The position numbers and the translations under genes are program-made. DNA of 64,000 bases from Pseudolabrys sp. FHR47. GTDB lineage: Bacteria; Pseudomonadota; Alphaproteobacteria; Rhizobiales; Xanthobacteraceae. How positions within the stretch are numbered: position 1 is the stretch's first letter; each line of letters starts with the position of its first letter. This document shows, piece after piece, positions 1 to 64,000 of this stretch. The stretch lies in the NCBI RefSeq assembly GCF_005153485.1, contig NZ_CP039740.1, forward strand, positions 3,041,001 to 3,105,000, in the 5' to 3' direction. Below the pieces are notes generated by a model. The model did not search any database and was not told where the DNA came from. It was given only the letters and a program-made list of their open reading frames with translations.

Positions 1-504
1 CGCTTCCGCCGGCAGCGTTTCGAGTATACGCGAGACCGCCGGCAAACCGGTCTGATCGGCTGCGAACAGGTACCAATCCGCTGGCGTGACGGTTCGTCCT
101 CCCGGGCCGCCGATGCCGACGACATCGCCAGCTTGAGCACGCGTCGCCCAACGCGAAGCAATACCCTCGTCGCCGTGAAGCACGAAGTCGATGTCGATCT
201 CACCCGCGGCCGGACGATGATGTCGCAGCGTATAGGTCCGCACCGCCGGCCGCCGATCGCCGGCCGGCCACACGGCACGTCCATCGGGGCCGACTGTCGG
301 CCATTCCGGTGCTTTCAGGTGCTCGGGCGGGATCAGCACCTTGACATTCGGTCCTTCGCCGAAACCATCGATCTCCTCACCGCCGAGCGTGATGCGGCAC
401 ATGCGCGGCGTAACCATCGTCTTGCGCAACACCCGCAGCACGCGAATGCCGCGATAGCGCTGGGCCCGTGGAGGCAGAGTGGCACCCGATGTGTTTCCAG
501 TCAT
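1..504 (-). CDS. Siderophore-interacting protein (ViuB/SIP family), 3' end cut by window
   Basis: The 168 visible residues are the N-terminal part of a cytoplasmic FAD-dependent ferric-siderophore reductase, which releases iron after import. The RTYTLR segment near residue 89 matches the RxYTxR flavin-binding motif of the family, and it is followed by a GDVVGIGGPGG stretch and the start of an NAD-binding half (FAADQTGLPAVSRILE). The ATG overlaps the stop of the upstream ATPase gene as ATGA, so the two are translationally coupled. It is the last visible gene of the siderophore operon. The remaining C-terminal part lies outside the window. Confidence 0.88.
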   Translation of the reverse strand, partial: MTGNTSGATLPPRAQRYRGIRVLRVLRKTMVTPRMCRITLGGEEIDGFGEGPNVKVLIPPEHLKAPEWPTVGPDGRAVWPAGDRRPAVRTYTLRHHRPAAGEIDIDFVLHGDEGIASRWATRAQAGDVVGIGGPGGRTVTPADWYLFAADQTGLPAVSRILETLPAEA

Positions 505-1298
505 GATGAAACTCTATCCGGCAATGCGCGGTCGACAACGACCTGAAGCGAGGATTGCGAGCAGCGTTCCACGCGCGCCGCGACGCCATAGACTTCTGCA
601 ATCACCTCCGGCGTCAGGGCCTCGGCAGGACTGCCGGCAGCTGCGACGGTGCCACTACCAAAGACGATGACGCGATCGGCCCAGCGTGCCGCGAGGTTCA
701 GATCGTGCATGACGACGACGACAGCGCGGCCTTCGGCGGCCAAGGCGCGCACCAGCGTCATCACGATGACCTGATGACGCAGATCGAGCGCACTGGTCGG
801 CTCGTCGAGTAGCAACAGCCGCGGCTCCCGCACCAGCGCCTGCGCCAGGCTGACAAGCTGGCGCTGTCCGCCCGAGAGCCGGTCAAGTTGCTCCAGCGCC
901 AGCGCCGCAATGCCGAGCCGATCGAGCGTCGTCACCGCGCGGCGCCGGACGTCGTCGCTTCCGGATTCGTCCAGAGCCGACGCCTTGAACGCGGCGATGA
1001 CGGAATCGAGAACCGTGAGCGCCACGCCCTGCGGCAAGGCCTGCGGCATGAAGGTGACGAGGCTCGCTCGTTCGGCCGCGCCGAGGCGCAGGAGATCGTG
1101 CCCGCCGAACCTCACCTCGCCACGGACACGCAAGAGACCCGCCAGCGCCAGCAACAAAGTCGATTTGCCGGCGGCATTCGGGCCGACCAGAGCGGTGACT
1201 CCGCCGCCCGTAATTTCCGGCAAGGTCAGATCGCGAATAATGGGCCGGCCGGGATAACCGGCCGACAGGTTCCTGACGATGAGCGTCATGTCCGGCAT
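501..1298 (-). CDS. Iron-siderophore ABC transporter ATP-binding protein (FecE/FepC-like)
   Basis: This 265-residue ATPase would energise siderophore import at the inner membrane. Walker A is GPNAAGKST (about residues 39-47), the signature is LSGGQRQ (about 141-147), Walker B is LLLLDEP (about 161-167), and the H-loop histidine is near 198 in VVMHDLN. These features and the length are typical of FecCDE-type importers. The start chosen is the ATG at 1298, which overlaps the permease stop. The open frame continues upstream of it only inside the permease gene. It is coupled on both sides to permease and siderophore-interacting protein. Confidence 0.92.
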   Translation of the reverse strand: MPDMTLIVRNLSAGYPGRPIIRDLTLPEITGGGVTALVGPNAAGKSTLLLALAGLLRVRGEVRFGGHDLLRLGAAERASLVTFMPQALPQGVALTVLDSVIAAFKASALDESGSDDVRRRAVTTLDRLGIAALALEQLDRLSGGQRQLVSLAQALVREPRLLLLDEPTSALDLRHQVIVMTLVRALAAEGRAVVVVMHDLNLAARWADRVIVFGSGTVAAAGSPAEALTPEVIAEVYGVAARVERCSQSSLQVVVDRALPDRVSS

Positions 1299-2356
1299 CA
1301 GTGCCGCTCCCGCCGCGCCATGATGAGCGCCAGGAAGAACGGCACGCCGATCAGCGACGTCACAAGTCCGATCGGCAGCACCATGCCGGTCACGACCAGC
1401 TTGCTGGCGCAGGAGGCGAGCGACATCACCGCACAGCCTGCCAGCGCGCTCGCCGGCAAGAAGAACCGATGGTCCTCGCCGACCAGGAGGCGTGCGATAT
1501 GAGGCCCGACCAGACCGATGAAGGCGATGGTGCCCGCAAAGGCGACCGCGACGCCAGTGAGCAGGCTCGCCCGCATCAGCGACACGAAGCGCAGTCGCGC
1601 GACATCGATGCCAAAACTGCGCGCCCGGGCTTCGCCAAGCCGCAGCGCCGTCAGCTTCCATGACGAAGCCAGCGACCACGGCAACACGACCGCCACGACG
1701 ATCGCCAGGATCGCATCCTTGGCGCCGTCGGCGCGGGTGAGACTGCCGAGAGTCCAGAACACGAGTTGCTGCAGCGCCTGTTCGTTAGCGATGAACTGCA
1801 TGATCGCCACCAGCGCATTGAACGTGAAGAACAGCGCAATGCCGAACAGCACGACGGTTTCGCCGCCGGTGCCGCGCAACCGCGCCAGCCATTGCAGCAA
1901 CAGGGTCGAGCCGAATGCGAACACGAAGGCATTGACCGAAATGATCCAGTTCGGCGACACGCCGGGCAGACCGATACCCAGCACGATCGCCAACGCCGCG
2001 CCGAAGGTTGCCGACGACGACATGCCGAGCGTGAAGGGGCTGGCGAGCGGATTGTTGAGCACGGTCTGCATTTCGGCGCCGGCCAGCGACAGCGCCATGC
2101 CAACCAGCAGCGCGAGGATGGCCTGTGCCAGGCGCACGTCCCAGATGATGACGCGCGTCCCGGCGCTCACTTCGCGCGGCCGCAGCAGCGCATGCACGAC
2201 GTCATAGACCGTCAGCGACGACGGTCCGGTCGAGACATCGGCAAGAAAGCTCGCCAGCGCGATGGCGCCGAGCAGAAGCAGCCACAGGATGCGCGCGCGC
2301 ACCAGCCGACGATGCCCGGTCAGCGCGACGGAAGCGGAGGCGCTCAAATTCGTCAT
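1298..2356 (-). CDS. Iron-siderophore ABC transporter permease (FecCD family)
   Basis: This 352-residue polytopic membrane protein has the FecCD/BtuC layout of many hydrophobic helices, starting near residue 24. The conserved segment IAFIGLVGPHIARLLVG near residue 280 is the cytoplasmic loop that contacts the ATPase in this family. Only one permease gene is present, so the channel is probably a homodimer. It lies 25 bp downstream of the binding-protein gene and overlaps the ATPase gene. The family assignment is secure; the siderophore transported cannot be read from the sequence. Confidence 0.92.
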   Translation of the reverse strand: MTNLSASASVALTGHRRLVRARILWLLLLGAIALASFLADVSTGPSSLTVYDVVHALLRPREVSAGTRVIIWDVRLAQAILALLVGMALSLAGAEMQTVLNNPLASPFTLGMSSSATFGAALAIVLGIGLPGVSPNWIISVNAFVFAFGSTLLLQWLARLRGTGGETVVLFGIALFFTFNALVAIMQFIANEQALQQLVFWTLGSLTRADGAKDAILAIVVAVVLPWSLASSWKLTALRLGEARARSFGIDVARLRFVSLMRASLLTGVAVAFAGTIAFIGLVGPHIARLLVGEDHRFFLPASALAGCAVMSLASCASKLVVTGMVLPIGLVTSLIGVPFFLALIMARRERH

Positions 2357-2381
2357 GCGGCTTCCTCGCCCGGCCGGAAGG

Positions 2382-3503
2382 TCACTTCAGGCCGATCCAA
2401 TAGGTGCCGTGCATCGGCACCGGCAAGAACTTCTCGTTAAGTTCGCGCAGGCTGGCATCGGGATCGATATCGGCGAACAGCTTCGGATGAAACCACTTCG
2501 CCAGAGCCTCAACGGCCAGAAAGTTGATCGGTATGTTGCTGAACAAGTGCCACAGGCCATAGACGCGGCCGTTCTTCACGGCGTCGAGCTGGGCAATGCC
2601 GGGGCGTTGCACGACCTCGCTCAGAAATTTCCGCGACACCTCTTCGGGAATACCCGGCCCCATCACCAGGCCGCCGGTGCCCTGCAAGTGAATTCCGCCG
2701 GTGCCGACATAGACCTGCGGGTTCTTCGCGATGACATATTCGAGATTGAGCTTGCCGAACAGTTGCTTGACGACGCCGACCGCGATGTTCTCTCCGCCCG
2801 CGGCGTCGATGAAGGCGCCGATCGTGGCGCGGCCCGGCGAATTGCAGCAATCCTGAAGTCCGGCATGGGCATGCATCAGCACAGTCGGCTTCGGCGGATC
2901 GGCCTCGCGCAAGCGTCTGGCGATACGATCCATGTGGCTACGATAGAAGTCGATGAATGCGGCCGCCCTGTCCTCCTGGCCCAGCACCTTGCCAAGCAAC
3001 TCCATGCTCGGCAGCGTATGTTCCAGAGGCTTGGCTACGAAGTCGATGAATACTACGGGAATGCCAGCAGCCTCTAAACGCCTGAGAATTTCAGGCGAAT
3101 GCGACGACGGTCCGTAACCGCCGCTCAGGATCGCCAGATCGGGCTGAACCGCCAAAGCCTGCTCGATCGAGAACGTATCGGCGCTGCCGCGCCCGATGAT
3201 CGGCACCCGGTCGAGACCGGGGAAACGCTGGCGATAAAGATCGTAGGTGACTTTGTCCTGTCGTTGCAGGTCCGCCGGCCAGCCCGCCAGAATCGAAACC
3301 GGGTCGGGGTGGAGGAGCGCAAGCGCCAGAAGTTGACGTCCCTCGCCGAGGATCACGTGCTTGACCGGCCGCTTTACCGTCACCGTGCGGCCGGCGACAT
3401 CCGTCAACGTGATGCTTTCCTGCGCCTTTGGCGCCGCCGGCGTGCCAAGCCATGCTGCCGCCAGCAGCGCGGCGCCGATCAAGAAGCGAAATGCAGAGGT
3501 CAC
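2382..3503 (-). CDS. Periplasmic iron-siderophore binding protein (FepB/TroA fold)
   Basis: The start chosen is a GTG at 3503. It is preceded by AGGAG and overlaps the esterase stop (GTGA), giving 373 residues. A Sec signal peptide is visible (FRFLIGAALLAAAWLGTPAAPKAQ). The mature part begins ITLTDVAGRTVTVKRPVKHVI, typical of the entry to class III binding proteins, which capture ferric siderophores and deliver them to FecCD permeases. The open frame extends upstream of 3503 only within the esterase gene and would lose the signal peptide, so the longer reading is rejected. Confidence 0.87.
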   Translation of the reverse strand: MTSAFRFLIGAALLAAAWLGTPAAPKAQESITLTDVAGRTVTVKRPVKHVILGEGRQLLALALLHPDPVSILAGWPADLQRQDKVTYDLYRQRFPGLDRVPIIGRGSADTFSIEQALAVQPDLAILSGGYGPSSHSPEILRRLEAAGIPVVFIDFVAKPLEHTLPSMELLGKVLGQEDRAAAFIDFYRSHMDRIARRLREADPPKPTVLMHAHAGLQDCCNSPGRATIGAFIDAAGGENIAVGVVKQLFGKLNLEYVIAKNPQVYVGTGGIHLQGTGGLVMGPGIPEEVSRKFLSEVVQRPGIAQLDAVKNGRVYGLWHLFSNIPINFLAVEALAKWFHPKLFADIDPDASLRELNEKFLPVPMHGTYWIGLK

Positions 3504-4420
3504 GGCGATCTCCTTGCCGACAAGATGAACGTCACAGCGCGGCTGAGTGCCGCCGGCACGACCGAGCCGTGGTCCTCGCCGGCGAACTCGACATAACTCG
3601 TGCGCAGACCGGACGTTTCGAACACGACGAGCCGCTGCGACAGCGCGCGCGCATTGTCGAGCATACGGTTCTGGCTTTTCCATAACGCGCGGGCTTCCCA
3701 GTCGGGCCGCGCTCGTTCCGCCGCGGTCAGCGTCTGCTCTTCACCGCCCACGGCAATGAGAAGATCGGCGTCGGCGGCCTGCGACCGCAGACCGGTCGTG
3801 AAGGCCCGCTCCTCCTCGTGGATGTAGCAGTTGTTCCACCAGATCGATGGACTGGCGGCCACATAGTGCCGGAACAGCGACGGCCGGGTGAACAACACAT
3901 GCAGCACGAACAATCCGCCGAGCGAATGACCAAACAAGGCCTGACGATTCCTGTCGCCACGACAGTCACATAGGATCGCCGGCATCAGTTCGGCGGCGAT
4001 AAAGTCGAGAAACAGGTCAGCGCCGCCGACCGCGGGCCATGGCGTGCCATCTGGACGTGGCGCCAGCCGCAGCACCTTCGCAGGCGGCGTGTCGTCAAAG
4101 ATTCGACGGTCCATGTCATAGGCGGCATCGGTCGGATAGCCGATACCGACGACAATGGCCGGTTCGATGCCGGCAAAAGGGCCGGACGAACGCGCGCGAA
4201 CGATCTGGGCCAAAATTGCGAACGAGGTATTGCCGTCCAGCGCATAGATGACCGGAAAGCCGCCGGCGGGCGCCGGAATCCCCGCCGCCGGACGGGCAAT
4301 GAAAATGCGATACTCGCCGCCGCCACGCGCACGCACCGCGCGCTGCTCAGCGCCCGGCAGAACAACAGCCGAAGGCGGCTGGTCGTTGCCAGCCGCCCCA
4401 TCTATTAACGTGGATTGCAT
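3500..4420 (-). CDS. Enterochelin-esterase-like alpha/beta hydrolase (Fes/IroE/BesA type)
   Basis: This 306-residue putative esterase has the nucleophile elbow GHSLGG (Ser near 166) and a late histidine in GEDHGSV (near 287), completing the expected catalytic arrangement. The PF00756-type hydrolases it resembles cut trilactone or ester siderophores to release iron. No signal peptide is evident, which favours a cytoplasmic role on imported ferri-siderophore. It sits 33 bp downstream of the TonB receptor gene and overlaps the binding-protein start. Its position inside the uptake operon supports siderophore hydrolysis, but the substrate is inferred. Confidence 0.83.
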   Translation of the reverse strand: MQSTLIDGAAGNDQPPSAVVLPGAEQRAVRARGGGEYRIFIARPAAGIPAPAGGFPVIYALDGNTSFAILAQIVRARSSGPFAGIEPAIVVGIGYPTDAAYDMDRRIFDDTPPAKVLRLAPRPDGTPWPAVGGADLFLDFIAAELMPAILCDCRGDRNRQALFGHSLGGLFVLHVLFTRPSLFRHYVAASPSIWWNNCYIHEEERAFTTGLRSQAADADLLIAVGGEEQTLTAAERARPDWEARALWKSQNRMLDNARALSQRLVVFETSGLRTSYVEFAGEDHGSVVPAALSRAVTFILSARRSP

Positions 4421-4453
4421 ACCATAACCGGAACGTTCTTCGCCGATCGGCGA

Positions 4454-6604
4454 CTATTGCGTCTTGGCCGCGACCTTCAGCCAGTAGCTGCGTGGCTCGC
4501 CATAGAAGTTGAAGGTCGAGACCGAGCCGACACGCGTGAAATAGATCTCGTCGAAGATGTTGTTGACCGTAAAAGTCGCTTCCAGGTTCTTATTGAACTT
4601 GTAGCCGACCTGAGCATCGAATACGGCAAAAGCCGGCTGAATGATCTGGACCGTCGAACTGACCAGCGCGGAAATCTCGCTCTGGACACGGGCTCCACCG
4701 GCGACGTGCAGACCCTGCCACTTCGGATCCTGGAATTCATACTTGCTCCACACATTGAACGAGTGCCGCGGCGTTCCGGGGCTAAAGCTCTGACCCGCGG
4801 TGTAGGTCGTCCCCGTGCTTGACGTGACCGTGTTCAGGTATTGGCTGTCGGTATAGGCGTAACTGGCCTGCACCTGCCAGCCCGGCGATAGCTGGCCGGA
4901 TATTTCCGCTTCAATGCCGCTCACCTCGACTTCGCCGGAGGCGACCACATAAGCCGTGTTCGTGAGATCGCGGACCGCGCGATTCTTATCCCGCGTGATG
5001 AAGAAGCCGAGGCTGGTGTTCAAGGCGCCGCCAAAGAATGATCCCTTCAGGCCGGCTTCGTACTGCTCGCCGGTCCGCGGATCGACATTGTCACCGTTTA
5101 CGGTGAGGCTTCCCGGTTGCGGCTGGAAGATCTCCGTATAGATGCCATAGGCCGATACGTTCGACGTCAGGTCGACGATAAGACCGAAGTAAGGCGTGAC
5201 CTTGCCGTTGTCCTTGACACTCGCCACCGCACCGGTCGTCAGCGTCGTCGTATCTTGTTCGTACCAGCTCATGCGGCCGCCGATAATGGTCGTGATCGCC
5301 TCAACCGGCTTGAAGCGCAACTGGCTATACAAGCCGGTCAGCTGCGGCTTGACCTGGGTCTGCGGCGTCAATGCAATCGATGGCTCCGCTGAGTCCGTCG
5401 GATTGTAGATGTTGTTGGTGCCGTTCGATGCGGTCCCTTGGTAAAGCTTCTGATCGAAGCGGCGGTAGTCGACGCCGAGCATGAAATTGTGCGTCTGGCC
5501 GATCATGGCGAACGGCGTGCTGACATGCGCGTCGGCCGACAACGACTTCTCCCAGTACTGACGCGCCAATACCGTCGAGTTGTAATTGCCGGTAGCCGCG
5601 TTAATGGCGCTGGATCCGTAAGCATATTTGAAATCGACGAAGCGATCGGAATAGCGGATACCGGCCTTGGCATGTCCGCCATTGTCGAAGCGATGTTCGA
5701 ATTCCGCCAGATAATCGTCGACCCTGTTCTTGAAGTAGTTCCAGCTACGGCCGCTGAAGGTGGAGCGCGACACGTCGGGCAGCGCACCATTGGCGAAGGT
5801 CGGCAATCCGTTCTGCGGCACCATATCCCTGTCCTGATGCATCGCTACGAGCGACATCGTGGTCTGAGGCGTTAGATCGACCTCGACCGTTCCGTACCCG
5901 ACCTTGGACTGATTGTCGGCCTTGTTGACGAACGAGTCATTGTCGGTGAAGGCGCCGACGGCGCGGGCGCGAACATTGCCCGACTGGGTCAGAGGCGCAG
6001 TAATGTCCGCCTCGGTGCGATAGGTGTTCCAGGAGCCGATGGTGCCGTTCACCGAGGCGCCGAACTTGCTCTGAGCCCGCTTGCGCGCGACGTTCAGCGT
6101 GCCCGACGGCTCGCCGGTGCCGGCGAACAAGCCAGCCGCGCCACGTAAAATCTCGACGCGATCGAACGGGGCAAGATCCGGTTGCGTGCCGTAAATACTG
6201 TTCATGGGCGCCGGCAAACCGTCGATGCTGAACATCTGGAACTCGTAGCCGCGGGAGAAGATCGACGAGCGGCCGCGGTCGTTCTGGAAAATGACGACGC
6301 CCGGCGCGGCGCGCGCGGCATCCTCCAGCGCTATCATGTTCTGGTCCTCGATGCGTTGGCGGGTCACCACGCTTACTGATTGAGGAATTTCCTTCAGCGT
6401 CAGGGCATCCTTGCCGATGGTGGTGCGCGGCGTCGTGTAGCTGTCGACGCCTTCGGTCTGAACCGCGCTGCGTTCGCCCTGGACTTCGATGGTCGGCAAC
6501 ACGGTTTGCGCCATCGCCGCAGTTCCGTACATGCCTGCCAGAATCGTGGTCGTCAGAAGCAACACACACCGGTCGCGGCGAACGTCGCCGAAGAACTCCA
6601 TCAT
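4454..6604 (-). CDS. TonB-dependent siderophore receptor
   Basis: This outer-membrane gated barrel of about 716 residues takes up ferric siderophores with TonB/ExbBD energy. The chosen ATG at 6604 gives a signal peptide (CVLLLTTTILAGMYGTAAMAQ), then a TonB-box-like LPTIEVQGE, then a plug with IPQSVSVVTRQRI and the barrel. The C terminus is RSYWLKVAAKTQ, not the usual terminal Phe. The open frame could run upstream to 6742, but that adds a charged non-signal leader, so it is rejected. Ribosome binding is weak (GGGGGC). It heads the siderophore operon and is divergent from the AraC gene. Confidence 0.92.
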   Translation of the reverse strand: MMEFFGDVRRDRCVLLLTTTILAGMYGTAAMAQTVLPTIEVQGERSAVQTEGVDSYTTPRTTIGKDALTLKEIPQSVSVVTRQRIEDQNMIALEDAARAAPGVVIFQNDRGRSSIFSRGYEFQMFSIDGLPAPMNSIYGTQPDLAPFDRVEILRGAAGLFAGTGEPSGTLNVARKRAQSKFGASVNGTIGSWNTYRTEADITAPLTQSGNVRARAVGAFTDNDSFVNKADNQSKVGYGTVEVDLTPQTTMSLVAMHQDRDMVPQNGLPTFANGALPDVSRSTFSGRSWNYFKNRVDDYLAEFEHRFDNGGHAKAGIRYSDRFVDFKYAYGSSAINAATGNYNSTVLARQYWEKSLSADAHVSTPFAMIGQTHNFMLGVDYRRFDQKLYQGTASNGTNNIYNPTDSAEPSIALTPQTQVKPQLTGLYSQLRFKPVEAITTIIGGRMSWYEQDTTTLTTGAVASVKDNGKVTPYFGLIVDLTSNVSAYGIYTEIFQPQPGSLTVNGDNVDPRTGEQYEAGLKGSFFGGALNTSLGFFITRDKNRAVRDLTNTAYVVASGEVEVSGIEAEISGQLSPGWQVQASYAYTDSQYLNTVTSSTGTTYTAGQSFSPGTPRHSFNVWSKYEFQDPKWQGLHVAGGARVQSEISALVSSTVQIIQPAFAVFDAQVGYKFNKNLEATFTVNNIFDEIYFTRVGSVSTFNFYGEPRSYWLKVAAKTQ

Positions 6605-6849
6605 CGAATTAGCCCCCAAAAAACCCGAGTACGGCTCGACAGCCACGCAGGTCCAACGCCGGTACACGGTTCGCGGACGCCGCTTTTTTTCGGCCTTAAG
6701 CCCGGTGGAGCTAACCGCCAGATGCCATGACTCTCCAGACAAAATACGTTTGCACGACAGCGTATTTCATTTGTTGTATCGTCAAATCAAACACTTCTTA
6801 AACCAGTTTTTGTCTGCGAAGCACGCACTACTTCGGCACGGCACGTAGT

Positions 6850-6869
6850 TTGGAATAGATTTATTCTAA
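6850..6869. promoter_or_regulatory. Inverted repeat, candidate iron-responsive operator (Irr/Fur-like)
   Basis: In the 327-bp AT-rich gap between the receptor (minus) and AraC (plus) genes lies TTGGAATA-GATT-TATTCTAA. The 8-base arms match at 7 of 8 positions. The arrangement recalls the Irr iron-control element of rhizobial relatives, or an AraC target. This is pattern inference only. Nothing else clear was seen in the gap apart from A/T-rich promoter-like sequence around 6740-6800. Confidence 0.4.
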
Positions 6870-6931
6870 GGACGATCGCCTATGCGTACCGAACACTTCG
6901 GGCAGCGTCGATTCTGCTGTAGTGTTCTGCC

Positions 6932-7987
6932 ATGAATTCGCACAGCACATCGTCGAACGGCAAGCTGCAGGACAGGGGCACGCTTCCGCCGGCATCATCG
7001 TCGGCCCCTAACGTGCGGCACAGGCAACTCAAGGTGCTTGCGGAGATCGGCGGCAGCAACTTTAGGCTGCTACAGCCGGAACTTGGCGACGATGATGTCG
7101 TGCTGCATGGCGACTTCCGGCGCGAGCAGTTGCGATCCGGGCTAATCCTGCACGCCACGGACATGCGCCAGCTTCACGATCTCAAATCCGAGGCGGTTCA
7201 GCCGCCCGGCATGACATTCGCCCTGTTTCTCAACGGCGGTGCCAAGACGTGGGTCGGCGATCGACCTTTCTTCATGGGCACGGCAGCCGAACACCGGCCG
7301 AATGGCCTTGAAGCTGTCGCTACCTGTCGCACGCGGCCAGACTCTTTTGTACGCTATTCGGCACGCGGCGATCGCATCCGCAAGGTGACCATCAACATCA
7401 GTCCGGAGTGGTTGGAGAATGTCGGCTTCGACGGTCTGGAGAACCATTCTTCGGTTCTTCAGTTCGCCCGCGATCATCTCTCATCGATCCGGTGGCAACC
7501 CTCACCACGGCTTGTCGCGATCGCGGAGCAGATGCTGCATCCGCCCGTGCTGCTGCCGCTCATGCACAATCTGTATTGCGAAAGCCGCGCCATCGAGTTC
7601 ATCGGTGAGGCGTTTCAGGCCGTCACGCGGTCAGCCGCTGAGCCGGCCTCGGGCACGCTGCGTCCGCACGACTACCGGCGCGTCGCCATGGTATGCAGCT
7701 TTCTTGAAGCGAACCTGGACCGGCCATTGTCTCTGGAAGCGATCGCTCGCGATGTGGGCATCGGCGTTAACACCTTGCAGCGGCTGTTTCGCGCCATGCA
7801 CGGCACCACGGTGTTCGAGTATACGCGGACCCGCAAGTTGCATCGTGCGCGGCAGGCGCTCGAAACCGAAGGCGTCTCGGTCGCGCAAGCAGCTTTTATT
7901 GCCGGCTATGCCAGTGCCGCCAATTTCGCGACCGCCTTCAAGCGACAATTCGGCACCTCCCCGAAAAACGTTAGGGCCCAGCTTTAA
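6932..7987 (+). CDS. AraC-family transcriptional regulator (PchR-like)
   Basis: This is a 351-residue regulator. The C-terminal hundred residues hold the AraC/XylS double helix-turn-helix: SLEAIARDVGIGVNTLQRLFR, then the second helix pair ending AGYASAANFATAFKRQFGTSPK. The N-terminal 230 residues are the presumed effector domain and resemble siderophore-sensing PchR-type regulators more than sugar-binding cupins. Divergence from a TonB receptor gene is the usual place for a siderophore-responsive activator, so it probably controls the uptake operon together with iron status. The inducer is unknown. Confidence 0.87.
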   Translation: MNSHSTSSNGKLQDRGTLPPASSSAPNVRHRQLKVLAEIGGSNFRLLQPELGDDDVVLHGDFRREQLRSGLILHATDMRQLHDLKSEAVQPPGMTFALFLNGGAKTWVGDRPFFMGTAAEHRPNGLEAVATCRTRPDSFVRYSARGDRIRKVTINISPEWLENVGFDGLENHSSVLQFARDHLSSIRWQPSPRLVAIAEQMLHPPVLLPLMHNLYCESRAIEFIGEAFQAVTRSAAEPASGTLRPHDYRRVAMVCSFLEANLDRPLSLEAIARDVGIGVNTLQRLFRAMHGTTVFEYTRTRKLHRARQALETEGVSVAQAAFIAGYASAANFATAFKRQFGTSPKNVRAQL

Positions 7988-8020
7988 CGTCTATGTCCGA
8001 ATTGGAGATGGTGCCCAGGG

Positions 8021-8043
8021 ACGGGTTGCCGGCCCTTACCCGT
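8021..8043. terminator. Weak hairpin between convergent genes
   Basis: ACGGGT and ACCCGT form a 6-bp stem with an 11-base loop in the 72-bp gap between the convergent AraC and amidohydrolase genes. It is followed by a short TTTCC on the plus strand. It could be a weak terminator; the support is only the stem and its position. Confidence 0.25.
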
Positions 8044-8059
8044 TTCCGGCCCAAGCCTT

Positions 8060-9292
8060 TCACATCGGGAAACAAAGGAAGCCGGAAGGCCGGACGAAAC
8101 TCTTTCGCCCATTCTTGAGACCCATGAGCGGCTGCGCGACTTCGGCCACTGCCATGGCTTCGCTCTGGCAGTCGAGCACAACGAGATCGGCCGGGTATCC
8201 GACCTCGATGCCGTAGCCCGCAAGGTTCATCAGCCGCGCCGGTGACGCCGTCACCAGATTGAGACAACCGGCGATGTCGGACATTGTGCCGGTCTGTGCG
8301 ATATTGGCGTAAAGATTGGCCATGCGCACCAGCGAGCAATCGCCGAACGGCGTGAATGGATTGAGCACATTGTTGGTGGCGAGCGAACAAGTCACGCCAT
8401 GCGCGGCCAGTCGGTGTGCCGGCGTGACGCCGCGTGGCACGCTGTGATCGCTGCCACGGCCCATGAGAAACAGGTCAGTCGCCGGCAGAACCGTCACTGC
8501 GACGCCCGCGGCGGCAAGCTGCTTGGCTACGGCTTCAAGCTTCTCCGCCGGCAGCGCCGACAGTTTGGTGACGTGGCCGACCGCAACGCGCCCGCCGTAG
8601 CTGCTCGCCTCGGTCTGGCGACAGACTTCGTCGATATCCATCCAGGATGTATCGAGGTCGAAGTCGAGGTGAAAGTCGATGTCGATGTCGAACCGCCTGG
8701 CGATGGCAAAAATGCGTGCGATCTGCCCATTCGGATCGCTGTCGGTGTACGGACACCCGCCGATCAGGTCCGCGCCATTTTCACAGGCGTCGATCAACAA
8801 CTCCTCTGTGCCAGGATCGTTGATCAGCCCTTCCTGGGGGAACACGCAGATTTCCAGATCGATTCCCCAGGCGTAGTCGTTCTTGAGCCGCTTGATGGCA
8901 TTGAAGCTCGTCAGTCCGATGCGGGGATCGACCTCCACATGGGTGCGCATATGCGTCGTGCCCTGAAGGATGGCCTTCTCCAGCGTGCGCCTGCCGCGTG
9001 CGTAGACATCGTCCTCGGTGAAGGCGCGCTTTGCCGCCGCGACCTGCGCGATCGCCTCCGGCAAGGTGCCCTGCTCGCTGCGGCAGCGGTCGAGGATACA
9101 GGACTTGTCGAGATGGATGTGCGTATCGACGAAGCCCGGCACCACCAGCCGGCCGCCGGCATCTTCCGACGGTGCATCGTCCGTAATCGCGGGTGCAATG
9201 TTGGCAATCCGGCCGTCCTTGATGGCAATGTCGACGGGTTCGCCGCTGCGGCCGGCAATGCGCGCGTTACGAAGAATGAAGTCGAACGCCAT
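8060..9292 (-). CDS. Cytosine-deaminase-like amidohydrolase with altered active site
   Basis: This 410-residue TIM-barrel amidohydrolase has the metal-binding HIH at 58-60 (VPGFVDTHIHLD) and later histidines at about 207 and 239. Two acidic positions of CodA-type enzymes differ. The HCDE motif reads HLDF, and the HDD motif holding the metal/catalytic Asp reads TNN (305-307, in ATNNVLNPFTPFGD). Either the subfamily uses other residues or the activity is lost. The start ATG lies 4 bp after the transporter stop, so it is co-transcribed with the Liv-type importer and probably hydrolyses the imported compound (cyclic amide or N-heterocycle). Confidence 0.75.
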   Translation of the reverse strand: MAFDFILRNARIAGRSGEPVDIAIKDGRIANIAPAITDDAPSEDAGGRLVVPGFVDTHIHLDKSCILDRCRSEQGTLPEAIAQVAAAKRAFTEDDVYARGRRTLEKAILQGTTHMRTHVEVDPRIGLTSFNAIKRLKNDYAWGIDLEICVFPQEGLINDPGTEELLIDACENGADLIGGCPYTDSDPNGQIARIFAIARRFDIDIDFHLDFDLDTSWMDIDEVCRQTEASSYGGRVAVGHVTKLSALPAEKLEAVAKQLAAAGVAVTVLPATDLFLMGRGSDHSVPRGVTPAHRLAAHGVTCSLATNNVLNPFTPFGDCSLVRMANLYANIAQTGTMSDIAGCLNLVTASPARLMNLAGYGIEVGYPADLVVLDCQSEAMAVAEVAQPLMGLKNGRKSFVRPSGFLCFPM

Positions 9293-9296
9293 GGCC

Positions 9297-11792
9297 TTAC
9301 TGCGCAGCCTCCGCACGGCCGAGATAGGCCGCCTCGAGCGCAGGATCCTGCGCCAGTGCCGCCGCCGTATCGTCGCGAACGATACGGCCTGACTCCAGAA
9401 CATAGCCGCGGTCGGCAACGCTGAGCGCCAGCGCGGCCATCTGGTCGACCAGCAAAATCGTCACGCCGTCATCGCGCAATTCGGCAAGGACATCGAACAG
9501 TTCATTGATCATCGCCGGCGCCAGCCCGAGCGAAGGCTCGTCCAGCAGCAGAATGCGCGGCTTCGCCATCAGCCCGCGGGCAATGGCCAGCATCTGCTGC
9601 TCGCCGCCGGACAGAAGCCCGGCACGGCTCGTCAGCCGATCGCGCAGGCGGGGGAAGCGCTTGAGCATGGCTTCGAGTTCGCTGTCGCGGTCGGCGTCTG
9701 AGCGCGTATAGGAGCCGAGCAGGATGTTGTCCCGCACGGTCAATTCGGGGAACACCTGCCGGCCTTCCGGCACCAAGGCGAGGCCCGACGCGGCGATCCG
9801 GTCGGCGGACAACGCATCGATGCGGTTGTCGTCCAGCACGATCGAACCATCGACGGGCCGCAGCAGCCCGGTGACGGCGCGCATCGCCGTCGATTTGCCG
9901 GCGCCATTGGAGCCGAGCAAGGCCACCATCTCGCCGGGCTTCACGGTGAACGACACATTGTCGAGGACGGGCGCGGCGCCATAGCCGGCGGTGAGTTTCA
10001 GGCAGGTCAGGATCGCATCCTGCGAACCATTCCACGGCGTGGCGCGCGGCCTAGCGCGCATGCCGCTGTCGCCCAGATAGGCCTTCATCACGCGCGGATT
10101 GACGCGAATCTCGGCAGGCGCGCCGGACGCGATCACCGCGCCGGCGTCCAGCACGACGACTTGGTCGGATATGCCCATGACCAGCGCCATGTCGTGCTCG
10201 ACCAGAATGACCGCGAGGCCAAGATCGGCCAGCCCGCGGATGAGCTTGCCGAGCGCGGCCTTGTCGGCCTGCATCAGGCCGGCCGCAGGCTCGTCGAGCA
10301 GGAGGACCTGCGGACGGGTCGCCAATGCGCGGGCGATCTCAACGAGCCGGCGATCGACATGCGGCAGGCCGCCCGCCGGCGCGGCCAGCGCGCCCCGATA
10401 GCCGACAAACGACAGTAGCGCTTCGGCGGCGCGGTGTTCTTCCCCGGCAGCCGCAGTGATGACAGGGTTACCGAGATTGCCGCGGCGCATCGCGACCAGA
10501 ATGTTGTCGAGCACGCTCATCTCGCCGAACAACTGCGTGGTCTGATAGGTGCGCGCCACACCGACCCGCGAGATGCGCCAGGTCGGCTCGCCCGCGAGAT
10601 CGGCGTCGCCAAGAACGATGCGTCCGCTGTCCGGCCGATAAAAGCCGCCGATCATGTTGAGCACGGTGGTCTTGCCCGCGCCGTTCGGACCGATCACGCT
10701 GGTGACACGGCCCGGCTCGGCGATGAAGCTCACACCGCTTGCCGCCTTGACGCCGCCGAACGAAATGCCGATGCCGGCCACCTCGAGACGATGGCGCTGC
10801 GTACCGCCCAGAAATGCCGCCAGATCGAAATCCCGATCGTCCCGCGCACCCGCGGGTTCGGTGCGTCGGACATAGCGGGCGAGCGTGCCGATCACGCCTT
10901 CGGGCGCCAGCCACAGTACCAGCAACAACAACGCGCCAACGAACAGCAGACGGTACTCGGCCATGCCGGACAGGAGTTCGGGCAGCATCACCGTCACCGC
11001 GGCGCCAACTGCCGGGCCGAACACCCACCCTGCCCCACCGACGATGACGGCGAGCAAGAACAGGATCGACTGAGAGAATGGGAATGAGTCCGGCGCCACG
11101 AACATCATCAGCGGCGCGAAGATCGCGCCCGCCAGCCCAGCGAACACCGCCGACACCGCGAAAGCGGCCGTCTTGACGGTTACGGGGTTGAGGCCAATGG
11201 AGCGCGCCGCGGTTTCGCTGTCGCGCACCGCGACCATCGCCTTGCCCCAGGCGCTCGCAGCCAGCCTGGCGAACAGGAAGAGCGATCCTGCCGCGAGCAG
11301 GATCGCCAGCATCGCCAGTTCCCGTTCCGCGAAGACACGGCCGCCGAATTGCGGCGGAACAAGACCTATCAGGCCGTTCTGGCCGCCGGTGAGGTCCTTC
11401 CACTCCACCGCCGTATGATGGACGATAAAGGCGAAGGCAATTGTCACCATGGCAAGATAGGGCCCGGTGACGCGCAGGGCCGGCAATGCCAGCACCGCTC
11501 CAATCGCCCCGGCCATCAGGCCGGCCAGCGGAAAGGCCAGCCAGAAACTCGCACCTTTGACGGTCAGGATCGCGGCCGTATAGGCGCCAATGGCGTAGAA
11601 GCCGACATGGCCGAGCGAGACCTGCCCCGTTAATCCCAGCAACACATTGAGGCCGACGCCAACCACCGTGGTCAGGGCGACCAGCGCGATGATGAAATGG
11701 ATGTAGCCTTCAGTCCACAACACCAGCGCCAGCGCGGCCACGGTCAGCAGCGCGATCGCTACGGTCGTCAACGAGGGGGCGAAGGATCGCAT
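9297..11792 (-). CDS. Fused LivM permease - LivG ATPase - LivF ATPase of a branched-chain-type importer
   Basis: One open frame of 831 residues carries three normally separate subunits. Residues about 1-310 are a LivM permease (GQVSLGHVGFYAIGAY, then many helices). Residues about 330-575 are a LivG ATPase (GPNGAGKTT, VLLLDEPAAGLM). Residues about 590-831 are a LivF ATPase (GSNGAGKST, LSGGEQQML, ILLLDEPSLGLAP). The LivG-LivF linker (YLGDSGMRARPRATPWNGSQ) has no stop. Permease-ATPase fusions are known in the family; the three-part form is unusual. The start at 11792 follows the livH stop by 4 bp. Substrate unknown; the neighbouring amidohydrolase suggests an amide or heterocycle. Confidence 0.88.
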   Translation of the reverse strand: MRSFAPSLTTVAIALLTVAALALVLWTEGYIHFIIALVALTTVVGVGLNVLLGLTGQVSLGHVGFYAIGAYTAAILTVKGASFWLAFPLAGLMAGAIGAVLALPALRVTGPYLAMVTIAFAFIVHHTAVEWKDLTGGQNGLIGLVPPQFGGRVFAERELAMLAILLAAGSLFLFARLAASAWGKAMVAVRDSETAARSIGLNPVTVKTAAFAVSAVFAGLAGAIFAPLMMFVAPDSFPFSQSILFLLAVIVGGAGWVFGPAVGAAVTVMLPELLSGMAEYRLLFVGALLLLVLWLAPEGVIGTLARYVRRTEPAGARDDRDFDLAAFLGGTQRHRLEVAGIGISFGGVKAASGVSFIAEPGRVTSVIGPNGAGKTTVLNMIGGFYRPDSGRIVLGDADLAGEPTWRISRVGVARTYQTTQLFGEMSVLDNILVAMRRGNLGNPVITAAAGEEHRAAEALLSFVGYRGALAAPAGGLPHVDRRLVEIARALATRPQVLLLDEPAAGLMQADKAALGKLIRGLADLGLAVILVEHDMALVMGISDQVVVLDAGAVIASGAPAEIRVNPRVMKAYLGDSGMRARPRATPWNGSQDAILTCLKLTAGYGAAPVLDNVSFTVKPGEMVALLGSNGAGKSTAMRAVTGLLRPVDGSIVLDDNRIDALSADRIAASGLALVPEGRQVFPELTVRDNILLGSYTRSDADRDSELEAMLKRFPRLRDRLTSRAGLLSGGEQQMLAIARGLMAKPRILLLDEPSLGLAPAMINELFDVLAELRDDGVTILLVDQMAALALSVADRGYVLESGRIVRDDTAAALAQDPALEAAYLGRAEAAQ

Positions 11793-11796
11793 CACC

Positions 11797-12668
11797 TTAC
11801 ACCTTGTTGATTGCGGCACGGCCGAGAATGCCGTTGGGCATAATCGCCAGCGCAAGGATGACAGTGGTGAAGGCGACGATCTGGGTATAGGTCGAACCGG
11901 CAAAAGCCGTCACTATCGCTTCGATCAGGCCGTACAGCAGGCCCGCCAGCATCACGCCCGATGCCGACGTGATCCCCCGAGGATCGCCACCGCAAAGGCC
12001 TTGATGCCAAAAAGAGTCCCCATGTCGGAATGCACGCTGAACAGCGGCGCGATCAGCAAGCCGGCAAGTCCGGCCAACGCCGTCGATATCGCGTAGGACA
12101 ACGCAATGGCTGTGCGCACATTGATACCCATCAGCCGCGCGGCATCCTTGTTCTGCACGACAGCGAGCAACGCCTTGCCGGCCCGGCTGTGGGTGAAGGC
12201 ATAGCGCAGGGCCAAAGTGACCGCGATCCCGACAACCGGAATGATGAGTTGCAGCACATAAACGCCGGTGCCGAATATCTCGACGCGGGTCTGGCCCATC
12301 ACCGATGGAAAAGCGCGCGGCTCCTTGCCGAAGGTGAAGAGCACAATGTTGTCCAGGACAATGCCCCCGGCGACGGTCGCCATCAGCCAGGCGTTCGAGC
12401 CGCGCTCGGCGAAAGGCCGTACCAGTGCGCGCTCGACGACCAGACCAAACAGCGCGCACAGCGCCAGCGCCAGCGCGGCAGCAAGCGGCATTGGCCAGCC
12501 GAGGGTCACGGCGAAGGTATAGCCCAGCACGGCCCCGAGCATCATGGAGGAGCCTTGCGAAAAGTTCACGGTGTTGGAGACGACGTAGGTAACGTGGAAA
12601 CCGAGCGCGATCAGGCCGTACATGCTGCCAACAGCCAGGCCCGAGACGATCGCAGAAATCATTAGCAT
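11797..12668 (-). pseudogene. LivH-type permease gene with single-base frameshift
   Basis: From the ATG at 12668 the frame encodes a normal LivH permease (ISAIVSGLAVGSMYGLIALG...) up to FAVAILGG. It then runs into a foreign tail (SRRHRA) and stops. The missing C-terminal part (ITSASGVMLAGLLYGLIEA ... GILGRAAINKV) continues in another frame to a TAA at 11797. Restoring one base at the five-C run 11974-11978 would give a full 290-residue protein. Either a true disabling deletion or a homopolymer sequencing error. As the only LivH of this importer, its loss should abolish transport. Confidence 0.85.
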
Positions 12669-12705
12669 GACATCCCCGGCGAGACACGAGAGCGAAGGAA
12701 AGAAG

Positions 12706-12738
12706 CGGCGGGGTATGGCGCGCGACCCAACCCCGCCG
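12706..12738 (-). promoter_or_regulatory. Stem-loop between binding-protein gene and permease gene
   Basis: CGGCGGGGT and ACCCCGCCG are perfect 9-base arms around a 15-base loop. They lie just after the binding-protein stop and before the LivH gene. There is no U-tract, so it is more likely an mRNA-stabilising or partial-termination hairpin than a full terminator. Similar hairpins follow the binding-protein genes at 20296, 28987 and 37104. Confidence 0.6.
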
Positions 12739-12749
12739 TCGGTCGCAGG

Positions 12750-13934
12750 TCAGTTCATCAGGGGGAGGATCTGACCGTCCTTGAAGTATGTGAAGATGTA
12801 GTCGTCCGACGTCAGCGCATCGTGATTCTGCGGCGTGAACGGCTTGCTGTAGGTCTTGATCAGCCCCTCGTATTTATCGATGGCGTAGAAGGCCTCACGC
12901 ACTTTCGGGCCCTCGGTCGAACCGGCCTTGGCGATCGCCAAGGTCATCAGGTTCATGGCGTCATAGGCATTGGCGATGCCGACGGCGGGCGTCACGTCGG
13001 CGAGCGTCTTGATTTCCGGGTACTTCTTCTTGAGAGCGGCGAGCACAGCTTCACCCTTGGGCGAGAGCTTGCCCGCAAAGCTGTAGGTCTGGATGAAGTG
13101 CACCTTGGCACCGCTCGGGCCGGCCAGTTCCGAGAACCGGCCACCGGCAGGACCCCAATGTGACACGATCGGTACATCCCAGCCCATGCGGTCGAGCGAC
13201 TTCACGACCTGCGATGATGGCGCGACGTTGGCAACCATAAACAGCACGTCGGCGCCGGCGTCTTTCAGCCGCGTAAGCTGGGGAACGACATCGACATCGG
13301 CGTCCTGGAATTTCTCGATGCCGGCGGCAGCGATGTTCTTTTCGGCAAGCGCTTCCTTGAGGCCCTTCTCGTTGGACTCGCCCCATGAGTTGTTGATCAG
13401 GATCATGCCCGGCTTCTTGGCGTTGTACTTCTTGATCGCATAGGCGAGCAGCGCCTTGTCGACCAGAACGTCGACAGCCGACACGCGGAATACATAGTTC
13501 TCCGCCGCACCGTTGCGGGTGATCGGCGTACCCGCCGCCCACACGCCCATGAAGGGCACCTTGGCCTGATTGGCGAACGGCACGATCGCCATCGACACCG
13601 GCGTATCGAGGCCGCCGAACAGACCGGCCACCTTCTCGCGCTGAACAAGTTCGCGGGCGGCGAGCACACCCTTGGCCGGATTGCTTTCGTCGTCGCGCAC
13701 GATCAGCTCGACCTTCTTGCCGAGCACGCCGCCTTTGGCGTTGATTTCATCGACCGCAACGGAGAGGCCGCGGACGATCGCCTCCCCCGATTTGGCAGAT
13801 TGGCCGGACATGGCCGCGACCAGGCCAAGCTTCAGCGTGTCTTGCGCATAAGCCGGCACGGACACGATGGCAGCAGCCGCGCCGGCGATCAGCAGGCGGC
13901 GGGTAATCTGGGAAAAGCGGGATGAAACAGTCAT
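12750..13934 (-). CDS. Branched-chain-type ABC transporter substrate-binding protein (LivK family)
   Basis: This 394-residue periplasmic binding protein has a signal peptide (RRLLIAGAAAAIVSVPAYAQ). The mature start DTLKLGLVAAMSGQSAKSGEAI is typical of type I periplasmic folds (Peripla_BP_6). The ATG at 13934 is preceded by GAGAGG; the open frame extends upstream only as a non-signal leader and is rejected. It is the first gene of the importer operon and reads away from the palindromic operator at 14085-14104. The family binds amino acids, amides, aromatic acids and heterocycles, so the ligand cannot be named. Confidence 0.9.
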   Translation of the reverse strand: MTVSSRFSQITRRLLIAGAAAAIVSVPAYAQDTLKLGLVAAMSGQSAKSGEAIVRGLSVAVDEINAKGGVLGKKVELIVRDDESNPAKGVLAARELVQREKVAGLFGGLDTPVSMAIVPFANQAKVPFMGVWAAGTPITRNGAAENYVFRVSAVDVLVDKALLAYAIKKYNAKKPGMILINNSWGESNEKGLKEALAEKNIAAAGIEKFQDADVDVVPQLTRLKDAGADVLFMVANVAPSSQVVKSLDRMGWDVPIVSHWGPAGGRFSELAGPSGAKVHFIQTYSFAGKLSPKGEAVLAALKKKYPEIKTLADVTPAVGIANAYDAMNLMTLAIAKAGSTEGPKVREAFYAIDKYEGLIKTYSKPFTPQNHDALTSDDYIFTYFKDGQILPLMN

Positions 13935-14084
13935 GGCGACACCTCTCGAGGGTTGGACCCAGCCGTCTCTTCGCAAGGTGTATGCCAAGCGCGGCAGCTC
14001 AATTTTTCAGGCTTTTCGCCCTTTTTTCGCTGTCCGCCGCTCGACAAACAGGCACCGGCGGAAGCTATTTGAGCATTTTGTATG

Positions 14085-14104
14085 CAATATTGTATACAAT
14101 ATTG
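14085..14104. promoter_or_regulatory. 20-bp perfect palindrome, candidate GntR (FCD) operator
   Basis: CAATATTGTATACAATATTG is a perfect 20-bp palindrome centred on TTGTATACAA, a classic core for FCD-type GntR regulators. Half-site-like TTGTATGCAA (around 14078-14087) and CATACAAT (around 14115) flank it. It lies in the divergent gap between the importer operon and the SnoaL-like gene, 540 bp from a GntR gene, so it probably lets that regulator control both directions. Confidence 0.65.
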
Positions 14105-14184
14105 TGCATTTTCCCATACAATCTCGTTGGCCGGAAATATGCATATCCCGGCTGGCCAGCCGTTTTGCCCTCAGGAGTCCCTTC

Positions 14185-14610
14185 ATGCTCGCCGCCGCCC
14201 CCGCTCTTCCGACCGACGAGACAGCCGAAGCTGCACAGATCGTCGAGAAATTCCTGATCGCGTCGATGGTGCCGGATCCGGAAACCGCAGCGCAGTACAT
14301 CGCCGAGCCGCTGAAGCTCACTTTCACCGGCGGACGCAAATTCTCGCATCCGCGCGAGAGCACGGCCTTCAACGCCAAGCGCTACAAATGGGTGAAGAAG
14401 GCGATGGAACGCTCGGACGTCGCCCCGGGCGTCGGCGAGACCGTCGTCTACAACACCGGCACGCTTTACGGCGAATGGCCGGACGGCACGCCGTTCGAGG
14501 GCAACCGCTACGTCGATCGCTTCGTCGTCAAAAACGGCAAGATCGTGCAGATGGATGTCTGGAACGACAGCGCCGAGCGCCTGCTGACTCGTCACGGCAT
14601 TGAAGCCTGA
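14185..14610 (+). CDS. SnoaL-like / NTF2-fold protein
   Basis: This 141-residue single-domain protein has a SnoaL/NTF2-like pattern: an early amphipathic helix (ETAEAAQIVEKFLIASMV), then strands ending in the family-style GNRYVDRFVVKNGKIVQMDVWNDS. The ATG at 14185 follows AGGAG by 7 bases. The open frame extends upstream through the operator region and is rejected. SnoaL-like proteins include polyketide cyclases, hydrolases and isomerases, so only the fold is called. It is divergent from the importer operon and shares its palindromic operator, so it may act on the same compound as the amidohydrolase. Confidence 0.75.
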   Translation: MLAAAPALPTDETAEAAQIVEKFLIASMVPDPETAAQYIAEPLKLTFTGGRKFSHPRESTAFNAKRYKWVKKAMERSDVAPGVGETVVYNTGTLYGEWPDGTPFEGNRYVDRFVVKNGKIVQMDVWNDSAERLLTRHGIEA

Positions 14611-14622
14611 CGTCTCGGACGC

Positions 14623-15372
14623 TTAGCGCTTGCGGCTCTTGCCGCCGGCTTTCGGCACGGGCCGCGCGCGCGGCTCGTCCGCATAGGACGTCAGAATGTC
14701 CCTGAGGTCGCGGTCGCGGGTGGGACCCTGCACGATCAGCGCGCGCGACGCCACGGCTTCGAGATGTTCTTCCATCGCCTTCGATGCGCGCCTTGCGTCG
14801 CCCGCGATCAGCGCGGCGATGATGTCGTGATGCTCATTGACCGCGCATTCGGATGAATGCGGCCGGCTGTATAGCGCGAGGATAAGGCCGCAGCGCGACG
14901 ACACTTCGCTTACGTAGCGCGCCAGCACCGGACTTCCGGTCATGTCGGCAAGCACGATGTGAAATTCGGTCGCAAGGCGGATTGAAAGCTGCTCGTTATT
15001 GCCGCGCGCTTTCTCCTCTTCGTCAACATGCGCCTTCAGCATCCGGATCTGCTCCGGCGTCAGGCGGCCCGCAAGGCGTGACATGACCAGCCGTTCAAGC
15101 CCGATGCGCACATCGAACGTGTCCCGCGCCTCTTCCCATTTGGGCGTGGCGACGGAGGCGCCGTGGTTGCGGCGCAGTTCGACGAGCCCCTCCGCCGCCA
15201 GTTGCGACAAGGCTCCACGCACGATGGTCCGGCTGACGCCGAAGCGCTCGCCGATGGCATCCTCGGGCAGCTTGGCGCCGGGCGCCAGCGCCTGTTCGAT
15301 GATGGCGTGCCGGAGCGCCCGGTAAATGACGCTCATCCGATCCGGAACGGACTTAGCCTTGGTCTTGCCCAT
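14623..15372 (-). CDS. GntR-family transcriptional regulator (FCD subfamily)
   Basis: This regulator has 249 residues from the ATG at 15372. The winged helix-turn-helix spans about residues 20-85 (KLPEDAIGERFGVSRTIVRGAL ... GLVELRRNHGASV). A helical FCD ligand domain follows; its metal-binding residues probably include the Asp in RIGLERLVM and the histidines in EFHIVL and NEHHDII. The basic C-terminal tail (GGKSRKR) is unusual. It is convergent with the SnoaL-like gene and the nearest regulator to the TTGTATAC-type palindrome at 14085-14104, so it probably represses the importer/amidohydrolase operon until its ligand appears. Confidence 0.87.
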   Translation of the reverse strand: MGKTKAKSVPDRMSVIYRALRHAIIEQALAPGAKLPEDAIGERFGVSRTIVRGALSQLAAEGLVELRRNHGASVATPKWEEARDTFDVRIGLERLVMSRLAGRLTPEQIRMLKAHVDEEEKARGNNEQLSIRLATEFHIVLADMTGSPVLARYVSEVSSRCGLILALYSRPHSSECAVNEHHDIIAALIAGDARRASKAMEEHLEAVASRALIVQGPTRDRDLRDILTSYADEPRARPVPKAGGKSRKR

Positions 15373-15581
15373 TGAAATCACGACGAAGGGTTGTTCGCCG
15401 GAGCCGGCGGAATTGAAATTATACGCACGAGTTTGGCGCGTAGATTCTGCGCAGGTCAAGCGTCCCCCCTCGCATGACTGTCAAGGTTGAGCTTTCCTCG
15501 ACGCGTAGCGAGCACGGCAAAATCAACTCGTCCGCGGCGAATGGCCGGACGCCCGGCTGGGCGCGGTGGCTGCAGGGCCGC

Positions 15582-16331
15582 CTAGAGATTCTTCGCGATA
15601 TCCGCGGCAAGTCGTTTCGCCAGTTCCGGTGTCAGGCCAGGAAAACCGGCTGCATCGGCCGCCGCCACTGCGGAAACCGGCACCGGTGTAACGTCTGCAG
15701 CAAGCCGCGCGGCATCGATCGCCGGAATCAGGCAATCGAGGACCTGTACCGATACGTTCGGCTGAACCCGCGGCGCCAGACCGATGAGGCCGGCGCCACC
15801 GAGAATGACTCTGGTCGCACCATCCTCGCGCGCCGCGGCGTCGCACGCTTGCGCGAGCTTTCCGATGCTTCTGTCGGGATCGGCCAATATCTGCGAACCG
15901 GTGACATCGACGGTGCGGATCGAGGCAAGGTAATCCGTCAAGCCGAGCGGCGTCAGATACTCTCGTAACATCGACTCCCAGCGCGCGCCACCTGTGACAA
16001 CGGAGAACGGCTTCTGACTGAGCGCCGCCGCGCGACAGGCGGATTCAGCCAGCGCGAACACCGGTCCATCGGCGATCTCCTTTAGAGCCGCAAAGCCCGG
16101 ATCGCCGAAGCAGGCGAGAATGACGGCATCGAAGCGTTCGGTCTGCGCGGCATAGGCATCGAGCGCCGCATGCGCCGCGATCGCATAGGTCGCACGCGTG
16201 CCGATATGCGGCGAGCCGAAACGCCCGGTGGCGCCGACAAAGTCGATATCCGGCGCATAGGCGCGCGCCGCGGCGACGCAATGCTCCGTCATCGCCAGAT
16301 TGGTATTGGCATTGAGCAGCAGCACGCGCAT
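15582..16331 (-). CDS. Hydantoin/Asp-Glu racemase-like protein missing one catalytic Cys
   Basis: This 249-residue member of the Asp/Glu/hydantoin racemase superfamily starts with the typical LLLNANTNLAMT. The first catalytic cysteine is present (ACFGDPG, Cys74). The second, usually in a GCAG-type motif, reads LGGAG (Gly179). A single-cysteine active site is known in the related arylmalonate decarboxylase, so this protein may be a decarboxylase or isomerase or be inactive. It lies 34 bp after the oppD-type gene and is the last gene of the peptide-importer operon, so it probably acts on an imported amino acid derivative. Confidence 0.78.
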   Translation of the reverse strand: MRVLLLNANTNLAMTEHCVAAARAYAPDIDFVGATGRFGSPHIGTRATYAIAAHAALDAYAAQTERFDAVILACFGDPGFAALKEIADGPVFALAESACRAAALSQKPFSVVTGGARWESMLREYLTPLGLTDYLASIRTVDVTGSQILADPDRSIGKLAQACDAAAREDGATRVILGGAGLIGLAPRVQPNVSVQVLDCLIPAIDAARLAADVTPVPVSAVAAADAAGFPGLTPELAKRLAADIAKNL

Positions 16332-16365
16332 GGCGGCACTCTGTACAGCCGCAGGCCGCGTTCAA

Positions 16366-17358
16366 TCAAGCGGTCGCCAGCGTGGATTCAACACGGATGC
16401 AGGCGGCGAAATGCTCCGGTCCGGTGAAGACCGGCGGCGGCTGGAGCTGATGACACCCTTCTATGGCGCGCGGGCAGCGCGGGCTGAAGGAGCAGCCCGG
16501 CGGCAGCGCTGTGAGGTCCGGTGGCGAACCGGGGATGGCCTGCAGACGCGAGCCTTTAACGGCCGAATGATCGGTGCGCGAGGCGAGCAGTCCGAGCGTA
16601 TAGGGATGCGCCGCGCCACGAATGACATCGGCGCATTTGCCCATTTCGACGATGCGGCCGCCATACATCACCGCGATGCGGTCGGCGACCTCGACGGCGA
16701 CGCCGATATCATGCGTCACAAAGATCACCGCCAGCCCCAGCTCGCGCTGCAACTCGCGCAACAACAGCAGCACCTGGATCTGCACCGTGGCGTCGAGCGC
16801 GGTAGTCGGCTCGTCGGCCAGCAGGACCTTCGGCCGGCACGCGAGCGCCAGCGCGATCATGGCACGCTGGCGCATGCCGCCCGACATTTCATGCGGAAAG
16901 TTATCGAGGCGTCTTTCAGGTGAAGGAATTCGCACGCGCTCGAACAGGCCAAGCGCGCGAGCACGCGCGTCCGCCTTTGAAATGCTCTCGTGTTGCAGCA
17001 CCGCCTCTACGATTTGATCGCCAACGCGATAAACCGGATCGAGTGCAAGCCCCGGATCCTGGAAGATCATGGAGACGATCCTGCCGCGCAACCGCGCCAG
17101 GCCAGCGGGCGTCATCGCCAGCACGTCCTTACCGTCCACCGTCACCGAGCCACCGAACTTCGCTGACTTTGGATGCAGCCGCATCAAGGCGCGCAAGGTC
17201 ACGCTCTTACCCGAGCCGGATTCGCCGAGCAGCGCCAAGGTCTCGCCGGGCTTGAGATTGAGATCGACCCCGGCCACCGCGCGCACGCTGTTGCCGCCGC
17301 CGGTGGCAAAATCCACCGTGAGGCCCTTCACATCGACAATGGCGCCAGGCTCGCTCAT
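16366..17358 (-). CDS. Peptide-type ABC transporter ATPase (DppD/OppD-like)
   Basis: This 330-residue ATPase starts at the ATG at 17358, which overlaps the preceding gene's stop (ATGA). Walker A is GESGSGKSV (about 45-53), the signature is MSGGMRQR, and Walker B is VLLADEP. The C-terminal oligopeptide extension with PPGCSFSPRCPRA holds the cysteines that can carry a [4Fe-4S] cluster in this family. It works as a heterodimer with the OppF-like ATPase encoded just upstream. Confidence 0.92.
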   Translation of the reverse strand: MSEPGAIVDVKGLTVDFATGGGNSVRAVAGVDLNLKPGETLALLGESGSGKSVTLRALMRLHPKSAKFGGSVTVDGKDVLAMTPAGLARLRGRIVSMIFQDPGLALDPVYRVGDQIVEAVLQHESISKADARARALGLFERVRIPSPERRLDNFPHEMSGGMRQRAMIALALACRPKVLLADEPTTALDATVQIQVLLLLRELQRELGLAVIFVTHDIGVAVEVADRIAVMYGGRIVEMGKCADVIRGAAHPYTLGLLASRTDHSAVKGSRLQAIPGSPPDLTALPPGCSFSPRCPRAIEGCHQLQPPPVFTGPEHFAACIRVESTLATA

Positions 17359-18425
17359 GCCGCCACCTTCGATGCGTTGGCGAGAGGATGACCCGGTGCC
17401 GGGTTGGCGATATGGCAGGCCGAGAGATGTCCCTCGGCGATACCGAACAGCGGCGGCTCGTTGGTCTTGCAAATATCGGCCGTATATTTGCAGCGCGTGT
17501 GGAAGCGGCAGCCGGGCGGCGGATTGATCGGGTTCGGCGGATCGCCGGTGATCGGCGCCTCCTCGGTGCGCTGATCCGGATTCATCGACGGCATCGAGGC
17601 AAGCAACGCCTCGGCATAAGGATGGCCGGGCTTGGCGAAGACCTCTTCCGCGGGGCCGACTTCGGCCACCTTGCCGAGATACATGACCATGACGCGGTCC
17701 GACATGAAGCGGACGACGTTCAAGTCGTGCGAGATGAAGATGTAAGTGAGCCCGAACTCGGCCTTGAGATCGAGCAACAGGTTCAGCACCTGCGCCTCGA
17801 CCGATTTATCGAGGGCCGACACGGCTTCGTCGAGAATGAGCAGGCGCGGATTGAGCGCCAGCCCGCGCGCGATATTGACGCGCTGGCGCTGCCCGCCCGA
17901 CAGTTCGTGCGGATAGCGCCCGGCGAAGCGGCCGGGTTCGAGGCCGACGCGGCGCAGAAGATCGTGCGTCAGCGTGGTCGACTGCGCGCGGGTGGCACCA
18001 TGCACCCGCGGCCCGAACGCCACTGTATCCTCGACCGTCAGGCGCGGATTGAGCGAGGCGTAGCTGTCCTGGAAGATCATCTGCACCTGTTTGCGGAAGT
18101 CCACCAGCCCGAGCTCCGGCGAGCCGACCGCCTCGCCGTCGAACAACAACTCGCCGGCGTCCGGCTTGATGATCTGCATGATGAGGCGCGCCACTGTCGA
18201 CTTGCCGCAACCGGACTCGCCGACGATGCCGAGCGTCTCGCCCTTGGCGACATCGAAGCTGACTCCATCCACCGCCCGCACCACCGGTCGGTCTTTGCTG
18301 AAAAGACCACCCTTGAGGCCGAAATGCTTGACCAGACCATTGACCGCAAGCAGCGGCGTTGCCGGGCCGCCGCGGTCGTCGCCGATCTGCGGTTCGTGAA
18401 GGGGAGCGCCGATGGGACGATTCAT
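17355..18425 (-). CDS. Peptide-type ABC transporter ATPase (DppF/OppF-like)
   Basis: This 356-residue ATPase has Walker A GESGCGKST, signature LSGGQRQRV, and Walker B LLILDEAVSALD. Position 2 after the Walker B Asp-Glu is Ala-Val instead of Pro-Val, as in several DppF proteins. The C-terminal PPGCRFHTRCKYTADIC matches the oligo_HPY extension. The ATG at 18425 overlaps the permease stop as ATGA. The open frame continues upstream only inside the permease gene. Confidence 0.92.
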   Translation of the reverse strand: MNRPIGAPLHEPQIGDDRGGPATPLLAVNGLVKHFGLKGGLFSKDRPVVRAVDGVSFDVAKGETLGIVGESGCGKSTVARLIMQIIKPDAGELLFDGEAVGSPELGLVDFRKQVQMIFQDSYASLNPRLTVEDTVAFGPRVHGATRAQSTTLTHDLLRRVGLEPGRFAGRYPHELSGGQRQRVNIARGLALNPRLLILDEAVSALDKSVEAQVLNLLLDLKAEFGLTYIFISHDLNVVRFMSDRVMVMYLGKVAEVGPAEEVFAKPGHPYAEALLASMPSMNPDQRTEEAPITGDPPNPINPPPGCRFHTRCKYTADICKTNEPPLFGIAEGHLSACHIANPAPGHPLANASKVAA

Positions 18426-19309
18426 TGCTTGACCTCCATCGCGGTGCGCAAACCGTCGGAGAACAGATTGAAGGAAATCGAGGTCAGAAAGATCATCAGG
18501 CCCGGCAATGCCGCGACCATGGGCTGGTTGTAGATCGCGGTGCGCAACGTATTGAGCATCAGACCCCACTCGGCTTCCGGCGGCTTCACGCCGAGGCCGA
18601 GGAAGGACAGGCCGGCGGCGAGAATCATCGATACGCTGATGAGCGAGGTCGAGAACACGAAGATCGGCCCGAGCACGTTGCCGAGCACATGAACGCGCAC
18701 GATGGTAAAAGCCCCTGCCCCCGATACGCGCGCCGCCTCGACATAATCGCGCGTCCTGATCTGCGTCGTCACAGATTCGGCGACCCGCGCGATCGGCGGA
18801 ATAAAGACGATGGTCAGCGACACGATCGAATTGAGAATGCCGGCCCCTAACGCGCCCGACAGCGCAATGGCGAGCAGCACCGAGGGAAAGGCGAAGAAGA
18901 CGTCGATGATGCGCATCACCGCCGTGTTGATCCAGCCGCCGACATAACCAGCGAACACGCCGATGCCGGAGCCGACCACGAAAGCGCACAGCACCGGAAA
19001 CACGCCCATGAACAGCGACAGCCTTCCGCCATAGATCAGCCGGCTCAGCATGTCGCGGCCGAGTTCGTCGCCGCCGAGCGGATAGCCGGGAAAGCCGATA
19101 GGTTTCAGACGGCGCAGCATCGAGCCCTTGAACGGGTCGGCCGGTGCGACATAGGGCGCGAAAATCGCCGCCAGCGCGATGATCAGGATGACGGCGAGCG
19201 CCACCATCGCCACCTTGTCCTTGACGAGCCGCGCGAACACGCTTCCCCAGTAGCCCTTGCTGGCCTGCGGTACGGCGACGATGGGCGCCGAGGCGGTGAT
19301 GGTCGACAT
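18422..19309 (-). CDS. Peptide-type ABC transporter permease (DppC/OppC-like)
   Basis: This 295-residue inner-membrane permease has an N-terminal helix (VAMVALAVILIIALAAIFAPYVAP), then the typical GTDELGRDxxSR-like motif here as GGDELGRDMLSRLIYGGR. The BPD_transp_1 coupling region is EAARVSGAGAFTIVRVHVLGN. The start chosen at 19309 (MSTITAS) lies 4 bp after the partner permease's stop. It forms the channel with the DppB-like permease. Confidence 0.92.
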   Translation of the reverse strand: MSTITASAPIVAVPQASKGYWGSVFARLVKDKVAMVALAVILIIALAAIFAPYVAPADPFKGSMLRRLKPIGFPGYPLGGDELGRDMLSRLIYGGRLSLFMGVFPVLCAFVVGSGIGVFAGYVGGWINTAVMRIIDVFFAFPSVLLAIALSGALGAGILNSIVSLTIVFIPPIARVAESVTTQIRTRDYVEAARVSGAGAFTIVRVHVLGNVLGPIFVFSTSLISVSMILAAGLSFLGLGVKPPEAEWGLMLNTLRTAIYNQPMVAALPGLMIFLTSISFNLFSDGLRTAMEVKQ

Positions 19310-19313
19310 GACG

Positions 19314-20267
19314 TCAGGCCCGCTGGATGCGCGGATCGAGCGCGGTTTGCAGAACATCGACGATGAGATTGAGCGCGACGAAGAACATCGCCAGCACCAG
19401 GATCGTGCCTTGTAAGAGCGGCAGATCGCGCTGGAAAATCGCGGCGTTGAGCAGAAAACCGGTGCCCGGCCAGGAAAACACCGTCTCGATCAGGATCGAG
19501 CCGCCAAGCAGATAACCGAGTTGCAGGCCCATCACGGCGAGTGCGGTCGGCGCGGCGTTGCGGACCACGTGCTTGAACACGCCCCATTCCGACAGGCCTT
19601 TGGCGCGGAGCGCCTGCACAAATTCTTGGCTCAGGATATCGGCGACCAGCGCGCGCACCGTGCGCGCGATAATGCCGGTGGGGATCACCGACATCGTGAT
19701 CGCGGGCAAGATGATGTAGCGCAAATGCTGTGCGTCGGGCCGCCAGTGATCGGAGCCGCCGGGTCCTGCGCCGGTCGCGGGCAGCCAGTTGAGCTGTACG
19801 GAGAAGATGATGACTAGCACCATCCCGAGCCAGTAATGCGGCACGGAGACGCCGAACACCGACAGCGCGGACGCGCCCTTGTCGACCGGCGAATTGCGGA
19901 AATAGCCGGCGACGAAGCCGAACAGAGTACCGAAAGTAAAGCCGATCAAGGTCGCTACCGAGGCCAGGATCAGCGAATTGGTGACGGCGCGCGATACCTC
20001 GTCGAGCACCGGCCGGCCGGAGGCAATTGAATTGCCGAGGTCGCCCTGCAGCACCTTCCACAGCCACAAGCCGTATTGCACCACCAGCGGCTTGTCGAAG
20101 CCATAGACGGCGCGCATCTGCGCCTGCTGCTCGGCGGTGGCGTCGATCGGCAATACCGAGGTCAGCGGATCGCCCGGCGCCAGATGCACCAGCAGGAAGC
20201 AGATAATGCTCACGCCGATAGCAACCGGCGTGACGTAAAGAATTCGCTTGAGGGTGTAGGCCAGCAT
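19314..20267 (-). CDS. Peptide-type ABC transporter permease (DppB/OppB-like)
   Basis: This 317-residue permease has the characteristic start MLAYTLKRILYVTPVAIGVSI and the following LAPGDP loop of DppB. The coupling-helix region is QALRAKGLSEWGVFKHVVRN, followed by GGSILIETVFSWPGTG, the conserved DppB signature near residue 260. It is the first membrane subunit after the binding-protein gene, separated from it by a 67-bp gap containing a strong stem-loop. Confidence 0.93.
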   Translation of the reverse strand: MLAYTLKRILYVTPVAIGVSIICFLLVHLAPGDPLTSVLPIDATAEQQAQMRAVYGFDKPLVVQYGLWLWKVLQGDLGNSIASGRPVLDEVSRAVTNSLILASVATLIGFTFGTLFGFVAGYFRNSPVDKGASALSVFGVSVPHYWLGMVLVIIFSVQLNWLPATGAGPGGSDHWRPDAQHLRYIILPAITMSVIPTGIIARTVRALVADILSQEFVQALRAKGLSEWGVFKHVVRNAAPTALAVMGLQLGYLLGGSILIETVFSWPGTGFLLNAAIFQRDLPLLQGTILVLAMFFVALNLIVDVLQTALDPRIQRA

Positions 20268-20295
20268 GCGCGTGCCCCGGCTCTTCGAAGAAATC

Positions 20296-20324
20296 GGGGA
20301 GCGCGATTTTCACGCGCGCTCCCC
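20296..20324 (-). promoter_or_regulatory. Stem-loop between binding-protein and permease genes
   Basis: GGGGAGCGCG and CGCGCTCCCC are perfect 10-base arms around a 9-base loop, in the 67-bp gap after the OppA-like gene. There is no following U-tract on the transcribed strand, which suggests mRNA stabilisation or attenuation that favours the binding protein over the membrane parts. Confidence 0.65.
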
Positions 20325-20334
20325 GCTCGTGTCG

Positions 20335-21954
20335 TTACTTCGCCACCGTGATCGGCGAGAAGTCCTGGAACCAGTTCTGCGCCTGCACGAAGCCCTTCAC
20401 CTTCGCGCTCATGGCGCGGGCATTGACGTCATGCGTGACCATGAGGAACAGCGCCTCGTTCACGTACTTCTCGTGGATCTTCTCGAGTATCGCGGTCTGC
20501 GCCTTCGGATCGAAGGTGTTGCGGACCTGATCGAACAGCTTGTCCATCTCCGGATCGCAATAGCCGCCCCAGTTAGTTCCGTTCGGCGCCTTCAGATTGC
20601 ATTGCAGGTGGCGGATGAAGCCGGTGAACGGATCCTGGATGAAGTAGGAGAAGTTGATGCTCTGGGCACCCTTGGCGCTCGGATCGGACGAGCCGGCGCG
20701 CCACAGATTGATCACCTGGTTCCACTCCACCACTTCGAACTCGACCTTGATGCCGACCTCGGCGAGGTTCTGCTGGATGAACTCGTTCATCGGCAGCGGT
20801 TGCATCTGGCCGGAGCCCGAGGGCGAGATGATCGCCTTGACGACGAGCGGCTTGTTCGGGCCGTAGCCGGCTTCCGCGAGCAGCTTCTTGGCGGCGGCAA
20901 CGTCGTGCTTGACCTTGAAGGTCGGCTTGCCGAACCACTGGTGTCCCGGCGGGAAGAAACCTTCGGCCGGGATCATCAGGCCGCCGAGCAGTTCCTTCAT
21001 GCCCTCGCGGTCGACAGCGAGATTGGCCGCCTTGCGCACGCGTTCGTCGTTCCACGGCGAGCCCGGCGCGCGCGACAGATGCCAGGTCCAGTTATGCGGA
21101 TAGGCATTGGTAACGATGGTGAAGCCCGCACCTTTTAGCGAGGCGACCGCATCCGGCGCCGGCGCCTCGATCCAGTCGACCTGGCCCGAGCGCAAGGCGG
21201 CGACGCGCGCGTTCACTTCTGGCAGCGGCAACAGCACGAGCTTGTCCAGCTTGGGCACCCGCGCCTTGTCCCAATAGTCCTTGTTCGGCGTCAGTTCGGC
21301 GCGCTCGCGCGGCACGAACAGCGACAGCTTCCACGGCCCCGTCCCGGACGGCGTTTTGGCGAACTCTTCCCAATTCTTGCCGAGCTTCTCCCACTGCGCC
21401 GGCGACGACATCATGATCCAGGCGAGTTGGTAGGGCAGCGTCGCGTCCGGCGACTTGGTGACGATCTCGACGGTGTATTTGTCAACCACCTTGTAGGAAG
21501 CGACCGAGGGAATGCGCGACTTGCCCTGCGCCGACTGACGCTTGTCGAATTGCGGCGCCTCGGACACCAGGAGCTTGTCGAGGTTCCAGACGACGGCATT
21601 GGCATCGAATTCCGAGCCGTCGTGAAATTTGACGCCCTGACGCAGCTTGAACAGCCAGCGATTCTTCGCGGCGTCGGCCGGATCGACGCCGTAACTCTCG
21701 GCCAAGCCGGGCACCAATCCGGAGGGCTTGGTGGCGCTCGACAGATCCCAGTTGATGAGACCGTCATAGACCGTATAGCCCATGAAGCGCATGCCTTCAC
21801 CGCCCTGATCGGTCTGGCCGGTGGTGAGCGGAATGTCGGACGCGGTCATGCCGATGCGCAACACACCCTGCGCCGAGGCCGGGTCCGAAGCCGATGTCGC
21901 GACCGCGAGCGACAGCCCCAGAGCAACGAAGGCGGATTTTCTGAAACTGAACAT
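20335..21954 (-). CDS. Peptide-type ABC transporter substrate-binding protein (SBP_bac_5)
   Basis: This 539-residue periplasmic protein has a signal peptide (FVALGLSLAVATSASDPASAQG), then VLRIGMTASDIPLTTGQTDQGGEG. Family signatures include LRQGVKFHDGSEFDANAVVWNLDKL and the WHLSRAPGSPWNDERVRKAANLAVDRE block. It is the first gene of the operon binding protein - permeases - ATPases - racemase. The family binds peptides, nickel, or small amino acid derivatives such as glutathione or D-Ala-D-Ala; the racemase-like partner hints at an amino-acid-derived ligand. Confidence 0.92.
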   Translation of the reverse strand: MFSFRKSAFVALGLSLAVATSASDPASAQGVLRIGMTASDIPLTTGQTDQGGEGMRFMGYTVYDGLINWDLSSATKPSGLVPGLAESYGVDPADAAKNRWLFKLRQGVKFHDGSEFDANAVVWNLDKLLVSEAPQFDKRQSAQGKSRIPSVASYKVVDKYTVEIVTKSPDATLPYQLAWIMMSSPAQWEKLGKNWEEFAKTPSGTGPWKLSLFVPRERAELTPNKDYWDKARVPKLDKLVLLPLPEVNARVAALRSGQVDWIEAPAPDAVASLKGAGFTIVTNAYPHNWTWHLSRAPGSPWNDERVRKAANLAVDREGMKELLGGLMIPAEGFFPPGHQWFGKPTFKVKHDVAAAKKLLAEAGYGPNKPLVVKAIISPSGSGQMQPLPMNEFIQQNLAEVGIKVEFEVVEWNQVINLWRAGSSDPSAKGAQSINFSYFIQDPFTGFIRHLQCNLKAPNGTNWGGYCDPEMDKLFDQVRNTFDPKAQTAILEKIHEKYVNEALFLMVTHDVNARAMSAKVKGFVQAQNWFQDFSPITVAK

Positions 21955-22095
21955 TTGCTGTTACCTCGAACGTTGATCTTTCGGGTATTCAGCAATTGCC
22001 ATGCCAACAAATACTGGCGCTGGATCAGTACCTTAGAGAAGCAGGGCCCGTGCCACTCAGGCGACAAGCCCATCTATTAGGCAGCGCCTTTACGT

Positions 22096-22213
22096 TGACC
22101 TGCCACTGAGTATTTCCTCGCGCGGAGTTAGAGTCCGGCCCGCCAAAGGGAGACGGACGATGAAGCGCAAGAGGTTCGCCGAGGAGCAGATCATCGGGGC
22201 GCTGCGAGAGTGC
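22096..22213 (+). mobile_element. IS3-family insertion sequence remnant (left end and orfA start)
   Basis: TGACCTGCC at 22096 resembles IS407-group ends. Some 60 bp later, after GGGAGACGG, an ATG at 22160 opens MKRKRFAEEQIIGALRE, the typical first residues of an IS3-family OrfA. Similarity stops at about 22213, a few bases from the stop of the next gene. About 118 bp is left, with no orfB and no right end. It lies between the peptide-importer operon and the Pot-type operon and marks a past insertion or rearrangement. Confidence 0.7.
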
Positions 22214-22217
22214 AGGC

Positions 22218-23366
22218 CTATTCGAGGACCGGCGCATCGCCGGTCACGTAGGCTCTTTTCACGAAGCGATCGACGCGGAAGGGCTCAATCGGCAAGTGGG
22301 TGGTGCCGGTCGCGATCAGCTCGGCCATCAGCGCGCCGACTCCAGGACCGAGCTGGAAACCGTGCGCGGAAAAGCCGAACTGATGAAACAAGCCGTCTGC
22401 CGCCTTACTCGGCCCGATGACGGGAATGTCGTCCGGCATACGCGCCTCGATTCCCGCCCAGGCGCGGACGATGGTCGCGGCACGCATCACTGGAAACAGT
22501 TCATCGACCGTCCGCGCGCTGGCCGTCAGCTTCTGCCAGTCGAGCACGGTCGTATTTTCATCCGGATACGCCTTGCCCAGATGGCCGCCGCCGATCAGCA
22601 CGGTACCGTTGCGGAATTGCTTGAACGACAGCTTGCGGCCTCGCAGGATGATCACCGGGTCGAGAAAGTGCGGCACGCGGGCGGTGATCATCAGCATCGG
22701 CGCGATGACGTCGAGCGGCACCGGTTCACCGGCCATTTCCGCCAGCCTCCCCGACCACGCACCCGCGGCATTGACCAACACCGGTGCTTCCAAGGCGCCG
22801 TCGGTTGTCGCCACGTGCCAGATGCCGCCGCGGCGAACGATGCTCAACACGCGCACGCCTTCGCGCACCATCGCGCCGCATTCGATCGCGCGGCGGCGAA
22901 AGGCCTGCGTCGTGCGAAACGGATCGGCCGCGCCGTCGCGGCGCGATACGACGCCACCCGGGCAGTAATCCGAAACCGCCGGCACCAGACGCTTGAGCTC
23001 CGAACGGTCGATCAGCTCTTCATGGGTGAAGCCGCGCAACCGCAGATCATCGACACGCGCGCGGCAATTGTCGAAATCGGCCTCGTCTTCGGCGACGAGC
23101 ACCTGGCCGTGGCTTTCGAAGCCGCAGTCGTCGCCGACCAGATCCTCGATGCGCTCCCACAACTCCATGGAAGCCACCGACAGAGGTACCTCAGCAACGT
23201 GACGCGCAAGCTGGCGCACACCGCCGGCGTTGACGCCGGATGCGTGGCGCCCGCAATAGTCCTTCTCGAGCAGCAACGGCTTGACGCCACGAAGCGCCAG
23301 ATGAAGCGCCGTCGAGCAGCCGTGGATGCCGCCGCCGACCACAATCACATCGGCGGTTTTCGTCAT
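22218..23366 (-). CDS. FAD-dependent amino acid oxidase-like protein (DadA/DAO family)
   Basis: This 382-residue protein has an N-terminal dinucleotide fold VIVVGGGIHGCSTALHLALRG and the C-terminal DAO signature (ARMPDDIPVIGPS ... GFSAHGFQLGPGVGALMAELI). Such enzymes oxidise secondary amines and amino acids (sarcosine, glycine, D-amino acids, hydroxyproline). It is an extra flavoprotein beyond the three-part complex encoded just upstream, to which it is coupled by ATGA. The coding sequence ends almost at the IS remnant, yet the family C terminus looks complete. Confidence 0.87.
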   Translation of the reverse strand: MTKTADVIVVGGGIHGCSTALHLALRGVKPLLLEKDYCGRHASGVNAGGVRQLARHVAEVPLSVASMELWERIEDLVGDDCGFESHGQVLVAEDEADFDNCRARVDDLRLRGFTHEELIDRSELKRLVPAVSDYCPGGVVSRRDGAADPFRTTQAFRRRAIECGAMVREGVRVLSIVRRGGIWHVATTDGALEAPVLVNAAGAWSGRLAEMAGEPVPLDVIAPMLMITARVPHFLDPVIILRGRKLSFKQFRNGTVLIGGGHLGKAYPDENTTVLDWQKLTASARTVDELFPVMRAATIVRAWAGIEARMPDDIPVIGPSKAADGLFHQFGFSAHGFQLGPGVGALMAELIATGTTHLPIEPFRVDRFVKRAYVTGDAPVLE

Positions 23367-24787
23367 CCACGCACGACGGCTTTTTCGGCCTGTTCCGAAT
23401 GCGGGATCGAGGCCAGTTCCTTCAAGGCCACCGGTTTCACCGGCGGCCGCAGCCGATAATAGCCGACGGCTTCGGGCGAAATACCCCGCGCTTGCGCGAT
23501 CATTTCGGTCACGGTCAGCCCGCACAGCCTGCCCTGGCACGGGCCCATGCCACAACGCAGGAACGCTTTGAGCTGGTTCGGCCCTTCGACGCCGAGCCCG
23601 ATCGTGTCCTTGATCTGCATTGCCGTCACTTCCTCGCAACGGCACACAATGGTGTCGCCATCTGGCAGGCGGAATTGAGACGCCGGCTGGAACAGGACAT
23701 CGAGGAAGGCACGGCCACGTTCGGCCCGCCGCAATGCCTTCGCAGTATCCGTACGATCCGGCGTCAGGCTGCGTTTTCCCGGCGCCAGCGCCTGGACGGC
23801 TGCAAGCGCCGCGATGCGGCCGCGCTCTACAGCGGCTTGCGCACCGCCAATGCCAGCGCCGTCCCCGGCAATAGCGATCCCCGGCACAGACGTATTGCCG
23901 TCGGCGTCAAGCAAGGGTGCCCAGCACAATTGCCTGTCGTCCCAGCGATGCGCGACACCGGCCGCGTTGGCCAGATTGACATTGGGCACGACACCTTGGT
24001 GCAGCAACAGCGTATCGGCCGCCATGCTTTGCTCGCCGCCGCCGGCGACCGAATAAGCAACCGCATTCAACCGATCGCCGCCACGGACCGCCAGGGATGT
24101 GACGTTCGCGACCACGCGCACCCGACGCTTGACCTCACGCATCAGCGCGAGCCCCTTGGTCCAATAAGGCGACATCAGGAACGGCAAGGCATGAGGCAGA
24201 GCGCGCCAATAGTTGCCACGCGGAGTGGTGTCGAGAATGGCCTCGATGGCGCCGCCGCCACGCAGGACTTGCGCCGCATAGAGCCAGAGCAGCGGCCCGG
24301 TCCCGGCGAGCACGACCTTGCCGTCAGGCACAAGACCGGAGGCCTTCAGCAGTGTCTGACCGGCGCCGACCGTCATCACCCCGGGCAGCGTCCAGCCCGG
24401 GATCGGGAACGGCCGTTCGAGCGCGCCGGTTGCAATGATCACGCGCCGTGCCTTCAGAATTTGCGATTGACCGAGCAGCGACACCGCAATCTGAAGATCG
24501 CGGTCGAGACTCCATACGGTCGCGCCCTGTACGATCGTTGCACCGCTGCCGCGGGCCTCCGCGACCAGAGTTTCACCGCGCCAGTAATCGTCACCGAGAA
24601 CATCGCGGCGTTTGACCGGCGTGGTGTTGATGGCCCGGAATATCTGTCCGCCAGGCTGCGCGTTTTCGTCGAGCACCAGCGTCGACAGTCCCGCCTTGCC
24701 GGCAACGCTGGCCGCGGCAAGACCGGCTGGGCCGGCGCCGATGATGACAACATCGTATTGTTCTTTCGGTAATGGCAGAGCGGTCAT
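23363..24787 (-). CDS. NAD(P)/FAD oxidoreductase with BFD-like [2Fe-2S] domain (HcnB/OoxA type), copy 1
   Basis: This 474-residue subunit has VVIIGAGPAGLAAASVAGKAG for FAD near residue 13, a second nucleotide-binding region (LVPDGKVVLAGTGPLLWLYA), and a C-terminal cysteine domain (VCRCEEV ... CGMGPCQGRLCG). This layout is shared by HCN synthase HcnB, opine oxidase OoxA and D-hydroxyproline dehydrogenase subunits. It overlaps the small [2Fe-2S] gene and the DadA-like gene by 4 bp each. The complex should oxidise an amino acid or opine imported by the Pot-type transporter of the same operon. Confidence 0.87.
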   Translation of the reverse strand: MTALPLPKEQYDVVIIGAGPAGLAAASVAGKAGLSTLVLDENAQPGGQIFRAINTTPVKRRDVLGDDYWRGETLVAEARGSGATIVQGATVWSLDRDLQIAVSLLGQSQILKARRVIIATGALERPFPIPGWTLPGVMTVGAGQTLLKASGLVPDGKVVLAGTGPLLWLYAAQVLRGGGAIEAILDTTPRGNYWRALPHALPFLMSPYWTKGLALMREVKRRVRVVANVTSLAVRGGDRLNAVAYSVAGGGEQSMAADTLLLHQGVVPNVNLANAAGVAHRWDDRQLCWAPLLDADGNTSVPGIAIAGDGAGIGGAQAAVERGRIAALAAVQALAPGKRSLTPDRTDTAKALRRAERGRAFLDVLFQPASQFRLPDGDTIVCRCEEVTAMQIKDTIGLGVEGPNQLKAFLRCGMGPCQGRLCGLTVTEMIAQARGISPEAVGYYRLRPPVKPVALKELASIPHSEQAEKAVVRG

Positions 24788-25080
24788 GCCCTCGCCTCCC
24801 GCTTGCCGTGCTGGGTTTCAATCCGCATGCCGTGCTCGACGCGAATGAGACAGCCCTGACGGTTGCCAATGCCGTCCACCGTAACCAGGCAATCGAAACA
24901 GACGCCCATCATGCAGTAAGGCGCACGCATGGCACCGGAGACCGGCGTCTCCCGGCAGTGGCTGCGACCGGCCGCCAGCAGGGCCGCTGCGACACTGTCA
25001 CCCTCGCGGGCATCAAAGGGTTCGCCGTCGATCGTCACCGCGACCGCGGCGCCCTGGGTATCAGGCAGCCTTTTGAACAT
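24784..25080 (-). CDS. Small [2Fe-2S] subunit (HcnA/LhpE-like), copy 1
   Basis: This 98-residue ferredoxin-like protein has the cysteine pattern YCMMGVCFDCLVTVDG ... QGC, matching Fer2_4 subunits of HcnABC-type dehydrogenases. The start ATG at 25080 lies inside the end of the preceding flavoprotein gene (20-bp overlap), and its stop overlaps the HcnB-like start, so the three subunits are translated together. It should pass electrons between the two flavin subunits. Confidence 0.88.
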   Translation of the reverse strand: MFKRLPDTQGAAVAVTIDGEPFDAREGDSVAAALLAAGRSHCRETPVSGAMRAPYCMMGVCFDCLVTVDGIGNRQGCLIRVEHGMRIETQHGKREARA

Positions 25081-26191
25081 GGAACCTCTGTGCCGAGAAG
25101 ACCTGGGTTTGTTGAGCATCAAGGGAACCGCGCGCGATCATTGGCGCCAGGACATAAGCGTGAACCGCGGCAAGCGTGACGCCCGAATGGCAGCACGCAA
25201 CGAATGCACCGGGGCATGTTTCCGACTGGTCATAGATCGGAAATCCATCCTGTGTCATGACGCGCAGGCACGACCAACTTCGTATGATGTTGACGTTGGC
25301 CAGAAACGGGAACGTGCGCTGCGCGCGATCGAGCATGACGGAGTTAATGGCAAAGTTCATACCTCCGTCGTCGGTTGAGTCCTCGTAGCTGTCGCCGATC
25401 ATCACCGTGCCTTCGTCGGTCTGACGTAATGTGCCGATCGGATAGCGCATGAAGCGCTGCAGGCGCTCCGTGACCACGATCTGGCCGCGGCAGTTGAACT
25501 GCATCGGCGCGCTCAAGCCCACCATTGGCGCGAGATGGGCATTGGCGTTGCCGGCGGCGAGCACGATCTTGCCCGCCTCGATCTCGCCTCGCGACGTATG
25601 AATGCGAAATAGTCCGCTGTCATAGTCAATGCCGCCTACCCGATGGTTCGGCCGATAATCGATGCCGAGGCGATGATTGGCGAGATGAAAGGCGTGAAAC
25701 AGACGCAGCGCATTGACGTGGCCGTCGAGCGGGCAAAAGCTCCCGCCGACCACGTCCTGCCCGATGCCGGGCAGCATCTTTTCGACTTCGCTGCGATCGA
25801 GCAGCGCGACCTCGTATTTTGCCACGCCCTCCTGAGCGTGGATTTGCCGCATCATTGCACGCCGCGCCTCCATCTCGCGCTCGGACAGGCAGATATTGAA
25901 ACCGCCGGTTTGCTCGAGGCAGACGTCCAGCCCCGTCCGCTCCTTCAGCTCCGCCTCAAGCTGCGGCCAACTTTGCGTCGAGCGGATAGTCCAGCCGGTG
26001 TAGGCCGGCATGCCGAGACCTTTGCTCTGCACCCAGACCAGCGCGAAATTACCGCGCGAGGCGCGCTTGGCGATGTCGCCCTCATCGAGAACGACGACAC
26101 GCTGACCGTCGCGCGCCAGACCAAAGGCGATGGCCGAGCCAAGCACTCCCCCGCCGACCACCGCAATGTCATAGTCCTTTGCCAAGTCCAA
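25061..26191 (-). CDS. FAD-dependent amine/amino acid dehydrogenase subunit (HcnC/OoxB type), copy 1
   Basis: This 376-residue catalytic DAO-family subunit has the N-terminal FAD motif DIAVVGGGVLGSAIAFGLARDG, a SRGNFALVWVQSKG segment typical of HcnC/OoxB relatives, and the C-terminal VMTQDGFPIYDQSE ... CHSGVTLA. Residue SRGN follows the FAD-binding loop. It is separated from the Pot-type permease gene by 5 bp, so importer and oxidase are one transcription unit. Substrate candidates are opines, D-amino acids and secondary amines; the sequence does not decide. Confidence 0.88.
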   Translation of the reverse strand: MDLAKDYDIAVVGGGVLGSAIAFGLARDGQRVVVLDEGDIAKRASRGNFALVWVQSKGLGMPAYTGWTIRSTQSWPQLEAELKERTGLDVCLEQTGGFNICLSEREMEARRAMMRQIHAQEGVAKYEVALLDRSEVEKMLPGIGQDVVGGSFCPLDGHVNALRLFHAFHLANHRLGIDYRPNHRVGGIDYDSGLFRIHTSRGEIEAGKIVLAAGNANAHLAPMVGLSAPMQFNCRGQIVVTERLQRFMRYPIGTLRQTDEGTVMIGDSYEDSTDDGGMNFAINSVMLDRAQRTFPFLANVNIIRSWSCLRVMTQDGFPIYDQSETCPGAFVACCHSGVTLAAVHAYVLAPMIARGSLDAQQTQVFSAQRFHVQKAA

Positions 26192-26196
26192 CTCTC

Positions 26197-27003
26197 CTAC
26201 GGCTCGTTGACGCCGCGGCCCGACAGTAGCCGTTCCAGCCCGTAGACCCGATCGAGGGCTATGAGCGCCAGCGCCGTGAGCGCGATGACGACCGCCGATA
26301 CCGATGTCACCAGCGGATCGATATTGTCCTGGATGTAAAGGAACATGCGCACCGGCAGCGTCTCCGTACCCGGCGCCGCGACAAACACCGTCATGGTGAC
26401 CTCGTCGAAGGACTGGATGAAGGCGAGCGCCCAGCCCGATATGACGCCCGGCAAGATCAATGGCAGCGTTACCCGTTTAAACACCGTCCAGTCCGATGCG
26501 CCGAGCGATATCGCCGCCTGTTCGATGGCGCGGTCCATGCCGGTCGCGGAGGCAAGCGTCAGCCGCAAGGCGAAGGGAAACACGACCACGATATGAGCCA
26601 ACACCAAGCCGGTAAAGGAACCGCCCAGCCCGACCAGCGAAAAGAACCGCAGAAACGCAATGCCGAGAACGACCGGCGGTATCATCAGCGGCGACATGAA
26701 CAGCGTCGCCAGCGCGTCGCGGCCTTTGAACCGATAGCGTGCGATAGCAAGCGCCGCCGGTACGGATAATGAGATCGCGATCGCCGACGATAGCGCGCCG
26801 AGCCAGATGCTGACCCAGAAAGCGCGAACGAACTCCGGATACTGGGCGATGGCGCGGAACCAACGCAACGACAGCCCGTTCGTCGGGAGCGAGAGGTAAC
26901 CTTCCGGAGTAAAGGCGACGATGCAAACGATGGCGATCGGCGCCAGCATGAAGATGACGAACAGCGCGTGGTAGCACAGCGCCAGCGGCCCATTGCGGCT
27001 CAT
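26197..27003 (-). CDS. ABC transporter permease (PotC-like)
   Basis: This 268-residue permease has the PotC layout: a first helix (ALFVIFMLAPIAIVCIVAF) followed by the SLRWF motif and the coupling segment EQAAISLGASDWTVFKRVTLPLILPG. The ATG overlaps the stop of the PotB-like gene (27000-27003). It pairs with PotB to form the channel. Pot-type importers carry polyamines but also opines, ectoine or other small amines. Confidence 0.92.
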   Translation of the reverse strand: MSRNGPLALCYHALFVIFMLAPIAIVCIVAFTPEGYLSLPTNGLSLRWFRAIAQYPEFVRAFWVSIWLGALSSAIAISLSVPAALAIARYRFKGRDALATLFMSPLMIPPVVLGIAFLRFFSLVGLGGSFTGLVLAHIVVVFPFALRLTLASATGMDRAIEQAAISLGASDWTVFKRVTLPLILPGVISGWALAFIQSFDEVTMTVFVAAPGTETLPVRMFLYIQDNIDPLVTSVSAVVIALTALALIALDRVYGLERLLSGRGVNEP

Positions 27004-27902
27004 CGGAACACCTCCGCGTAGCGCCGTTCGATCAAGCGGTTGGCGGTAACGATGATGATGACGAGTGCTACCAGCAGCAGGGTCGCTACCGCCGCGCCGA
27101 GGGGCCAGTTTAAGGTGTTGAGAAACTCGTCATAGGCGAGCGTCGCCGCGACCTTGAGGCGGCGGCCTCCGATGATCGCCGGGGTCGCGAACGCGCTGGC
27201 CGAAAGCGCAAAGACGATGATGCCGCCCGACAACATACCAGGCACGATCTGCGGAAAAATGATCCGCCGCAAAGTCGTGAAGTGCCCGGCGCCGAGGGAC
27301 GCCGCCGCATCCTCGATCTTCGGATCGACGCGTTGCAGCGCCGCCCATACCGACAGCACCATGAATGGCATCATCACATGCGCCAGCGCGATCACCACGC
27401 CGGTCTCTGTGAACATGAACGGAATCGGCGACGAAATAATGCCGAGCTTCATCAAGGCGGCGTTCACCACGCCGCTATTGCCGCCGAAAAGCAGCGCCCA
27501 GCCGAGCGTGCGCGCGACGATAGAAATCAGCAGCGGCCCCAGCAGAATGAGCACGAAGATGCCGCGCCACGGCCCACGCATGCGATTGAGGATGTAGGCC
27601 TCGGGCGCGCCGAACACCGCCGTGATAATGGTGACCAGAGCCGCAATACGGAAGGTGCGCGCGAACATCTCGTGGAAATACGAATCCGACCAGATTTCGA
27701 TCCAGTTTTTCAGGATGAAGACTGGCTGGATGCCCTTGTACTCTCCCCAATCGTGAAACGAGAGCGCCACGGTCATGAGCAAGGGTAAGACGACAATGAC
27801 CGCGAAAAAGACGAGCGCCGGCAGGCTCAGCAGCCAAGCCGCGCCTGAGCCCTTCCACCAGCCCCGCGAAACGCCTTCGCTGCCTAGCCCGGCCGTGCTC
27901 AT
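27000..27902 (-). CDS. ABC transporter permease (PotB-like)
   Basis: This 300-residue permease has a first helix (AWLLSLPALVFFAVIVVLPLLMTVALSF) and the coupling segment EDAAASLGAGHFTTLRRIIFPQIVPG, with six predicted helices as in PotB. The ATG at 27902 overlaps the stop of the ATPase gene's restored reading frame (27899-27901, ATGA). That indicates the ATPase gene originally ended there and supports a recent frameshift in it. Confidence 0.92.
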   Translation of the reverse strand: MSTAGLGSEGVSRGWWKGSGAAWLLSLPALVFFAVIVVLPLLMTVALSFHDWGEYKGIQPVFILKNWIEIWSDSYFHEMFARTFRIAALVTIITAVFGAPEAYILNRMRGPWRGIFVLILLGPLLISIVARTLGWALLFGGNSGVVNAALMKLGIISSPIPFMFTETGVVIALAHVMMPFMVLSVWAALQRVDPKIEDAAASLGAGHFTTLRRIIFPQIVPGMLSGGIIVFALSASAFATPAIIGGRRLKVAATLAYDEFLNTLNWPLGAAVATLLLVALVIIIVTANRLIERRYAEVFR

Positions 27903-28950
27903 GAGCGCGCTCCAGCAGCTCGGAGCGCCATGTCCTCGCCGCGCCAGACGAGACCGACCTTTTCATTCTCCGCGGGCATCGCCTCGCCGCCATTCTGGCG
28001 GATAACAAAAAGCGGCCCGGCTTGCGTATCGATACGATAGAGCCAGTGATTGCCCTGAAAAATCCGGGTCCGGACCATCCCGGTCAATCGCCCGGGGCAC
28101 AGTCCGCAAACGCAACCTTCTCCGGCCGAATCGAGGCGATCACCGCGCCATCGATTGGTCGGCGGCTGGTCCACTGGCCGTCGGCGATCGCGACGCGGGT
28201 TTCGCCGCCTTCGGTTCGCGCGATGCCCGACAGTTCGTTGGTCCTCCCGAGAAAGCCCGCCACGAAAGCCGTTGCAGGTTGTTCATAGACCTCCTGTGGA
28301 GACCCGATCTGTTCGACATGGCCGCCGTTCATCACGACAATTCGGTCCGACAGCGCCATCGCCTCGGCCTGATCGTGAGTCACCAGAACGGTGGTGGTGC
28401 CGATCGTGCGCTGAATCTGGCGCAATTCGATTTGCATCTCCTCGCGCAATTTGGCGTCGAGGTTGGACAACGGCTCATCGAGCAGCAAGATATGCGGACG
28501 GATAACCAGTGCGCGGGCCAAGGCCACGCGTTGCTGCTGGCCTCCGGACATGCGGCGTGGAAAGCGGTCGGCGAAGCCACTCAACCCAACCAGTTCAAGC
28601 GCGCTTTTGACGCGTTCGGCGCGCTCGGCGCGGCCCACCTTCTGCATCTCAAGGCCGAAAGCGACGTTCTCCGCCGCTGTCATATGCGGGAACAGCGCGT
28701 AGCTCTGGAATACGACGCCGAGGCCGCGGCGGCTCGGTTTCATCGCGACGAGATTCTTACCGTCGAGGAGAATGGCGCCGGCTGTCGGTTCGACGAAGCC
28801 GGCGATCATCTGCAGTGTCGTCGTTTTGCCGCAACCCGATGGCCCAAGGAGAGAAATGAACTCCCCGCGCTCGATCTTGAGCGACAGAGCGCCGACAGCA
28901 ACGAAATCGCCGTATCGTTTGCTCAATTCATCGAGAACAAGAAAAGACAT
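27899..28950 (-). pseudogene. PotA-like ABC ATPase gene with single-base frameshift before TOBE domain
   Basis: From the ATG at 28950 the frame gives a complete ATPase domain (GPSGCGKTT, MSGGQQQRV, ILLLDEPLSNLD) and reaches ASIRPEKVAF, then stops after CAPGD at 28084. The rest of the C-terminal TOBE domain (GRLTGMVRTRIFQGNHWLYR ...) follows in another frame to a TGA at 27899. One base missing near the G/C run 28091-28097 explains it; with it restored the protein is 350 residues. Without it the ATPase lacks its last 60 residues but could still hydrolyse ATP. Confidence 0.85.
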
Positions 28951-28986
28951 GTCTGGCGAGGTCCTATCTGAGGGCAAGGAAATGCC

Positions 28987-29022
28987 GTCGCCCGGCCGCT
29001 TCGCGCGCAAGAGCCGGGCGAC
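28987..29022 (-). promoter_or_regulatory. Stem-loop between binding-protein and ATPase genes
   Basis: GTCGCCCGGC and GCCGGGCGAC are perfect 10-base arms around a 16-base loop, in the 81-bp gap after the PotD-like gene. There is no U-tract. Position and form match the hairpins after the other binding-protein genes of this window. Confidence 0.6.
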
Positions 29023-29031
29023 AACGATATC

Positions 29032-30069
29032 CTAGCGCTCGACCTCGCGATTCCAACGGCTGGTCCAGGCCTGCCGGTGTTCGTTGATCGTATCCCAATC
29101 AGGATTGATCAATTCGGCGGCCCGCTGGCCGACCGGCGCCATCTTGGCGAGTTCCGGCGGCACTTTCACAGACTTAACCACAGGGCCGTAACCATAATCC
29201 TTGAGCAGGACCACCTGCATGTCCGGCCGTAGCAATGCCTTGATGAATTCCGAAGCCATCGGCGAGGCATCCGGCTTGACGATCGGGCAGGCCGTGACCA
29301 GCAGGGAGACTGCGCCTTCCTTCGGGTAGACGAAGTCGACCGGGAAACCGGTGTTGGCAAACGACTGCACGCGACCGGTGCCCCACACGCCGATCACCGC
29401 TTGCCCCGACTGGAACAGCTCCGTCATCTTGCCGGGTGACGGCTCGTAAACGAGAACGTTCGGATTGACGTCGTTCTTCATCACCTTGAAGCCGGGATCG
29501 ATGCTCTTTTCGCCGCCGCCGTTCATCCGGGCGAACATCATCAGGGCGTGAAGACCGTAGGTGTTGTTGATGGGCGGGATCACCACCATTTTCTTGTACT
29601 TGGGATCCTTGAGGTCGTTCCACGATGTCGGCGGCGCCCAGCCTTTCTCCTTGAAGTACTTGGTGTTGTACATCAGGCCGGTCCCCACGAGGCCGATGGC
29701 GACTGCCTTGTCGTCCTTGAACAGCGCGGTGCCGTAAAGATCATCCTTGGGCAGGCCGGCAATCTTGCCGCAAAAGCCAAGCTGAATGGCCTGATACATC
29801 GGGCCGTCGTCGACGATCGCAACATCGATCTGCTGGTTGCTCTTTTGCGCCTGCAGCTTGGCCAGTGTGTCGGTCGAATTGCCGGCAACGTATTCCACCG
29901 TCACGTTGTGCTTCTTTTCGAAGACGGGAATGATCTCCTTGCGGACGGTCTGTTCGAACGAGCCGCCGTAGCCGGCGACGTAAAGCTTCTGCTGCGCCGT
30001 GGCCGGCGATGCCGCCCCCAGAAGCAGACCTGCAACGGTCACCGCACGAAATTTCGAAAATTCAATCAT
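29032..30069 (-). CDS. ABC transporter substrate-binding protein (PotD-like)
   Basis: This 345-residue extracytoplasmic protein from the ATG at 30069 is preceded by a strong GGAGG. A signal peptide (FRAVTVAGLLLGAASPATAQQ) precedes KLYVAGYGGSFEQTVRKEIIPVFEKKHNVTVEYVAGNSTDTLAKL, typical of SBP_bac_8 / polyamine-opine binding proteins. The open frame extends upstream to 30174 without a signal, so it is rejected. It is the first gene of an eight-gene operon (importer plus amine dehydrogenase plus DadA-like oxidase), divergent from a LysR gene. Confidence 0.9.
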   Translation of the reverse strand: MIEFSKFRAVTVAGLLLGAASPATAQQKLYVAGYGGSFEQTVRKEIIPVFEKKHNVTVEYVAGNSTDTLAKLQAQKSNQQIDVAIVDDGPMYQAIQLGFCGKIAGLPKDDLYGTALFKDDKAVAIGLVGTGLMYNTKYFKEKGWAPPTSWNDLKDPKYKKMVVIPPINNTYGLHALMMFARMNGGGEKSIDPGFKVMKNDVNPNVLVYEPSPGKMTELFQSGQAVIGVWGTGRVQSFANTGFPVDFVYPKEGAVSLLVTACPIVKPDASPMASEFIKALLRPDMQVVLLKDYGYGPVVKSVKVPPELAKMAPVGQRAAELINPDWDTINEHRQAWTSRWNREVER

Positions 30070-30189
30070 GGGACCCTCCAATAACGCGCTGTCGACGTGG
30101 TGTTTGGTCGTTTCGTTATCTTCCCGGACTGCATTGCCATGATTTTCCAACTGTGCCTTAATCGTCAAATTCATTCTCGGGCGCTATTC

Positions 30190-30204
30190 ATAACTGGAGG
30201 TTAT
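30190..30204. promoter_or_regulatory. LysR-box-like palindrome (T-N11-A)
   Basis: ATAAC-TGGAG-GTTAT is a perfect 5-base-arm palindrome with T at 30191 and A at 30203, the T-N11-A spacing of LysR recognition sites. It lies in the divergent gap between the LysR gene and the Pot-type operon, so it could serve both autoregulation and activation. Its middle also contains GGAGG, which could be mistaken for a ribosome-binding site. Confidence 0.5.
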
Positions 30205-30235
30205 ACTGGCCAATACCCCGCCGCGACGGCTGAAC

Positions 30236-31135
30236 GTGCGCCAAATCGAGGCCTTTCGCGCCGTCATGATCACCGGCAGCACCACGGGCGCCGCGGCGCT
30301 CATGGGGGTCACGCAGCCTGCGGTGAGCAAGCTGATCCGCGAGTTTCAGCTCCAGCTCAAGATCAAACTGTTCGAGCGGAGCGGTACCGGCATCGCTCCG
30401 ACCGCAGAAGCCGTGACACTGTTCGGTGAGGTCGAGCGCTCCTTTATTGGGGTTGAACGCATCGCCGAGGCCGCCGAACAAATCCGGCTCAGGCGGACAA
30501 GCTTGCTGCACATCGCCGCGTTGCCGATGCTGGCCAATGGATTCCTGCCGCGCTTTGCCGGCGAGTTTGTCTCTAGCCGCCCGGAACTCGATCTTGAATT
30601 ATCCGGCGTCATCTCGACGCTCGTGGTTGACTGGGTTGTCAACAGGCAATGCGATTTCGGCTTCGCGTCACCACAGATCGACCATCCGGCCTTGCAGAAG
30701 ATTGCCATGCCGTCGCTGCCTTATGTCGCTGTCATTCCCGAGGGCCATAAACTCGCGCGCAAGAAGGCGGTCGTGCCGAAGGATTTCGACGGCGAAAACT
30801 TCATCTCGCTAAATCACTCGACGCAGAGCCGGCGTCAGGTCGATGCTATTTTCGCCGAGCACGGCGTTTACCGCGTAATGCGGGTGGAAACCCATCTGTC
30901 CGAGATCGTCTGCGGCCTGGTCTCCTCAGGCCTCGGCGTCGGCATCTGCGACCCGTTCACCGCCCGCGAATTCCGCGGTCGCGGCGTGGTCGCCCGGCCG
31001 TTCCAACCGGTCGTGACGATCGAGGTCTTCGCGCTTTATTCGACGCACCATGCGCCGACCGCGATCGCCTTCGAATTCATCGAGCAATTCGCTGCCCACA
31101 TTCGGAAATTCGACCGAGAGTACCGGCGCAGCTGA
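30236..31135 (+). CDS. LysR-family transcriptional regulator
   Basis: This 299-residue regulator has the N-terminal winged helix RQIEAFRAVMITGSTTGAAALMGVTQPAVSKLIREFQ and a C-terminal type 2 periplasmic-binding effector domain. The GTG at 30236 (preceded by LN in frame) fits the family start (NVRQIEAF). A CTG at 30206, five bases after GGAGG, is in frame and would add ten residues; the start is therefore unsure. Divergent placement suggests it activates the Pot/dehydrogenase operon in response to its substrate, in the manner of OccR or NocR for opines. Confidence 0.88.
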   Translation: MRQIEAFRAVMITGSTTGAAALMGVTQPAVSKLIREFQLQLKIKLFERSGTGIAPTAEAVTLFGEVERSFIGVERIAEAAEQIRLRRTSLLHIAALPMLANGFLPRFAGEFVSSRPELDLELSGVISTLVVDWVVNRQCDFGFASPQIDHPALQKIAMPSLPYVAVIPEGHKLARKKAVVPKDFDGENFISLNHSTQSRRQVDAIFAEHGVYRVMRVETHLSEIVCGLVSSGLGVGICDPFTAREFRGRGVVARPFQPVVTIEVFALYSTHHAPTAIAFEFIEQFAAHIRKFDREYRRS

Positions 31136-31140
31136 CACAT

Positions 31141-31239
31141 ATGGAGCGCGGCGTCGGGCCGATGACCATCACCATGCTGCTCGCCAACACCGTCGCCTCG
31201 GCTGAGCGACGGCTGTCGGTGACGCAGCCGGCGGCCTGA
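31141..31239 (+). pseudogene. folD: folD C-terminal fragment
   Basis: The 33-codon frame reads VGPMTITMLLANTVASAERR near its start, the characteristic C terminus of FolD (methylenetetrahydrofolate dehydrogenase/cyclohydrolase; the family ends in PGGVGPMTxxMLLxNT). No upstream part of FolD is present: the LysR gene ends at 31135. So this is a short remnant left by a recombination or deletion whose other side brought in the LysR region. Confidence 0.65.
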
Positions 31240-31247
31240 GCGGCGTC

Positions 31248-31643
31248 TTACTTCTCGAAAGCCGGGTCGATCGGCACGCGGTAGCCATTCACCAGGCGGT
31301 TGGTTTCATTCGCCATGCCGACCACGGCCATCAGTTCGCCGAACATCGCCGGCGTCATGCCGGCTTTCGCCGCCGCCGCGCCGTGGCTGGCGATGCAATA
31401 GCCGCAATTGTTGGTGACGCTGACGGCGACGTAGATCATCTCCTTCACCACCGGATCGAGCGCGCCCGGCGCCATGACCTCCTTCACGCTCTCCCAAGTC
31501 CGCTTGAGTGTCTTGGGGTCGTTGGCAAGATACTTCCAGAAATTGTTGACGTCATCGAGCTTGCGCGAGGTCTTGATGTCGTCGAACACCGCGCGCACTT
31601 CGGGCGAGGCGTCGGCATATTCGATCGCTTTCGGTTTGCTCAT
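31248..31643 (-). CDS. Carboxymuconolactone decarboxylase / AhpD-like protein
   Basis: This 131-residue helical protein has the AhpD-type motif NNCGYCIASH (Cys80, Cys83, His87), usual for disulfide-active peroxidase-like CMD proteins rather than true carboxymuconolactone decarboxylase. It overlaps the HcnB-like gene by ATGA and is the last gene of the TRAP/racemase/dehydrogenase operon. A likely role is removal of peroxide or other oxidant made by the flavin enzymes, but that is inferred from context only. Confidence 0.82.
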   Translation of the reverse strand: MSKPKAIEYADASPEVRAVFDDIKTSRKLDDVNNFWKYLANDPKTLKRTWESVKEVMAPGALDPVVKEMIYVAVSVTNNCGYCIASHGAAAAKAGMTPAMFGELMAVVGMANETNRLVNGYRVPIDPAFEK

Positions 31644-33031
31644 GATCCCTGGTCTCCCTGTGTGGTTGATAGCCCGGCGATGTCGCCGACGGTAACGGGT
31701 TTGATCGGCATGCGGATGCGGAAATAGCCGGCCTGTGCCGGTGTCTCTTCGCGCAAGCCCGCCAAGGTCTCACCGACGGTCAGCCCGCATAGGCGGCCCT
31801 GACACGGGCCCATGCCGGCACGCGTGAAAGCCTTGAGCTGGTTCGGCCCCGGACAGCCCTGCGCGGCCGCCGCGGCGACATCGCGCCGGCGCACTTCCTC
31901 GCAACGGCAGATGATTACATCGTCCAGGCGCGGCTGTCGCATCCCATCGCGCGGCCGGTACAGCACATCGAGAAAAGGCCGGACCAACAACTCGCGCGCA
32001 CGCCGCAACCGCGGCGCGGCATGATCCCTGCCCGCACCACGGCCGAAATCGTTGGCGATCGCCACCGCTGCAATCTCGCCGGACAGTTCCGCTGCCCGCG
32101 CACCGCCAATGCCGCCAAGATCGCCGGCGATGGACAGCCAATCGAGATTGGTGCGGCCGCTTCCGTCAATCACCGGCTGCCAGCTCAGCTGACGCTCATT
32201 CCAGCGATGCGCGCAGCGTGCCGCCATGGTGATGTTAGCGTTCGGCACAATGCCCTGATGAAGAAACGCCCGCTCGCAGGAAAGCTCGTGTGAACCCGAC
32301 GCATCGGTCCAGCGCACCGCCGATAGTCGACCCTCGCCCACAAGCGCGACACTGGAGACGTTGCGATGAACAGCAATCCCTGCGCGCCGGATCGCGGCAA
32401 GCAGCTTAACACCCTTGACGAGATAAGACGGTGCGGCAATCGCGCCGGGCAGATGCAGCGCCGCCTTGATCCTGTTGCCCGGCTCGGCAGTGTCGAGCAA
32501 GGCACGGACCCGCACGCCGGCCTGCAAATACTGATAGACGACAAGATAGAGCAGCGGCCCGCAGCCGATGAACACGGCGTCGTCTGCCACCGCGCCGGAT
32601 GTCTTGATCAGGATCTGCGCCGCGCCCGCGGTCATCACGCCGGGCAGTGTCCAGCCCTCGACCGGAAACGGCCGCTCCATGGCGCCGGTCGCCACCAGCA
32701 CACGCCGCGCCGCGCAATCACCGCCACCCTGCGGCGAGGACCAGGACAAACCGTCCTCGCCGATCCGCCACACCGTGGCGCGGCTTTTATAATCGGCGCC
32801 GCAGGCCATAAAGCGTTCGGCCAGATCGAGACCCGCAACATAGTCAGGCCCGAGAATGGCGGCACGCCGATCGCGACCGGCCTTCAGAACGTTGCGATAA
32901 ATTTGCCCGCCCGGCGACGGCTGCTCGTCGAACACCGCAACCGACATCCCCCGCGCGCGCAACGCGATCGCGGCGGCCATGCCGGCCGGTCCGGCACCGA
33001 CAATGGCGACATCCAGAGGTTCACTTGTCAT
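31640..33031 (-). CDS. NAD(P)/FAD oxidoreductase with BFD-like [2Fe-2S] domain (HcnB/OoxA type), copy 2
   Basis: This 463-residue paralogue of the 23363-24787 protein has FAD motif VAIVGAGPAGMAAAIALRARG and C-terminal cysteine domain ICRCEEV ... AGMGPCQGRLCG. The Cys before GMGPC in copy 1 is Ala here, while the paired CxC and CQGRLC cysteines remain. It overlaps the small [2Fe-2S] gene by 11 bp and the CMD-like gene by 4 bp. It should take electrons from the substrate-oxidising subunit encoded upstream. Confidence 0.86.
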   Translation of the reverse strand: MTSEPLDVAIVGAGPAGMAAAIALRARGMSVAVFDEQPSPGGQIYRNVLKAGRDRRAAILGPDYVAGLDLAERFMACGADYKSRATVWRIGEDGLSWSSPQGGGDCAARRVLVATGAMERPFPVEGWTLPGVMTAGAAQILIKTSGAVADDAVFIGCGPLLYLVVYQYLQAGVRVRALLDTAEPGNRIKAALHLPGAIAAPSYLVKGVKLLAAIRRAGIAVHRNVSSVALVGEGRLSAVRWTDASGSHELSCERAFLHQGIVPNANITMAARCAHRWNERQLSWQPVIDGSGRTNLDWLSIAGDLGGIGGARAAELSGEIAAVAIANDFGRGAGRDHAAPRLRRARELLVRPFLDVLYRPRDGMRQPRLDDVIICRCEEVRRRDVAAAAAQGCPGPNQLKAFTRAGMGPCQGRLCGLTVGETLAGLREETPAQAGYFRIRMPIKPVTVGDIAGLSTTQGDQGS

Positions 33032-33323
33032 CGCGAACCTCCGGCGCGCCGGACTGGCGCGTCACCGACATTCCCGCCCGCACGGTTTCGAGACAGGTCT
33101 GCCGGTTCGGATGGCCGTCAATGACGGCGAGGCAGTCGAAACACACGCCCATCATGCAATAGGGTTCGCGCGGCGCGCCGCTCACCGGAGTCGTGCGGAA
33201 CGGGCGCAGGCCGGCCGCCAGCAGGACCGCGGCGAGATTGTCGCCTTCCGCGGCGCGAACCAGCCGCCCGTCGACATGAATGTCGACCAGTGGCCCCTGT
33301 CGATCGTCAAGCAGCCTGAACAT
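33021..33323 (-). CDS. Small [2Fe-2S] subunit (HcnA/LhpE-like), copy 2
   Basis: These 100 residues carry the pattern YCMMGVCFDCLAVIDG ... QTC, nearly identical to copy 1 around the cluster. It overlaps both neighbouring subunit genes (17 bp with the HcnC-like gene, 11 bp with the HcnB-like gene), so stoichiometric translation of a trimer is likely. Confidence 0.87.
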   Translation of the reverse strand: MFRLLDDRQGPLVDIHVDGRLVRAAEGDNLAAVLLAAGLRPFRTTPVSGAPREPYCMMGVCFDCLAVIDGHPNRQTCLETVRAGMSVTRQSGAPEVRDDK

Positions 33324-34419
33324 CGAACCGTTTCGGTGAGAAGGGCGCGACCAGATTCAGGTCGAGGCCGCCGTCGCGAATGGCGCGCGCCATGGCGCCG
33401 GCATGGAAAGGCGCGAGCGTCACGCCACTGTGCACCGACAGCGCATAAGCCCGTGGCGTCTCGGCTGTCTGGTCGTAAACCGGCACGCCATCCGGCGTCA
33501 TGATGCGTAGCGCACTCCAGCTGCGCACCACGCGTAAATCGCGCAGCAGCGGAAATACCGTCACGGCGCGGCGGGCATTGTCGCGCAGCACCGGCAAGGT
33601 CGTCGCGTCGTCGAAACCCGCCTCCTCCGATGACTCGCCGAACAGGCAGCCGCCCTCGTCGGTCTGGCGGATGAAGCTGACGCCAAAGGGCAGGAAGGGT
33701 TTGACCTTTTCCGTCACCAGGATCTGCCCGCGCACCGGCCGCACCGGCGCGCTCAAGCCCAGTTGCGGCGCCAGCTTTGCGTTGCCGAGACCGCCGCAGA
33801 ACACGACGCTGCCGCAATGAACCGGACCGCCATCGGTGTCGATGCGGAAGCAGCCGCCTTCCCGTTTCACCGAGCGAACACAGCTATGCGAACGATAGCG
33901 GCCACCGAACTTGATCAGGGCCGTCATCAGCGCGCGCAGAAGATAAAGCGGATTGGCCGAGCCGTCGTGGGGCGAATAGATGGCGCCAACCACATCGGGC
34001 CCCACCGCGGGCAGCCGTTTCGCGATCTCCTCACGGGACAAAACCTCGACCCGGCTTTTCACACTGGCCTTGCGATTGAGCTCCTCCAGCATGGTCGCGC
34101 GTTGCATCAGCTCGGTCTCAGTCAGGCAAATGAAGCAGCCACCCGGCCGGCGGTAATGCACATCAATGCCGGTATCGGCTTCGAGCATCGCGGCGAAGTC
34201 TTTCCAGTCATCGGCCGTACGGCGCGACAAATCGGCATAGGCCGGCTCGGTCGCACCCTTGCCCAGCACCCACACATTGCCGAAATTGCCGCGCGCCGCA
34301 CGGAACGCGATGTCGCCTTCGTCGAGCAAGGTCACCGCCGCGCCGGCTTTAGCAAGACCATAAGACACCGCGGCCCCGACCGTGCCACCGCCGATGACGA
34401 CAAATTCAGACGCCCGCAT
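33307..34419 (-). CDS. FAD-dependent amine/amino acid dehydrogenase subunit (HcnC/OoxB type), copy 2
   Basis: This 370-residue DAO-family catalytic subunit has FAD motif FVVIGGGTVGAAVSYGLAKAG, ARGNFGNVWVLGKG after the FAD loop, and C-terminal IMTPDGVPVYDQTAE ... HSGVTLAPFHAG. It starts only 3 bp downstream of the racemase stop. Together with copy 2 of the other two subunits it forms a second complete dehydrogenase set, divergent in sequence from the first and so probably of different specificity. Confidence 0.87.
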   Translation of the reverse strand: MRASEFVVIGGGTVGAAVSYGLAKAGAAVTLLDEGDIAFRAARGNFGNVWVLGKGATEPAYADLSRRTADDWKDFAAMLEADTGIDVHYRRPGGCFICLTETELMQRATMLEELNRKASVKSRVEVLSREEIAKRLPAVGPDVVGAIYSPHDGSANPLYLLRALMTALIKFGGRYRSHSCVRSVKREGGCFRIDTDGGPVHCGSVVFCGGLGNAKLAPQLGLSAPVRPVRGQILVTEKVKPFLPFGVSFIRQTDEGGCLFGESSEEAGFDDATTLPVLRDNARRAVTVFPLLRDLRVVRSWSALRIMTPDGVPVYDQTAETPRAYALSVHSGVTLAPFHAGAMARAIRDGGLDLNLVAPFSPKRFDVQAA

Positions 34420-34422
34420 CGC

Positions 34423-35136
34423 TCAATCGTTCTGATATCGCCGCGGCCGCAGCGCGGCCTGGAACAGATTGACCATCGTGACCGTGTCATAGACCGGGAT
34501 GCCGAGGCGGTCCACGATATCGGCCGTGAACGGCGCCAGATTGGTGCATTCCGATACGATCGCGCCGACGTCCGGATGTTTGCGGATCAGGCTTTCGGCG
34601 GTGGCTACGACTTCCTCGCGCAAGGTGGCGTAGGTTACCGAATTGTCGCCTTCCTTGATCCAGCGCACGAAGTTGGACGTCGGCGCCATGCCGACCACCG
34701 GTGTGTCCTGTGCGATGCCGACCGCTTCGAGGTACGGACCGTTCAGCGTTGGACCGCTATAGGTGAGAATGCCGACACGCTTGCCGCGCGGTAGCATGCG
34801 CTCGACCATCGGCACCTGCAGCAGGCTGCTGGTCGCCACCGGCACGCTGCAATGATCGGCCAGTTCCTTCTGGTAGATCGACAGGAAGCCGCAGGTCGTG
34901 GTGATGCCATCGACGCCGGCGGCGATCAGTTCGTCCGCCGCGCGCTTGAACGGCTCGAGCAGGCTGGCATTGTGCAGTTCCGTCATCCGCGCCGGGATGG
35001 CGTCCTCGACAATGCGATACTGCACCGGAAACGACCATGTCTCGGCATTGCCGATATCGCCCAGATAACGGCGGAAGGTGCTTTTCACCATCAGGATGCC
35101 GAGGGTGACGCCGAAATAGGTCTTCTGTCGCTGCAT
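34423..35136 (-). CDS. Asp/Glu racemase-superfamily protein (maleate isomerase/AMDase-like)
   Basis: This 237-residue protein has both candidate catalytic cysteines, Cys82 in TTCGFLSI and Cys197 in SECTNLAPF. Racemases and maleate isomerases of this superfamily need both. It lies 24 bp after the TRAP permease stop and 3 bp before the FAD dehydrogenase gene. A role in converting an imported amino acid between L and D forms before oxidation is the natural reading; isomerase action on a dicarboxylate is the alternative. Confidence 0.82.
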   Translation of the reverse strand: MQRQKTYFGVTLGILMVKSTFRRYLGDIGNAETWSFPVQYRIVEDAIPARMTELHNASLLEPFKRAADELIAAGVDGITTTCGFLSIYQKELADHCSVPVATSSLLQVPMVERMLPRGKRVGILTYSGPTLNGPYLEAVGIAQDTPVVGMAPTSNFVRWIKEGDNSVTYATLREEVVATAESLIRKHPDVGAIVSECTNLAPFTADIVDRLGIPVYDTVTMVNLFQAALRPRRYQND

Positions 35137-35160
35137 GGATCCGTCTTCTTCGATTTGAGG

Positions 35161-37074
35161 TCAGTTGGTTTCGGCCTGCGGTGCCGGCACGCTTCTCGAG
35201 GCCGCCACACCGAAATAGTAGCGTCCACCGAAAATGACCGCGGCGATCAGGGCATAGGCGAAGATCGCGCGATAGAATTCGTGGACCGGACTGTACAGTG
35301 CGCAGACAGCACCAATCGCGAGCAGCGGCAGGCGCATCCACCATGGCAGCCTGCCGTCCGTATAGCCGATATAGCCGAGCACGATCAGAATTACGCCGCC
35401 GGAAATCGCCAGCGCCGTGCTGACGATCTCGAACCATGTACCGCGAAACGTCAGCGCCGGCTCGTAGATGAAGGCGATGCCGACGATGAAGCCGCCGGTC
35501 GCCATGCGAAAGGCGTGGAAGCCGGTCGACATCGGATTGGCCCGCGCGATGGCGGCGGCCGCATAGGATGCCGCGGCCACCGGCGGTGTCGCATCGGCCA
35601 GCACCGCGAAATACAGAACGAACAGATGGATGCTCAGCAGCGATGCGACATTGTATTCGGCGATCAGCGGCGCGCCGATTGCGGCGGTGATGATATAAGC
35701 GGGCGTCGTCGGCACCCCCATGCCGAGGAACAGGCAACACGCCGCGATCAGGATCACGAGCAGCAGCAGCGATCCGCCGGCCAACGTCTTGATGATGCCG
35801 GTGAACGCAAGCAACAGGCCGGTATTGGTGAGGCCGGCAGTGATGATGCCGGCTGCCGTCACCGCCACCGCAATAATGCAGATCGTCTGGCCGGCGCTGA
35901 CCAGCGAATCGAACACCTGCCGGGCCGTCATCCACGAATGACGGCGGATATAGGAGGAAACGAACACCGCGATGGTCGCCCAGAATGCGGCCATATAGGG
36001 CGAGAAGCCCTGCGCCATCAGCGTGATCAAAATGATCAGCGGAATGGCGAAATGAATGTCGCGCAGCACGTCCCGGAAGCTGGCGATCTCTTCCGGCGGC
36101 AGCGCACCGATGCCGAGACGCTTGGCGTGAAAATGAACACTGACGAAAATAGCGGCGTAATAGAGCACGGCGCCCATCGCGGCGGCGACGATGATATCGA
36201 GATACGGGACCGAGATCATTTCCGCCATGACGAAGGCCGCGGCGCCCATCACCGGCGGCATGATCAGGCCGCCGACACTCGCCGCCGCCTCGATGCCGCC
36301 AGCCAGTGGCGCTGGGAAACCAAGGCGTTTCATCTGCGGAATGGTGAGCGACCCCGTCACAACGACGTTCGCAACCGACGAGCCACTGGTCATGCCGAAC
36401 AGGCCGGATTCGATGACACACACTTTCGCCGGCCCGCCCGTGAAACGGCCGGCGGCGAAGCTGCCGATATTCTGGAACAGATGCCCCATGCCGCTGCCTT
36501 GAAGAAAGGCGCCGAACACCAGGAAGGCGGCAACGATCGTCGCCGAAATGCCGGTGAGCTGACCGTAAAGGCCGCTGCCATTCATCAGATAGAGAATGTC
36601 GGCCACCTGGTTGTAGGGCAGATCGCGGTAGTACCAGACGCCCGGCAGCAGATGGCAGATGAACATATAGAGGATGACCAGCGCCGTCAGGATCGACAGC
36701 GCGATCGACAGTGCGCGGCGCACCGCTTCCAGCACCAGCAGAGTGAGCGCCGTCGCCAGCACCATTTCGGTCATCGTCAGAGGATCGATGAAGGCGCTGC
36801 GGTCATAGACCCGCTCTGGATGCAGATAGATGTAGAGGCTCGGCAGGAATGCGATCACCGCGAGCACCCAGTCGAGAATGCTTGGCCGCGATTTCGGCGA
36901 CGTCGGGAGCGCCGGATAAAGCAGGAAGACCGGCGGTACGGCCAGCATCAGATGGATACTGGCCAGCTTCAAAGGTTCCGGAAAGCCAAAGCCGGTGAAA
37001 TAGAAATGGACGATGGCCGTCACGGCGAGCCAGACGGCAATCATCAGTTTGATCGGGCCTTCGAGCTGTCTCAT
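35161..37074 (-). CDS. TRAP transporter fused permease (DctQM, TAXI-associated)
   Basis: This 637-residue polytopic protein has the fused small (4TM) and large subunit layout of TAXI-TRAP systems, ending RYYFGVAASRSVPAP. The large-subunit signature appears as SGSSVANVVVTGSLTIPQM, and glycine-rich GMGVPTTPAYIITAAIGAP is present in the second half. It imports using a sodium gradient rather than ATP. It is encoded directly after its TAXI binding protein, with a hairpin between. Substrate unknown; amino acid-like from context. Confidence 0.9.
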   Translation of the reverse strand: MRQLEGPIKLMIAVWLAVTAIVHFYFTGFGFPEPLKLASIHLMLAVPPVFLLYPALPTSPKSRPSILDWVLAVIAFLPSLYIYLHPERVYDRSAFIDPLTMTEMVLATALTLLVLEAVRRALSIALSILTALVILYMFICHLLPGVWYYRDLPYNQVADILYLMNGSGLYGQLTGISATIVAAFLVFGAFLQGSGMGHLFQNIGSFAAGRFTGGPAKVCVIESGLFGMTSGSSVANVVVTGSLTIPQMKRLGFPAPLAGGIEAAASVGGLIMPPVMGAAAFVMAEMISVPYLDIIVAAAMGAVLYYAAIFVSVHFHAKRLGIGALPPEEIASFRDVLRDIHFAIPLIILITLMAQGFSPYMAAFWATIAVFVSSYIRRHSWMTARQVFDSLVSAGQTICIIAVAVTAAGIITAGLTNTGLLLAFTGIIKTLAGGSLLLLVILIAACCLFLGMGVPTTPAYIITAAIGAPLIAEYNVASLLSIHLFVLYFAVLADATPPVAAASYAAAAIARANPMSTGFHAFRMATGGFIVGIAFIYEPALTFRGTWFEIVSTALAISGGVILIVLGYIGYTDGRLPWWMRLPLLAIGAVCALYSPVHEFYRAIFAYALIAAVIFGGRYYFGVAASRSVPAPQAETN

Positions 37075-37103
37075 CGCTTTGGCTTTCTTCTTGGAGCCAC
37101 GAC

Positions 37104-37134
37104 GGCAGACGCCCGCCCGACACGGGCGCCTGCC
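37104..37134 (-). promoter_or_regulatory. Stem-loop between TAXI binding-protein and TRAP permease genes
   Basis: GGCAGACGCCCG and CGGGCGCCTGCC form 12-base arms with one mismatch around a 7-base loop, in the 73-bp gap after the binding-protein stop. It has no U-tract, like the other three binding-protein-linked hairpins of this window. Confidence 0.6.
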
Positions 37135-37147
37135 GGCGGCGCGCCGA

Positions 37148-38146
37148 TTACTTCATGAAACCCAATTCTTTATAGGCCTTTTCGGCGCCGGGGTGCAGCG
37201 GCACCGGCTGATCCTTCCAGGCCCGCGCCGGATCGTATTCGCCGAGCACCTTATAGATGTTGCCGAACGAGCCGCGGCTTTCGATCAAAGTCTTGGTGAT
37301 CTTGTAAACGTCGTTATCGGGCAGCTTCGACGACACCAGGATCACGGCCTCGAGAGACGTCACCGGCAGATCGGCATCGCCGGACTGAAGGCCGGTATAC
37401 GCCTTGGCCTTGATCACGCTCTTGCCGTAGCCGAATTGCGAGGCAAGATGATCCATCAGGGCTTTCGGGAATGCGACCAGTTTCGCGGCGCGTCGCCCGT
37501 TCTGTATTTCGAGTGCGATGCCGGTCGGCGCGCTGCCGGCGCCCCACAGCACATCGACCTGATTGTCCTGGAATGCCGAGACGAGTTGGCTGTAATTGGC
37601 ATTGATCAGCTTGCCACCCGCCTGCGCAATCTTGTCGCCCGAATTGTTGTAGAAGGTCAGCGCGCGCTGCAGCGTCAGTTCTTCCGAGGTCGCGCGCGGC
37701 GACGTGCCAATACGGATTTTCGGATCGGCGAGAATCTGGTCGAGCGGCCGCTTTTCGTCGGCCGGCACGATGACGTGGAATTCCGCCGGGGCCCAGGTGC
37801 CGCCTATCGAGCGCAGCGACGGCATTTTCTTGTCGTAAGGCGCTTCGCCCTTGGTCGCGGCCGCGGCCAGAAAGTCGATGCCCATGCCGATCTGGGCGAT
37901 ACCGTTCTCGATCAGCGCCGGATTGTCGCGACCACCGCCGGGAACGATACGGATTTTGATGTCCTGATTCTTCTCCATCACGATGTTGGCGAGACCCGTG
38001 ACGATGGTGTACCAGCTTCCGCCCGGCGAACCGGCGGCCCACACATAGTTCTCGACCGCCTTGGCCGGCGAAGCCTGGGCGATGAAAAGTGCAGCGGCCG
38101 CAATGGCCCCGGCCTGCAACACGAACCGTTTCGTTAAAGCATTCAT
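37148..38146 (-). CDS. TAXI-family TRAP transporter substrate-binding protein
   Basis: This 332-residue periplasmic protein from the ATG at 38146 is preceded by AAAGGAG. A signal peptide (FVLQAGAIAAAALFIAQASPAKA) precedes the TAXI-type opening YVWAAGSPGGSWYTIVTGLANIV. It should capture the substrate and hand it to the fused TRAP permease. The open frame extends upstream in phase but adds no signal, so the shorter start is used. It lies 37 bp after the PLP lyase gene. Confidence 0.9.
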   Translation of the reverse strand: MNALTKRFVLQAGAIAAAALFIAQASPAKAVENYVWAAGSPGGSWYTIVTGLANIVMEKNQDIKIRIVPGGGRDNPALIENGIAQIGMGIDFLAAAATKGEAPYDKKMPSLRSIGGTWAPAEFHVIVPADEKRPLDQILADPKIRIGTSPRATSEELTLQRALTFYNNSGDKIAQAGGKLINANYSQLVSAFQDNQVDVLWGAGSAPTGIALEIQNGRRAAKLVAFPKALMDHLASQFGYGKSVIKAKAYTGLQSGDADLPVTSLEAVILVSSKLPDNDVYKITKTLIESRGSFGNIYKVLGEYDPARAWKDQPVPLHPGAEKAYKELGFMK

Positions 38147-38183
38147 GACCGTCTCCTTTTTACTCGACATGATGAAATTCAGA

Positions 38184-39404
38184 TCAGCCCGCCGAAGCTC
38201 TTGCATCAATCTTGGCGAGGTTGATGTGCTGCAAGCCTTGCGCGAGATCGCGCTTGAGGTCGTCGATGTGTTCGAGGCCGATATAGAGGCGGACCAGCAC
38301 GCCTTCTTCCGTCCATTGCGTCGCCGTTCGCGCATGCGCCGGGTCGCCGTGCAGGACGAGGCTTTCGAAACCGCCCCATGAAAAACCGAGCGCAAAAAGC
38401 TTCAGACTTTCGATGAAGGCGGTCGCCTGTTGCATCGAGGAGGTGTTAAGGACGATGGCGAACAAACCCGACGCGCCCTCGAAATCGCGTTTCCAGATCG
38501 AGTGATCGGGATGCGACGGCAGGCCGGGATGAATGACCCGGCGAACCTGTGGCATGGTCTCGAGCCAGGACGCCAGTGCCAGACCCGATTCCTGATGCTG
38601 CCTGAGCCGCGCCGCCAGCGTTCGCAGGCCCCGCGCGGCGAGATACACATCATCAGGCGATGCATGATAGCCAAGCCAGTTCGCTGCCTCGCGCAGCGCG
38701 CGATAATGCTCCGCGCCGCATGTCACGAGACCGAGCATCGCGTCGGAATGGCCGACGATGAATTTGGTGGCGGACTGGGCGACGATATCGACGCCGAGCG
38801 CCATCGGCTTGCAAAACAGCGCCGTCGCCCAGGTGTTGTCGCAGACTGTGATCACTCCGCGCTCGCGGGCGGCCTTGCAGATCGCCGGGATGTCCTGGAC
38901 TTCGAAGGTCAGCGAGCCCGGCGATTCCAGATAGACCAGGCGCGTATTCGGCTTGAACAGCGCGGCGATGCCGGCGCCGATGCGCGGATCGTAATAAGTA
39001 ACCTCGATGCCATTGCGGGCGATGAAGGCGCCGAGGCTGGTGCGCACCGGCTCGTAGACGGCGTCCGTCACCAGGACGTGATCGCCGGGCTTGAGAAACG
39101 CCACCAGCGGCAACACGCAGGCGGCAAGCCCGGACGGGACGGCAATCGAGCCGTAGCCGCCTTCAAGCTGAGAGATCGCGTCTTCAAAGGCGAAGGTGTC
39201 CGGCGTTCCAAACCGGCCGTAGAACACCTGTCCCTTGTCGAAACGGTGTTTTTTGGCCTCGTCAATGTCGCCGACCTTGTCGAAGACGATGGTCGAGGCG
39301 CGATGGACCGGGACATTAACAGCACCGGAGTGCGACTCCGGATGCCGGCCAACATGACCGACCAGAGTTTCGGCGCGCCAATCGCTGGGATCCATGTCTG
39401 GCAT
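38184..39404 (-). CDS. Cystathionine beta-lyase-like PLP enzyme (Cys/Met metabolism family)
   Basis: These 406 residues (from ATG 39404; ATG 39425 and ATG 39395 also possible; AGGA precedes 39404) form a fold-type I PLP enzyme. It has FYGRFGTPDTFAFEDAISQLEGG, the PLP-ring Asp in TVCDNTW (Asp189) and the Schiff-base lysine in SATKFIVGHSD (Lys214). Such lyases cleave C-S bonds of cystathionine or S-substituted cysteines to pyruvate, ammonia and a thiol. It is the first gene of the importer/racemase/dehydrogenase operon and divergent from the GntR gene. Confidence 0.85.
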   Translation of the reverse strand: MPDMDPSDWRAETLVGHVGRHPESHSGAVNVPVHRASTIVFDKVGDIDEAKKHRFDKGQVFYGRFGTPDTFAFEDAISQLEGGYGSIAVPSGLAACVLPLVAFLKPGDHVLVTDAVYEPVRTSLGAFIARNGIEVTYYDPRIGAGIAALFKPNTRLVYLESPGSLTFEVQDIPAICKAARERGVITVCDNTWATALFCKPMALGVDIVAQSATKFIVGHSDAMLGLVTCGAEHYRALREAANWLGYHASPDDVYLAARGLRTLAARLRQHQESGLALASWLETMPQVRRVIHPGLPSHPDHSIWKRDFEGASGLFAIVLNTSSMQQATAFIESLKLFALGFSWGGFESLVLHGDPAHARTATQWTEEGVLVRLYIGLEHIDDLKRDLAQGLQHINLAKIDARASAG

Positions 39405-39454
39405 GCCCAATCCTGATCGCTGCATTTATCCGGCATAATTATCCTGACTCATCT

Positions 39455-39500
39455 GCATGCCATTCGTCAATCTTGTATACCAAATAAAAAAATGGCATGC
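39455..39500. promoter_or_regulatory. 10-bp perfect inverted repeat flanking TTGTATAC; candidate GntR operator
   Basis: GCATGCCATT (39455-39464) and AATGGCATGC (39491-39500) are perfect 10-base inverted arms around 26 bases that include TTGTATACCAA (39473-39483), a GntR/FCD core like the one at 14085. The site lies in the 212-bp gap between the PLP lyase operon (minus) and the GntR operon (plus), so it probably controls both. The rest of the gap shows no gene. Confidence 0.6.
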
Positions 39501-39616
39501 TCTTTATCGGCGCGAAGACAGGCCGTTCGTGCCACCAGACGGTCGCCCACAGGGGCCGTTGTTCGCCAAGAGGCTGCGTGCCGATATTCGATTCAGGGAA
39601 TCGAAGGATTCGACAT

Positions 39617-40315
39617 ATGGACACCGCCGTTCCGCCGACACCGCTGCCGCAGCAAGTGGCGGACTACATCCGCGACCTGATCATTCACGACCGGCTCAAG
39701 CCGGGCGAACGCATCCGCGAACGGGCGATTGCAGACACGCTCAGCGTGTCGCGAACGCCGATGCGCGAAGCCCTCAAGATCCTGGCGATGGAACGGCTGG
39801 TCGAACTCAAGCCGAATCGCAGCGCCGTTGTCGTCAACGCGACCGACACCGAAATCGCCAATATGCTCACCGTCTATACCGAGCTCGAAGGGCTCGGCGG
39901 CAAGATCGCCTGCCGTATGGCGACCGAGGCCGATTTCGGACGCGTGGCGCGTTATCATCAGGTTCTCATCGACGCGTTTGAGAAAGAGGATCGCGCCGCC
40001 TATTTCGCCGCGAACCAGGCGCTGCACCTCGCGATCATCGCGGCCTCGCGCAATCCGACGCTCATCGAGATGCACGGCCATCTCAATATCCGCCTCTACC
40101 GCATCCGTTATCTCGCCGTGATGCGGCTGCAGGAGTGGCGCGCCGCCGCCAGCGAACACGCTCCTCTCGTCGAAGCGCTGATGCAGCGCGACGGCGACCG
40201 TCTCGCTTTCCTGCTCAAGGAACACCTGGGTTTCGCCTGGCGATTGATCGAATCCTGGGTGCCGCCGAAGCCCGTCTTCAATGTCCAGTCTCTGGAAGAC
40301 GCCACCGGTGGCTAA
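39617..40315 (+). CDS. GntR-family transcriptional regulator (FCD subfamily)
   Basis: This 232-residue regulator from the ATG at 39617 (GAAGGATT 9 bases before) has a winged helix at residues 8-75 (RIRERAIADTLSVSRTPMREALKIL ... KPNRSAVVV). An FCD ligand domain follows (YTELEGLGGKIA, NQALHLAIIAAS, SEHAPLVEALM). The open frame extends upstream into the operator region and is rejected. It is the first gene of an operon with the quinone reductase, the BisC-like enzyme and RidA, and divergent from the PLP-lyase/TRAP operon. Confidence 0.88.
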   Translation: MDTAVPPTPLPQQVADYIRDLIIHDRLKPGERIRERAIADTLSVSRTPMREALKILAMERLVELKPNRSAVVVNATDTEIANMLTVYTELEGLGGKIACRMATEADFGRVARYHQVLIDAFEKEDRAAYFAANQALHLAIIAASRNPTLIEMHGHLNIRLYRIRYLAVMRLQEWRAAASEHAPLVEALMQRDGDRLAFLLKEHLGFAWRLIESWVPPKPVFNVQSLEDATGG

Positions 40316-40360
40316 CGTCCGGTCGGCCAAGTTTATCGCGTAGAAAGAAGAGTGCCTGCT

Positions 40361-41335
40361 GTGTCTAAAGCAATCATCCAGGATACCTTTGGCGGCCCCG
40401 AAGTTATGGGGTGGCGCGAGCGGCCGGACGCCGCGCCCGGACCCGGCGAGGTTCTCGTCCGCCACACCGCCATCGGCGTCAATTTCATCGATATCTACTG
40501 CCGGCGCGGCAGCATTCCGCTGATGAAAGTGCCCGGCACGCCGGGCATGGAGGCGGCCGGCGTCGTGGAAAGCATCGGCCCAGATGTGACCACTCTCACC
40601 GTTGGACAGCGCGTCGGCTATGTCATGCCGGCGCCTGGCGCTTACTGTGAGCGCCGCATCGTTCCGGCCGAGCGCATGATCGCCCTGCCCGACGATATCG
40701 ACGATCGCTCCGCCGCGGCGATGCTGCTCAAGGGCATGACGGCCGAGCAGTTGCTGCACAAAAGCACGCAGGCAACCGCCGGCGACACCGTGCTGATCCA
40801 TGCGGCAGCCGGCGGCGTCGGCCTGCTTTTGACCGCCTGGGCCAAGGCGCTGGGCTGCACCGTGATCGGCACTGTCGGCTCCAAGGCCAAAGTCGGCATG
40901 GTGCGCGAAGCCGGCGCCGATCATGTCATCGTCTCGACCGAAGAAGATGTTGTCGCCGCCGTTAATACCATCACGCAAGGGCGCGGCTGCCGTTATATCT
41001 ATGACGGCGTCGGCGCCGACACGTTTGAACTGTCGCTCAAGACGGTCGCCAAATTCGGCCATGTCGTCAGCTTCGGCAGTTCGTCAGGCGCGGTGCCGCC
41101 GGTCAATATCGCCGTGCTGTCGCCGAAATGCGTTGTGCTGTCGCGACCGCAGGTGTTCCCTTATATCGCCGAGCGCGCCGACCTAACCGCGGCGTCCAAC
41201 AATCTGTTCGCCGCGATGCGCAAGAAGATCATCAAGAGCGACATCAAGCACACTTATGCGCTGGCCGATGCCGCCACCGCGCACCGCGACCTTGAATCCC
41301 GGCGCACCGTCGGGCAGATCGTATTGCTGCCATAA
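40361..41335 (+). CDS. NADPH:quinone oxidoreductase (zeta-crystallin-like MDR)
   Basis: This 324-residue zinc-free medium-chain reductase from the GTG at 40361 (the purine-rich GAAAGAAG ends about 10 bases before) has HTAIGVNFIDIYCRRG near residue 35, VIESIGP-like glycine motif (VVESIGPDV), and the NADPH-binding LIHAAAGGVGLLLTAWAKALG. A GTG at 40352 is in frame but too close to the purine tract. Zeta-crystallin relatives reduce quinones or alkenals. Here it lies 45 bp after the regulator and 20 bp before the BisC-like gene. Confidence 0.9.
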   Translation: MSKAIIQDTFGGPEVMGWRERPDAAPGPGEVLVRHTAIGVNFIDIYCRRGSIPLMKVPGTPGMEAAGVVESIGPDVTTLTVGQRVGYVMPAPGAYCERRIVPAERMIALPDDIDDRSAAAMLLKGMTAEQLLHKSTQATAGDTVLIHAAAGGVGLLLTAWAKALGCTVIGTVGSKAKVGMVREAGADHVIVSTEEDVVAAVNTITQGRGCRYIYDGVGADTFELSLKTVAKFGHVVSFGSSSGAVPPVNIAVLSPKCVVLSRPQVFPYIAERADLTAASNNLFAAMRKKIIKSDIKHTYALADAATAHRDLESRRTVGQIVLLP

Positions 41336-41355
41336 CGAACCCAACCAGAGCCGCC

Positions 41356-43671
41356 ATGCTTCCCGAGCCCGACCGCCACACGATCGCCACGCATTGGGGC
41401 ACATACCATGCGCAATTCGAGGCCGGGAAGCTTGTTGCGCTCAAACCGGTCGATGGCGACCCCGACCCCTCGCCTCTTTCCGAGGGCATGATCGAGGCGC
41501 TCGGCAGCCCGGTTCGTATTCGGCGTCCTGCCGTGCGCAAGTCCTTTCTAAAGAACGGCCACCGCGCTGGCGGGAAGCTGCGCGGCGCCGAGCCTTTCAT
41601 CGAAGTCCCCTGGGATGAGGCGCTCGATCTTGCCGCTTCCGAACTCGATCGCGTCCGCAAGGCCCATGGCAATGGCGCGATTTATGGCGGCTCCTATGGA
41701 TGGGCCAGCGCCGGCCGCTTTCATCATGCGCAGAGCCAGATCCACCGCTTCCTCAATTGCATCGGCGGCTATGTCAAATCGGTGCAGAACTACAGCTACG
41801 CCGCAGCCGACACCATCGTCCCGCATATCATCGGCGACAAGCGCGGATTGGTGTCACATCACACCACCTGGCCGGTGATCGCCCATTACTCCAAGCTCAT
41901 TGTGATGTTCGGCGGCGCGCCGCGCAAGAACGCGCAGGTCAGCTCCGGCGGCATTTCGCGGCACATCCTGCGGGAGTCGCTCGATCAGGCGCGGTGCAAC
42001 GGCGCCCAACTTATTTCCATCAGCCCGATCCGCGATGACACGGAAGGCGCCGAATGGCTGCCTATCCGGCCCGGCACCGACGTCGCGCTGATGCTGGGCA
42101 TCGCGCACACTTTGCTCGTCGAAAACCTGGCGGACCGCGCTTTCCTCGACCGCTACACCACAGGCTTCGATCGCTTCACCAGCTATCTCAATGGCCGCAG
42201 CGACGGCGTGGTGAAAAGCGCCGACTGGGCGGCGGCGATCGCCGACATTCCGGCCGACACCATTCGCGATCTGGCGCGTCGCATGGCGGCAAGTCGCACC
42301 ATGATCCAGATGGCGTGGTCGCTGCAGCGCGCCGATCATGGCGAACAGCCTTACTGGATGGCGATCACGCTCGCCGCCATGCTGGGCCAGATCGGCCTGC
42401 CCGGCGGCGGCTTCGGTTTCGGTTATGGCTCGGTCAACGGCGTCGGCCATGCCACGCCGGAGATCGGATGGCCGTCACTGCCGCAGGGCGACAACAAGAT
42501 CAGCGATTACATCCCGGTCGCGCGTATCACCGACATGCTGCTCGATCCCGGCGGCCGTTACGATTTCAACGGCGAGAGCCGCGTTTATCCCGACATCCGG
42601 CTGGTCTACTGGGCCGGCGGCAATCCCTTCCATCATCATCAGGACCTCAACCGCCTGCGGCAGGCATGGCAGCGCCCGGAAACTGTCATCGTTCATGACT
42701 CGTGGTGGAATGCACTCGCCCGCCATGCCGACATCGTCCTGCCGGCGACGACCGTGCTGGAACGGAATGACATCGCCGCGTCGGCGCGCGACCGTTTCAT
42801 CGCCGCGTCGCACCGCGTGGCGACGCCTGCCGGCGAAGCGCGCGATGATTTTGCGATCTTCTCAGCGATGGCCGAACGCCTCGGCGCCGCGGAAGTCTTT
42901 ACCGACGGCCGCGATACCGAAGGCTGGCTACGTTATCTGTTTACGCTTGCCCGGCAGAAGCTCGAAGCGGCGGGACACGCCCTGCCTGACTTCGAAACCT
43001 TCTGGAAAGACGGCATGCATGTTCTACCTCAGCCCGAGCTGTCGCAGCAAAAGTCGTTGCTAACCGAGTATCGCGAAGCGCCCGAGCGCCATCCGCTGAA
43101 GACCCCGTCCGGGCGTATCGAGATTTTCTCGTCGACCATCGACAGCTTCGGTTACGCGGATTGTCCCGGCCACCCCGCCTGGCTCGAACCTTACGAATGG
43201 CTGGGCTCGGCCGAGGCTTCGCGCTTCGGCCTGCATCTGATCTCGAACCAGCCCGAAACGCGGCTGCACAGCCAGTACGACCATGTCGGCCGCTCGCATG
43301 CCAGCAAGATCAAGGGACGCGAGCCGCTGCGCATCAACCCGCTTGACGCCGGAAAACGCGGCATTGCCGACAACGACATCGTTCGCGTTTTCAACGACCG
43401 CGGCTCGTGTCTCGCCGTCGCTATCGTGTCCGATGCCTTACGTCCGAGCGTGGTGCAGCTCTCGACCGGCGCCTGGCTCGACCCGCTCGATCCCGCGCGC
43501 GACGGCTCGCTGGACAAGCACGGCAACCCCAATGTGCTCACGCGCGATCAAGGCACATCGAGCCTGGCCCAGGGCCCGAGCGCGCAAACCTGTCTGGTCG
43601 AGATCGAGAAATATTCGGAACCGGCACCGCCAATCACCGCCTTCGACCCGCCGGCCATCACCGAACGCTAG
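41356..43671 (+). CDS. Molybdopterin oxidoreductase, BisC/DMSO-TMAO reductase type, cytoplasmic
   Basis: This 771-residue bis-MGD enzyme has no signal peptide. The Mo-ligand region is YGGSYGWASAGRFHHAQSQ (candidate ligand Ser113), which is the biotin-sulfoxide/TMAO reductase form, not the Cys or SeCys of formate dehydrogenases. Later GGNPFHHHQDLNRLRQAW and the C-terminal molydop_binding domain (SNQPETRLHSQYDHVG) fit BisC. No N-terminal [4Fe-4S] cysteines are seen. It reduces S- or N-oxides; in this operon, with a C-S lyase and RidA, a sulfoxide amino acid is the likely substrate. Confidence 0.87.
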   Translation: MLPEPDRHTIATHWGTYHAQFEAGKLVALKPVDGDPDPSPLSEGMIEALGSPVRIRRPAVRKSFLKNGHRAGGKLRGAEPFIEVPWDEALDLAASELDRVRKAHGNGAIYGGSYGWASAGRFHHAQSQIHRFLNCIGGYVKSVQNYSYAAADTIVPHIIGDKRGLVSHHTTWPVIAHYSKLIVMFGGAPRKNAQVSSGGISRHILRESLDQARCNGAQLISISPIRDDTEGAEWLPIRPGTDVALMLGIAHTLLVENLADRAFLDRYTTGFDRFTSYLNGRSDGVVKSADWAAAIADIPADTIRDLARRMAASRTMIQMAWSLQRADHGEQPYWMAITLAAMLGQIGLPGGGFGFGYGSVNGVGHATPEIGWPSLPQGDNKISDYIPVARITDMLLDPGGRYDFNGESRVYPDIRLVYWAGGNPFHHHQDLNRLRQAWQRPETVIVHDSWWNALARHADIVLPATTVLERNDIAASARDRFIAASHRVATPAGEARDDFAIFSAMAERLGAAEVFTDGRDTEGWLRYLFTLARQKLEAAGHALPDFETFWKDGMHVLPQPELSQQKSLLTEYREAPERHPLKTPSGRIEIFSSTIDSFGYADCPGHPAWLEPYEWLGSAEASRFGLHLISNQPETRLHSQYDHVGRSHASKIKGREPLRINPLDAGKRGIADNDIVRVFNDRGSCLAVAIVSDALRPSVVQLSTGAWLDPLDPARDGSLDKHGNPNVLTRDQGTSSLAQGPSAQTCLVEIEKYSEPAPPITAFDPPAITER

Positions 43672-43703
43672 TCTTTATCAAGTCCACTCGAAATGAGAGC
43701 GTC

Positions 43704-44045
43704 ATGAAGCGAATTGACAAGAACAGCCGCCGCAGCCGCGCCGTCGTGGTCGGCAATATGGTGCATATGGGCGGCCAGGTGGCGGACGACAAAGCCGCCG
43801 ACATTCGCGTTCAGACCGCACAGACGCTCGCCAAGATTGACGCCCTGCTCGCCGAATGCGGCTCGTCGAAAGCCAAGCTGATCAGCGCCACGATCTGGCT
43901 CAAGAGCATGAGCGACTATGACGGCATGAACGATGTCTGGGACCGCTGGATCGACCCCGAGAATCCCCCGACGCGCGCCTGCGGCGAGGTGCGCCTCGCC
44001 GACGACCGCTATCTGGTCGAGATTATCGCCACCGCAATGCTCTGA
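43704..44045 (+). CDS. RidA/YjgF/YER057c-family enamine/imine deaminase-like protein
   Basis: This 113-residue protein from ATG 43704 (32 bp after the BisC-like stop) has the conserved Arg of Rid proteins in TRACGEVRLAD (Arg91), and the typical AQTLAKIDALLAECGS helix. RidA proteins hydrolyse the 2-aminoacrylate and other imines that PLP lyases and FAD amino-acid oxidases release. That activity would fit the neighbouring PLP lyase and amine dehydrogenase. The open frame extends upstream inside the BisC-like gene and is rejected. Convergent with the monooxygenase gene. Confidence 0.87.
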   Translation: MKRIDKNSRRSRAVVVGNMVHMGGQVADDKAADIRVQTAQTLAKIDALLAECGSSKAKLISATIWLKSMSDYDGMNDVWDRWIDPENPPTRACGEVRLADDRYLVEIIATAML

Positions 44046-44101
44046 CGGCGGCCACCGCAAACTTTGCCTTTAGATCCATCTGTCGCCGGCAGAAAAGACA
44101 C

Positions 44102-45226
44102 CTATGCCGCCTCGAGCGGAACGTCGCTCGCCGAATAGCCGTAGACCCAGTCGGCGTTGCCGCCCTGCTTCAGCCATTCATTGCCGCGCGAGCCGATCTG
44201 CACCTTGGCGGTGCGCTCCTTGCGCGCGTTCTCATAGCGCTTGAAGGCGTCGGCGATGCCGGCGTCGCCGGCCCCGCGCAGGGCACGGCCGAGCACCACC
44301 GCATCCTCGATCGCCATGCAGGCGCCCTGCGCCATAAACGGCACCATCGGATGGCAGGCGTCGCCCAGCAATGTCGTGCGGCCGACCGACCATTGCGGTA
44401 GCGGCTCGCGGATATAGAGCGCCGACTTGGTGACGCTGTCGCAGGCGTCGAGCAAGGCGCGCGCTTCCGGATGGAAGCCGGCATAGGCACGGCGCAATTC
44501 CTCGACATCGCCTTCCATGGTCCAGGATTCGTGACGCCAGTCGTCCTGCGCCGTGGTGGCGAAGATGAAGGTCTCGCGGCCGCGGTTCAGCGGAAACGTC
44601 ACGATCTGCAAATCGGGCGTCGGGCCCCACCATTTGGTGAAGGCGTCGAGGTTCGGCACGTTCAGCTTGCTGCGATCGACCACCGCCCGGTACGACACCA
44701 GGCCGGTGAACTGCGGATGTTCGGGGCCGAACATGGCTGTGCGCGTCGGCGAGTGGATGCCGTCGGCGCCGACCAGCGCATCGACCGTGCGCGTCTCGCC
44801 ATTGGCAAAGCGAACCGAGGGCCGCTCGCCGCGAAGGTCGATCGCCGCGACGCGGTAGCCGAGCTTGATGATATCGTCCGGCAACTGTCGGCGTAGAGCC
44901 TGCAGCAGATCGGCTCGGTGGATGGTCAATTGTGGCGCGCCGTACTTCTCCTCGGCGGCCTTCGCCATCTCGAGCCGCGAGGTCTCCTCGCCCGTGTCCC
45001 AGGTCCGGCTGATGCGGTGTGTCGGCCGCGCCGCGGTCTCCTGCAGATCCTCGAAGACGCCGAGGCTCTTCAGCGCCGCCACGGCGTTGGGCGTGAGGTT
45101 GATGTCGGCGCCGACGCGCTTGTAGTCCGAGGCCTGCTCGTAGACTTCGACTTCATGGCCGGCCTGGCGCAGCGCGATCGCCGCCGCCAGGCCACCAATG
45201 CCGCCGCCGTTGATGCCGAACTTCAT
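44102..45226 (-). CDS. FAD-dependent aromatic monooxygenase (salicylate hydroxylase/NicC-like)
   Basis: This 374-residue group A flavoprotein monooxygenase has the N-terminal FAD fingerprint INGGGIGGLAAAIALRQAG, the DG motif LVGADGIHSPTR and the second FAD motif LLGDACHPMVPFMAQGACMAIEDAV. It ends GGNADWVYGYSASDVPLE, which resembles 6-hydroxynicotinate 3-monooxygenase NicC and salicylate hydroxylases. Such enzymes hydroxylate an ortho or ipso carbon, sometimes with decarboxylation. It is the last gene of the minus-strand operon of iclR, cupin, VOC and SDR, which points to aromatic or pyridine acid catabolism. Exact substrate unknown. Confidence 0.88.
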   Translation of the reverse strand: MKFGINGGGIGGLAAAIALRQAGHEVEVYEQASDYKRVGADINLTPNAVAALKSLGVFEDLQETAARPTHRISRTWDTGEETSRLEMAKAAEEKYGAPQLTIHRADLLQALRRQLPDDIIKLGYRVAAIDLRGERPSVRFANGETRTVDALVGADGIHSPTRTAMFGPEHPQFTGLVSYRAVVDRSKLNVPNLDAFTKWWGPTPDLQIVTFPLNRGRETFIFATTAQDDWRHESWTMEGDVEELRRAYAGFHPEARALLDACDSVTKSALYIREPLPQWSVGRTTLLGDACHPMVPFMAQGACMAIEDAVVLGRALRGAGDAGIADAFKRYENARKERTAKVQIGSRGNEWLKQGGNADWVYGYSASDVPLEAA

Positions 45227-45237
45227 GACTACCCCCG

Positions 45238-46002
45238 TCAGTGCATGGAAAAGCCGCCGTCGACCGCGAGGGTCTGGGCCGTGATGAACTTTGAATCATC
45301 GGACAACAGAAACGCCACCGCGCCGTCGAGATCGTCGGGCTGCTGCGTGCGCTTGAGGATGGTGCGCTCGGCATAATCAGCCCAGCGCGTCTGCGGAATG
45401 TCCTTGGTCGCCTCACCCATGGTCAGGCCTGGCAGCAGGCAATTGACGCGGATCATCCGCTCGCCGAACTCACGCGCCAGCGAGCGCGTCATGCCGACGA
45501 TCGCCGATTTGCTGGTGACGTAATGCAGCAGTCTCGGCGGCCCCCAGTAGATCGTGTCCGATGACACGGTGACGATCGAGCCGCCGTTCTTCATCAACGG
45601 CCCGATAGCACGCACGGTCAGCCAGGTGCCGCGAACGTTGATCGCCATCATGCGGTCCCAGGCTTCGACCGTGATCTCGTCGAAGGTCTTGCCGCCGACA
45701 TTGTTGGCCCAGCCGGCATTGGCGACGAGGCCGTGAATGCCGTCGCAATCCCGTGCGGCTTCCCGCGCCATCGCCGCGACCGATGCCTCGGACGAGATGT
45801 CCGTTTGAACGAAGCGCGCGGCAAGACCGGCGTCATGCAACTTCTTCTCGGCCTCGGCGCCGCTCACCGGATCAATCTCCGCGATGATGACGCTGGCGCC
45901 TTCGCGAGCCAATCGCTCGGCAAAGGCAAAACCGAGGCCACGGCCCGCCCCTGTCACCACAATCCGTTTGCCGGCAAAGCGCTGTGTCATGGACTCACTC
46001 AA
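45238..46002 (-). CDS. Short-chain dehydrogenase/reductase
   Basis: This 254-residue classical SDR has TGxxxGxG as TGAGRGLGFAFAERL, NAG as VANAGWANN, and a complete tetrad including YVTSK (HYVTSKSAIVGMTRSLAREFGE). The start ATG at 46002 overlaps the stop of the upstream unknown gene. It would oxidise or reduce a hydroxyl or dihydrodiol intermediate with NAD(P). It belongs to the aromatic-type operon and directly precedes the FAD monooxygenase gene. Confidence 0.88.
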   Translation of the reverse strand: MSESMTQRFAGKRIVVTGAGRGLGFAFAERLAREGASVIIAEIDPVSGAEAEKKLHDAGLAARFVQTDISSEASVAAMAREAARDCDGIHGLVANAGWANNVGGKTFDEITVEAWDRMMAINVRGTWLTVRAIGPLMKNGGSIVTVSSDTIYWGPPRLLHYVTSKSAIVGMTRSLAREFGERMIRVNCLLPGLTMGEATKDIPQTRWADYAERTILKRTQQPDDLDGAVAFLLSDDSKFITAQTLAVDGGFSMH

Positions 46003-46376
46003 ATGCGGTCTTCTTCAGTGCCGAGAGCGTACTGAAAATAGTCGTTCTGCGCGCGGTCGTAGAGCGTAACCGAGGAGCCGCCGCCGGCGCGTCCGAAGAA
46101 CGGCTCGCCGCCAGGACGTTCGATACCTTCGAACAGAATGTCGCCGATCAGCGTCAATTCGATCGGCTCCGACCCATCCGGCAGAACGATGGCACTGCCA
46201 CGGCTGCGGATGATCATGCCGGTCTCGACATCGACAAAGCCATCGACCGCCGGCTCAATGGCAAAAGTCTCGCCAGTGCCGAGCGAATGAACGCGCGAAG
46301 GAATGCGCCCCGAGCGCCGCCGATGCGCTTCCACCGCCACGATGCGCCGTAGGTCGTGCCGCATGTTCGCCCTCAC
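45999..46376 (-). CDS. Uncharacterised small protein in aromatic operon
   Basis: This 125-residue protein was not recognised. A basic N terminus (RRIVAVEAHRRRSGRIPSRVHSL) precedes a beta-rich middle with DGFVDVETGMIIRSRGSAIVLPDG and SEPIELTLIGDILFEGIERPGG; the end is acidic and aromatic (FFGRAGGGSSVTLYDRAQNDYFQYAL). The start and stop overlap the neighbours by ATGA on both sides, so it is a real, coupled gene. No catalytic motif or signal peptide is seen; the beta pattern could be a small cupin- or OB-like fold, but this is a guess. Confidence 0.7.
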   Translation of the reverse strand: MRANMRHDLRRIVAVEAHRRRSGRIPSRVHSLGTGETFAIEPAVDGFVDVETGMIIRSRGSAIVLPDGSEPIELTLIGDILFEGIERPGGEPFFGRAGGGSSVTLYDRAQNDYFQYALGTEEDRI

Positions 46377-47323
46377 GCGTGTCCGCGGCCGCTTTTATCG
46401 ATACCTTGAGCCTGTCGGCGCGTCGTGCCGTCAATGCCGCCGACGATGGCCCATTCGGCGAATAGCTCGGGCTTGCGCTCGAACGTGCTCGACTTCCAGC
46501 CTTCGTCGCAGAAATCCTCGTCAGCGTAATATTCGAGCGGCGCAGCGAGCGGGTTCTCGAAGTACCAGAAATAAGCCGATGAGATCGGATGACGACCCGG
46601 GCCAATTTCCGTCTTCCAGCCCTTCTTGGCCATAGCGATGCCGCCGCCGATGAGTTCGTGGATATCGGTGACTGTGAAGGCAACGTGATTGATGCCGGGC
46701 TTGCCGGGGCGGTTGAGGACGAATGTATTGTGGTGGTCGCCTATCTTCTGGCAGCGCATGAAGACGCCGTGTCCCGGATATTCGTCGCTGATCGAGAAGC
46801 CCATCTTCTCGGTATAGAAGGCGCGCATCGCAGCGAAGTCGCTGGCGAACAGGACAACATGACCGATATTGATCGGATGCGCCTGATCGTGGATTGGCGA
46901 GCGCTTGTTGACGCGATTGTGAGAACCCGGCGCGTTCGGCAAGGTTGGCTCGACCTTGAACGGCGTACGCTTGGTGACGCGGAAGGCGAGACTCATGCCG
47001 TTCGGGTCGGTGACGCGCGGCAGGCCATCGGCACCGATCTTGTAGCTCGGCAGCGTCTTCAGCCGTGCCAGGGTCTCGTCGAGTTCCGCCTGGTTGGCGG
47101 CGCCCCAGATCACTTCGCGGACCGTCTTGCCGCCTTCGATCGCCGGTGGCAGATCGGGCGCATCGATCGGGCGGGCGATGGCTTCGGCGCCGTCGCGGGT
47201 GCGATAGATGAGCTTGTCGGCGCCGGCGCTGACCTCGGTCAACCCCCAGTCGGCGAGGAAGCGCTTGGCTTCCGCCATATTTTCAACGCCGAAAACGACG
47301 GCATCGATACCCATCAGCGACAT
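46373..47323 (-). CDS. VOC-family dioxygenase-like protein (two-domain, extradiol type)
   Basis: These 316 residues form two VOC domains. The second holds a complete metal triad in the extradiol dioxygenase order: His155 (INIGHVVLF), His213 (INHVAFTV) and Glu264 (PLEYYADED). That is the arrangement of ring-cleaving type I extradiol dioxygenases, although it could be a glyoxalase-like isomerase. It is coupled to the unknown gene by ATGA. In this operon, after a hydroxylating flavoprotein, a ring-cleavage role is plausible. Confidence 0.83.
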   Translation of the reverse strand: MSLMGIDAVVFGVENMAEAKRFLADWGLTEVSAGADKLIYRTRDGAEAIARPIDAPDLPPAIEGGKTVREVIWGAANQAELDETLARLKTLPSYKIGADGLPRVTDPNGMSLAFRVTKRTPFKVEPTLPNAPGSHNRVNKRSPIHDQAHPINIGHVVLFASDFAAMRAFYTEKMGFSISDEYPGHGVFMRCQKIGDHHNTFVLNRPGKPGINHVAFTVTDIHELIGGGIAMAKKGWKTEIGPGRHPISSAYFWYFENPLAAPLEYYADEDFCDEGWKSSTFERKPELFAEWAIVGGIDGTTRRQAQGIDKSGRGHA

Positions 47324-47420
47324 CTTCTAAACTCCCTCGTCCCGGCCGGTCCGGATACAGCAACAAGTTCGAACGGCCGCCGCCACATCGAGCGGCAGCC
47401 GCTGAAGCATTTTAGCGGAT

Positions 47421-47945
47421 TTAGCCGCGCTTGACCTTGGCCAGTGGATGATCCGGCGGATAGGTCGGCGTGATCGGCTTCGGCGAACCGATCATCACCA
47501 TCATGATCGCGTCTTCCTCGCCGATGTTGATTTCGCCACGATAGACGCCGGGCGGCACCGAGACGCAGTCCCGCTCATTGAGGATGGTTTCAAAATATTC
47601 GCCGTCCTTCTCGACCATGACCTTGATCTTGCCGCGCAGCACGAAGAACACTTCTTCGGCGTCGACATGCAAATGCATCGGGCCTTCGCCGCCGGCCGGA
47701 ATGATCATATTCGACAGCGTGAAGTGTTCGGCAGGGATGACGTTCGTGTCCTTGGCGACGCCGGTGCCACCGGTGCCGATGAAGCGCTTCTGCGCGCGGC
47801 GGTACTTCGGATCGAAGTCGGCCTGGAACTTGAGCGCATTCCAGTCATAGGGACGGTCCGAAACGCGAGCGACGCGGCTCTTCATCCACTCTTCAAAGGT
47901 CGCGCCTTCGGGGCGGTCCCAGGACCGGCGGGTCATATCATCCAT
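47421..47945 (-). CDS. Cupin-domain protein
   Basis: This 174-residue single cupin has a metal motif HLHVDAEEVFFVLRG (His91, His93, Glu97 or Glu98), with a later stretch NERDCVSVPPGVYRGEINIG in the second motif region. The last conserved His is not obvious. The N-terminal 60 residues are unlike common cupins. Roles could be ring-cleavage dioxygenase, isomerase or ligand binding. The start follows SD-like GGAG. It lies 97 bp upstream of the VOC gene and 42 bp downstream of the IclR gene. Confidence 0.82.
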   Translation of the reverse strand: MDDMTRRSWDRPEGATFEEWMKSRVARVSDRPYDWNALKFQADFDPKYRRAQKRFIGTGGTGVAKDTNVIPAEHFTLSNMIIPAGGEGPMHLHVDAEEVFFVLRGKIKVMVEKDGEYFETILNERDCVSVPPGVYRGEINIGEEDAIMMVMIGSPKPITPTYPPDHPLAKVKRG

Positions 47946-47987
47946 CTCTGAACTCCTTTATAACCGGGTGAACTCATGTACTGGTCG

Positions 47988-48863
47988 TCAACGTGCCGAG
48001 TGACGCGGCTGCGTCGCTCCGGCACCATCCACTTCGCCTTCGGCCTTGAAGCCAAGGTCTCGTGAGATCGCCTGCGCCGTCGCTACCACTTCCGCCATGA
48101 GCGGACCTTGCAAGTCCGTTTCGGTGGTCAGGAGAGCGACGGCCGAAATGTTGATGGCGGCGACGATCTTGCCGCTGGTGTCGCGCACCGGGGCCGCGAC
48201 GCTGGCGACGCCGGGCTCGTAGCCCGAATTCTGCACCACCACGCCATTGGCCCGATCGCTGGCGAGCTGCGCTTCGAGATCGGCCAGGCTGCCCTGCCCG
48301 CCTTCGCTGGAATAAGGCTGATCGCGATAGAGATCGCGCACTTCGTCGGAGCTCAGGCCCGACAGCAGAATACGGCCCATCGTAGTCGCGCGCGCCGGCA
48401 GCCGGGTCCCGACATGGACGGTGCTCGCGATGGAGCGCCGCGTGGCGACGCGAGCGAGATAGACGACATCGCGGCCTTGCAGTTCGCCGAGATGGGCCGA
48501 CCAGCCGGTGCGGTCGCGCAGGCGCACCAGATGCGGCGTCGCCACTTCGACCAGATCGCGCGACGCCAGATAGCCGTAACCGAGGCGCAGGACCTCGGGA
48601 CCCAGGGCGTAGGTCTTGGTGTCGGCGTCGAAGACGACAAAGCCCAAATGGCCAAGCGTGAAAAGCAGCCGGTACGCCGAGGATCGCGTCACGCCGAGCG
48701 CCGCGGCAACTTCCGACAACGTGAGACCGCGGGTTTCGCCCGACAGTCGCTGCAGAATCGTCAAGCCGCGAATAAGGGCCGGCACGAGATAGCGCTCATC
48801 ACTCTGCGCGCTTGAAGCGCCGCTGAGCGTTGAATTTTCGGGCGAAGTCTCGTGCTTGGCCAT
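47988..48863 (-). CDS. IclR-family transcriptional regulator
   Basis: This 291-residue regulator has an N-terminal winged helix (LVPALIRGLTILQRLSGETRGLTLSEVAAALGVTRSSAYRLLF) and a C-terminal GAF-like effector domain (LARVATRRSIASTVHVGTRLPARATTMGRILLS). The start is ambiguous (ATG 48863 or ATG 48872; no clear ribosome-binding site). IclR proteins often activate aromatic degradation operons. It is encoded first in the minus-strand operon and divergent from the NMT1-type importer, so one region can control both. Confidence 0.87.
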   Translation of the reverse strand: MAKHETSPENSTLSGASSAQSDERYLVPALIRGLTILQRLSGETRGLTLSEVAAALGVTRSSAYRLLFTLGHLGFVVFDADTKTYALGPEVLRLGYGYLASRDLVEVATPHLVRLRDRTGWSAHLGELQGRDVVYLARVATRRSIASTVHVGTRLPARATTMGRILLSGLSSDEVRDLYRDQPYSSEGGQGSLADLEAQLASDRANGVVVQNSGYEPGVASVAAPVRDTSGKIVAAINISAVALLTTETDLQGPLMAEVVATAQAISRDLGFKAEGEVDGAGATQPRHSAR

Positions 48864-49117
48864 GCGCGGCATTCGATTTGTTGCGCTAATGAAACAACGT
48901 ATACCAGATAAAACTATTTCTTGGGAAGCAGAAAATACAGGCAGCTTGAAAAGCCTCTTTGATCGCCGTTGTAGACAAAGACACGACACTTCAAAACGCC
49001 ATATAAAATCGCATTGCACTGCAAATAAATGGTGCAGCGCACGATGAAATTTCGATCATCGAGCCGATTGACTCGCTCCATGTTCAGATGCGAGCTTGTT
49101 TAAATTACGAACTAGAA

Positions 49118-49131
49118 GTTCACATTTGAAC
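49118..49131. promoter_or_regulatory. Small inverted repeat upstream of importer operon
   Basis: GTTCA-CATT-TGAAC lies 19 bp before the ATPase start, in a 287-bp AT-rich gap between divergent operons. It could be an IclR operator. A few short repeats (TTGTTTAAATTACGAAC) surround it. No gene is seen in the gap. Support is weak. Confidence 0.25.
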
Positions 49132-49150
49132 AACGCGGAGAAGACGCAAG

Positions 49151-49945
49151 GTGCTGGGGACCTCGACCGTTCTTGAGCTGCGTGACGTGGCCCGCCGCTT
49201 CCCCGGCCGATCCGCCGGTGCGCCGCCCTTCACGGCCGTCCGCAATCTGTCCTTCAATGTCGGCGAAGGTGAATTCGTCTCGGTCGTCGGACCGTCCGGC
49301 TGCGGCAAGAGCACTCTGCTCAATCTCGTCGCGGGTCTCGACCAGCCGAGTGAAGGCACCGTCTCGTTGCACGGTGTGGAGGTGACGGGTCCGAGTTCGC
49401 ATGTAGGCTTCATGCTCCAGAAGGACCTGCTGCTGCCCTGGCGGACGGTCCTCCACAATGTGGAGTTCGGCCTCGAAGCGCGCGACATGCCGCCGGCCGA
49501 GCGCCGCGAACGCGCGCTGCGCGAGCTCAAGCGCTGCCGCCTGACCGAATTCGCCGATCGCTACCCGTACCAGATCTCCGGCGGCCAGCGGCAGCGCGCG
49601 GCGCTGGCCCGCACGCTCGCCATCAATCCCGATGTGGTGCTGCTCGACGAGCCGTTCTCCGCGCTCGATGCGCAGACTAAGCTGGTGCTGCAAAAGAGCT
49701 TCGCCGCGACCATCGCCGGATCGAATCTGACCACGCTGCTCATCACCCACGACCTGTCCGAAGCCGTGGCGATGTCGGACCGCATCCTGGTCATGAGCGA
49801 CGGACCCGGCCGCATCATCGAAGAGATCGATGTCGGCCTGCCCGACCGCGACAATCCTATTGCCCGCGCCGCCACGCCGCGCGCCAGCGAAATCGTCAAG
49901 CATCTCTTCCACGCCCTGCATCTCGGCGAGCGCGAGGATGCATAA
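49151..49945 (+). CDS. ABC transporter ATP-binding protein (TauB/SsuB/NrtD-like)
   Basis: This 264-residue ATPase from the GTG at 49151 (GGAG about 10 bases before) has Walker A GPSGCGKST, the typical PSSHVGFMLQKDLLLPWRTVLHNVEFGLE Q-loop region, signature ISGGQRQRA and Walker B VLLDEPFSALD. It belongs to the nitrate/sulfonate/taurine-type importers, which also bring in aromatic acids, pyrimidines and thiamine precursors. First gene of a long plus-strand operon. Confidence 0.92.
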   Translation: MLGTSTVLELRDVARRFPGRSAGAPPFTAVRNLSFNVGEGEFVSVVGPSGCGKSTLLNLVAGLDQPSEGTVSLHGVEVTGPSSHVGFMLQKDLLLPWRTVLHNVEFGLEARDMPPAERRERALRELKRCRLTEFADRYPYQISGGQRQRAALARTLAINPDVVLLDEPFSALDAQTKLVLQKSFAATIAGSNLTTLLITHDLSEAVAMSDRILVMSDGPGRIIEEIDVGLPDRDNPIARAATPRASEIVKHLFHALHLGEREDA

Positions 49946-50005
49946 CGACAACCGCCTTCACATTGCCAACCGCCATTTAAGTCAACGCAAGGGGAGTTCA
50001 CTGAC

Positions 50006-50983
50006 ATGAAGATCACGCGTCGCGCCGCACTTGGCGGTCTCATTGCCACCGCCGCCATCCGCCCGGCTTTCGCCGCGCCGGAAAAGATCACCTATCTGTT
50101 CCCGGCGCCGAGCTTCCTGCCGGCCTTCCTGCCATTCCAACTGGCGCTGAAGCGCGGCTACTACGCCAAGAACAACGTCGAAGTGACGTTCCAGACCGGC
50201 AAAGGCGGCGCTGACGTCGCGCAGCAGGTCGGAGCCGGCAATGCCGATATCGGCGGCGGCCTCGGCGAAACTTCGATGATCGTCCGGCCGAACGGCCTGC
50301 CCGTGCGCGCCGTCGCGCAGCTCGGCTCGCACCCGCTGTTCACGCTTGTCACCCGCAAGGAAGTCGGCCTGAAGGGTTTCGCCGACCTCAAGGGCAAGAA
50401 GCTTGGCGTCATCGGCTATCAGGACACCGGCTACTATGCCCTGCTCGCCGTGCTGGCCGCCAACGGCATCAAGCGCGACGATCTGCAAATCCAGGCGGTA
50501 GGCCCAGCCGGCGTGACCCAGCTCATGATCGCCAAGTCGCTCGACGGCATCATGGCCGTCCCGGAATGGGCGGTGGCGATCGAGGCCGGCGGCGTGCCGC
50601 TGGATTACTTCCCGATCGAAAAGACCTTCCCGGCGATGGCGCAGGCCATCCTCACCTCGGACAAGATGGTCAAGGAACGCCCGGCCGCCGTCGGCGGCTT
50701 CGTCAAGGCCGTGCTTCAGGCCGTGCGCGACAGCATGGCCGACCCGGTCGCCGCGGCGAAGGATTATGTCGCCCAGGTGCCGCAGCACACCGGCAAGGAA
50801 AAAGAGATCGAGACCATCCTGAACCGCTACGTGAAGGAAGTTTACGCCACCACGCCGGCGTCGGCGCTCGGCACCTTCGATCCCAAGCGGATCAAGCTGG
50901 TGCAGGACTTCTACGTCCAGAACAAAATCATCCAGTCGGCCGTGCCGGTGGAAGATCTCTACACCAACCAGTTTGTGTCATGA
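50006..50983 (+). CDS. NMT1/TauA-type ABC transporter substrate-binding protein (Tat signal)
   Basis: This 325-residue protein from ATG 50006 (AGGGGAG about 9 bases before) has an N terminus MKITRRAALGGLIATAAIRPAFA, which looks like a twin-arginine signal (RR followed by a hydrophobic stretch and AFA). The mature part carries NMT1/TauA traits (GKGGADVAQQVGAGNADIGGGLGETSM). It should feed the NMT1-type importer encoded by the flanking genes. The stop overlaps the permease ATG at 50980. Confidence 0.9.
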   Translation: MKITRRAALGGLIATAAIRPAFAAPEKITYLFPAPSFLPAFLPFQLALKRGYYAKNNVEVTFQTGKGGADVAQQVGAGNADIGGGLGETSMIVRPNGLPVRAVAQLGSHPLFTLVTRKEVGLKGFADLKGKKLGVIGYQDTGYYALLAVLAANGIKRDDLQIQAVGPAGVTQLMIAKSLDGIMAVPEWAVAIEAGGVPLDYFPIEKTFPAMAQAILTSDKMVKERPAAVGGFVKAVLQAVRDSMADPVAAAKDYVAQVPQHTGKEKEIETILNRYVKEVYATTPASALGTFDPKRIKLVQDFYVQNKIIQSAVPVEDLYTNQFVS

Positions 50984-51855
50984 CGTCTGCGGAGACGGCG
51001 ATGAGCAAATCCGCCAACGGTACCGCCACGCTGCAGCGCCCCGCGCTCGCCCCCTCCGGGGGGCGGCTATGGCGTCGCGGCTATGGCGTGCCGGCGGCCA
51101 GCATCGCCGTCGCCGTCGTTGTTCTTATCGCCTGGCAATATCTGCCGCCGATGCTCGGAGTGCCGAAATACATTATCCCCCGCGTCAGCGATCTGTATCT
51201 GGAAATGATCCGGCTCTGGAATCAGGAGAACCTGCTCAAGCACTTCATGTCCACGGCATCGATGTCGATCCTCGGCTTCGTGCTCGGCGGCCTGCTCGGC
51301 GCCGTCTTCGGCTACGCGCTCGGTTTGCTGCCGACCTGGGAGAAGGTGCTGTCGCCCTACATCCTGGCTCTGCAGATCGCGCCCAAGGTGGCCTTCGCGC
51401 CGCTGTTCATTCTGTGGTTCGGCTATAACGCCTGGCCGAAGCTGATCGTCACCATTCTCGTGGTGTTTTTCCCGATCCTGGTGAACGTCCTGCAGGCCAT
51501 GCGCATCATGGACCGCGATCTGATCAATCTGGCGCGCGCTTACAACATGAGCAAGACCAAGATCTTCTTCAAGGTTATGCTGCCGTTCTCGATGCCCAAT
51601 CTACTCGCCGGCCTGCGCATCGGCGCAACGCTCGCGGTGATCGGCATCACCGTCGGCGAGCTGGTCGGCGGCGAAATCGGTCTTGGCTACCTCATCAGCT
51701 TCGGCCAGGGCCAGGCCAACACCGCGATGGTGTTCGACGCCATCGCCCTGCTCACCGTGATCGGAATCGCGATGTACTGGGCGGTGACGGCGATCGAAAG
51801 CCGCATCCTGCACTATCTGCCGAAAGCGGCGGGCGCTCCCCCGGCCAAGCCATGA
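50980..51855 (+). CDS. ABC transporter permease (TauC/SsuC-like)
   Basis: This 291-residue permease from ATG 50980 overlaps the binding-protein stop (ATGA); another Met lies at 51001. A first helix (VPAASIAVAVVVLIAWQYLPP) is followed by the coupling segment NLARAYNMSKTKIFFKVMLPFSMPN. The subfamily and order (ATPase, binding protein, permease) are those of NMT1-type importers. The stop overlaps the hydrolase start. Confidence 0.9.
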   Translation: MTSAETAMSKSANGTATLQRPALAPSGGRLWRRGYGVPAASIAVAVVVLIAWQYLPPMLGVPKYIIPRVSDLYLEMIRLWNQENLLKHFMSTASMSILGFVLGGLLGAVFGYALGLLPTWEKVLSPYILALQIAPKVAFAPLFILWFGYNAWPKLIVTILVVFFPILVNVLQAMRIMDRDLINLARAYNMSKTKIFFKVMLPFSMPNLLAGLRIGATLAVIGITVGELVGGEIGLGYLISFGQGQANTAMVFDAIALLTVIGIAMYWAVTAIESRILHYLPKAAGAPPAKP

Positions 51856-52685
51856 CCCTCACCGCCAATATCTCGGACGTGGTGACAGGCCGCGAAGCGG
51901 GCATCGGCTACCTGCGCCGGCCTGGTACCAAGCGCGGCAAGTCGATCATGCTGCTGCATGGTATCGGCAGCAATGCCGGCAGTTTCGAACCGCTGTTCGA
52001 TGCACTGCCGGATGCGTTCGATGTAATCGCCTGGAACGCGCCCGGCTATGGCGGCTCGCGCTCGCTGGTGACGGCGTCCCCGCAACCCAATGATTATGCC
52101 GACGCCTTGCTCACCTTTTTCGACGTTCTCGATCTCGAATGCGTCACGCTGCTCGGCCATTCGCTCGGATGCCTGTTCGCCGCGAGCTTCGCCGCGCGCC
52201 ACCCCAAGCGTGTCAGTGCGCTCGCCCTGCTGTCGCCGGCGCTCGGCTATGGCGTCAAGCCTGGCGCGACGATGCCGGAAACAGTGCAAGGCCGTATCGA
52301 CGAATTGCGCGCGCTCGGTCCGCGCGACTTCGCCGCCAAACGCGCGGCGCGGCTTGTTTATCAGCCGGAGGTCAAGCCAGCGGTGCTCACCGCCGTGCGC
52401 GAGGCGATGGCGGCCGTCGATCCCGTCGGTTACATGCAGGCCGCGCGCGCGCTCGGCGCCGGCGATCTGCTGGCAGACGCAGCGGGCCTGTCGATGAACA
52501 CGCTCGTTGCGGTCGGCGTTCATGATGTCATCACACCGCCCGCCAATGCGCGCAAGCTTTACGACGCGCTGCCGCGCCCGGCCGGCTTCCATGAAATTCC
52601 CGACGCAGGCCATGCCCTGCCGCAGGAAAACCCGGCGGCCGTTGCGCGCCTGCTGGTCAACCTGATCGAGGCTTCCGATGCTTGA
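51852..52685 (+). CDS. Alpha/beta hydrolase
   Basis: This 277-residue hydrolase has the oxyanion motif HGIGSNAGSF, the nucleophile elbow LLGHSLGCL (Ser104), acid in GVHDVITPP (Asp225) and histidine in DAGHALPQE (His254): a complete triad. No signal peptide. It resembles ester hydrolases, C-C bond (meta-cleavage product) hydrolases and haloalkane-related enzymes; the triad does not separate these. It overlaps the permease by ATGA and the IclR gene by 8 bp. In this operon it may hydrolyse the imported ester or a ring-cleavage product. Confidence 0.86.
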   Translation: MTLTANISDVVTGREAGIGYLRRPGTKRGKSIMLLHGIGSNAGSFEPLFDALPDAFDVIAWNAPGYGGSRSLVTASPQPNDYADALLTFFDVLDLECVTLLGHSLGCLFAASFAARHPKRVSALALLSPALGYGVKPGATMPETVQGRIDELRALGPRDFAAKRAARLVYQPEVKPAVLTAVREAMAAVDPVGYMQAARALGAGDLLADAAGLSMNTLVAVGVHDVITPPANARKLYDALPRPAGFHEIPDAGHALPQENPAAVARLLVNLIEASDA

Positions 52686-53517
52686 ACGCGTTGATGAGCC
52701 AGCAGCGGAGGCCGGCGGCGATCCTTACGTTTCGCCGCCGGTGCAACGCGCCGCCCGCCTGCTCCGCCATATCGCGGAAGGCGATCGCGTCACCAACATG
52801 TCGAAGACGGCGCGCGAGCTTGGCATCAACCGCACGACCTTGCTGCGTCTTCTGCATACGCTCGAGGTCGAACGCTTCATCGAAGCGCTGCCGGACGGCC
52901 AAGGCTGGCGTATCGGCATCGGCCTGATCGGGCTCACCGCGCAGGCCTTCTTCTCCGAAGACCTGGTGCAGACCGCCGTGCCGGTGCTGACACGGCTGAC
53001 CGAGAACCTGAACCTGTCGTCGCATCTCGGTGCGCTCGACGGTCAGGAGATCGTCTATCTCGCCCGCCGCGTGCCGAACCACACCTTCGCCAGCAACATC
53101 CGCGTCGGCAGCCGCCTGCCGGCGCATGCGGCCAATATGGGCCGCATCATTCTCGCGCATCTGCCGCCGGACCGCGTCGACCGACTCTATGCCGGCACCG
53201 TCTTGAAGGCTGTGACGGCGAGGACGCCGACGACGCTGACGCAGCTCCACGCCCAGCTCGACGTCGACCGCAAGGCGGGGCTCGCCTGGAGCGAAGGCAA
53301 TTTCGAAGCCGGTATCAGCTCGGTCGCGGCGGCGATCTTCGACGCGACCGGCACGCCGATCGCCGCGCTCAACGTCATCGGCCATGCCGCCGACTTCGCC
53401 GGCGAGGCACGGCACAATCAACTCGCAGCCGAAGTCGCGGCGGCGGCCCGCGAGATTTCACAACGCCTGGGCTGGCACGCCAACGCCGCTCCGCGGGCGG
53501 CGAGCAACGGCGGTTGA
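52678..53517 (+). CDS. IclR-family transcriptional regulator, second copy
   Basis: This 279-residue regulator has a winged helix region AARLLRHIAEGDRVTNMSKTARELGINRTTLLRLLHTLE and the C-terminal effector domain (LARRVPNHTFASNIRVGSRLPAHAANMGRIILA). It is not the same as the 47988-48863 regulator but shares the domain order. The ATG at 52678 overlaps the hydrolase end by 8 bp, so it is carried inside the operon and may respond to a pathway intermediate. Two IclR genes in one catabolic region suggest two inducers. Confidence 0.87.
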   Translation: MLERVDEPAAEAGGDPYVSPPVQRAARLLRHIAEGDRVTNMSKTARELGINRTTLLRLLHTLEVERFIEALPDGQGWRIGIGLIGLTAQAFFSEDLVQTAVPVLTRLTENLNLSSHLGALDGQEIVYLARRVPNHTFASNIRVGSRLPAHAANMGRIILAHLPPDRVDRLYAGTVLKAVTARTPTTLTQLHAQLDVDRKAGLAWSEGNFEAGISSVAAAIFDATGTPIAALNVIGHAADFAGEARHNQLAAEVAAAAREISQRLGWHANAAPRAASNGG

Positions 53518-53526
53518 GAGGCAGCG

Positions 53527-54318
53527 ATGGATCTGGGCCTTGCCAATTCTTGCGCGGTAGTGACGGGTGGAACGTCCGGCATTGGCCTTGCAGCTGCGCG
53601 CATCCTCGTTGAGGAAGGCGCGCGCGTCGCCATTTGCGGCCGCGACGCGGATCGCCTCGCCGCCGCGAAAGCCAAGCTCGACACCGTGAAGCCCGGCGCC
53701 GTGCTGGCTGAGCGCTGCGACGTACTCGATAGCGGCGACGTCGCCGCCTTCGCCGACAAAGTGAAAAACTGGAGCGGCGGCAAGCTCGACCTTCTGGTCA
53801 ACAATGCCGGCCAGGGCCGCGTCTCGAAGTTCGCCGACACCACCGACGCGCAATGGCGTGACGAACTCGATCTGAAGTTCTTCAGCCAGATCCTGCCGCT
53901 GCGCGCCTTCAAGCCGCTGCTCGACGCCGCACCGTCACCGGCGATCGTCGCCGTCAACTCGCTGCTGTCGCTGCAGCCCGAGCCGCATATGGTGTGCACC
54001 TCGGCGGCGCGCGCCGGCGTGCAGAACCTGCTCAAGTCGCTCGCCACCGAATTTGCGCCGCGCATCCGCGTCAACACCATCCTGCTCGGGCTCGTCGATT
54101 CCGGTCAGTGGCAGCGCCGCTTTGAAGCGCGCGCCGACAAGGCCCTCTCGCGCGAGGAATGGTTCAAGGCGCTGGCGCGCGACAAACAAATACCGCTACA
54201 GCGCCTCGGCGTGGCGGACGAACCGGCCCGCGCCATCGTTTTCCTCGGGTCGCCAGCCGCCAGCTACATCACCGGCGCCAGCCTGGAAGTATCCGGCGGC
54301 GTATCACGTTTTATCTAA
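53527..54318 (+). CDS. SDR-fold protein with replaced catalytic Tyr and Lys
   Basis: This 263-residue protein has TGGTSGIGLAAARIL for NAD(P) and NNAG (92-95). The active-site YxxxK reads T158-S-A-A-R162 (CTSAARAGVQNLLK); the Ser (S145) is kept. Loss of both Tyr and Lys argues against ordinary SDR catalysis, so it may use another mechanism or bind a nucleotide without redox. GAGAGG precedes the ATG. Between the IclR and ThDP genes, 18 bp before the latter. Confidence 0.8.
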   Translation: MDLGLANSCAVVTGGTSGIGLAAARILVEEGARVAICGRDADRLAAAKAKLDTVKPGAVLAERCDVLDSGDVAAFADKVKNWSGGKLDLLVNNAGQGRVSKFADTTDAQWRDELDLKFFSQILPLRAFKPLLDAAPSPAIVAVNSLLSLQPEPHMVCTSAARAGVQNLLKSLATEFAPRIRVNTILLGLVDSGQWQRRFEARADKALSREEWFKALARDKQIPLQRLGVADEPARAIVFLGSPAASYITGASLEVSGGVSRFI

Positions 54319-54335
54319 GGCCCGGGTCCAGAGTC

Positions 54336-56036
54336 ATGAACGCTCCTATCGTCGTCACCGAACGACCGAGTTCACAAAACGCCGTAGCGACCGAGCCGGT
54401 GGGCGATGCCATCGCGCGGGCGCTCGCGGACATGGGCGTCACCGTGGTGTTCGGTGTGATCTCGATCCACAACATGCCGATCCTCGACGCCATCGCCCGC
54501 CAGGGCCGCATCACCTTCGTGCCTGCGCGCGGCGAGGCCGGCGCCATGAACATGGCGGATGCCTATGCGCGCGTATCGCGCTCGCTCGGCGTCGCCATCA
54601 CCTCGACCGGCACGGCCGCCGGCAACGCCGCTGGTTCACAGGTCGAAGCGCTGACCGCCGGTTCGCCGGTGCTGCACATCACCACCCAGATCGACCGCGA
54701 ATTCGCCGACCGCGACCGCGCCGCCATTCATGACGTGCCGCGTCAGCCCGACATGCTCAAAGCGGTGAGTAAGGCCTATCACCGCATCTGGGAGCCGAGC
54801 GCCGCGATCGAGACGCTGCTGGCGGCGAGCCGCGATGCGCTCACCGCGCCGACCGGTCCGGTGTCGCTGGAAATTCCGGTAGACGTGCAGCGGCTACCGA
54901 CGGCAAAGCGCGTTGTCGCCGGCTGGCCGGCTCTCGATCAGAAAACACCCGACGCCATCGCGCTCGATGCGCTGGCGGCGCGCGTGCGGAACGCCAGGCG
55001 GCCGATGCTGTGGCTCGGCGGCGGCGCCCGCGGCGCGGCCGCGGCAGCGACGGCCCTCGCCGATCGCGGCTTCGGCATCGTCACCTCGACCAATGGCCGC
55101 GCCGTGGTGCCGGAAGATCATGCGAACAGCCTCGGCGCCTTCAACATGACGCCGGATGCGGTCAGCATCTATGCCAAGTGCGATCTCATGATCGTGGTCG
55201 GCTCGCGCCTGCGCGGCAACGAAACGCAGAACAATCGTATGCCGCTGCCGCCGCTGGTGCAGATCGACGCCGATGTCGGCCAGGGCGGCCGCAATTATCC
55301 GGTCGAACAGTTCATCGCCGGTGATGCGCGCCTTGCGCTCGAAGGCCTGCTCAGCCGTCTGCCCGCCAAACTCGATACCGACGGCGCGTTCCTCAAGGAC
55401 ATCGGCGCTGCCCGGCAGCGTTCCGAAGCGTCGCTGCGCAAGGCGCTCGGTCCCTATGCGCCGCTCGCCGACGCGCTGAGCGCGCGCGTGGCCAAGAACG
55501 GCCATCCGTGGGTCCGCGACGTCACCATCTCGAACAGCACCTTCGGCAACCGTTACGTCCGCCTCGCCGCCCCGCATCTGGGCGTGCACGCGCTGGGCGG
55601 CGGCATCGGCCAGGGCATCGCCATGGGCATCGGCGCCGCCCATGCCGGCATCAAAGCCAAGACCATCACCTTGGTCGGCGATGGCGGCGCGCAATTGATG
55701 ATCGGCGAACTGGCAACCGCCGTCGAGATGCAGGCAAACATGGTGTTCGTGCTGATGAACGACAAAGGCTACGGCGTCATCCGCAACATCCAGGATGCGC
55801 AATATGGCGGCCGTCATGTCTATTCCAACATCCTGACGCCGGACTTTGCCCTGCTCAGCGCGGCAGTCGGTTTGCCGCATGTGCGCGTATCCGATGTCGC
55901 GGCGTTCGAGGCCACCCTTGATCGGGCGCTCGCCGCACCTGGCCCCTGCCTCATCGAAATCGACATGGTCGCCATCGGCCCGTTCGGGCAAAGCTTCGCC
56001 GGGCCGCCGGCGGGCGCCGCGGGGAAGCCGGCATGA
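54336..56036 (+). CDS. Thiamine-diphosphate-dependent enzyme (acetolactate synthase/benzoylformate decarboxylase type)
   Basis: This 566-residue enzyme from ATG 54336 has an N-terminal Pyr domain with the catalytic Glu in PARGEAGAMNMADAYAR (Glu67), a middle domain, and a C-terminal PP domain with GDGGAQLMIGELATAVE (about 449-465) and the NDKGYG segment. No signal. Such enzymes decarboxylate 2-oxo acids or join two carbonyls. The open frame extends upstream inside the SDR gene and is rejected. It overlaps the aspartate-dehydrogenase-like gene by 4 bp, hinting at consecutive steps. Confidence 0.86.
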   Translation: MNAPIVVTERPSSQNAVATEPVGDAIARALADMGVTVVFGVISIHNMPILDAIARQGRITFVPARGEAGAMNMADAYARVSRSLGVAITSTGTAAGNAAGSQVEALTAGSPVLHITTQIDREFADRDRAAIHDVPRQPDMLKAVSKAYHRIWEPSAAIETLLAASRDALTAPTGPVSLEIPVDVQRLPTAKRVVAGWPALDQKTPDAIALDALAARVRNARRPMLWLGGGARGAAAAATALADRGFGIVTSTNGRAVVPEDHANSLGAFNMTPDAVSIYAKCDLMIVVGSRLRGNETQNNRMPLPPLVQIDADVGQGGRNYPVEQFIAGDARLALEGLLSRLPAKLDTDGAFLKDIGAARQRSEASLRKALGPYAPLADALSARVAKNGHPWVRDVTISNSTFGNRYVRLAAPHLGVHALGGGIGQGIAMGIGAAHAGIKAKTITLVGDGGAQLMIGELATAVEMQANMVFVLMNDKGYGVIRNIQDAQYGGRHVYSNILTPDFALLSAAVGLPHVRVSDVAAFEATLDRALAAPGPCLIEIDMVAIGPFGQSFAGPPAGAAGKPA

Positions 56037-56875
56037 CGGCGAAGAAGATGACGCGATTGGGGGTGATCGGCGCCGGCGGCATTGCCGAGCTGGCGCTGAC
56101 CTCGCTCGTCAAGGCGCTCGACGCGCCGCTCGATCAAGTTGCCATTCTCGTCCCCGAACGTTCGACCAAGCGCGCCGAGGCGCTGCTCGAGCGCTGCGGA
56201 CCCGCGCTGACGCGCTCGGCTGCCATTCATTCCGACATCGCGGCGCTGCTCGCCGACAGACCGGACACCGTCGCCGAATGCGCCGGCCATATCGCCGTGC
56301 GCGATCACGGCGCGGCGATCCTCGAAGCCGGTTGCCACCTCATCGTTATTTCCATCGGCGCGCTGGCCGATGATGGCCTTCGCACCAAGCTCGAAGCGGC
56401 GGCGAAATCCAGCGGCGGCCGTCTGGTGCTCCCGGCCGGCGCGGTCGGCGGCATCGATGCGCTTGCCGCGGCGAAGTTCTCCGGCCTCGAAGAGGTCATC
56501 TATACCGGCCGCAAGCCGCCAAAAGCCTGGAAAGGCACGCCGGCGGAAAAGCTGCTGACGCTCGACACGCTCACCGACGCGGCGATCTTCTTTGAAGGTT
56601 CGGCGCGCGAAGCAGCGCAGACTTATCCCTTCAACGCCAATGTCGCCGCCACTTTGGCGATCGCCGGCATCGGGCTCGACGCGACCAAGGTGCGCCTCGT
56701 CGCCGATCCTGGCGTGACCCGCAATGTGCATGAATTCTCGGTGCGCTCGGGCTGCGGGGATTTCGAGGTCAAGCTCGAAGGCCGCCCCTCAGCTTCCAAT
56801 CCGAAGACCTCGCAACTCGCCGGCTACAGCATGGCGCGCGAGCTGATCAACCGCGTCAGCGCGGTCGCGATCTGA
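56033..56875 (+). CDS. L-aspartate dehydrogenase-like protein (NadX family)
   Basis: This 280-residue protein has the N-terminal LGVIGAGGIAELALTSL for NAD(P), a middle RLVLPAGAVGGIDALAA motif, and the family histidine in TRNVHEF (His233), next to SGCGDFEVKLEG. NadX-type enzymes interconvert aspartate with iminoaspartate/oxaloacetate and ammonia. Here, inside a catabolic operon away from nad genes, it may act as an amino or imino acid dehydrogenase. It overlaps the ThDP gene and lies 8 bp before the ALDH gene. Confidence 0.85.
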   Translation: MTAKKMTRLGVIGAGGIAELALTSLVKALDAPLDQVAILVPERSTKRAEALLERCGPALTRSAAIHSDIAALLADRPDTVAECAGHIAVRDHGAAILEAGCHLIVISIGALADDGLRTKLEAAAKSSGGRLVLPAGAVGGIDALAAAKFSGLEEVIYTGRKPPKAWKGTPAEKLLTLDTLTDAAIFFEGSAREAAQTYPFNANVAATLAIAGIGLDATKVRLVADPGVTRNVHEFSVRSGCGDFEVKLEGRPSASNPKTSQLAGYSMARELINRVSAVAI

Positions 56876-56883
56876 GAGGGACC

Positions 56884-58374
56884 ATGGACCAGAACGTCAT
56901 CGCTCAGGACAAGCTTTATATCGGCGGCGAATGGCGGCGCGGCCGCGGCGCCGATATCACGTCGAACTTTCCGGCCGACGGCTCGCACAATGCCACCTTG
57001 CCCGGTGCTTCGCTCGAGGACGTCGATCTCGCCATCGAGCGCGCACAGGACGCCGTCAACGATCCGGCCTGGCGCAAGCTGCTGCCGCACGAGCGCGCGA
57101 CCTATCTCTATCGCATCGCGGAGAGCATCGCACGCCACGCCGACCGCATCTCGCATGTGCAGTCGCGCGACACCGGCAAGACCTTGAGCGAAACCCGCGC
57201 GCTCGCCATGAGCGCCTCCGGCACATTCCGCTACATGGCGGCGGCGCTGGAGACCATGGAAGACACGCTCACCCCGCCGCGCGGCAATTATCTCACCATG
57301 TCGGTCTACGAACCGCTCGGCGTCACCGCCGGCATCACGCCATGGAATTCGCCGATTGCCTCGGATGCGCAAAAGGTGGCGCCGGCGCTCGCCGCCGGCA
57401 ACGCCATCCTGCTCAAGCCGTCGTCATGGAGCCCGCTGGTCTGCCTCGAACTCGCCCGCGTCATCGAGGAAGCCGGCCTGCCCAAGGGCCTGTTCTCGAC
57501 GCTGCCGGGCGCCGGATCGATCGTCGGCGAACGCATCGTCACGCATAAGGCGATCAAGAAGGTGTCGTTCACCGGCGGCACCGCCACCGGCCGGGATATC
57601 GCCCGCAAGGCCGCCGGCAAGCTGATGCCGGTGTCGCTCGAGCTCGGCGGCAAGTCGCCGACCATCGTCTTCGCCGACGCCGACCTCGATCTCGCGGTGG
57701 CCGGCGTGATGTTCGGCATCTTCTCCTCGACGGGGCAATCCTGCATCGCCGGCTCGCGGCTTTTCGTCGAGCGCTCCATTTATGACGCCTTCGTCGCCAA
57801 ACTGGTCGCCGCCACCGAGCGGCTCAAGGTCGGCCATCCGTTCGAGGCGACGACCCAGGTCGCGCCGCTCATCCGGCCGAAGCATCGCGACGAGGTCGAG
57901 GACCATGTCGCCAAAGCCCGCGCCGACGGCGGCAAGGTGCTAACCGGCGGCGAACGCCCGACCGGCAGCGACTACAAGGACGGCACCTATTATCGCCCGA
58001 CCATCATTGCCGGGCTTGGCAACGACTCGCGCCTGTGCCGTGAGGAAGTGTTCGGCCCTGTGCTCGCCGTGCTGCCGTTCGACAACGAGGGCGACCTCAT
58101 TCGCCAGTCGAACGACAACGATTACGGTCTCGCCTCCGGCATCTACACCCGCGACTTCCCGAAAGCGTGGCGCATCGCGCGCTCGCTCGACACCGGCACG
58201 GTGTGGATCAACACCTACAAGCAGTTCTCGATTTCGACACCGTTCGGCGGCACCAAGGATTCTGGCGTTGGCCGCGAAAAAGGCCGCGACGGTATTCGCG
58301 CCTGGATGGCGCAGAAATCAGTCTATTGCGATCTGTCCCAGGCGCCGCATCCCTGGGCCAAGAGCGCGCTGTAA
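56884..58374 (+). CDS. Aldehyde dehydrogenase
   Basis: This 496-residue NAD(P)-dependent ALDH has the catalytic cysteine in STGQSCIAGSRLF (Cys287), the glutamate in SLELGGKSPTIV, and FTGGTATGRDIARKAAGK for NAD. The order is that of 2-hydroxymuconic- or aminomuconic-semialdehyde and betaine-aldehyde-type dehydrogenases; the sequence does not separate them. GAGAGGG precedes the ATG. A ring-cleavage semialdehyde or the product of the ThDP enzyme is a natural substrate. Confidence 0.9.
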   Translation: MDQNVIAQDKLYIGGEWRRGRGADITSNFPADGSHNATLPGASLEDVDLAIERAQDAVNDPAWRKLLPHERATYLYRIAESIARHADRISHVQSRDTGKTLSETRALAMSASGTFRYMAAALETMEDTLTPPRGNYLTMSVYEPLGVTAGITPWNSPIASDAQKVAPALAAGNAILLKPSSWSPLVCLELARVIEEAGLPKGLFSTLPGAGSIVGERIVTHKAIKKVSFTGGTATGRDIARKAAGKLMPVSLELGGKSPTIVFADADLDLAVAGVMFGIFSSTGQSCIAGSRLFVERSIYDAFVAKLVAATERLKVGHPFEATTQVAPLIRPKHRDEVEDHVAKARADGGKVLTGGERPTGSDYKDGTYYRPTIIAGLGNDSRLCREEVFGPVLAVLPFDNEGDLIRQSNDNDYGLASGIYTRDFPKAWRIARSLDTGTVWINTYKQFSISTPFGGTKDSGVGREKGRDGIRAWMAQKSVYCDLSQAPHPWAKSAL

Positions 58375-58385
58375 GGAATGAACCG

Positions 58386-59381
58386 ATGGGCGATGTTGCC
58401 GAAATGACAAAGCCATCGACGGTCGCCGCGCCCCGCGCCGGCGAACAGACCTTCGACGTGCGTCTGCGCGCGCTGATCTGGGAAGCGCCGGGCGTGTTGT
58501 CGCTCGAACTCGCCTCGCTCGACGGCAGACCGCTGCCGGCTTTCGAACCCGGCGCGCATATCGACCTCAAACTGCCGGACGGCACCTTGCGGCAATATTC
58601 GCTGTGCGGCGATCCCAACGACCTGTCGCATTACCGCCTCGGCATCCGCGCCGTCACCGGCGGGCAGTCGTCCGGCTTCGTGCACCGGCGCTTGCGTCCC
58701 GGTGACGTCCTGACCGTGTCCACGCCGCGCAACAATTTTCCGCTGGTCGCCTCGAAGGAATACATCTTTGTTGCCGGCGGGATCGGCGTCACGCCCTTTA
58801 TCCCGATGATGCGGCAACTGAGCGCCCGTCACCAACACTGGACCCTCCTCTATTGCAACAAGCGCAACGAGGATGCGCCGTTCCTCAAGGAAATCGAGGC
58901 GCTCGGTGGAACGGTGTCGCTGCATGCGAGCGAAGCCGGCACCCGGCTCGACGTGGCGCAGCGCCTGAGCACGCCGCAAGCCGACACCGTCGTCTATTGC
59001 TGCGGCCCCGAGAAGCTGATGCTGGCCGTTGAAGAGGTCACCGCCGGGTGGCCGGAAGGCACGGTGCATTTCGAATGGTTCGCGCCGCGTTCGCGCCCGG
59101 CTGACGAAGTCAGCGGTGCGTTCGAGGTCGTGTGCGCGACGTCCGGAATGACGCTGAGCGTACCACCGGAAAAATCGATCCTCGAAGTCATGACGGAAGC
59201 CGGCATCGACGTGCCGCGGTCCTGCGAACAGGGCATTTGCGGCACCTGCGAGTGTCGCATCATCGAAGGCGAAGCCGATCACCGCGACAGCATTCTGTCG
59301 TCGTCGGAGCGCGCCGCCAATCAAACCATGATGACCTGCGTGTCGCGCGCCAAGGGCGCGCGGCTCGTGCTCGACGTGTAA
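58386..59381 (+). CDS. Rieske-oxygenase reductase, phthalate/vanillate type (FMN-NAD-[2Fe-2S])
   Basis: These 331 residues have, in order, an FMN-binding barrel (RQYSLCGDPNDLSHYRLGIRA), an NAD domain (FVAGGIGVTPFIPMMRQL) and a C-terminal plant-type [2Fe-2S] domain (SCEQGICGTCECRI ... MTCVSRA). This is the class IA reductase form (VanB/PDR), which passes electrons to a Rieske oxygenase. Its partner is the oxygenase gene at 60644. AAGGAA precedes the ATG at 58386. The open frame extends upstream inside the ALDH gene and is rejected. Confidence 0.9.
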   Translation: MGDVAEMTKPSTVAAPRAGEQTFDVRLRALIWEAPGVLSLELASLDGRPLPAFEPGAHIDLKLPDGTLRQYSLCGDPNDLSHYRLGIRAVTGGQSSGFVHRRLRPGDVLTVSTPRNNFPLVASKEYIFVAGGIGVTPFIPMMRQLSARHQHWTLLYCNKRNEDAPFLKEIEALGGTVSLHASEAGTRLDVAQRLSTPQADTVVYCCGPEKLMLAVEEVTAGWPEGTVHFEWFAPRSRPADEVSGAFEVVCATSGMTLSVPPEKSILEVMTEAGIDVPRSCEQGICGTCECRIIEGEADHRDSILSSSERAANQTMMTCVSRAKGARLVLDV

Positions 59382-59398
59382 CGGAGGCGCAACACCTG

Positions 59399-60403
59399 AT
59401 GATGACGCCGAAGGGAACAACCACTCGTTTTTACGCCCGCTTCTCCGTCGGCCTCTCGGCCGCGGTGTTCGTCATTGCGCTCGTTCTTGCCGCCGCTCCG
59501 GCACGAGCGGCTGACAACCTGTTCCGCGTGACGCTGCTTGGCACCGGCACCCCGGTGCCCTCGCCGGTCCGTTTCGGCTCCAGCACATTGGTGGAAGCCG
59601 GCAGTCAAAAACTGCTGTTCGATTTCGGCCGCGGCGTCACGATTCGCCTCGCCCAGCTCAAGATCCCGTTCGGCGCCATCAACGCTCATTTCCTGACGCA
59701 TTTCCACTCCGACCACATCAACGGCTTGCCCGACCTCTGGCTGACCGGCTGGCTGCGACCGCCTTACGGACAACGCAATCATCCGATGACGATTTTCGGG
59801 CCGCCGGGCCTGGTCAAACTCACCAGGGGCCTGACCGAGGCCTTCACGCGCGACATCGAAATCCGCAGGGAAGACGAGAAAGACCCGGAAGCCGGCATCG
59901 CCTTCGACGTCCATGAAAAGCCGCCGGGGCCCATGTACGAAGCCGATGGCGTCAAGGTGTCATCCTTTCTCAACGATCACGGGCCGCTGGTCACGCCGTC
60001 CTATGGCTACAAGATCGAATATGCGGGACACACGGTCGTGTTGTCGGGCGACACACGGTACAGCGCGGAAGTCGTGCGGCAGGCGAAAGGCGCCGACGTG
60101 CTTGTCCATTGCGTCACGGTGATCCCGGACGAGCTGCTGCAGAAAAATCCGGCCTACAAGGCGATTTACCTGCACCTCGCCTCGCCGGAGGCCGCTGGCC
60201 GTGTTTTCGCCGAAGCGCGGCCGAAGCTCGCCGTCTATAGCCACATCGGCTTAAACGGCGGCGCCACCGAGGCGGTTCTGATCGCAAGCACGCGCACGGC
60301 CTATGACGGCCCGTTGCAGGTTGGCCGCGATCTGATGGCCATCAATGTCGGCGATAACCCCGCGGTCGTCGACAGCCCGGACATGAACAAGGACAAGAAA
60401 TAG
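59399..60403 (+). CDS. Secreted metallo-beta-lactamase-fold hydrolase
   Basis: This 334-residue protein from ATG 59399 (or 59402; GGAGG precedes) has a signal peptide (VGLSAAVFVIALVLAAAPARAAD), then the metal site HFHSDHINGLPDLWLTGW, with LLFDFGRGVTIR before it and GDTRYSAEVV and SHIGLNGG after it. The ribonuclease-Z/arylsulfatase-like MBL form would sit in the periplasm. An outside step on the substrate (ester, lactone, sulfate) before import is plausible. It lies between the reductase and oxygenase genes. Confidence 0.82.
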   Translation: MMTPKGTTTRFYARFSVGLSAAVFVIALVLAAAPARAADNLFRVTLLGTGTPVPSPVRFGSSTLVEAGSQKLLFDFGRGVTIRLAQLKIPFGAINAHFLTHFHSDHINGLPDLWLTGWLRPPYGQRNHPMTIFGPPGLVKLTRGLTEAFTRDIEIRREDEKDPEAGIAFDVHEKPPGPMYEADGVKVSSFLNDHGPLVTPSYGYKIEYAGHTVVLSGDTRYSAEVVRQAKGADVLVHCVTVIPDELLQKNPAYKAIYLHLASPEAAGRVFAEARPKLAVYSHIGLNGGATEAVLIASTRTAYDGPLQVGRDLMAINVGDNPAVVDSPDMNKDKK

Positions 60404-60412
60404 GAGGCGACC

Positions 60413-60640
60413 TTGCCAGACTACAAATACCCCTATCTCGACCCGCACCAGAGCCGGACGGCCGAGCCGACGGCTTGGCAGCAGGAACTCGCCAACGCCA
60501 TCGAGAGCGTGTTCGCCAAGGGCGCGCGCGAGCTCGACGAGGTCGTGGCTGGCATGAACAAGACGCGGGTCCGGCCGCTTGATGGCGGCGACTGGACGGA
60601 AGAGAAATTCACCACATTGATGCGCGAACTGGGAGCCTGA
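60413..60640 (+). CDS. Small helical protein next to Rieske oxygenase
   Basis: This 75-residue protein starts at TTG 60413, preceded by AGGAGG (60402-60407). It is hydrophilic with two helices (WQQELANAIESVFAKGARELDEVVAGMN and WTEEKFTTLMRELG) and a YPYLDPHQSR opening. I recall similar short proteins annotated as recombinase-like helix domain proteins beside Rieske oxygenase genes, but cannot check here. It lies 3 bp before the oxygenase gene, so it is probably a partner or assembly factor of it. Confidence 0.65.
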   Translation: MPDYKYPYLDPHQSRTAEPTAWQQELANAIESVFAKGARELDEVVAGMNKTRVRPLDGGDWTEEKFTTLMRELGA

Positions 60641-60643
60641 GCC

Positions 60644-61726
60644 ATGTCGGTCGCAGCCTTTGAAGCCCGCAAACCCACTTCGGCCACGCCGCCGGCTGGT
60701 CCGACCGACCAGCAGGTGCAGCAATATCTACGCACCGGACTGCGCAATCGCTGGTGGCCGGTCATTCCGTCGCGCTTCGTCGAAACCGGCGGTAAGCCGC
60801 TTGGCATCATGCGCCTTGCCGAACCTCTGGTGCTGTGGCGCGATTCCAAGGGCACGATCCATGTCCAGGCCGATCGCTGTCCGCACCGCGCCGTGCCGCT
60901 GTCGCGCGGCATCAACGAAGGCGACCGCCTGCGCTGCAACTATCACGGCGTCGAGGTCGGCCCCGACGGCAAGGTGCTGAGCGTGCCCGGGCAACCCGGT
61001 TGCCCGCTCGAAGGCAAGAAGGCGGTCAAGACCTATCCAAGCCGTGAGATCAACGGCGCCATTTTCGTTTGGTTCGGCGATGCGCTGCATGAAGAAGCTG
61101 GCAGCTTCGAGCCGCCGCCGGAAATCACCGCGCCGGACTATTCCAGCTTCCTCTGCTACGCCGACTGGGAAATGCCGTGGCGCTACGCCTTCGACAACCT
61201 GATGGATCCCATGCACGGCACCTTCCTGCATGCCAATTCGCACACGATGTATCAGGGCGACACCCAGGCGCATTTCGCCACGCGCGACACCGAGCATGGC
61301 TTCTTCTTCGAGAAGACCGGCCAGCGCGACGTCAATTTCGACTGGAGCGAACTGGTCGATAATGGCGCGCTTTATGTCCGCCTCGAAATCCCCTATCCGC
61401 CGTCGGGCGGCCCGGGTGGCAATTTCGGCATCACCGGCTTCGGCACGCCGATCGACGAAGACCGCATGTGCGTGTTCTTCTGGCGCACCCGCAAGGTGTC
61501 GGGCTGGCAGCGCGACACCTGGCGCTTCCTCTACAAAACCAATCTCGAGAAGCGGCACTGGCATGTGCTGGAGCAGGATCGCGAGATGCTCGACGGCCTC
61601 AAGCCCGGCCTCGAAAAATTCGAGATGCTGTATCAGCACGACGCCGGCGTCATCCGCCTGCGCCGCTATCTGGCGCAGCAGGCGCGCAAGCAACTGGCCG
61701 ACCTCCAGGCCGCGGGAAAGATGTAA
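60644..61726 (+). CDS. Rieske non-heme iron oxygenase, alpha subunit (phthalate/vanillate type)
   Basis: This 360-residue enzyme has a Rieske [2Fe-2S] site CPH (79-81) and CNYH (98-101), and the mononuclear iron site DNLMDPMHGTFLH (His191, His196). The size and lack of a beta subunit gene fit homotrimeric class IA oxygenases (phthalate dioxygenase, vanillate O-demethylase, carbazole-type). It would hydroxylate or demethylate an aromatic or heteroaromatic acid, fed by the reductase at 58386. Its stop overlaps the start of the Bug-type gene (TAATG). Confidence 0.9.
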   Translation: MSVAAFEARKPTSATPPAGPTDQQVQQYLRTGLRNRWWPVIPSRFVETGGKPLGIMRLAEPLVLWRDSKGTIHVQADRCPHRAVPLSRGINEGDRLRCNYHGVEVGPDGKVLSVPGQPGCPLEGKKAVKTYPSREINGAIFVWFGDALHEEAGSFEPPPEITAPDYSSFLCYADWEMPWRYAFDNLMDPMHGTFLHANSHTMYQGDTQAHFATRDTEHGFFFEKTGQRDVNFDWSELVDNGALYVRLEIPYPPSGGPGGNFGITGFGTPIDEDRMCVFFWRTRKVSGWQRDTWRFLYKTNLEKRHWHVLEQDREMLDGLKPGLEKFEMLYQHDAGVIRLRRYLAQQARKQLADLQAAGKM

Positions 61727-62727
61727 TGCAAGCCACATCCCCGGCGCGGCTCACCCGCCGCGCCGCCTTGACGCTGCTCGCTTCGGCCGCCATGGCGCCG
61801 CGCACTGCCTTTGCCGCGGGCGTCCCGGCAGGTTTTCCGAAAAGTCAGATCACGCTGGTGGCACCGTTCACCGCCGGCGGTCCGATCGACGTGCTGGCCC
61901 GTCTACTCGCCCAGGAGTTTCAAGCGCGCTCAGGTGTCACCGCGATTGTCGAAAACAAGACCGGCGGCGCCGGCAATATCGGCATTGACTATGTTCGCAA
62001 GGCGCCGCCCGATGGCGCCACCTTGCTCGTCATTCCTGCCGGCAATCTGACCATCAACCCGACCCTGATGCCGAGCGCGCACCTCGATATCCTCGGTGAC
62101 TTCGCGCCAGTGGCGCTGCTGGCCAGCGCGCCGAACGTCTTTCTCGCGTCAAAGCAATCCGGAATCGCCACCGTCAAGGAACTGGTCGACAAGGCCAAGA
62201 CCGCAAAGCTGACCTATGGCAGCCCCGGCGTCGGCAGCCAGTTGCATCTGGCGATGGAGCTGTTCAAGGAAAAGACCGGCGCGACCAATCTCACGCACGT
62301 GCCGTATCGCGGTTCGTCGCAGGCGCTCGCCGATCTGCTCGGCGGCCACATCGACCTGTTGTCGACGAACCTGCCCGCCGTGCTCGGCAACATCAAGGAG
62401 AAGACGGTGGTGCCGCTCGCCATGACCACAGCCCAGCGCAGCCCGCTCGTGCCTGAAGTGCCGACTCTCGTGGAAGCCGGCGTTGAAGGCATCGACGTCA
62501 CCTCGTGGTACGGCATGCTCGTGCCGAAAGCGGTGCCGACAGAAACCGTCGACGCCATCTTTACCGTTACCAAAGACGCGCTCAGCGAACCGGCGATGAA
62601 GAACAAGCTTCAATCGCAGGGTCTATCGGTGGCCATCGAACCGCCCGACGTCTTCGCGGCGCGGATCGCCCGAGAAACCGCGCAATGGGCGGACATCATC
62701 AAGAAGCGCGATATCAAGATCCAGTAA
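61726..62727 (+). CDS. Bug-family tripartite tricarboxylate (TTT) binding protein, orphan
   Basis: This 333-residue protein from ATG 61726 has a Tat-like signal (RLTRRAALTLLASAAMAPRTAFA). The mature part carries the Bug motifs VAPFTAGGPIDVLARLLAQE and the YGSPGVGSQLHLAMELF segment. There is no TctA/TctB permease here, as for most Bug proteins. It may sense or carry the pathway's acid substrate. Last gene of the plus operon, followed by a terminator. Confidence 0.88.
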   Translation: MQATSPARLTRRAALTLLASAAMAPRTAFAAGVPAGFPKSQITLVAPFTAGGPIDVLARLLAQEFQARSGVTAIVENKTGGAGNIGIDYVRKAPPDGATLLVIPAGNLTINPTLMPSAHLDILGDFAPVALLASAPNVFLASKQSGIATVKELVDKAKTAKLTYGSPGVGSQLHLAMELFKEKTGATNLTHVPYRGSSQALADLLGGHIDLLSTNLPAVLGNIKEKTVVPLAMTTAQRSPLVPEVPTLVEAGVEGIDVTSWYGMLVPKAVPTETVDAIFTVTKDALSEPAMKNKLQSQGLSVAIEPPDVFAARIARETAQWADIIKKRDIKIQ

Positions 62728-62867
62728 GCACCGCGGCGGCTATAAGCGATGCCGGCGCGGTGTTTCTGGCTCGATTGAATCCTTGTCCAAAGCCGGAAAG
62801 GCTCTAAAGCCGACGGTACGCGAACCAACCCGCGTCCGCATCTCGTCGAGATGGAGATCGGTATATA

Positions 62868-62901
62868 AAACGGCCCGGAGGTCAACGCCGCCGGGCCGTT
62901 T
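62868..62901. terminator. Likely bidirectional terminator
   Basis: AACGGCCCGG (62869-62878) and CCGGGCCGTT (62891-62900) are perfect 10-base arms extended by one A-T pair, around a 12-base loop. A-rich sequence lies before and T-rich after (TATATAAAA ... TTT), so it can stop both the plus operon and the minus gene at 62923. The gap 62728-62922 holds no gene. Confidence 0.75.
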
Positions 62902-62922
62902 CGCATTTCATCTCCTACCCGA

Positions 62923-63243
62923 TCAGAACGAGCCCGGCGGCAGGCGATAGATGTCCGGCGTCTTGGCATCGGCAATGTAGAACAGCATCAGGCTGGCCGG
63001 CGTCAGGATGCGCTGGTTGTTCTCGCCCTGAGTAAAGGCGCCTTGCAACAAAAGGATCGCGGTGCGGCCCTTGGCGTCGCTGCCGTGGAACATCAGCAGA
63101 CCGTTATTGATCGGCATATTGGTCGCGACGGAGTCTGGCTTGAAGCCCTCGCTCATGAAATGCGAGCGCAGCACGCTCGAGTTCGAGAACAGTTGCTCCG
63201 GTGTCATCTTGTCGTCGGTGGCCTTCGACCATGAGGCCGACAC
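62923..63243 (-). CDS. Small unknown protein, probably 5'-truncated
   Basis: This 106-residue frame opens with GTG at 63243 without a ribosome-binding site, and an in-frame TAA lies just upstream (about 63259-63261). Its sequence has the look of a domain interior from the first residue (VSASWSKATDDKMTPEQLF), with beta-rich IPNNGLLMFHG-like parts and a terminal YRLPPGSF. Not recognised. It may be the C-terminal part of a gene cut by a rearrangement. The 117-bp gap to the next gene holds nothing clear. Confidence 0.45.
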   Translation of the reverse strand: MSASWSKATDDKMTPEQLFSNSSVLRSHFMSEGFKPDSVATNMPINNGLLMFHGSDAKGRTAILLLQGAFTQGENNQRILTPASLMLFYIADAKTPDIYRLPPGSF

Positions 63244-63360
63244 CTGGTTCAGTCCGGGTTACCTCAGATGGCCGTTCGAATGCGACCCATGGTCTACGGA
63301 TTTAGAGTGAGGAGTTTCCGAGGATAGCCAGACACTTGCCTGCGTTGGGATCGCCTTACA

Positions 63361-64000
63361 TCAGAACTCCCGCAGCGTCTCCCGCAACGTAGTCTTGGTG
63401 TATTCGGTGCGCACAACGCCCAGTCGTTGCAGTGCCGGCACCAGGCCTTCGCAGATCTCGGTGATGTATTGCGCGCTGACAAAGGTCGTGTGCGGCCGCG
63501 TAATCAGAAAGCCGTCGCCGCCGATCTGCTCCATGATCTCAGCCATGTTATTGGCGACCCGGTCCGGCGTGCCAACCATGCCGTCCAGGCCGCGCGACAC
63601 CTGCTCCATCACCAACTGGCGCAAGGTCTTGCCTCTGCCCCACTGCGCAAAGGCATCGAGCGAGCCCTGCTCGCCATTGGTGGTTAGCGGCGGCAGTTCC
63701 TTGTCGAGGTCGAACTTGGAGAAGTCGATATCCGTAATATTGCTGATCTGCGCCAGCACGCGCTCGATATAGCCCGGCGCCTGCCGGATGCGCTCGAACT
63801 TTGCTTGCGCTTCCGCGTCGGTCTCGCCAAGCACCGGCGCGACGACGAACAGCACCTTGATCTCGTCCGGATTCCGTCCCGACGCCTGAGCGCGCGCCCG
63901 CACGTCGTCGCGATAGGCCTTGTTGGCAGCCACACCCGATGACGGCGCGATGATGCTGTCAGCAGTGACCGCGGCGAACTGGCGGCCGCGCGGCGACCCG
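63361..64000 (-). CDS. Luciferase-like flavin monooxygenase (NtaA/SnaA/DszA group), 5' end outside window
   Basis: The visible C-terminal 212 residues carry SPRGRQFAAVTADSIIAPSSG, the typical NtaA/SnaA/DszA stretch after the FMN site, and a late WGRGKTLRQL ... GLDGMVGTPDRVANNMAEIMEQIGGDGFLI segment of the family. The gene begins beyond 64000. Such two-component enzymes use FMNH2 from a separate reductase to oxidise amines or sulfur compounds. The frame ends with TTLRETLREF at the stop 63361. Confidence 0.88.
   Translation of the reverse strand, partial: GSPRGRQFAAVTADSIIAPSSGVAANKAYRDDVRARAQASGRNPDEIKVLFVVAPVLGETDAEAQAKFERIRQAPGYIERVLAQISNITDIDFSKFDLDKELPPLTTNGEQGSLDAFAQWGRGKTLRQLVMEQVSRGLDGMVGTPDRVANNMAEIMEQIGGDGFLITRPHTTFVSAQYITEICEGLVPALQRLGVVRTEYTKTTLRETLREF

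What the first reader, a model, noticed from the sequence alone, without database searches (positions are those of the whole stretch)
31248..44045. Possible uptake and breakdown system for S-substituted cysteine sulfoxides
Two divergent operons share one putative GntR site. One holds a C-S lyase-like PLP enzyme, a TAXI-TRAP importer, an Asp/Glu racemase, a three-part amine dehydrogenase and an AhpD-like protein. The other holds a GntR regulator, a quinone reductase, a BisC-type S/N-oxide reductase and RidA. Sulfoxide reduction, beta-lysis to 2-aminoacrylate and a thiol, RidA hydrolysis of aminoacrylate, and racemisation/oxidation of remaining amino acid make a coherent path. I know of no described system with this gene set. 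The substrate is inference; N-oxide amino acids are an alternative.
Basis: partly seen in the sequence, partly recalled or inferred. Interest (0 to 1): 0.72.

Follow-up and report, generated by a model that had tools for sequence, protein, structure and literature searches.

The report
Amino-acid racemise-oxidise module with sulfoxide reductase
A block of bacterial genes that looks built to import an unusual amino acid, flip it to its mirror image, oxidise it and strip off its nitrogen, with a molybdenum sulfoxide reductase and a sulfur-cleaving enzyme as swappable extras; the exact food molecule is still unknown.

Summary
The two divergent operons share a conserved operator island (window 39454-39483) whose two-box pattern occurs once in this genome, and the operons recur in other Hyphomicrobiales families. 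The proposed linear path (sulfoxide reduction, then beta-lysis, then RidA) is not what comparison supports. In 13 loci holding racemase, three-part dehydrogenase and GntR, the BisC-type enzyme is in 9 and the cystathionine-lyase-like enzyme in 9: both in 7, BisC only in 2, lyase only in 2, neither in 2. The Rid protein is in 11 of 13, including all 4 loci without a lyase, and its closest characterised kin with solved structures are Rid2 proteins, which hydrolyse imines from D-amino-acid dehydrogenases.

The core is therefore best read as a Dad-like 'racemise, oxidise, deaminate' module made from other protein families. The BisC-type reductase and the lyase are add-on entry routes. BisC keeps the Tyr/Trp pair of S-oxide-competent enzymes, so an amino-acid sulfoxide remains the best guess for loci that carry it, including this one. 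The substrate is untested. New variant of a known kind.

The parts
31248..31643 (-). AhpD/carboxymuconolactone-decarboxylase-like protein, CxxC at residues 80-83
   Evidence: PF02627 63.8 bits; CxxC; copy at least 70% identical in 10 of 13 core loci, window included
31640..33031 (-). dehydrogenase alpha subunit (OoxA/OdhA type, FAD + BFD-type [2Fe-2S])
   Evidence: Pyr_redox_2, Fer2_BFD, SO_alpha_A3; GxGxxG; four Cys at residues 375-415
33021..33323 (-). dehydrogenase gamma subunit, [2Fe-2S] ferredoxin
   Evidence: PF13510 88.2 bits; C-x4-C-x2-C-x11/12-C from residue 56
33307..34419 (-). dehydrogenase beta (catalytic, DAO/ThiO-like) subunit
   Evidence: PF01266 201.9 bits; GxGxxG and an R-x-W (not checked that the R-x-W aligns with the published site); nearest solved: glycine oxidase
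34423..35136 (-). cofactor-independent Asp/Glu/hydantoin-type racemase; Cys82 and Cys197
35161..37074 (-). fused TRAP permease
   Evidence: TIGR02123 541 bits, cut-off 321
37148..38146 (-). TAXI solute-binding protein
   Evidence: TIGR02122 130 bits, cut-off 84; nearest solved 1us4/1us5
38184..39425 (-). PLP-dependent cystathionine-beta-lyase-like C-S lyase
   Evidence: TIGR01324 471 bits, cut-off 366; E. coli CBL-equivalent Y56, R58, Y111, D185, K210, S339, W340, R372 kept; R59 is F, D116 is T, Y238 is N (numbering recalled and mapped by eye on the alignment)
39454..39483 (.). shared putative GntR operator island, two boxes (TGCATGCC and TTGTATACCAA)
39617..40315 (+). GntR/FCD regulator (frame open from 39497)
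   Evidence: PF00392, PF07729
40352..41335 (+). zinc-type alcohol dehydrogenase / quinone reductase
   Evidence: PF08240, PF00107; copy at least 67% identical in 5 of 13 core loci, window included
41356..43671 (+). BisC-type molybdopterin S/N-oxide reductase; Ser147, Tyr114, Trp116
   Evidence: TIGR00509 988 bits, cut-off 1018; alignment with 1eu1; residues in window + 120 homologues
43668..44045 (+). Rid-family imine deaminase, Rid2-like
   Evidence: PF01042 82.9 bits; nearest solved: 3k12, 3kjj (uncharacterised), then PA5083 and other RidA-family proteins incl. PSPTO_0102

Best explanation
A GntR-controlled uptake and catabolic locus for an unusual amino acid. The TAXI-TRAP importer brings it in. 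The core then works like the Pseudomonas dad pathway: a two-cysteine racemase interconverts the L and D forms, a three-subunit FAD/[2Fe-2S] dehydrogenase oxidises one form to the imino acid and passes electrons on, and a Rid2-type protein hydrolyses the imine to a 2-oxo acid plus ammonia. The BisC-type molybdoenzyme is an entry step that removes the oxygen from an S-oxide (or N-oxide) form of the amino acid, and the beta-lyase is a second exit for thioether amino acids. Shown: gene content, conserved shared operator island, co-inheritance, intact key residues, and that Rid follows the dehydrogenase and not the lyase. Inferred: GntR binding, direction of racemisation, D-specificity of the dehydrogenase, a sulfur amino-acid sulfoxide as substrate, the role of AhpD (redox protection) and of the quinone reductase.
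For: Core genes recur in 13 loci from several families of Hyphomicrobiales, two of them on plasmids, with swapped transporters (TAXI-TRAP, a solute-binding-protein ABC set, amino-acid ABC) and swapped accessory enzymes. Rid in 11 of 13, all 4 lyase-less loci included. Window Rid scores 77 bits with PA5083 and 76.5 with PSPTO_0102, both Rid2, against 31 with archetypal YjgF. Rid2 and Rid3, but not RidA or Rid1, proteins deaminate iminoarginine released by DauA, and DadY (Rid2) acts on the imine from DadA (PMC5619798 and PMC9714295, abstract and passages). Dehydrogenase beta and gamma motifs agree with those published for opine and D-hydroxyproline dehydrogenases (PMC4575208 passages). Racemase Cys pair conserved and racemase fold. 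[quoted passage not shown]). An RraA-type aldolase gene lies between AhpD and TAXI in L029 (annotated), L035 and L036 (Pfam) and L037 (near-identical open frame), and a 2-hydroxyacid dehydrogenase follows BisC or Rid in L020 and L022: both fit a 2-oxo acid product.
Against: No enzyme activity or ligand was tested. Rid is missing in the fetched stretch of two loci (L020, L021) that have the lyase. The window's own locus has neither RraA nor the 2-hydroxyacid dehydrogenase among its 12 genes. The racemase superfamily also includes isomerases and decarboxylases. The dehydrogenase type also covers opine (secondary amine) and L-proline enzymes, so D-specificity is assumed. The alpha-subunit cysteine spacing does not match the published pattern as written; the four Cys are there with a wider gap and the Pfam BFD domain is met. 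No SBP56 methanethiol oxidase in the genome. All Rid proteins tested in PMC5619798 also deaminate 2-aminoacrylate in vitro, so a link with the lyase is not excluded. The racemase occurs at 60-70% identity without the dehydrogenase set nearby in four genomes (L038, L039, L040, L043).
Confidence: 0.58

Rival explanations
1. One reading: import of S-substituted cysteine sulfoxides, reduction by BisC, beta-elimination by the lyase to a thiol and 2-aminoacrylate, Rid hydrolysis; racemase and dehydrogenase only mop up.
For: In all 7 core loci whose lyase belongs to the window's clade, BisC is present too (in one genome, G060, the lyase is on another contig). Eight catalytic positions of CBL kept. 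BisC S-oxide competence. Rid proteins also act on 2-aminoacrylate in vitro.
Against: BisC without lyase in 2 of 9, lyase without BisC in 2 of 9, core without either in 2 of 13, Rid kept in 4 of 4 lyase-less loci and missing in 2 of 9 loci with lyase. Window Rid is nearer to Rid2 proteins than to archetypal RidA. No methanethiol oxidase gene of the SBP56 family.
Confidence: 0.2
2. The substrate is an N-oxide or N-hydroxy amino acid; BisC removes the oxygen from nitrogen and the core deaminates the product.
For: [quoted passage not shown] BisC sits with the amine-oxidising core even where the C-S lyase is absent (L029, L035).
Against: A C-S-lyase-like enzyme of one clade joins BisC in 7 core loci, which N-oxidation does not call for. 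Tyr114 marks S-oxide capability but does not exclude N-oxides.
Confidence: 0.12
3. An opine-type system: the three-subunit dehydrogenase splits an N-carboxyalkyl amino acid, and the racemase acts on the released amino acid.
For: Three-subunit opine dehydrogenases (OdhB-C-A) have the same gene order and similar motifs (PMC4575208 passages). ABC importers with a solute-binding protein replace TAXI-TRAP in L006 and L051.
Against: Alpha subunit only about 47% identical to the Agrobacterium vitis and Leisingera proteins that follow the Bosea copy in the plasmid list (their function is not known to me). Rid and racemase are not mentioned in the main text of that paper (0 occurrences).
Confidence: 0.1
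4. Canavanine-type breakdown: the PLP enzyme is a gamma-lyase and BisC reduces the released hydroxyguanidine.
For: Canavanine gamma-lyase and hydroxyguanidine formation are known in Rhizobium and Pseudomonas (PMC10018355 passages). That molybdenum enzymes can reduce N-hydroxy groups is recalled.
Against: The PLP enzyme is of the cystathionine-beta-lyase type (TIGR01324). None of the 12 genes is a B3/4-type editing protein such as the one beside the known canavanine operon (families; no dedicated search was made). Direct comparison with the known gamma-lyase was not made (paper not held).
Confidence: 0.04

Closest known systems
dad locus of Pseudomonas (DadX racemase, DadA D-amino-acid dehydrogenase, DadY Rid2)
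   Same: Logic: racemase + D-amino-acid dehydrogenase + Rid2 imine deaminase under a dedicated regulator (PMC9714295 abstract and passages)
   Different: Here the racemase is cofactor-independent (two Cys) and not PLP-dependent, the dehydrogenase has three subunits with [2Fe-2S], the regulator is GntR/FCD, and there are importer, BisC and lyase
Three-subunit opine dehydrogenase / D-hydroxyproline dehydrogenase (OdhB-C-A)
   Same: beta-gamma-alpha gene order, FAD and [2Fe-2S] motifs (PMC4575208 passages)
   Different: Partner racemase and Rid; alpha cysteine spacing differs from the published pattern; substrate unknown
BisC / MtsZ / DorA S- and N-oxide reductases
   Same: Domains, Ser147, Tyr/Trp pair
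   Different: Just under the TIGR00509 cut-off; encoded in an amino-acid catabolic operon
Cystathionine beta-lyase MetC
   Same: TIGR01324, eight catalytic positions
   Different: Arg59 replaced by Phe in all 8 locus members; sits with an importer, not with methionine biosynthesis genes
TAXI-type TRAP transporters
   Same: Both subunit models above cut-off
   Different: Ligand unknown; replaced by ABC importers in two sister loci

Membership tests
Dad-type alanine catabolic locus | racemase + D-amino-acid-dehydrogenase-type flavoprotein + Rid in one regulated locus | tested here: met
   Family matches; conserved in sister loci (gene content only, not activity)
Dad-type alanine catabolic locus | PLP-dependent alanine racemase DadX and single-subunit DadA | tested here: not met
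   Racemase is PF01177; dehydrogenase is three-part
Three-subunit opine/D-hydroxyproline dehydrogenase | beta GxGxxG and R-x-W; gamma C-x4-C-x2-C-x11/12-C; alpha GxGxxG | tested here: met
   (presence of the patterns; position of R-x-W not checked)
Three-subunit opine/D-hydroxyproline dehydrogenase | alpha C-x-C-x15-20-C-x4-C spacing | tested here: not met
   Not found, even with x14-21; C-x-C and C-x4-C are present with a wider gap and PF04324 Fer2_BFD is met
Three-subunit opine/D-hydroxyproline dehydrogenase | activity on opine or D-hydroxyproline | not testable with these tools
   needs enzyme assay
BisC-type S/N-oxide reductase (TIGR00509) | score over curated cut-off | tested here: not met
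   988.4 against 1017.55
BisC-type S/N-oxide reductase (TIGR00509) | Mo-binding Ser and the Tyr/Trp pair of S-oxide-competent enzymes | tested here: met
   Ser147, Tyr114, Trp116 (Tyr/Trp criterion from PMC5122715; Ser as Mo ligand and which Tyr/Trp are meant are recalled)
Cystathionine beta-lyase (TIGR01324) | score over cut-off and catalytic residues | tested here: met
   471 against 366; residues
Cystathionine beta-lyase (TIGR01324) | Arg59 and Asp116 of the E. coli enzyme | tested here: not met
   F and T in all 8 locus members; other relatives lack Asp116 too and several lack Arg59, and none of the 120 nearest public homologues has Arg59
Archetypal RidA (TIGR00004) | score over cut-off | tested here: not met
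   51.4 against 106.25
Rid2 subfamily | closest similarity to Rid2 proteins | tested here: inconclusive
   PA5083 and PSPTO_0102, about 77 bits, are Rid2 by PMC5619798; no subfamily model or tree was run
Asp/Glu racemase superfamily (PF01177) | two catalytic cysteines | tested here: met
   C82 and C197 at least 98% conserved in window + 120 homologues
TAXI-TRAP importer | TAXI binding protein and fused permease over cut-off | tested here: met
Cysteine-sulfoxide catabolic system | growth on or turnover of an S-alkyl-cysteine sulfoxide | not testable with these tools
   needs assay

The most novel reading that the evidence does not exclude
A dedicated, horizontally patchy catabolic system for amino-acid S-oxides in which a cytoplasmic molybdoenzyme reduces the imported sulfoxide and the thioether amino acid is then shared between a racemase / three-subunit dehydrogenase / Rid2 branch and a beta-lyase branch. 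The core would be a second, independently assembled 'dad' solution used for unusual amino acids across Proteobacteria.
Probability: 0.35. Interest if true: 0.68.

Novelty: new variant of a known kind. Interest (0 to 1): 0.5.

Why it matters
It would give a function to a racemase family without one here (1008 proteins at E up to 1e-60 among 4798 candidates; that set may include other functions) and to a set of BisC-type enzymes and Rid2-like proteins that travel with it. It suggests that the 'racemise, oxidise, deaminate' strategy has been assembled at least twice from unrelated proteins. If the sulfoxide reading holds, it marks a route by which soil and plant-associated bacteria use oxidised sulfur amino acids.

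Tried and rejected
Canavanine-type breakdown was considered first and given low weight (the key paper was not held). Typing the racemase by sequence against solved structures gave nothing; by fold it is close to tied between allantoin, hydantoin and Asp racemases, so the substrate is not set. TAXI ligand by nearest solved structure was too distant to use. Arg59 and Asp116 of CBL proved weak marks: Phe59 is in 45 of 49 homologues at 62% identity or more, in 9 of 11 at 58-62% and in 14 of 60 below that, and Arg in none of the 120; Asp116 is absent from all the relatives aligned. Independent recruitment of the lyase in L036/L037 is only weakly supported (AU p = 0.038, group named after seeing the loci, nearby branches weak). 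Methanethiol oxidase search negative. Paper searches for the gene set: searches returned no paper; one search listed 2 papers holding 4 of 5 terms, whose abstracts as listed are on other subjects; one search was too broad and off target; one search was on lyase residues only. The study of R59/D116 in CBL was seen only as a reference-list entry. Contig-length matching of homologue lists is only a proxy: shared longest-contig lengths were 9 for racemase and lyase, 11 for racemase and BisC, 10 for lyase and BisC, 5 for all three, among 120 racemase rows, 120 BisC rows and the best 60 of 120 lyase rows.

In the lyase tree, duplicates, the distant rows L002, L003, L009, L032, and hits with a stop or short cover (L008) were left out.
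Full report
What is there. Between 31248 and 44045 there are 12 genes in two divergent groups. Leftward: a PLP enzyme, TAXI binding protein, fused TRAP permease, Asp/Glu-type racemase, a three-gene dehydrogenase (DAO subunit, small [2Fe-2S] subunit, FAD/[2Fe-2S] subunit) and an AhpD-like protein. Rightward: GntR, quinone reductase, BisC-type molybdoenzyme and Rid protein.

The shared site. Between the PLP and GntR genes lies TTGTATACCAA (39473-39483) behind TGCATGCC (39454-39461). In six loci of the same type, window included, the island keeps 25 of 31 columns invariant against 16 of 200 in the flanks (the island was picked by eye). Of 16 regions looked at, these six have TTGTATRCCAA; seven more have related motifs (TTGCATACAA, TTGCATGCAA, TTGAATACAA twice, TTGTCGACAA, TATGCATGCATA twice); three (upstream of GntR in L023 and L034, and L048) have none of these. 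The two-box pattern occurs once in the genome with up to 3 mismatches; the reversed control gives 0. The single box with one mismatch is no better than chance in the window. That GntR binds it is inference.

Spread. The racemase marks the system: in the order, 61 of 397 genomes match at E up to 1e-60, of which 12 (own included) are at least 60% identical and the rest at most 53%. In the class 26 of 385 match, two of them (own included) at least 60%. In the phylum sample only the own genome, 1 of 398, at E up to 1e-80. In the own family 2 of 139 (own included; the other 58% identical), and none of the 5 other genomes listed from the own genus. In the family of G366, 3 of 60; of G023, 1 of 190; of G107, 3 of 11; all three at E up to 1e-80. 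The locus is rare and patchy, as expected for horizontal exchange; a plasmid of Bosea vestrisii typed as conjugative carries one version. The lyase was found at E up to 1e-130 in 11 of 397 genomes of the order; 7 of these are 67% identical or more, own included, and 4 are 52-53%.

Core and accessories. I took the 13 loci (window included) that hold racemase, the three dehydrogenase genes and GntR: window, L006, L020, L021, L022, L023 with L054 (one genome), L034 with L024 (one genome, G060, two contigs, so closeness is not shown there), L029, L035, L036, L037, L051, L048. Rid: 11 of 13 (not in the fetched stretch of L020 and L021). AhpD at 70% or more: 10 of 13. TAXI-TRAP: 10 of 13; L006 and L051 have instead a solute-binding protein (SBP_bac_8), an ABC ATPase and a fused permease, and L048 lies near an amino-acid ABC set. 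BisC: 9 of 13. PLP lyase: 9 of 13. Quinone reductase: 5 of 13. BisC and lyase together in 7, BisC alone in L029 and L035, lyase alone in L036 and L037, neither in L051 and L048. On a racemase tree the pattern needs 2 changes for BisC, 2 for the lyase and 3 for TAXI. The lyase of the window's type forms one clade (100/100) of 8 rows; that of L036/L037 falls elsewhere, and forcing them together is only weakly rejected (p = 0.038). These loci are related, so the counts are not independent events.

The product is probably a 2-oxo acid: RraA-type aldolase genes lie between AhpD and TAXI in the Bosea plasmid (annotated), in L035, in L036 and, as a near-identical open frame, in L037; a 2-hydroxyacid dehydrogenase follows BisC in L020 and Rid in L022. 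The window's own locus has neither, so this is indirect.

BisC. It is a full-length molybdopterin protein that aligns from residue 12 with residue 12 of the DMSO reductase chain 1eu1, leaving no room for an export signal. [quoted passage not shown] among the window and 120 homologues Tyr is kept in 120 of 121, Trp and Ser in 121 of 121. S-oxide reduction is therefore chemically allowed; it is not shown. Four homologues of 56-63% identity that I looked up sit in quite different operons, so the family as a whole is a general oxide reductase recruited by many pathways.

Lyase. Eight catalytic positions of E. coli CBL (Y56, R58, Y111, D185, K210, S339, W340, R372; numbering recalled and mapped on the alignment) are kept in all 8 locus members; Glu235 is Gln in three; Arg59 is Phe, Asp116 Thr and Tyr238 Asn in 8 of 8. 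Phe59 is in 45 of 49 public homologues at 62% identity or more and in 14 of 60 below 58%, so it is a mark of this clade but not its alone. A changed distal pocket is inference. Relatives of this lyase stand beside amino-acid importers in three other bacteria looked up and beside cysteine dioxygenase and rhodanese genes in Aminobacter, in keeping with a catabolic role.

Verdict on the finding. The linear sulfoxide, beta-lysis, RidA path is at most one branch. The likeliest reading is a Dad-like module for an unusual amino acid with an S-oxide reductase and a lyase as extras; the substrate question stays open. No paper describing the gene set turned up in the searches made, which cover open-licence PubMed Central papers only.

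Noticed in passing
window 25061-30174 (-), LysR-like 30236-31135 (+): A second import/oxidation operon lies right beside the locus: spermidine/putrescine-type ABC importer genes with a solute-binding protein plus a DAO-type FAD oxidoreductase. The divergent neighbour reads as a LysR regulator by its sequence (not scanned).
   Followed up: partly
window 22218-23645 (-): Another DAO-type FAD oxidoreductase (PF01266 244.5 bits), so the window looks rich in amine or amino-acid oxidation genes.
   Followed up: no
window 44102-49019 (-): FAD monooxygenase (best NCBIfam 3-hydroxybenzoate 6-monooxygenase, below cut-off), SDR, glyoxalase-fold protein and IclR regulator: probably aromatic-compound degradation, a separate unit.
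   Followed up: no
L033 (Agrobacterium tumefaciens pAt15955) 3579-17050: A BisC-type reductase (56% identical) in an operon with urocanate hydratase, histidine ammonia-lyase, GST and a glycine-betaine-type ABC importer; possibly breakdown of an oxidised histidine derivative.
   Followed up: no
L048/L055 (Agrobacterium tumefaciens strain 186 plasmid pAt): A distant version of the core (racemase 60%, dehydrogenase, Rid, GntR) with aspartate-dehydrogenase-domain protein, dipeptidase, semialdehyde dehydrogenase and GMC oxidoreductase.
   Followed up: partly
L022 17440-19821 (and ORFs of similar size in L020, L021): A transketolase-like protein of about 800 aa follows AhpD in the f29-family loci (Pfam scan of the L022 copy only).
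   Followed up: no
L038, L039, L040, L043: Racemase homologues of 60-70% identity stand without the dehydrogenase set nearby, so the racemase has other partners too.
   Followed up: no
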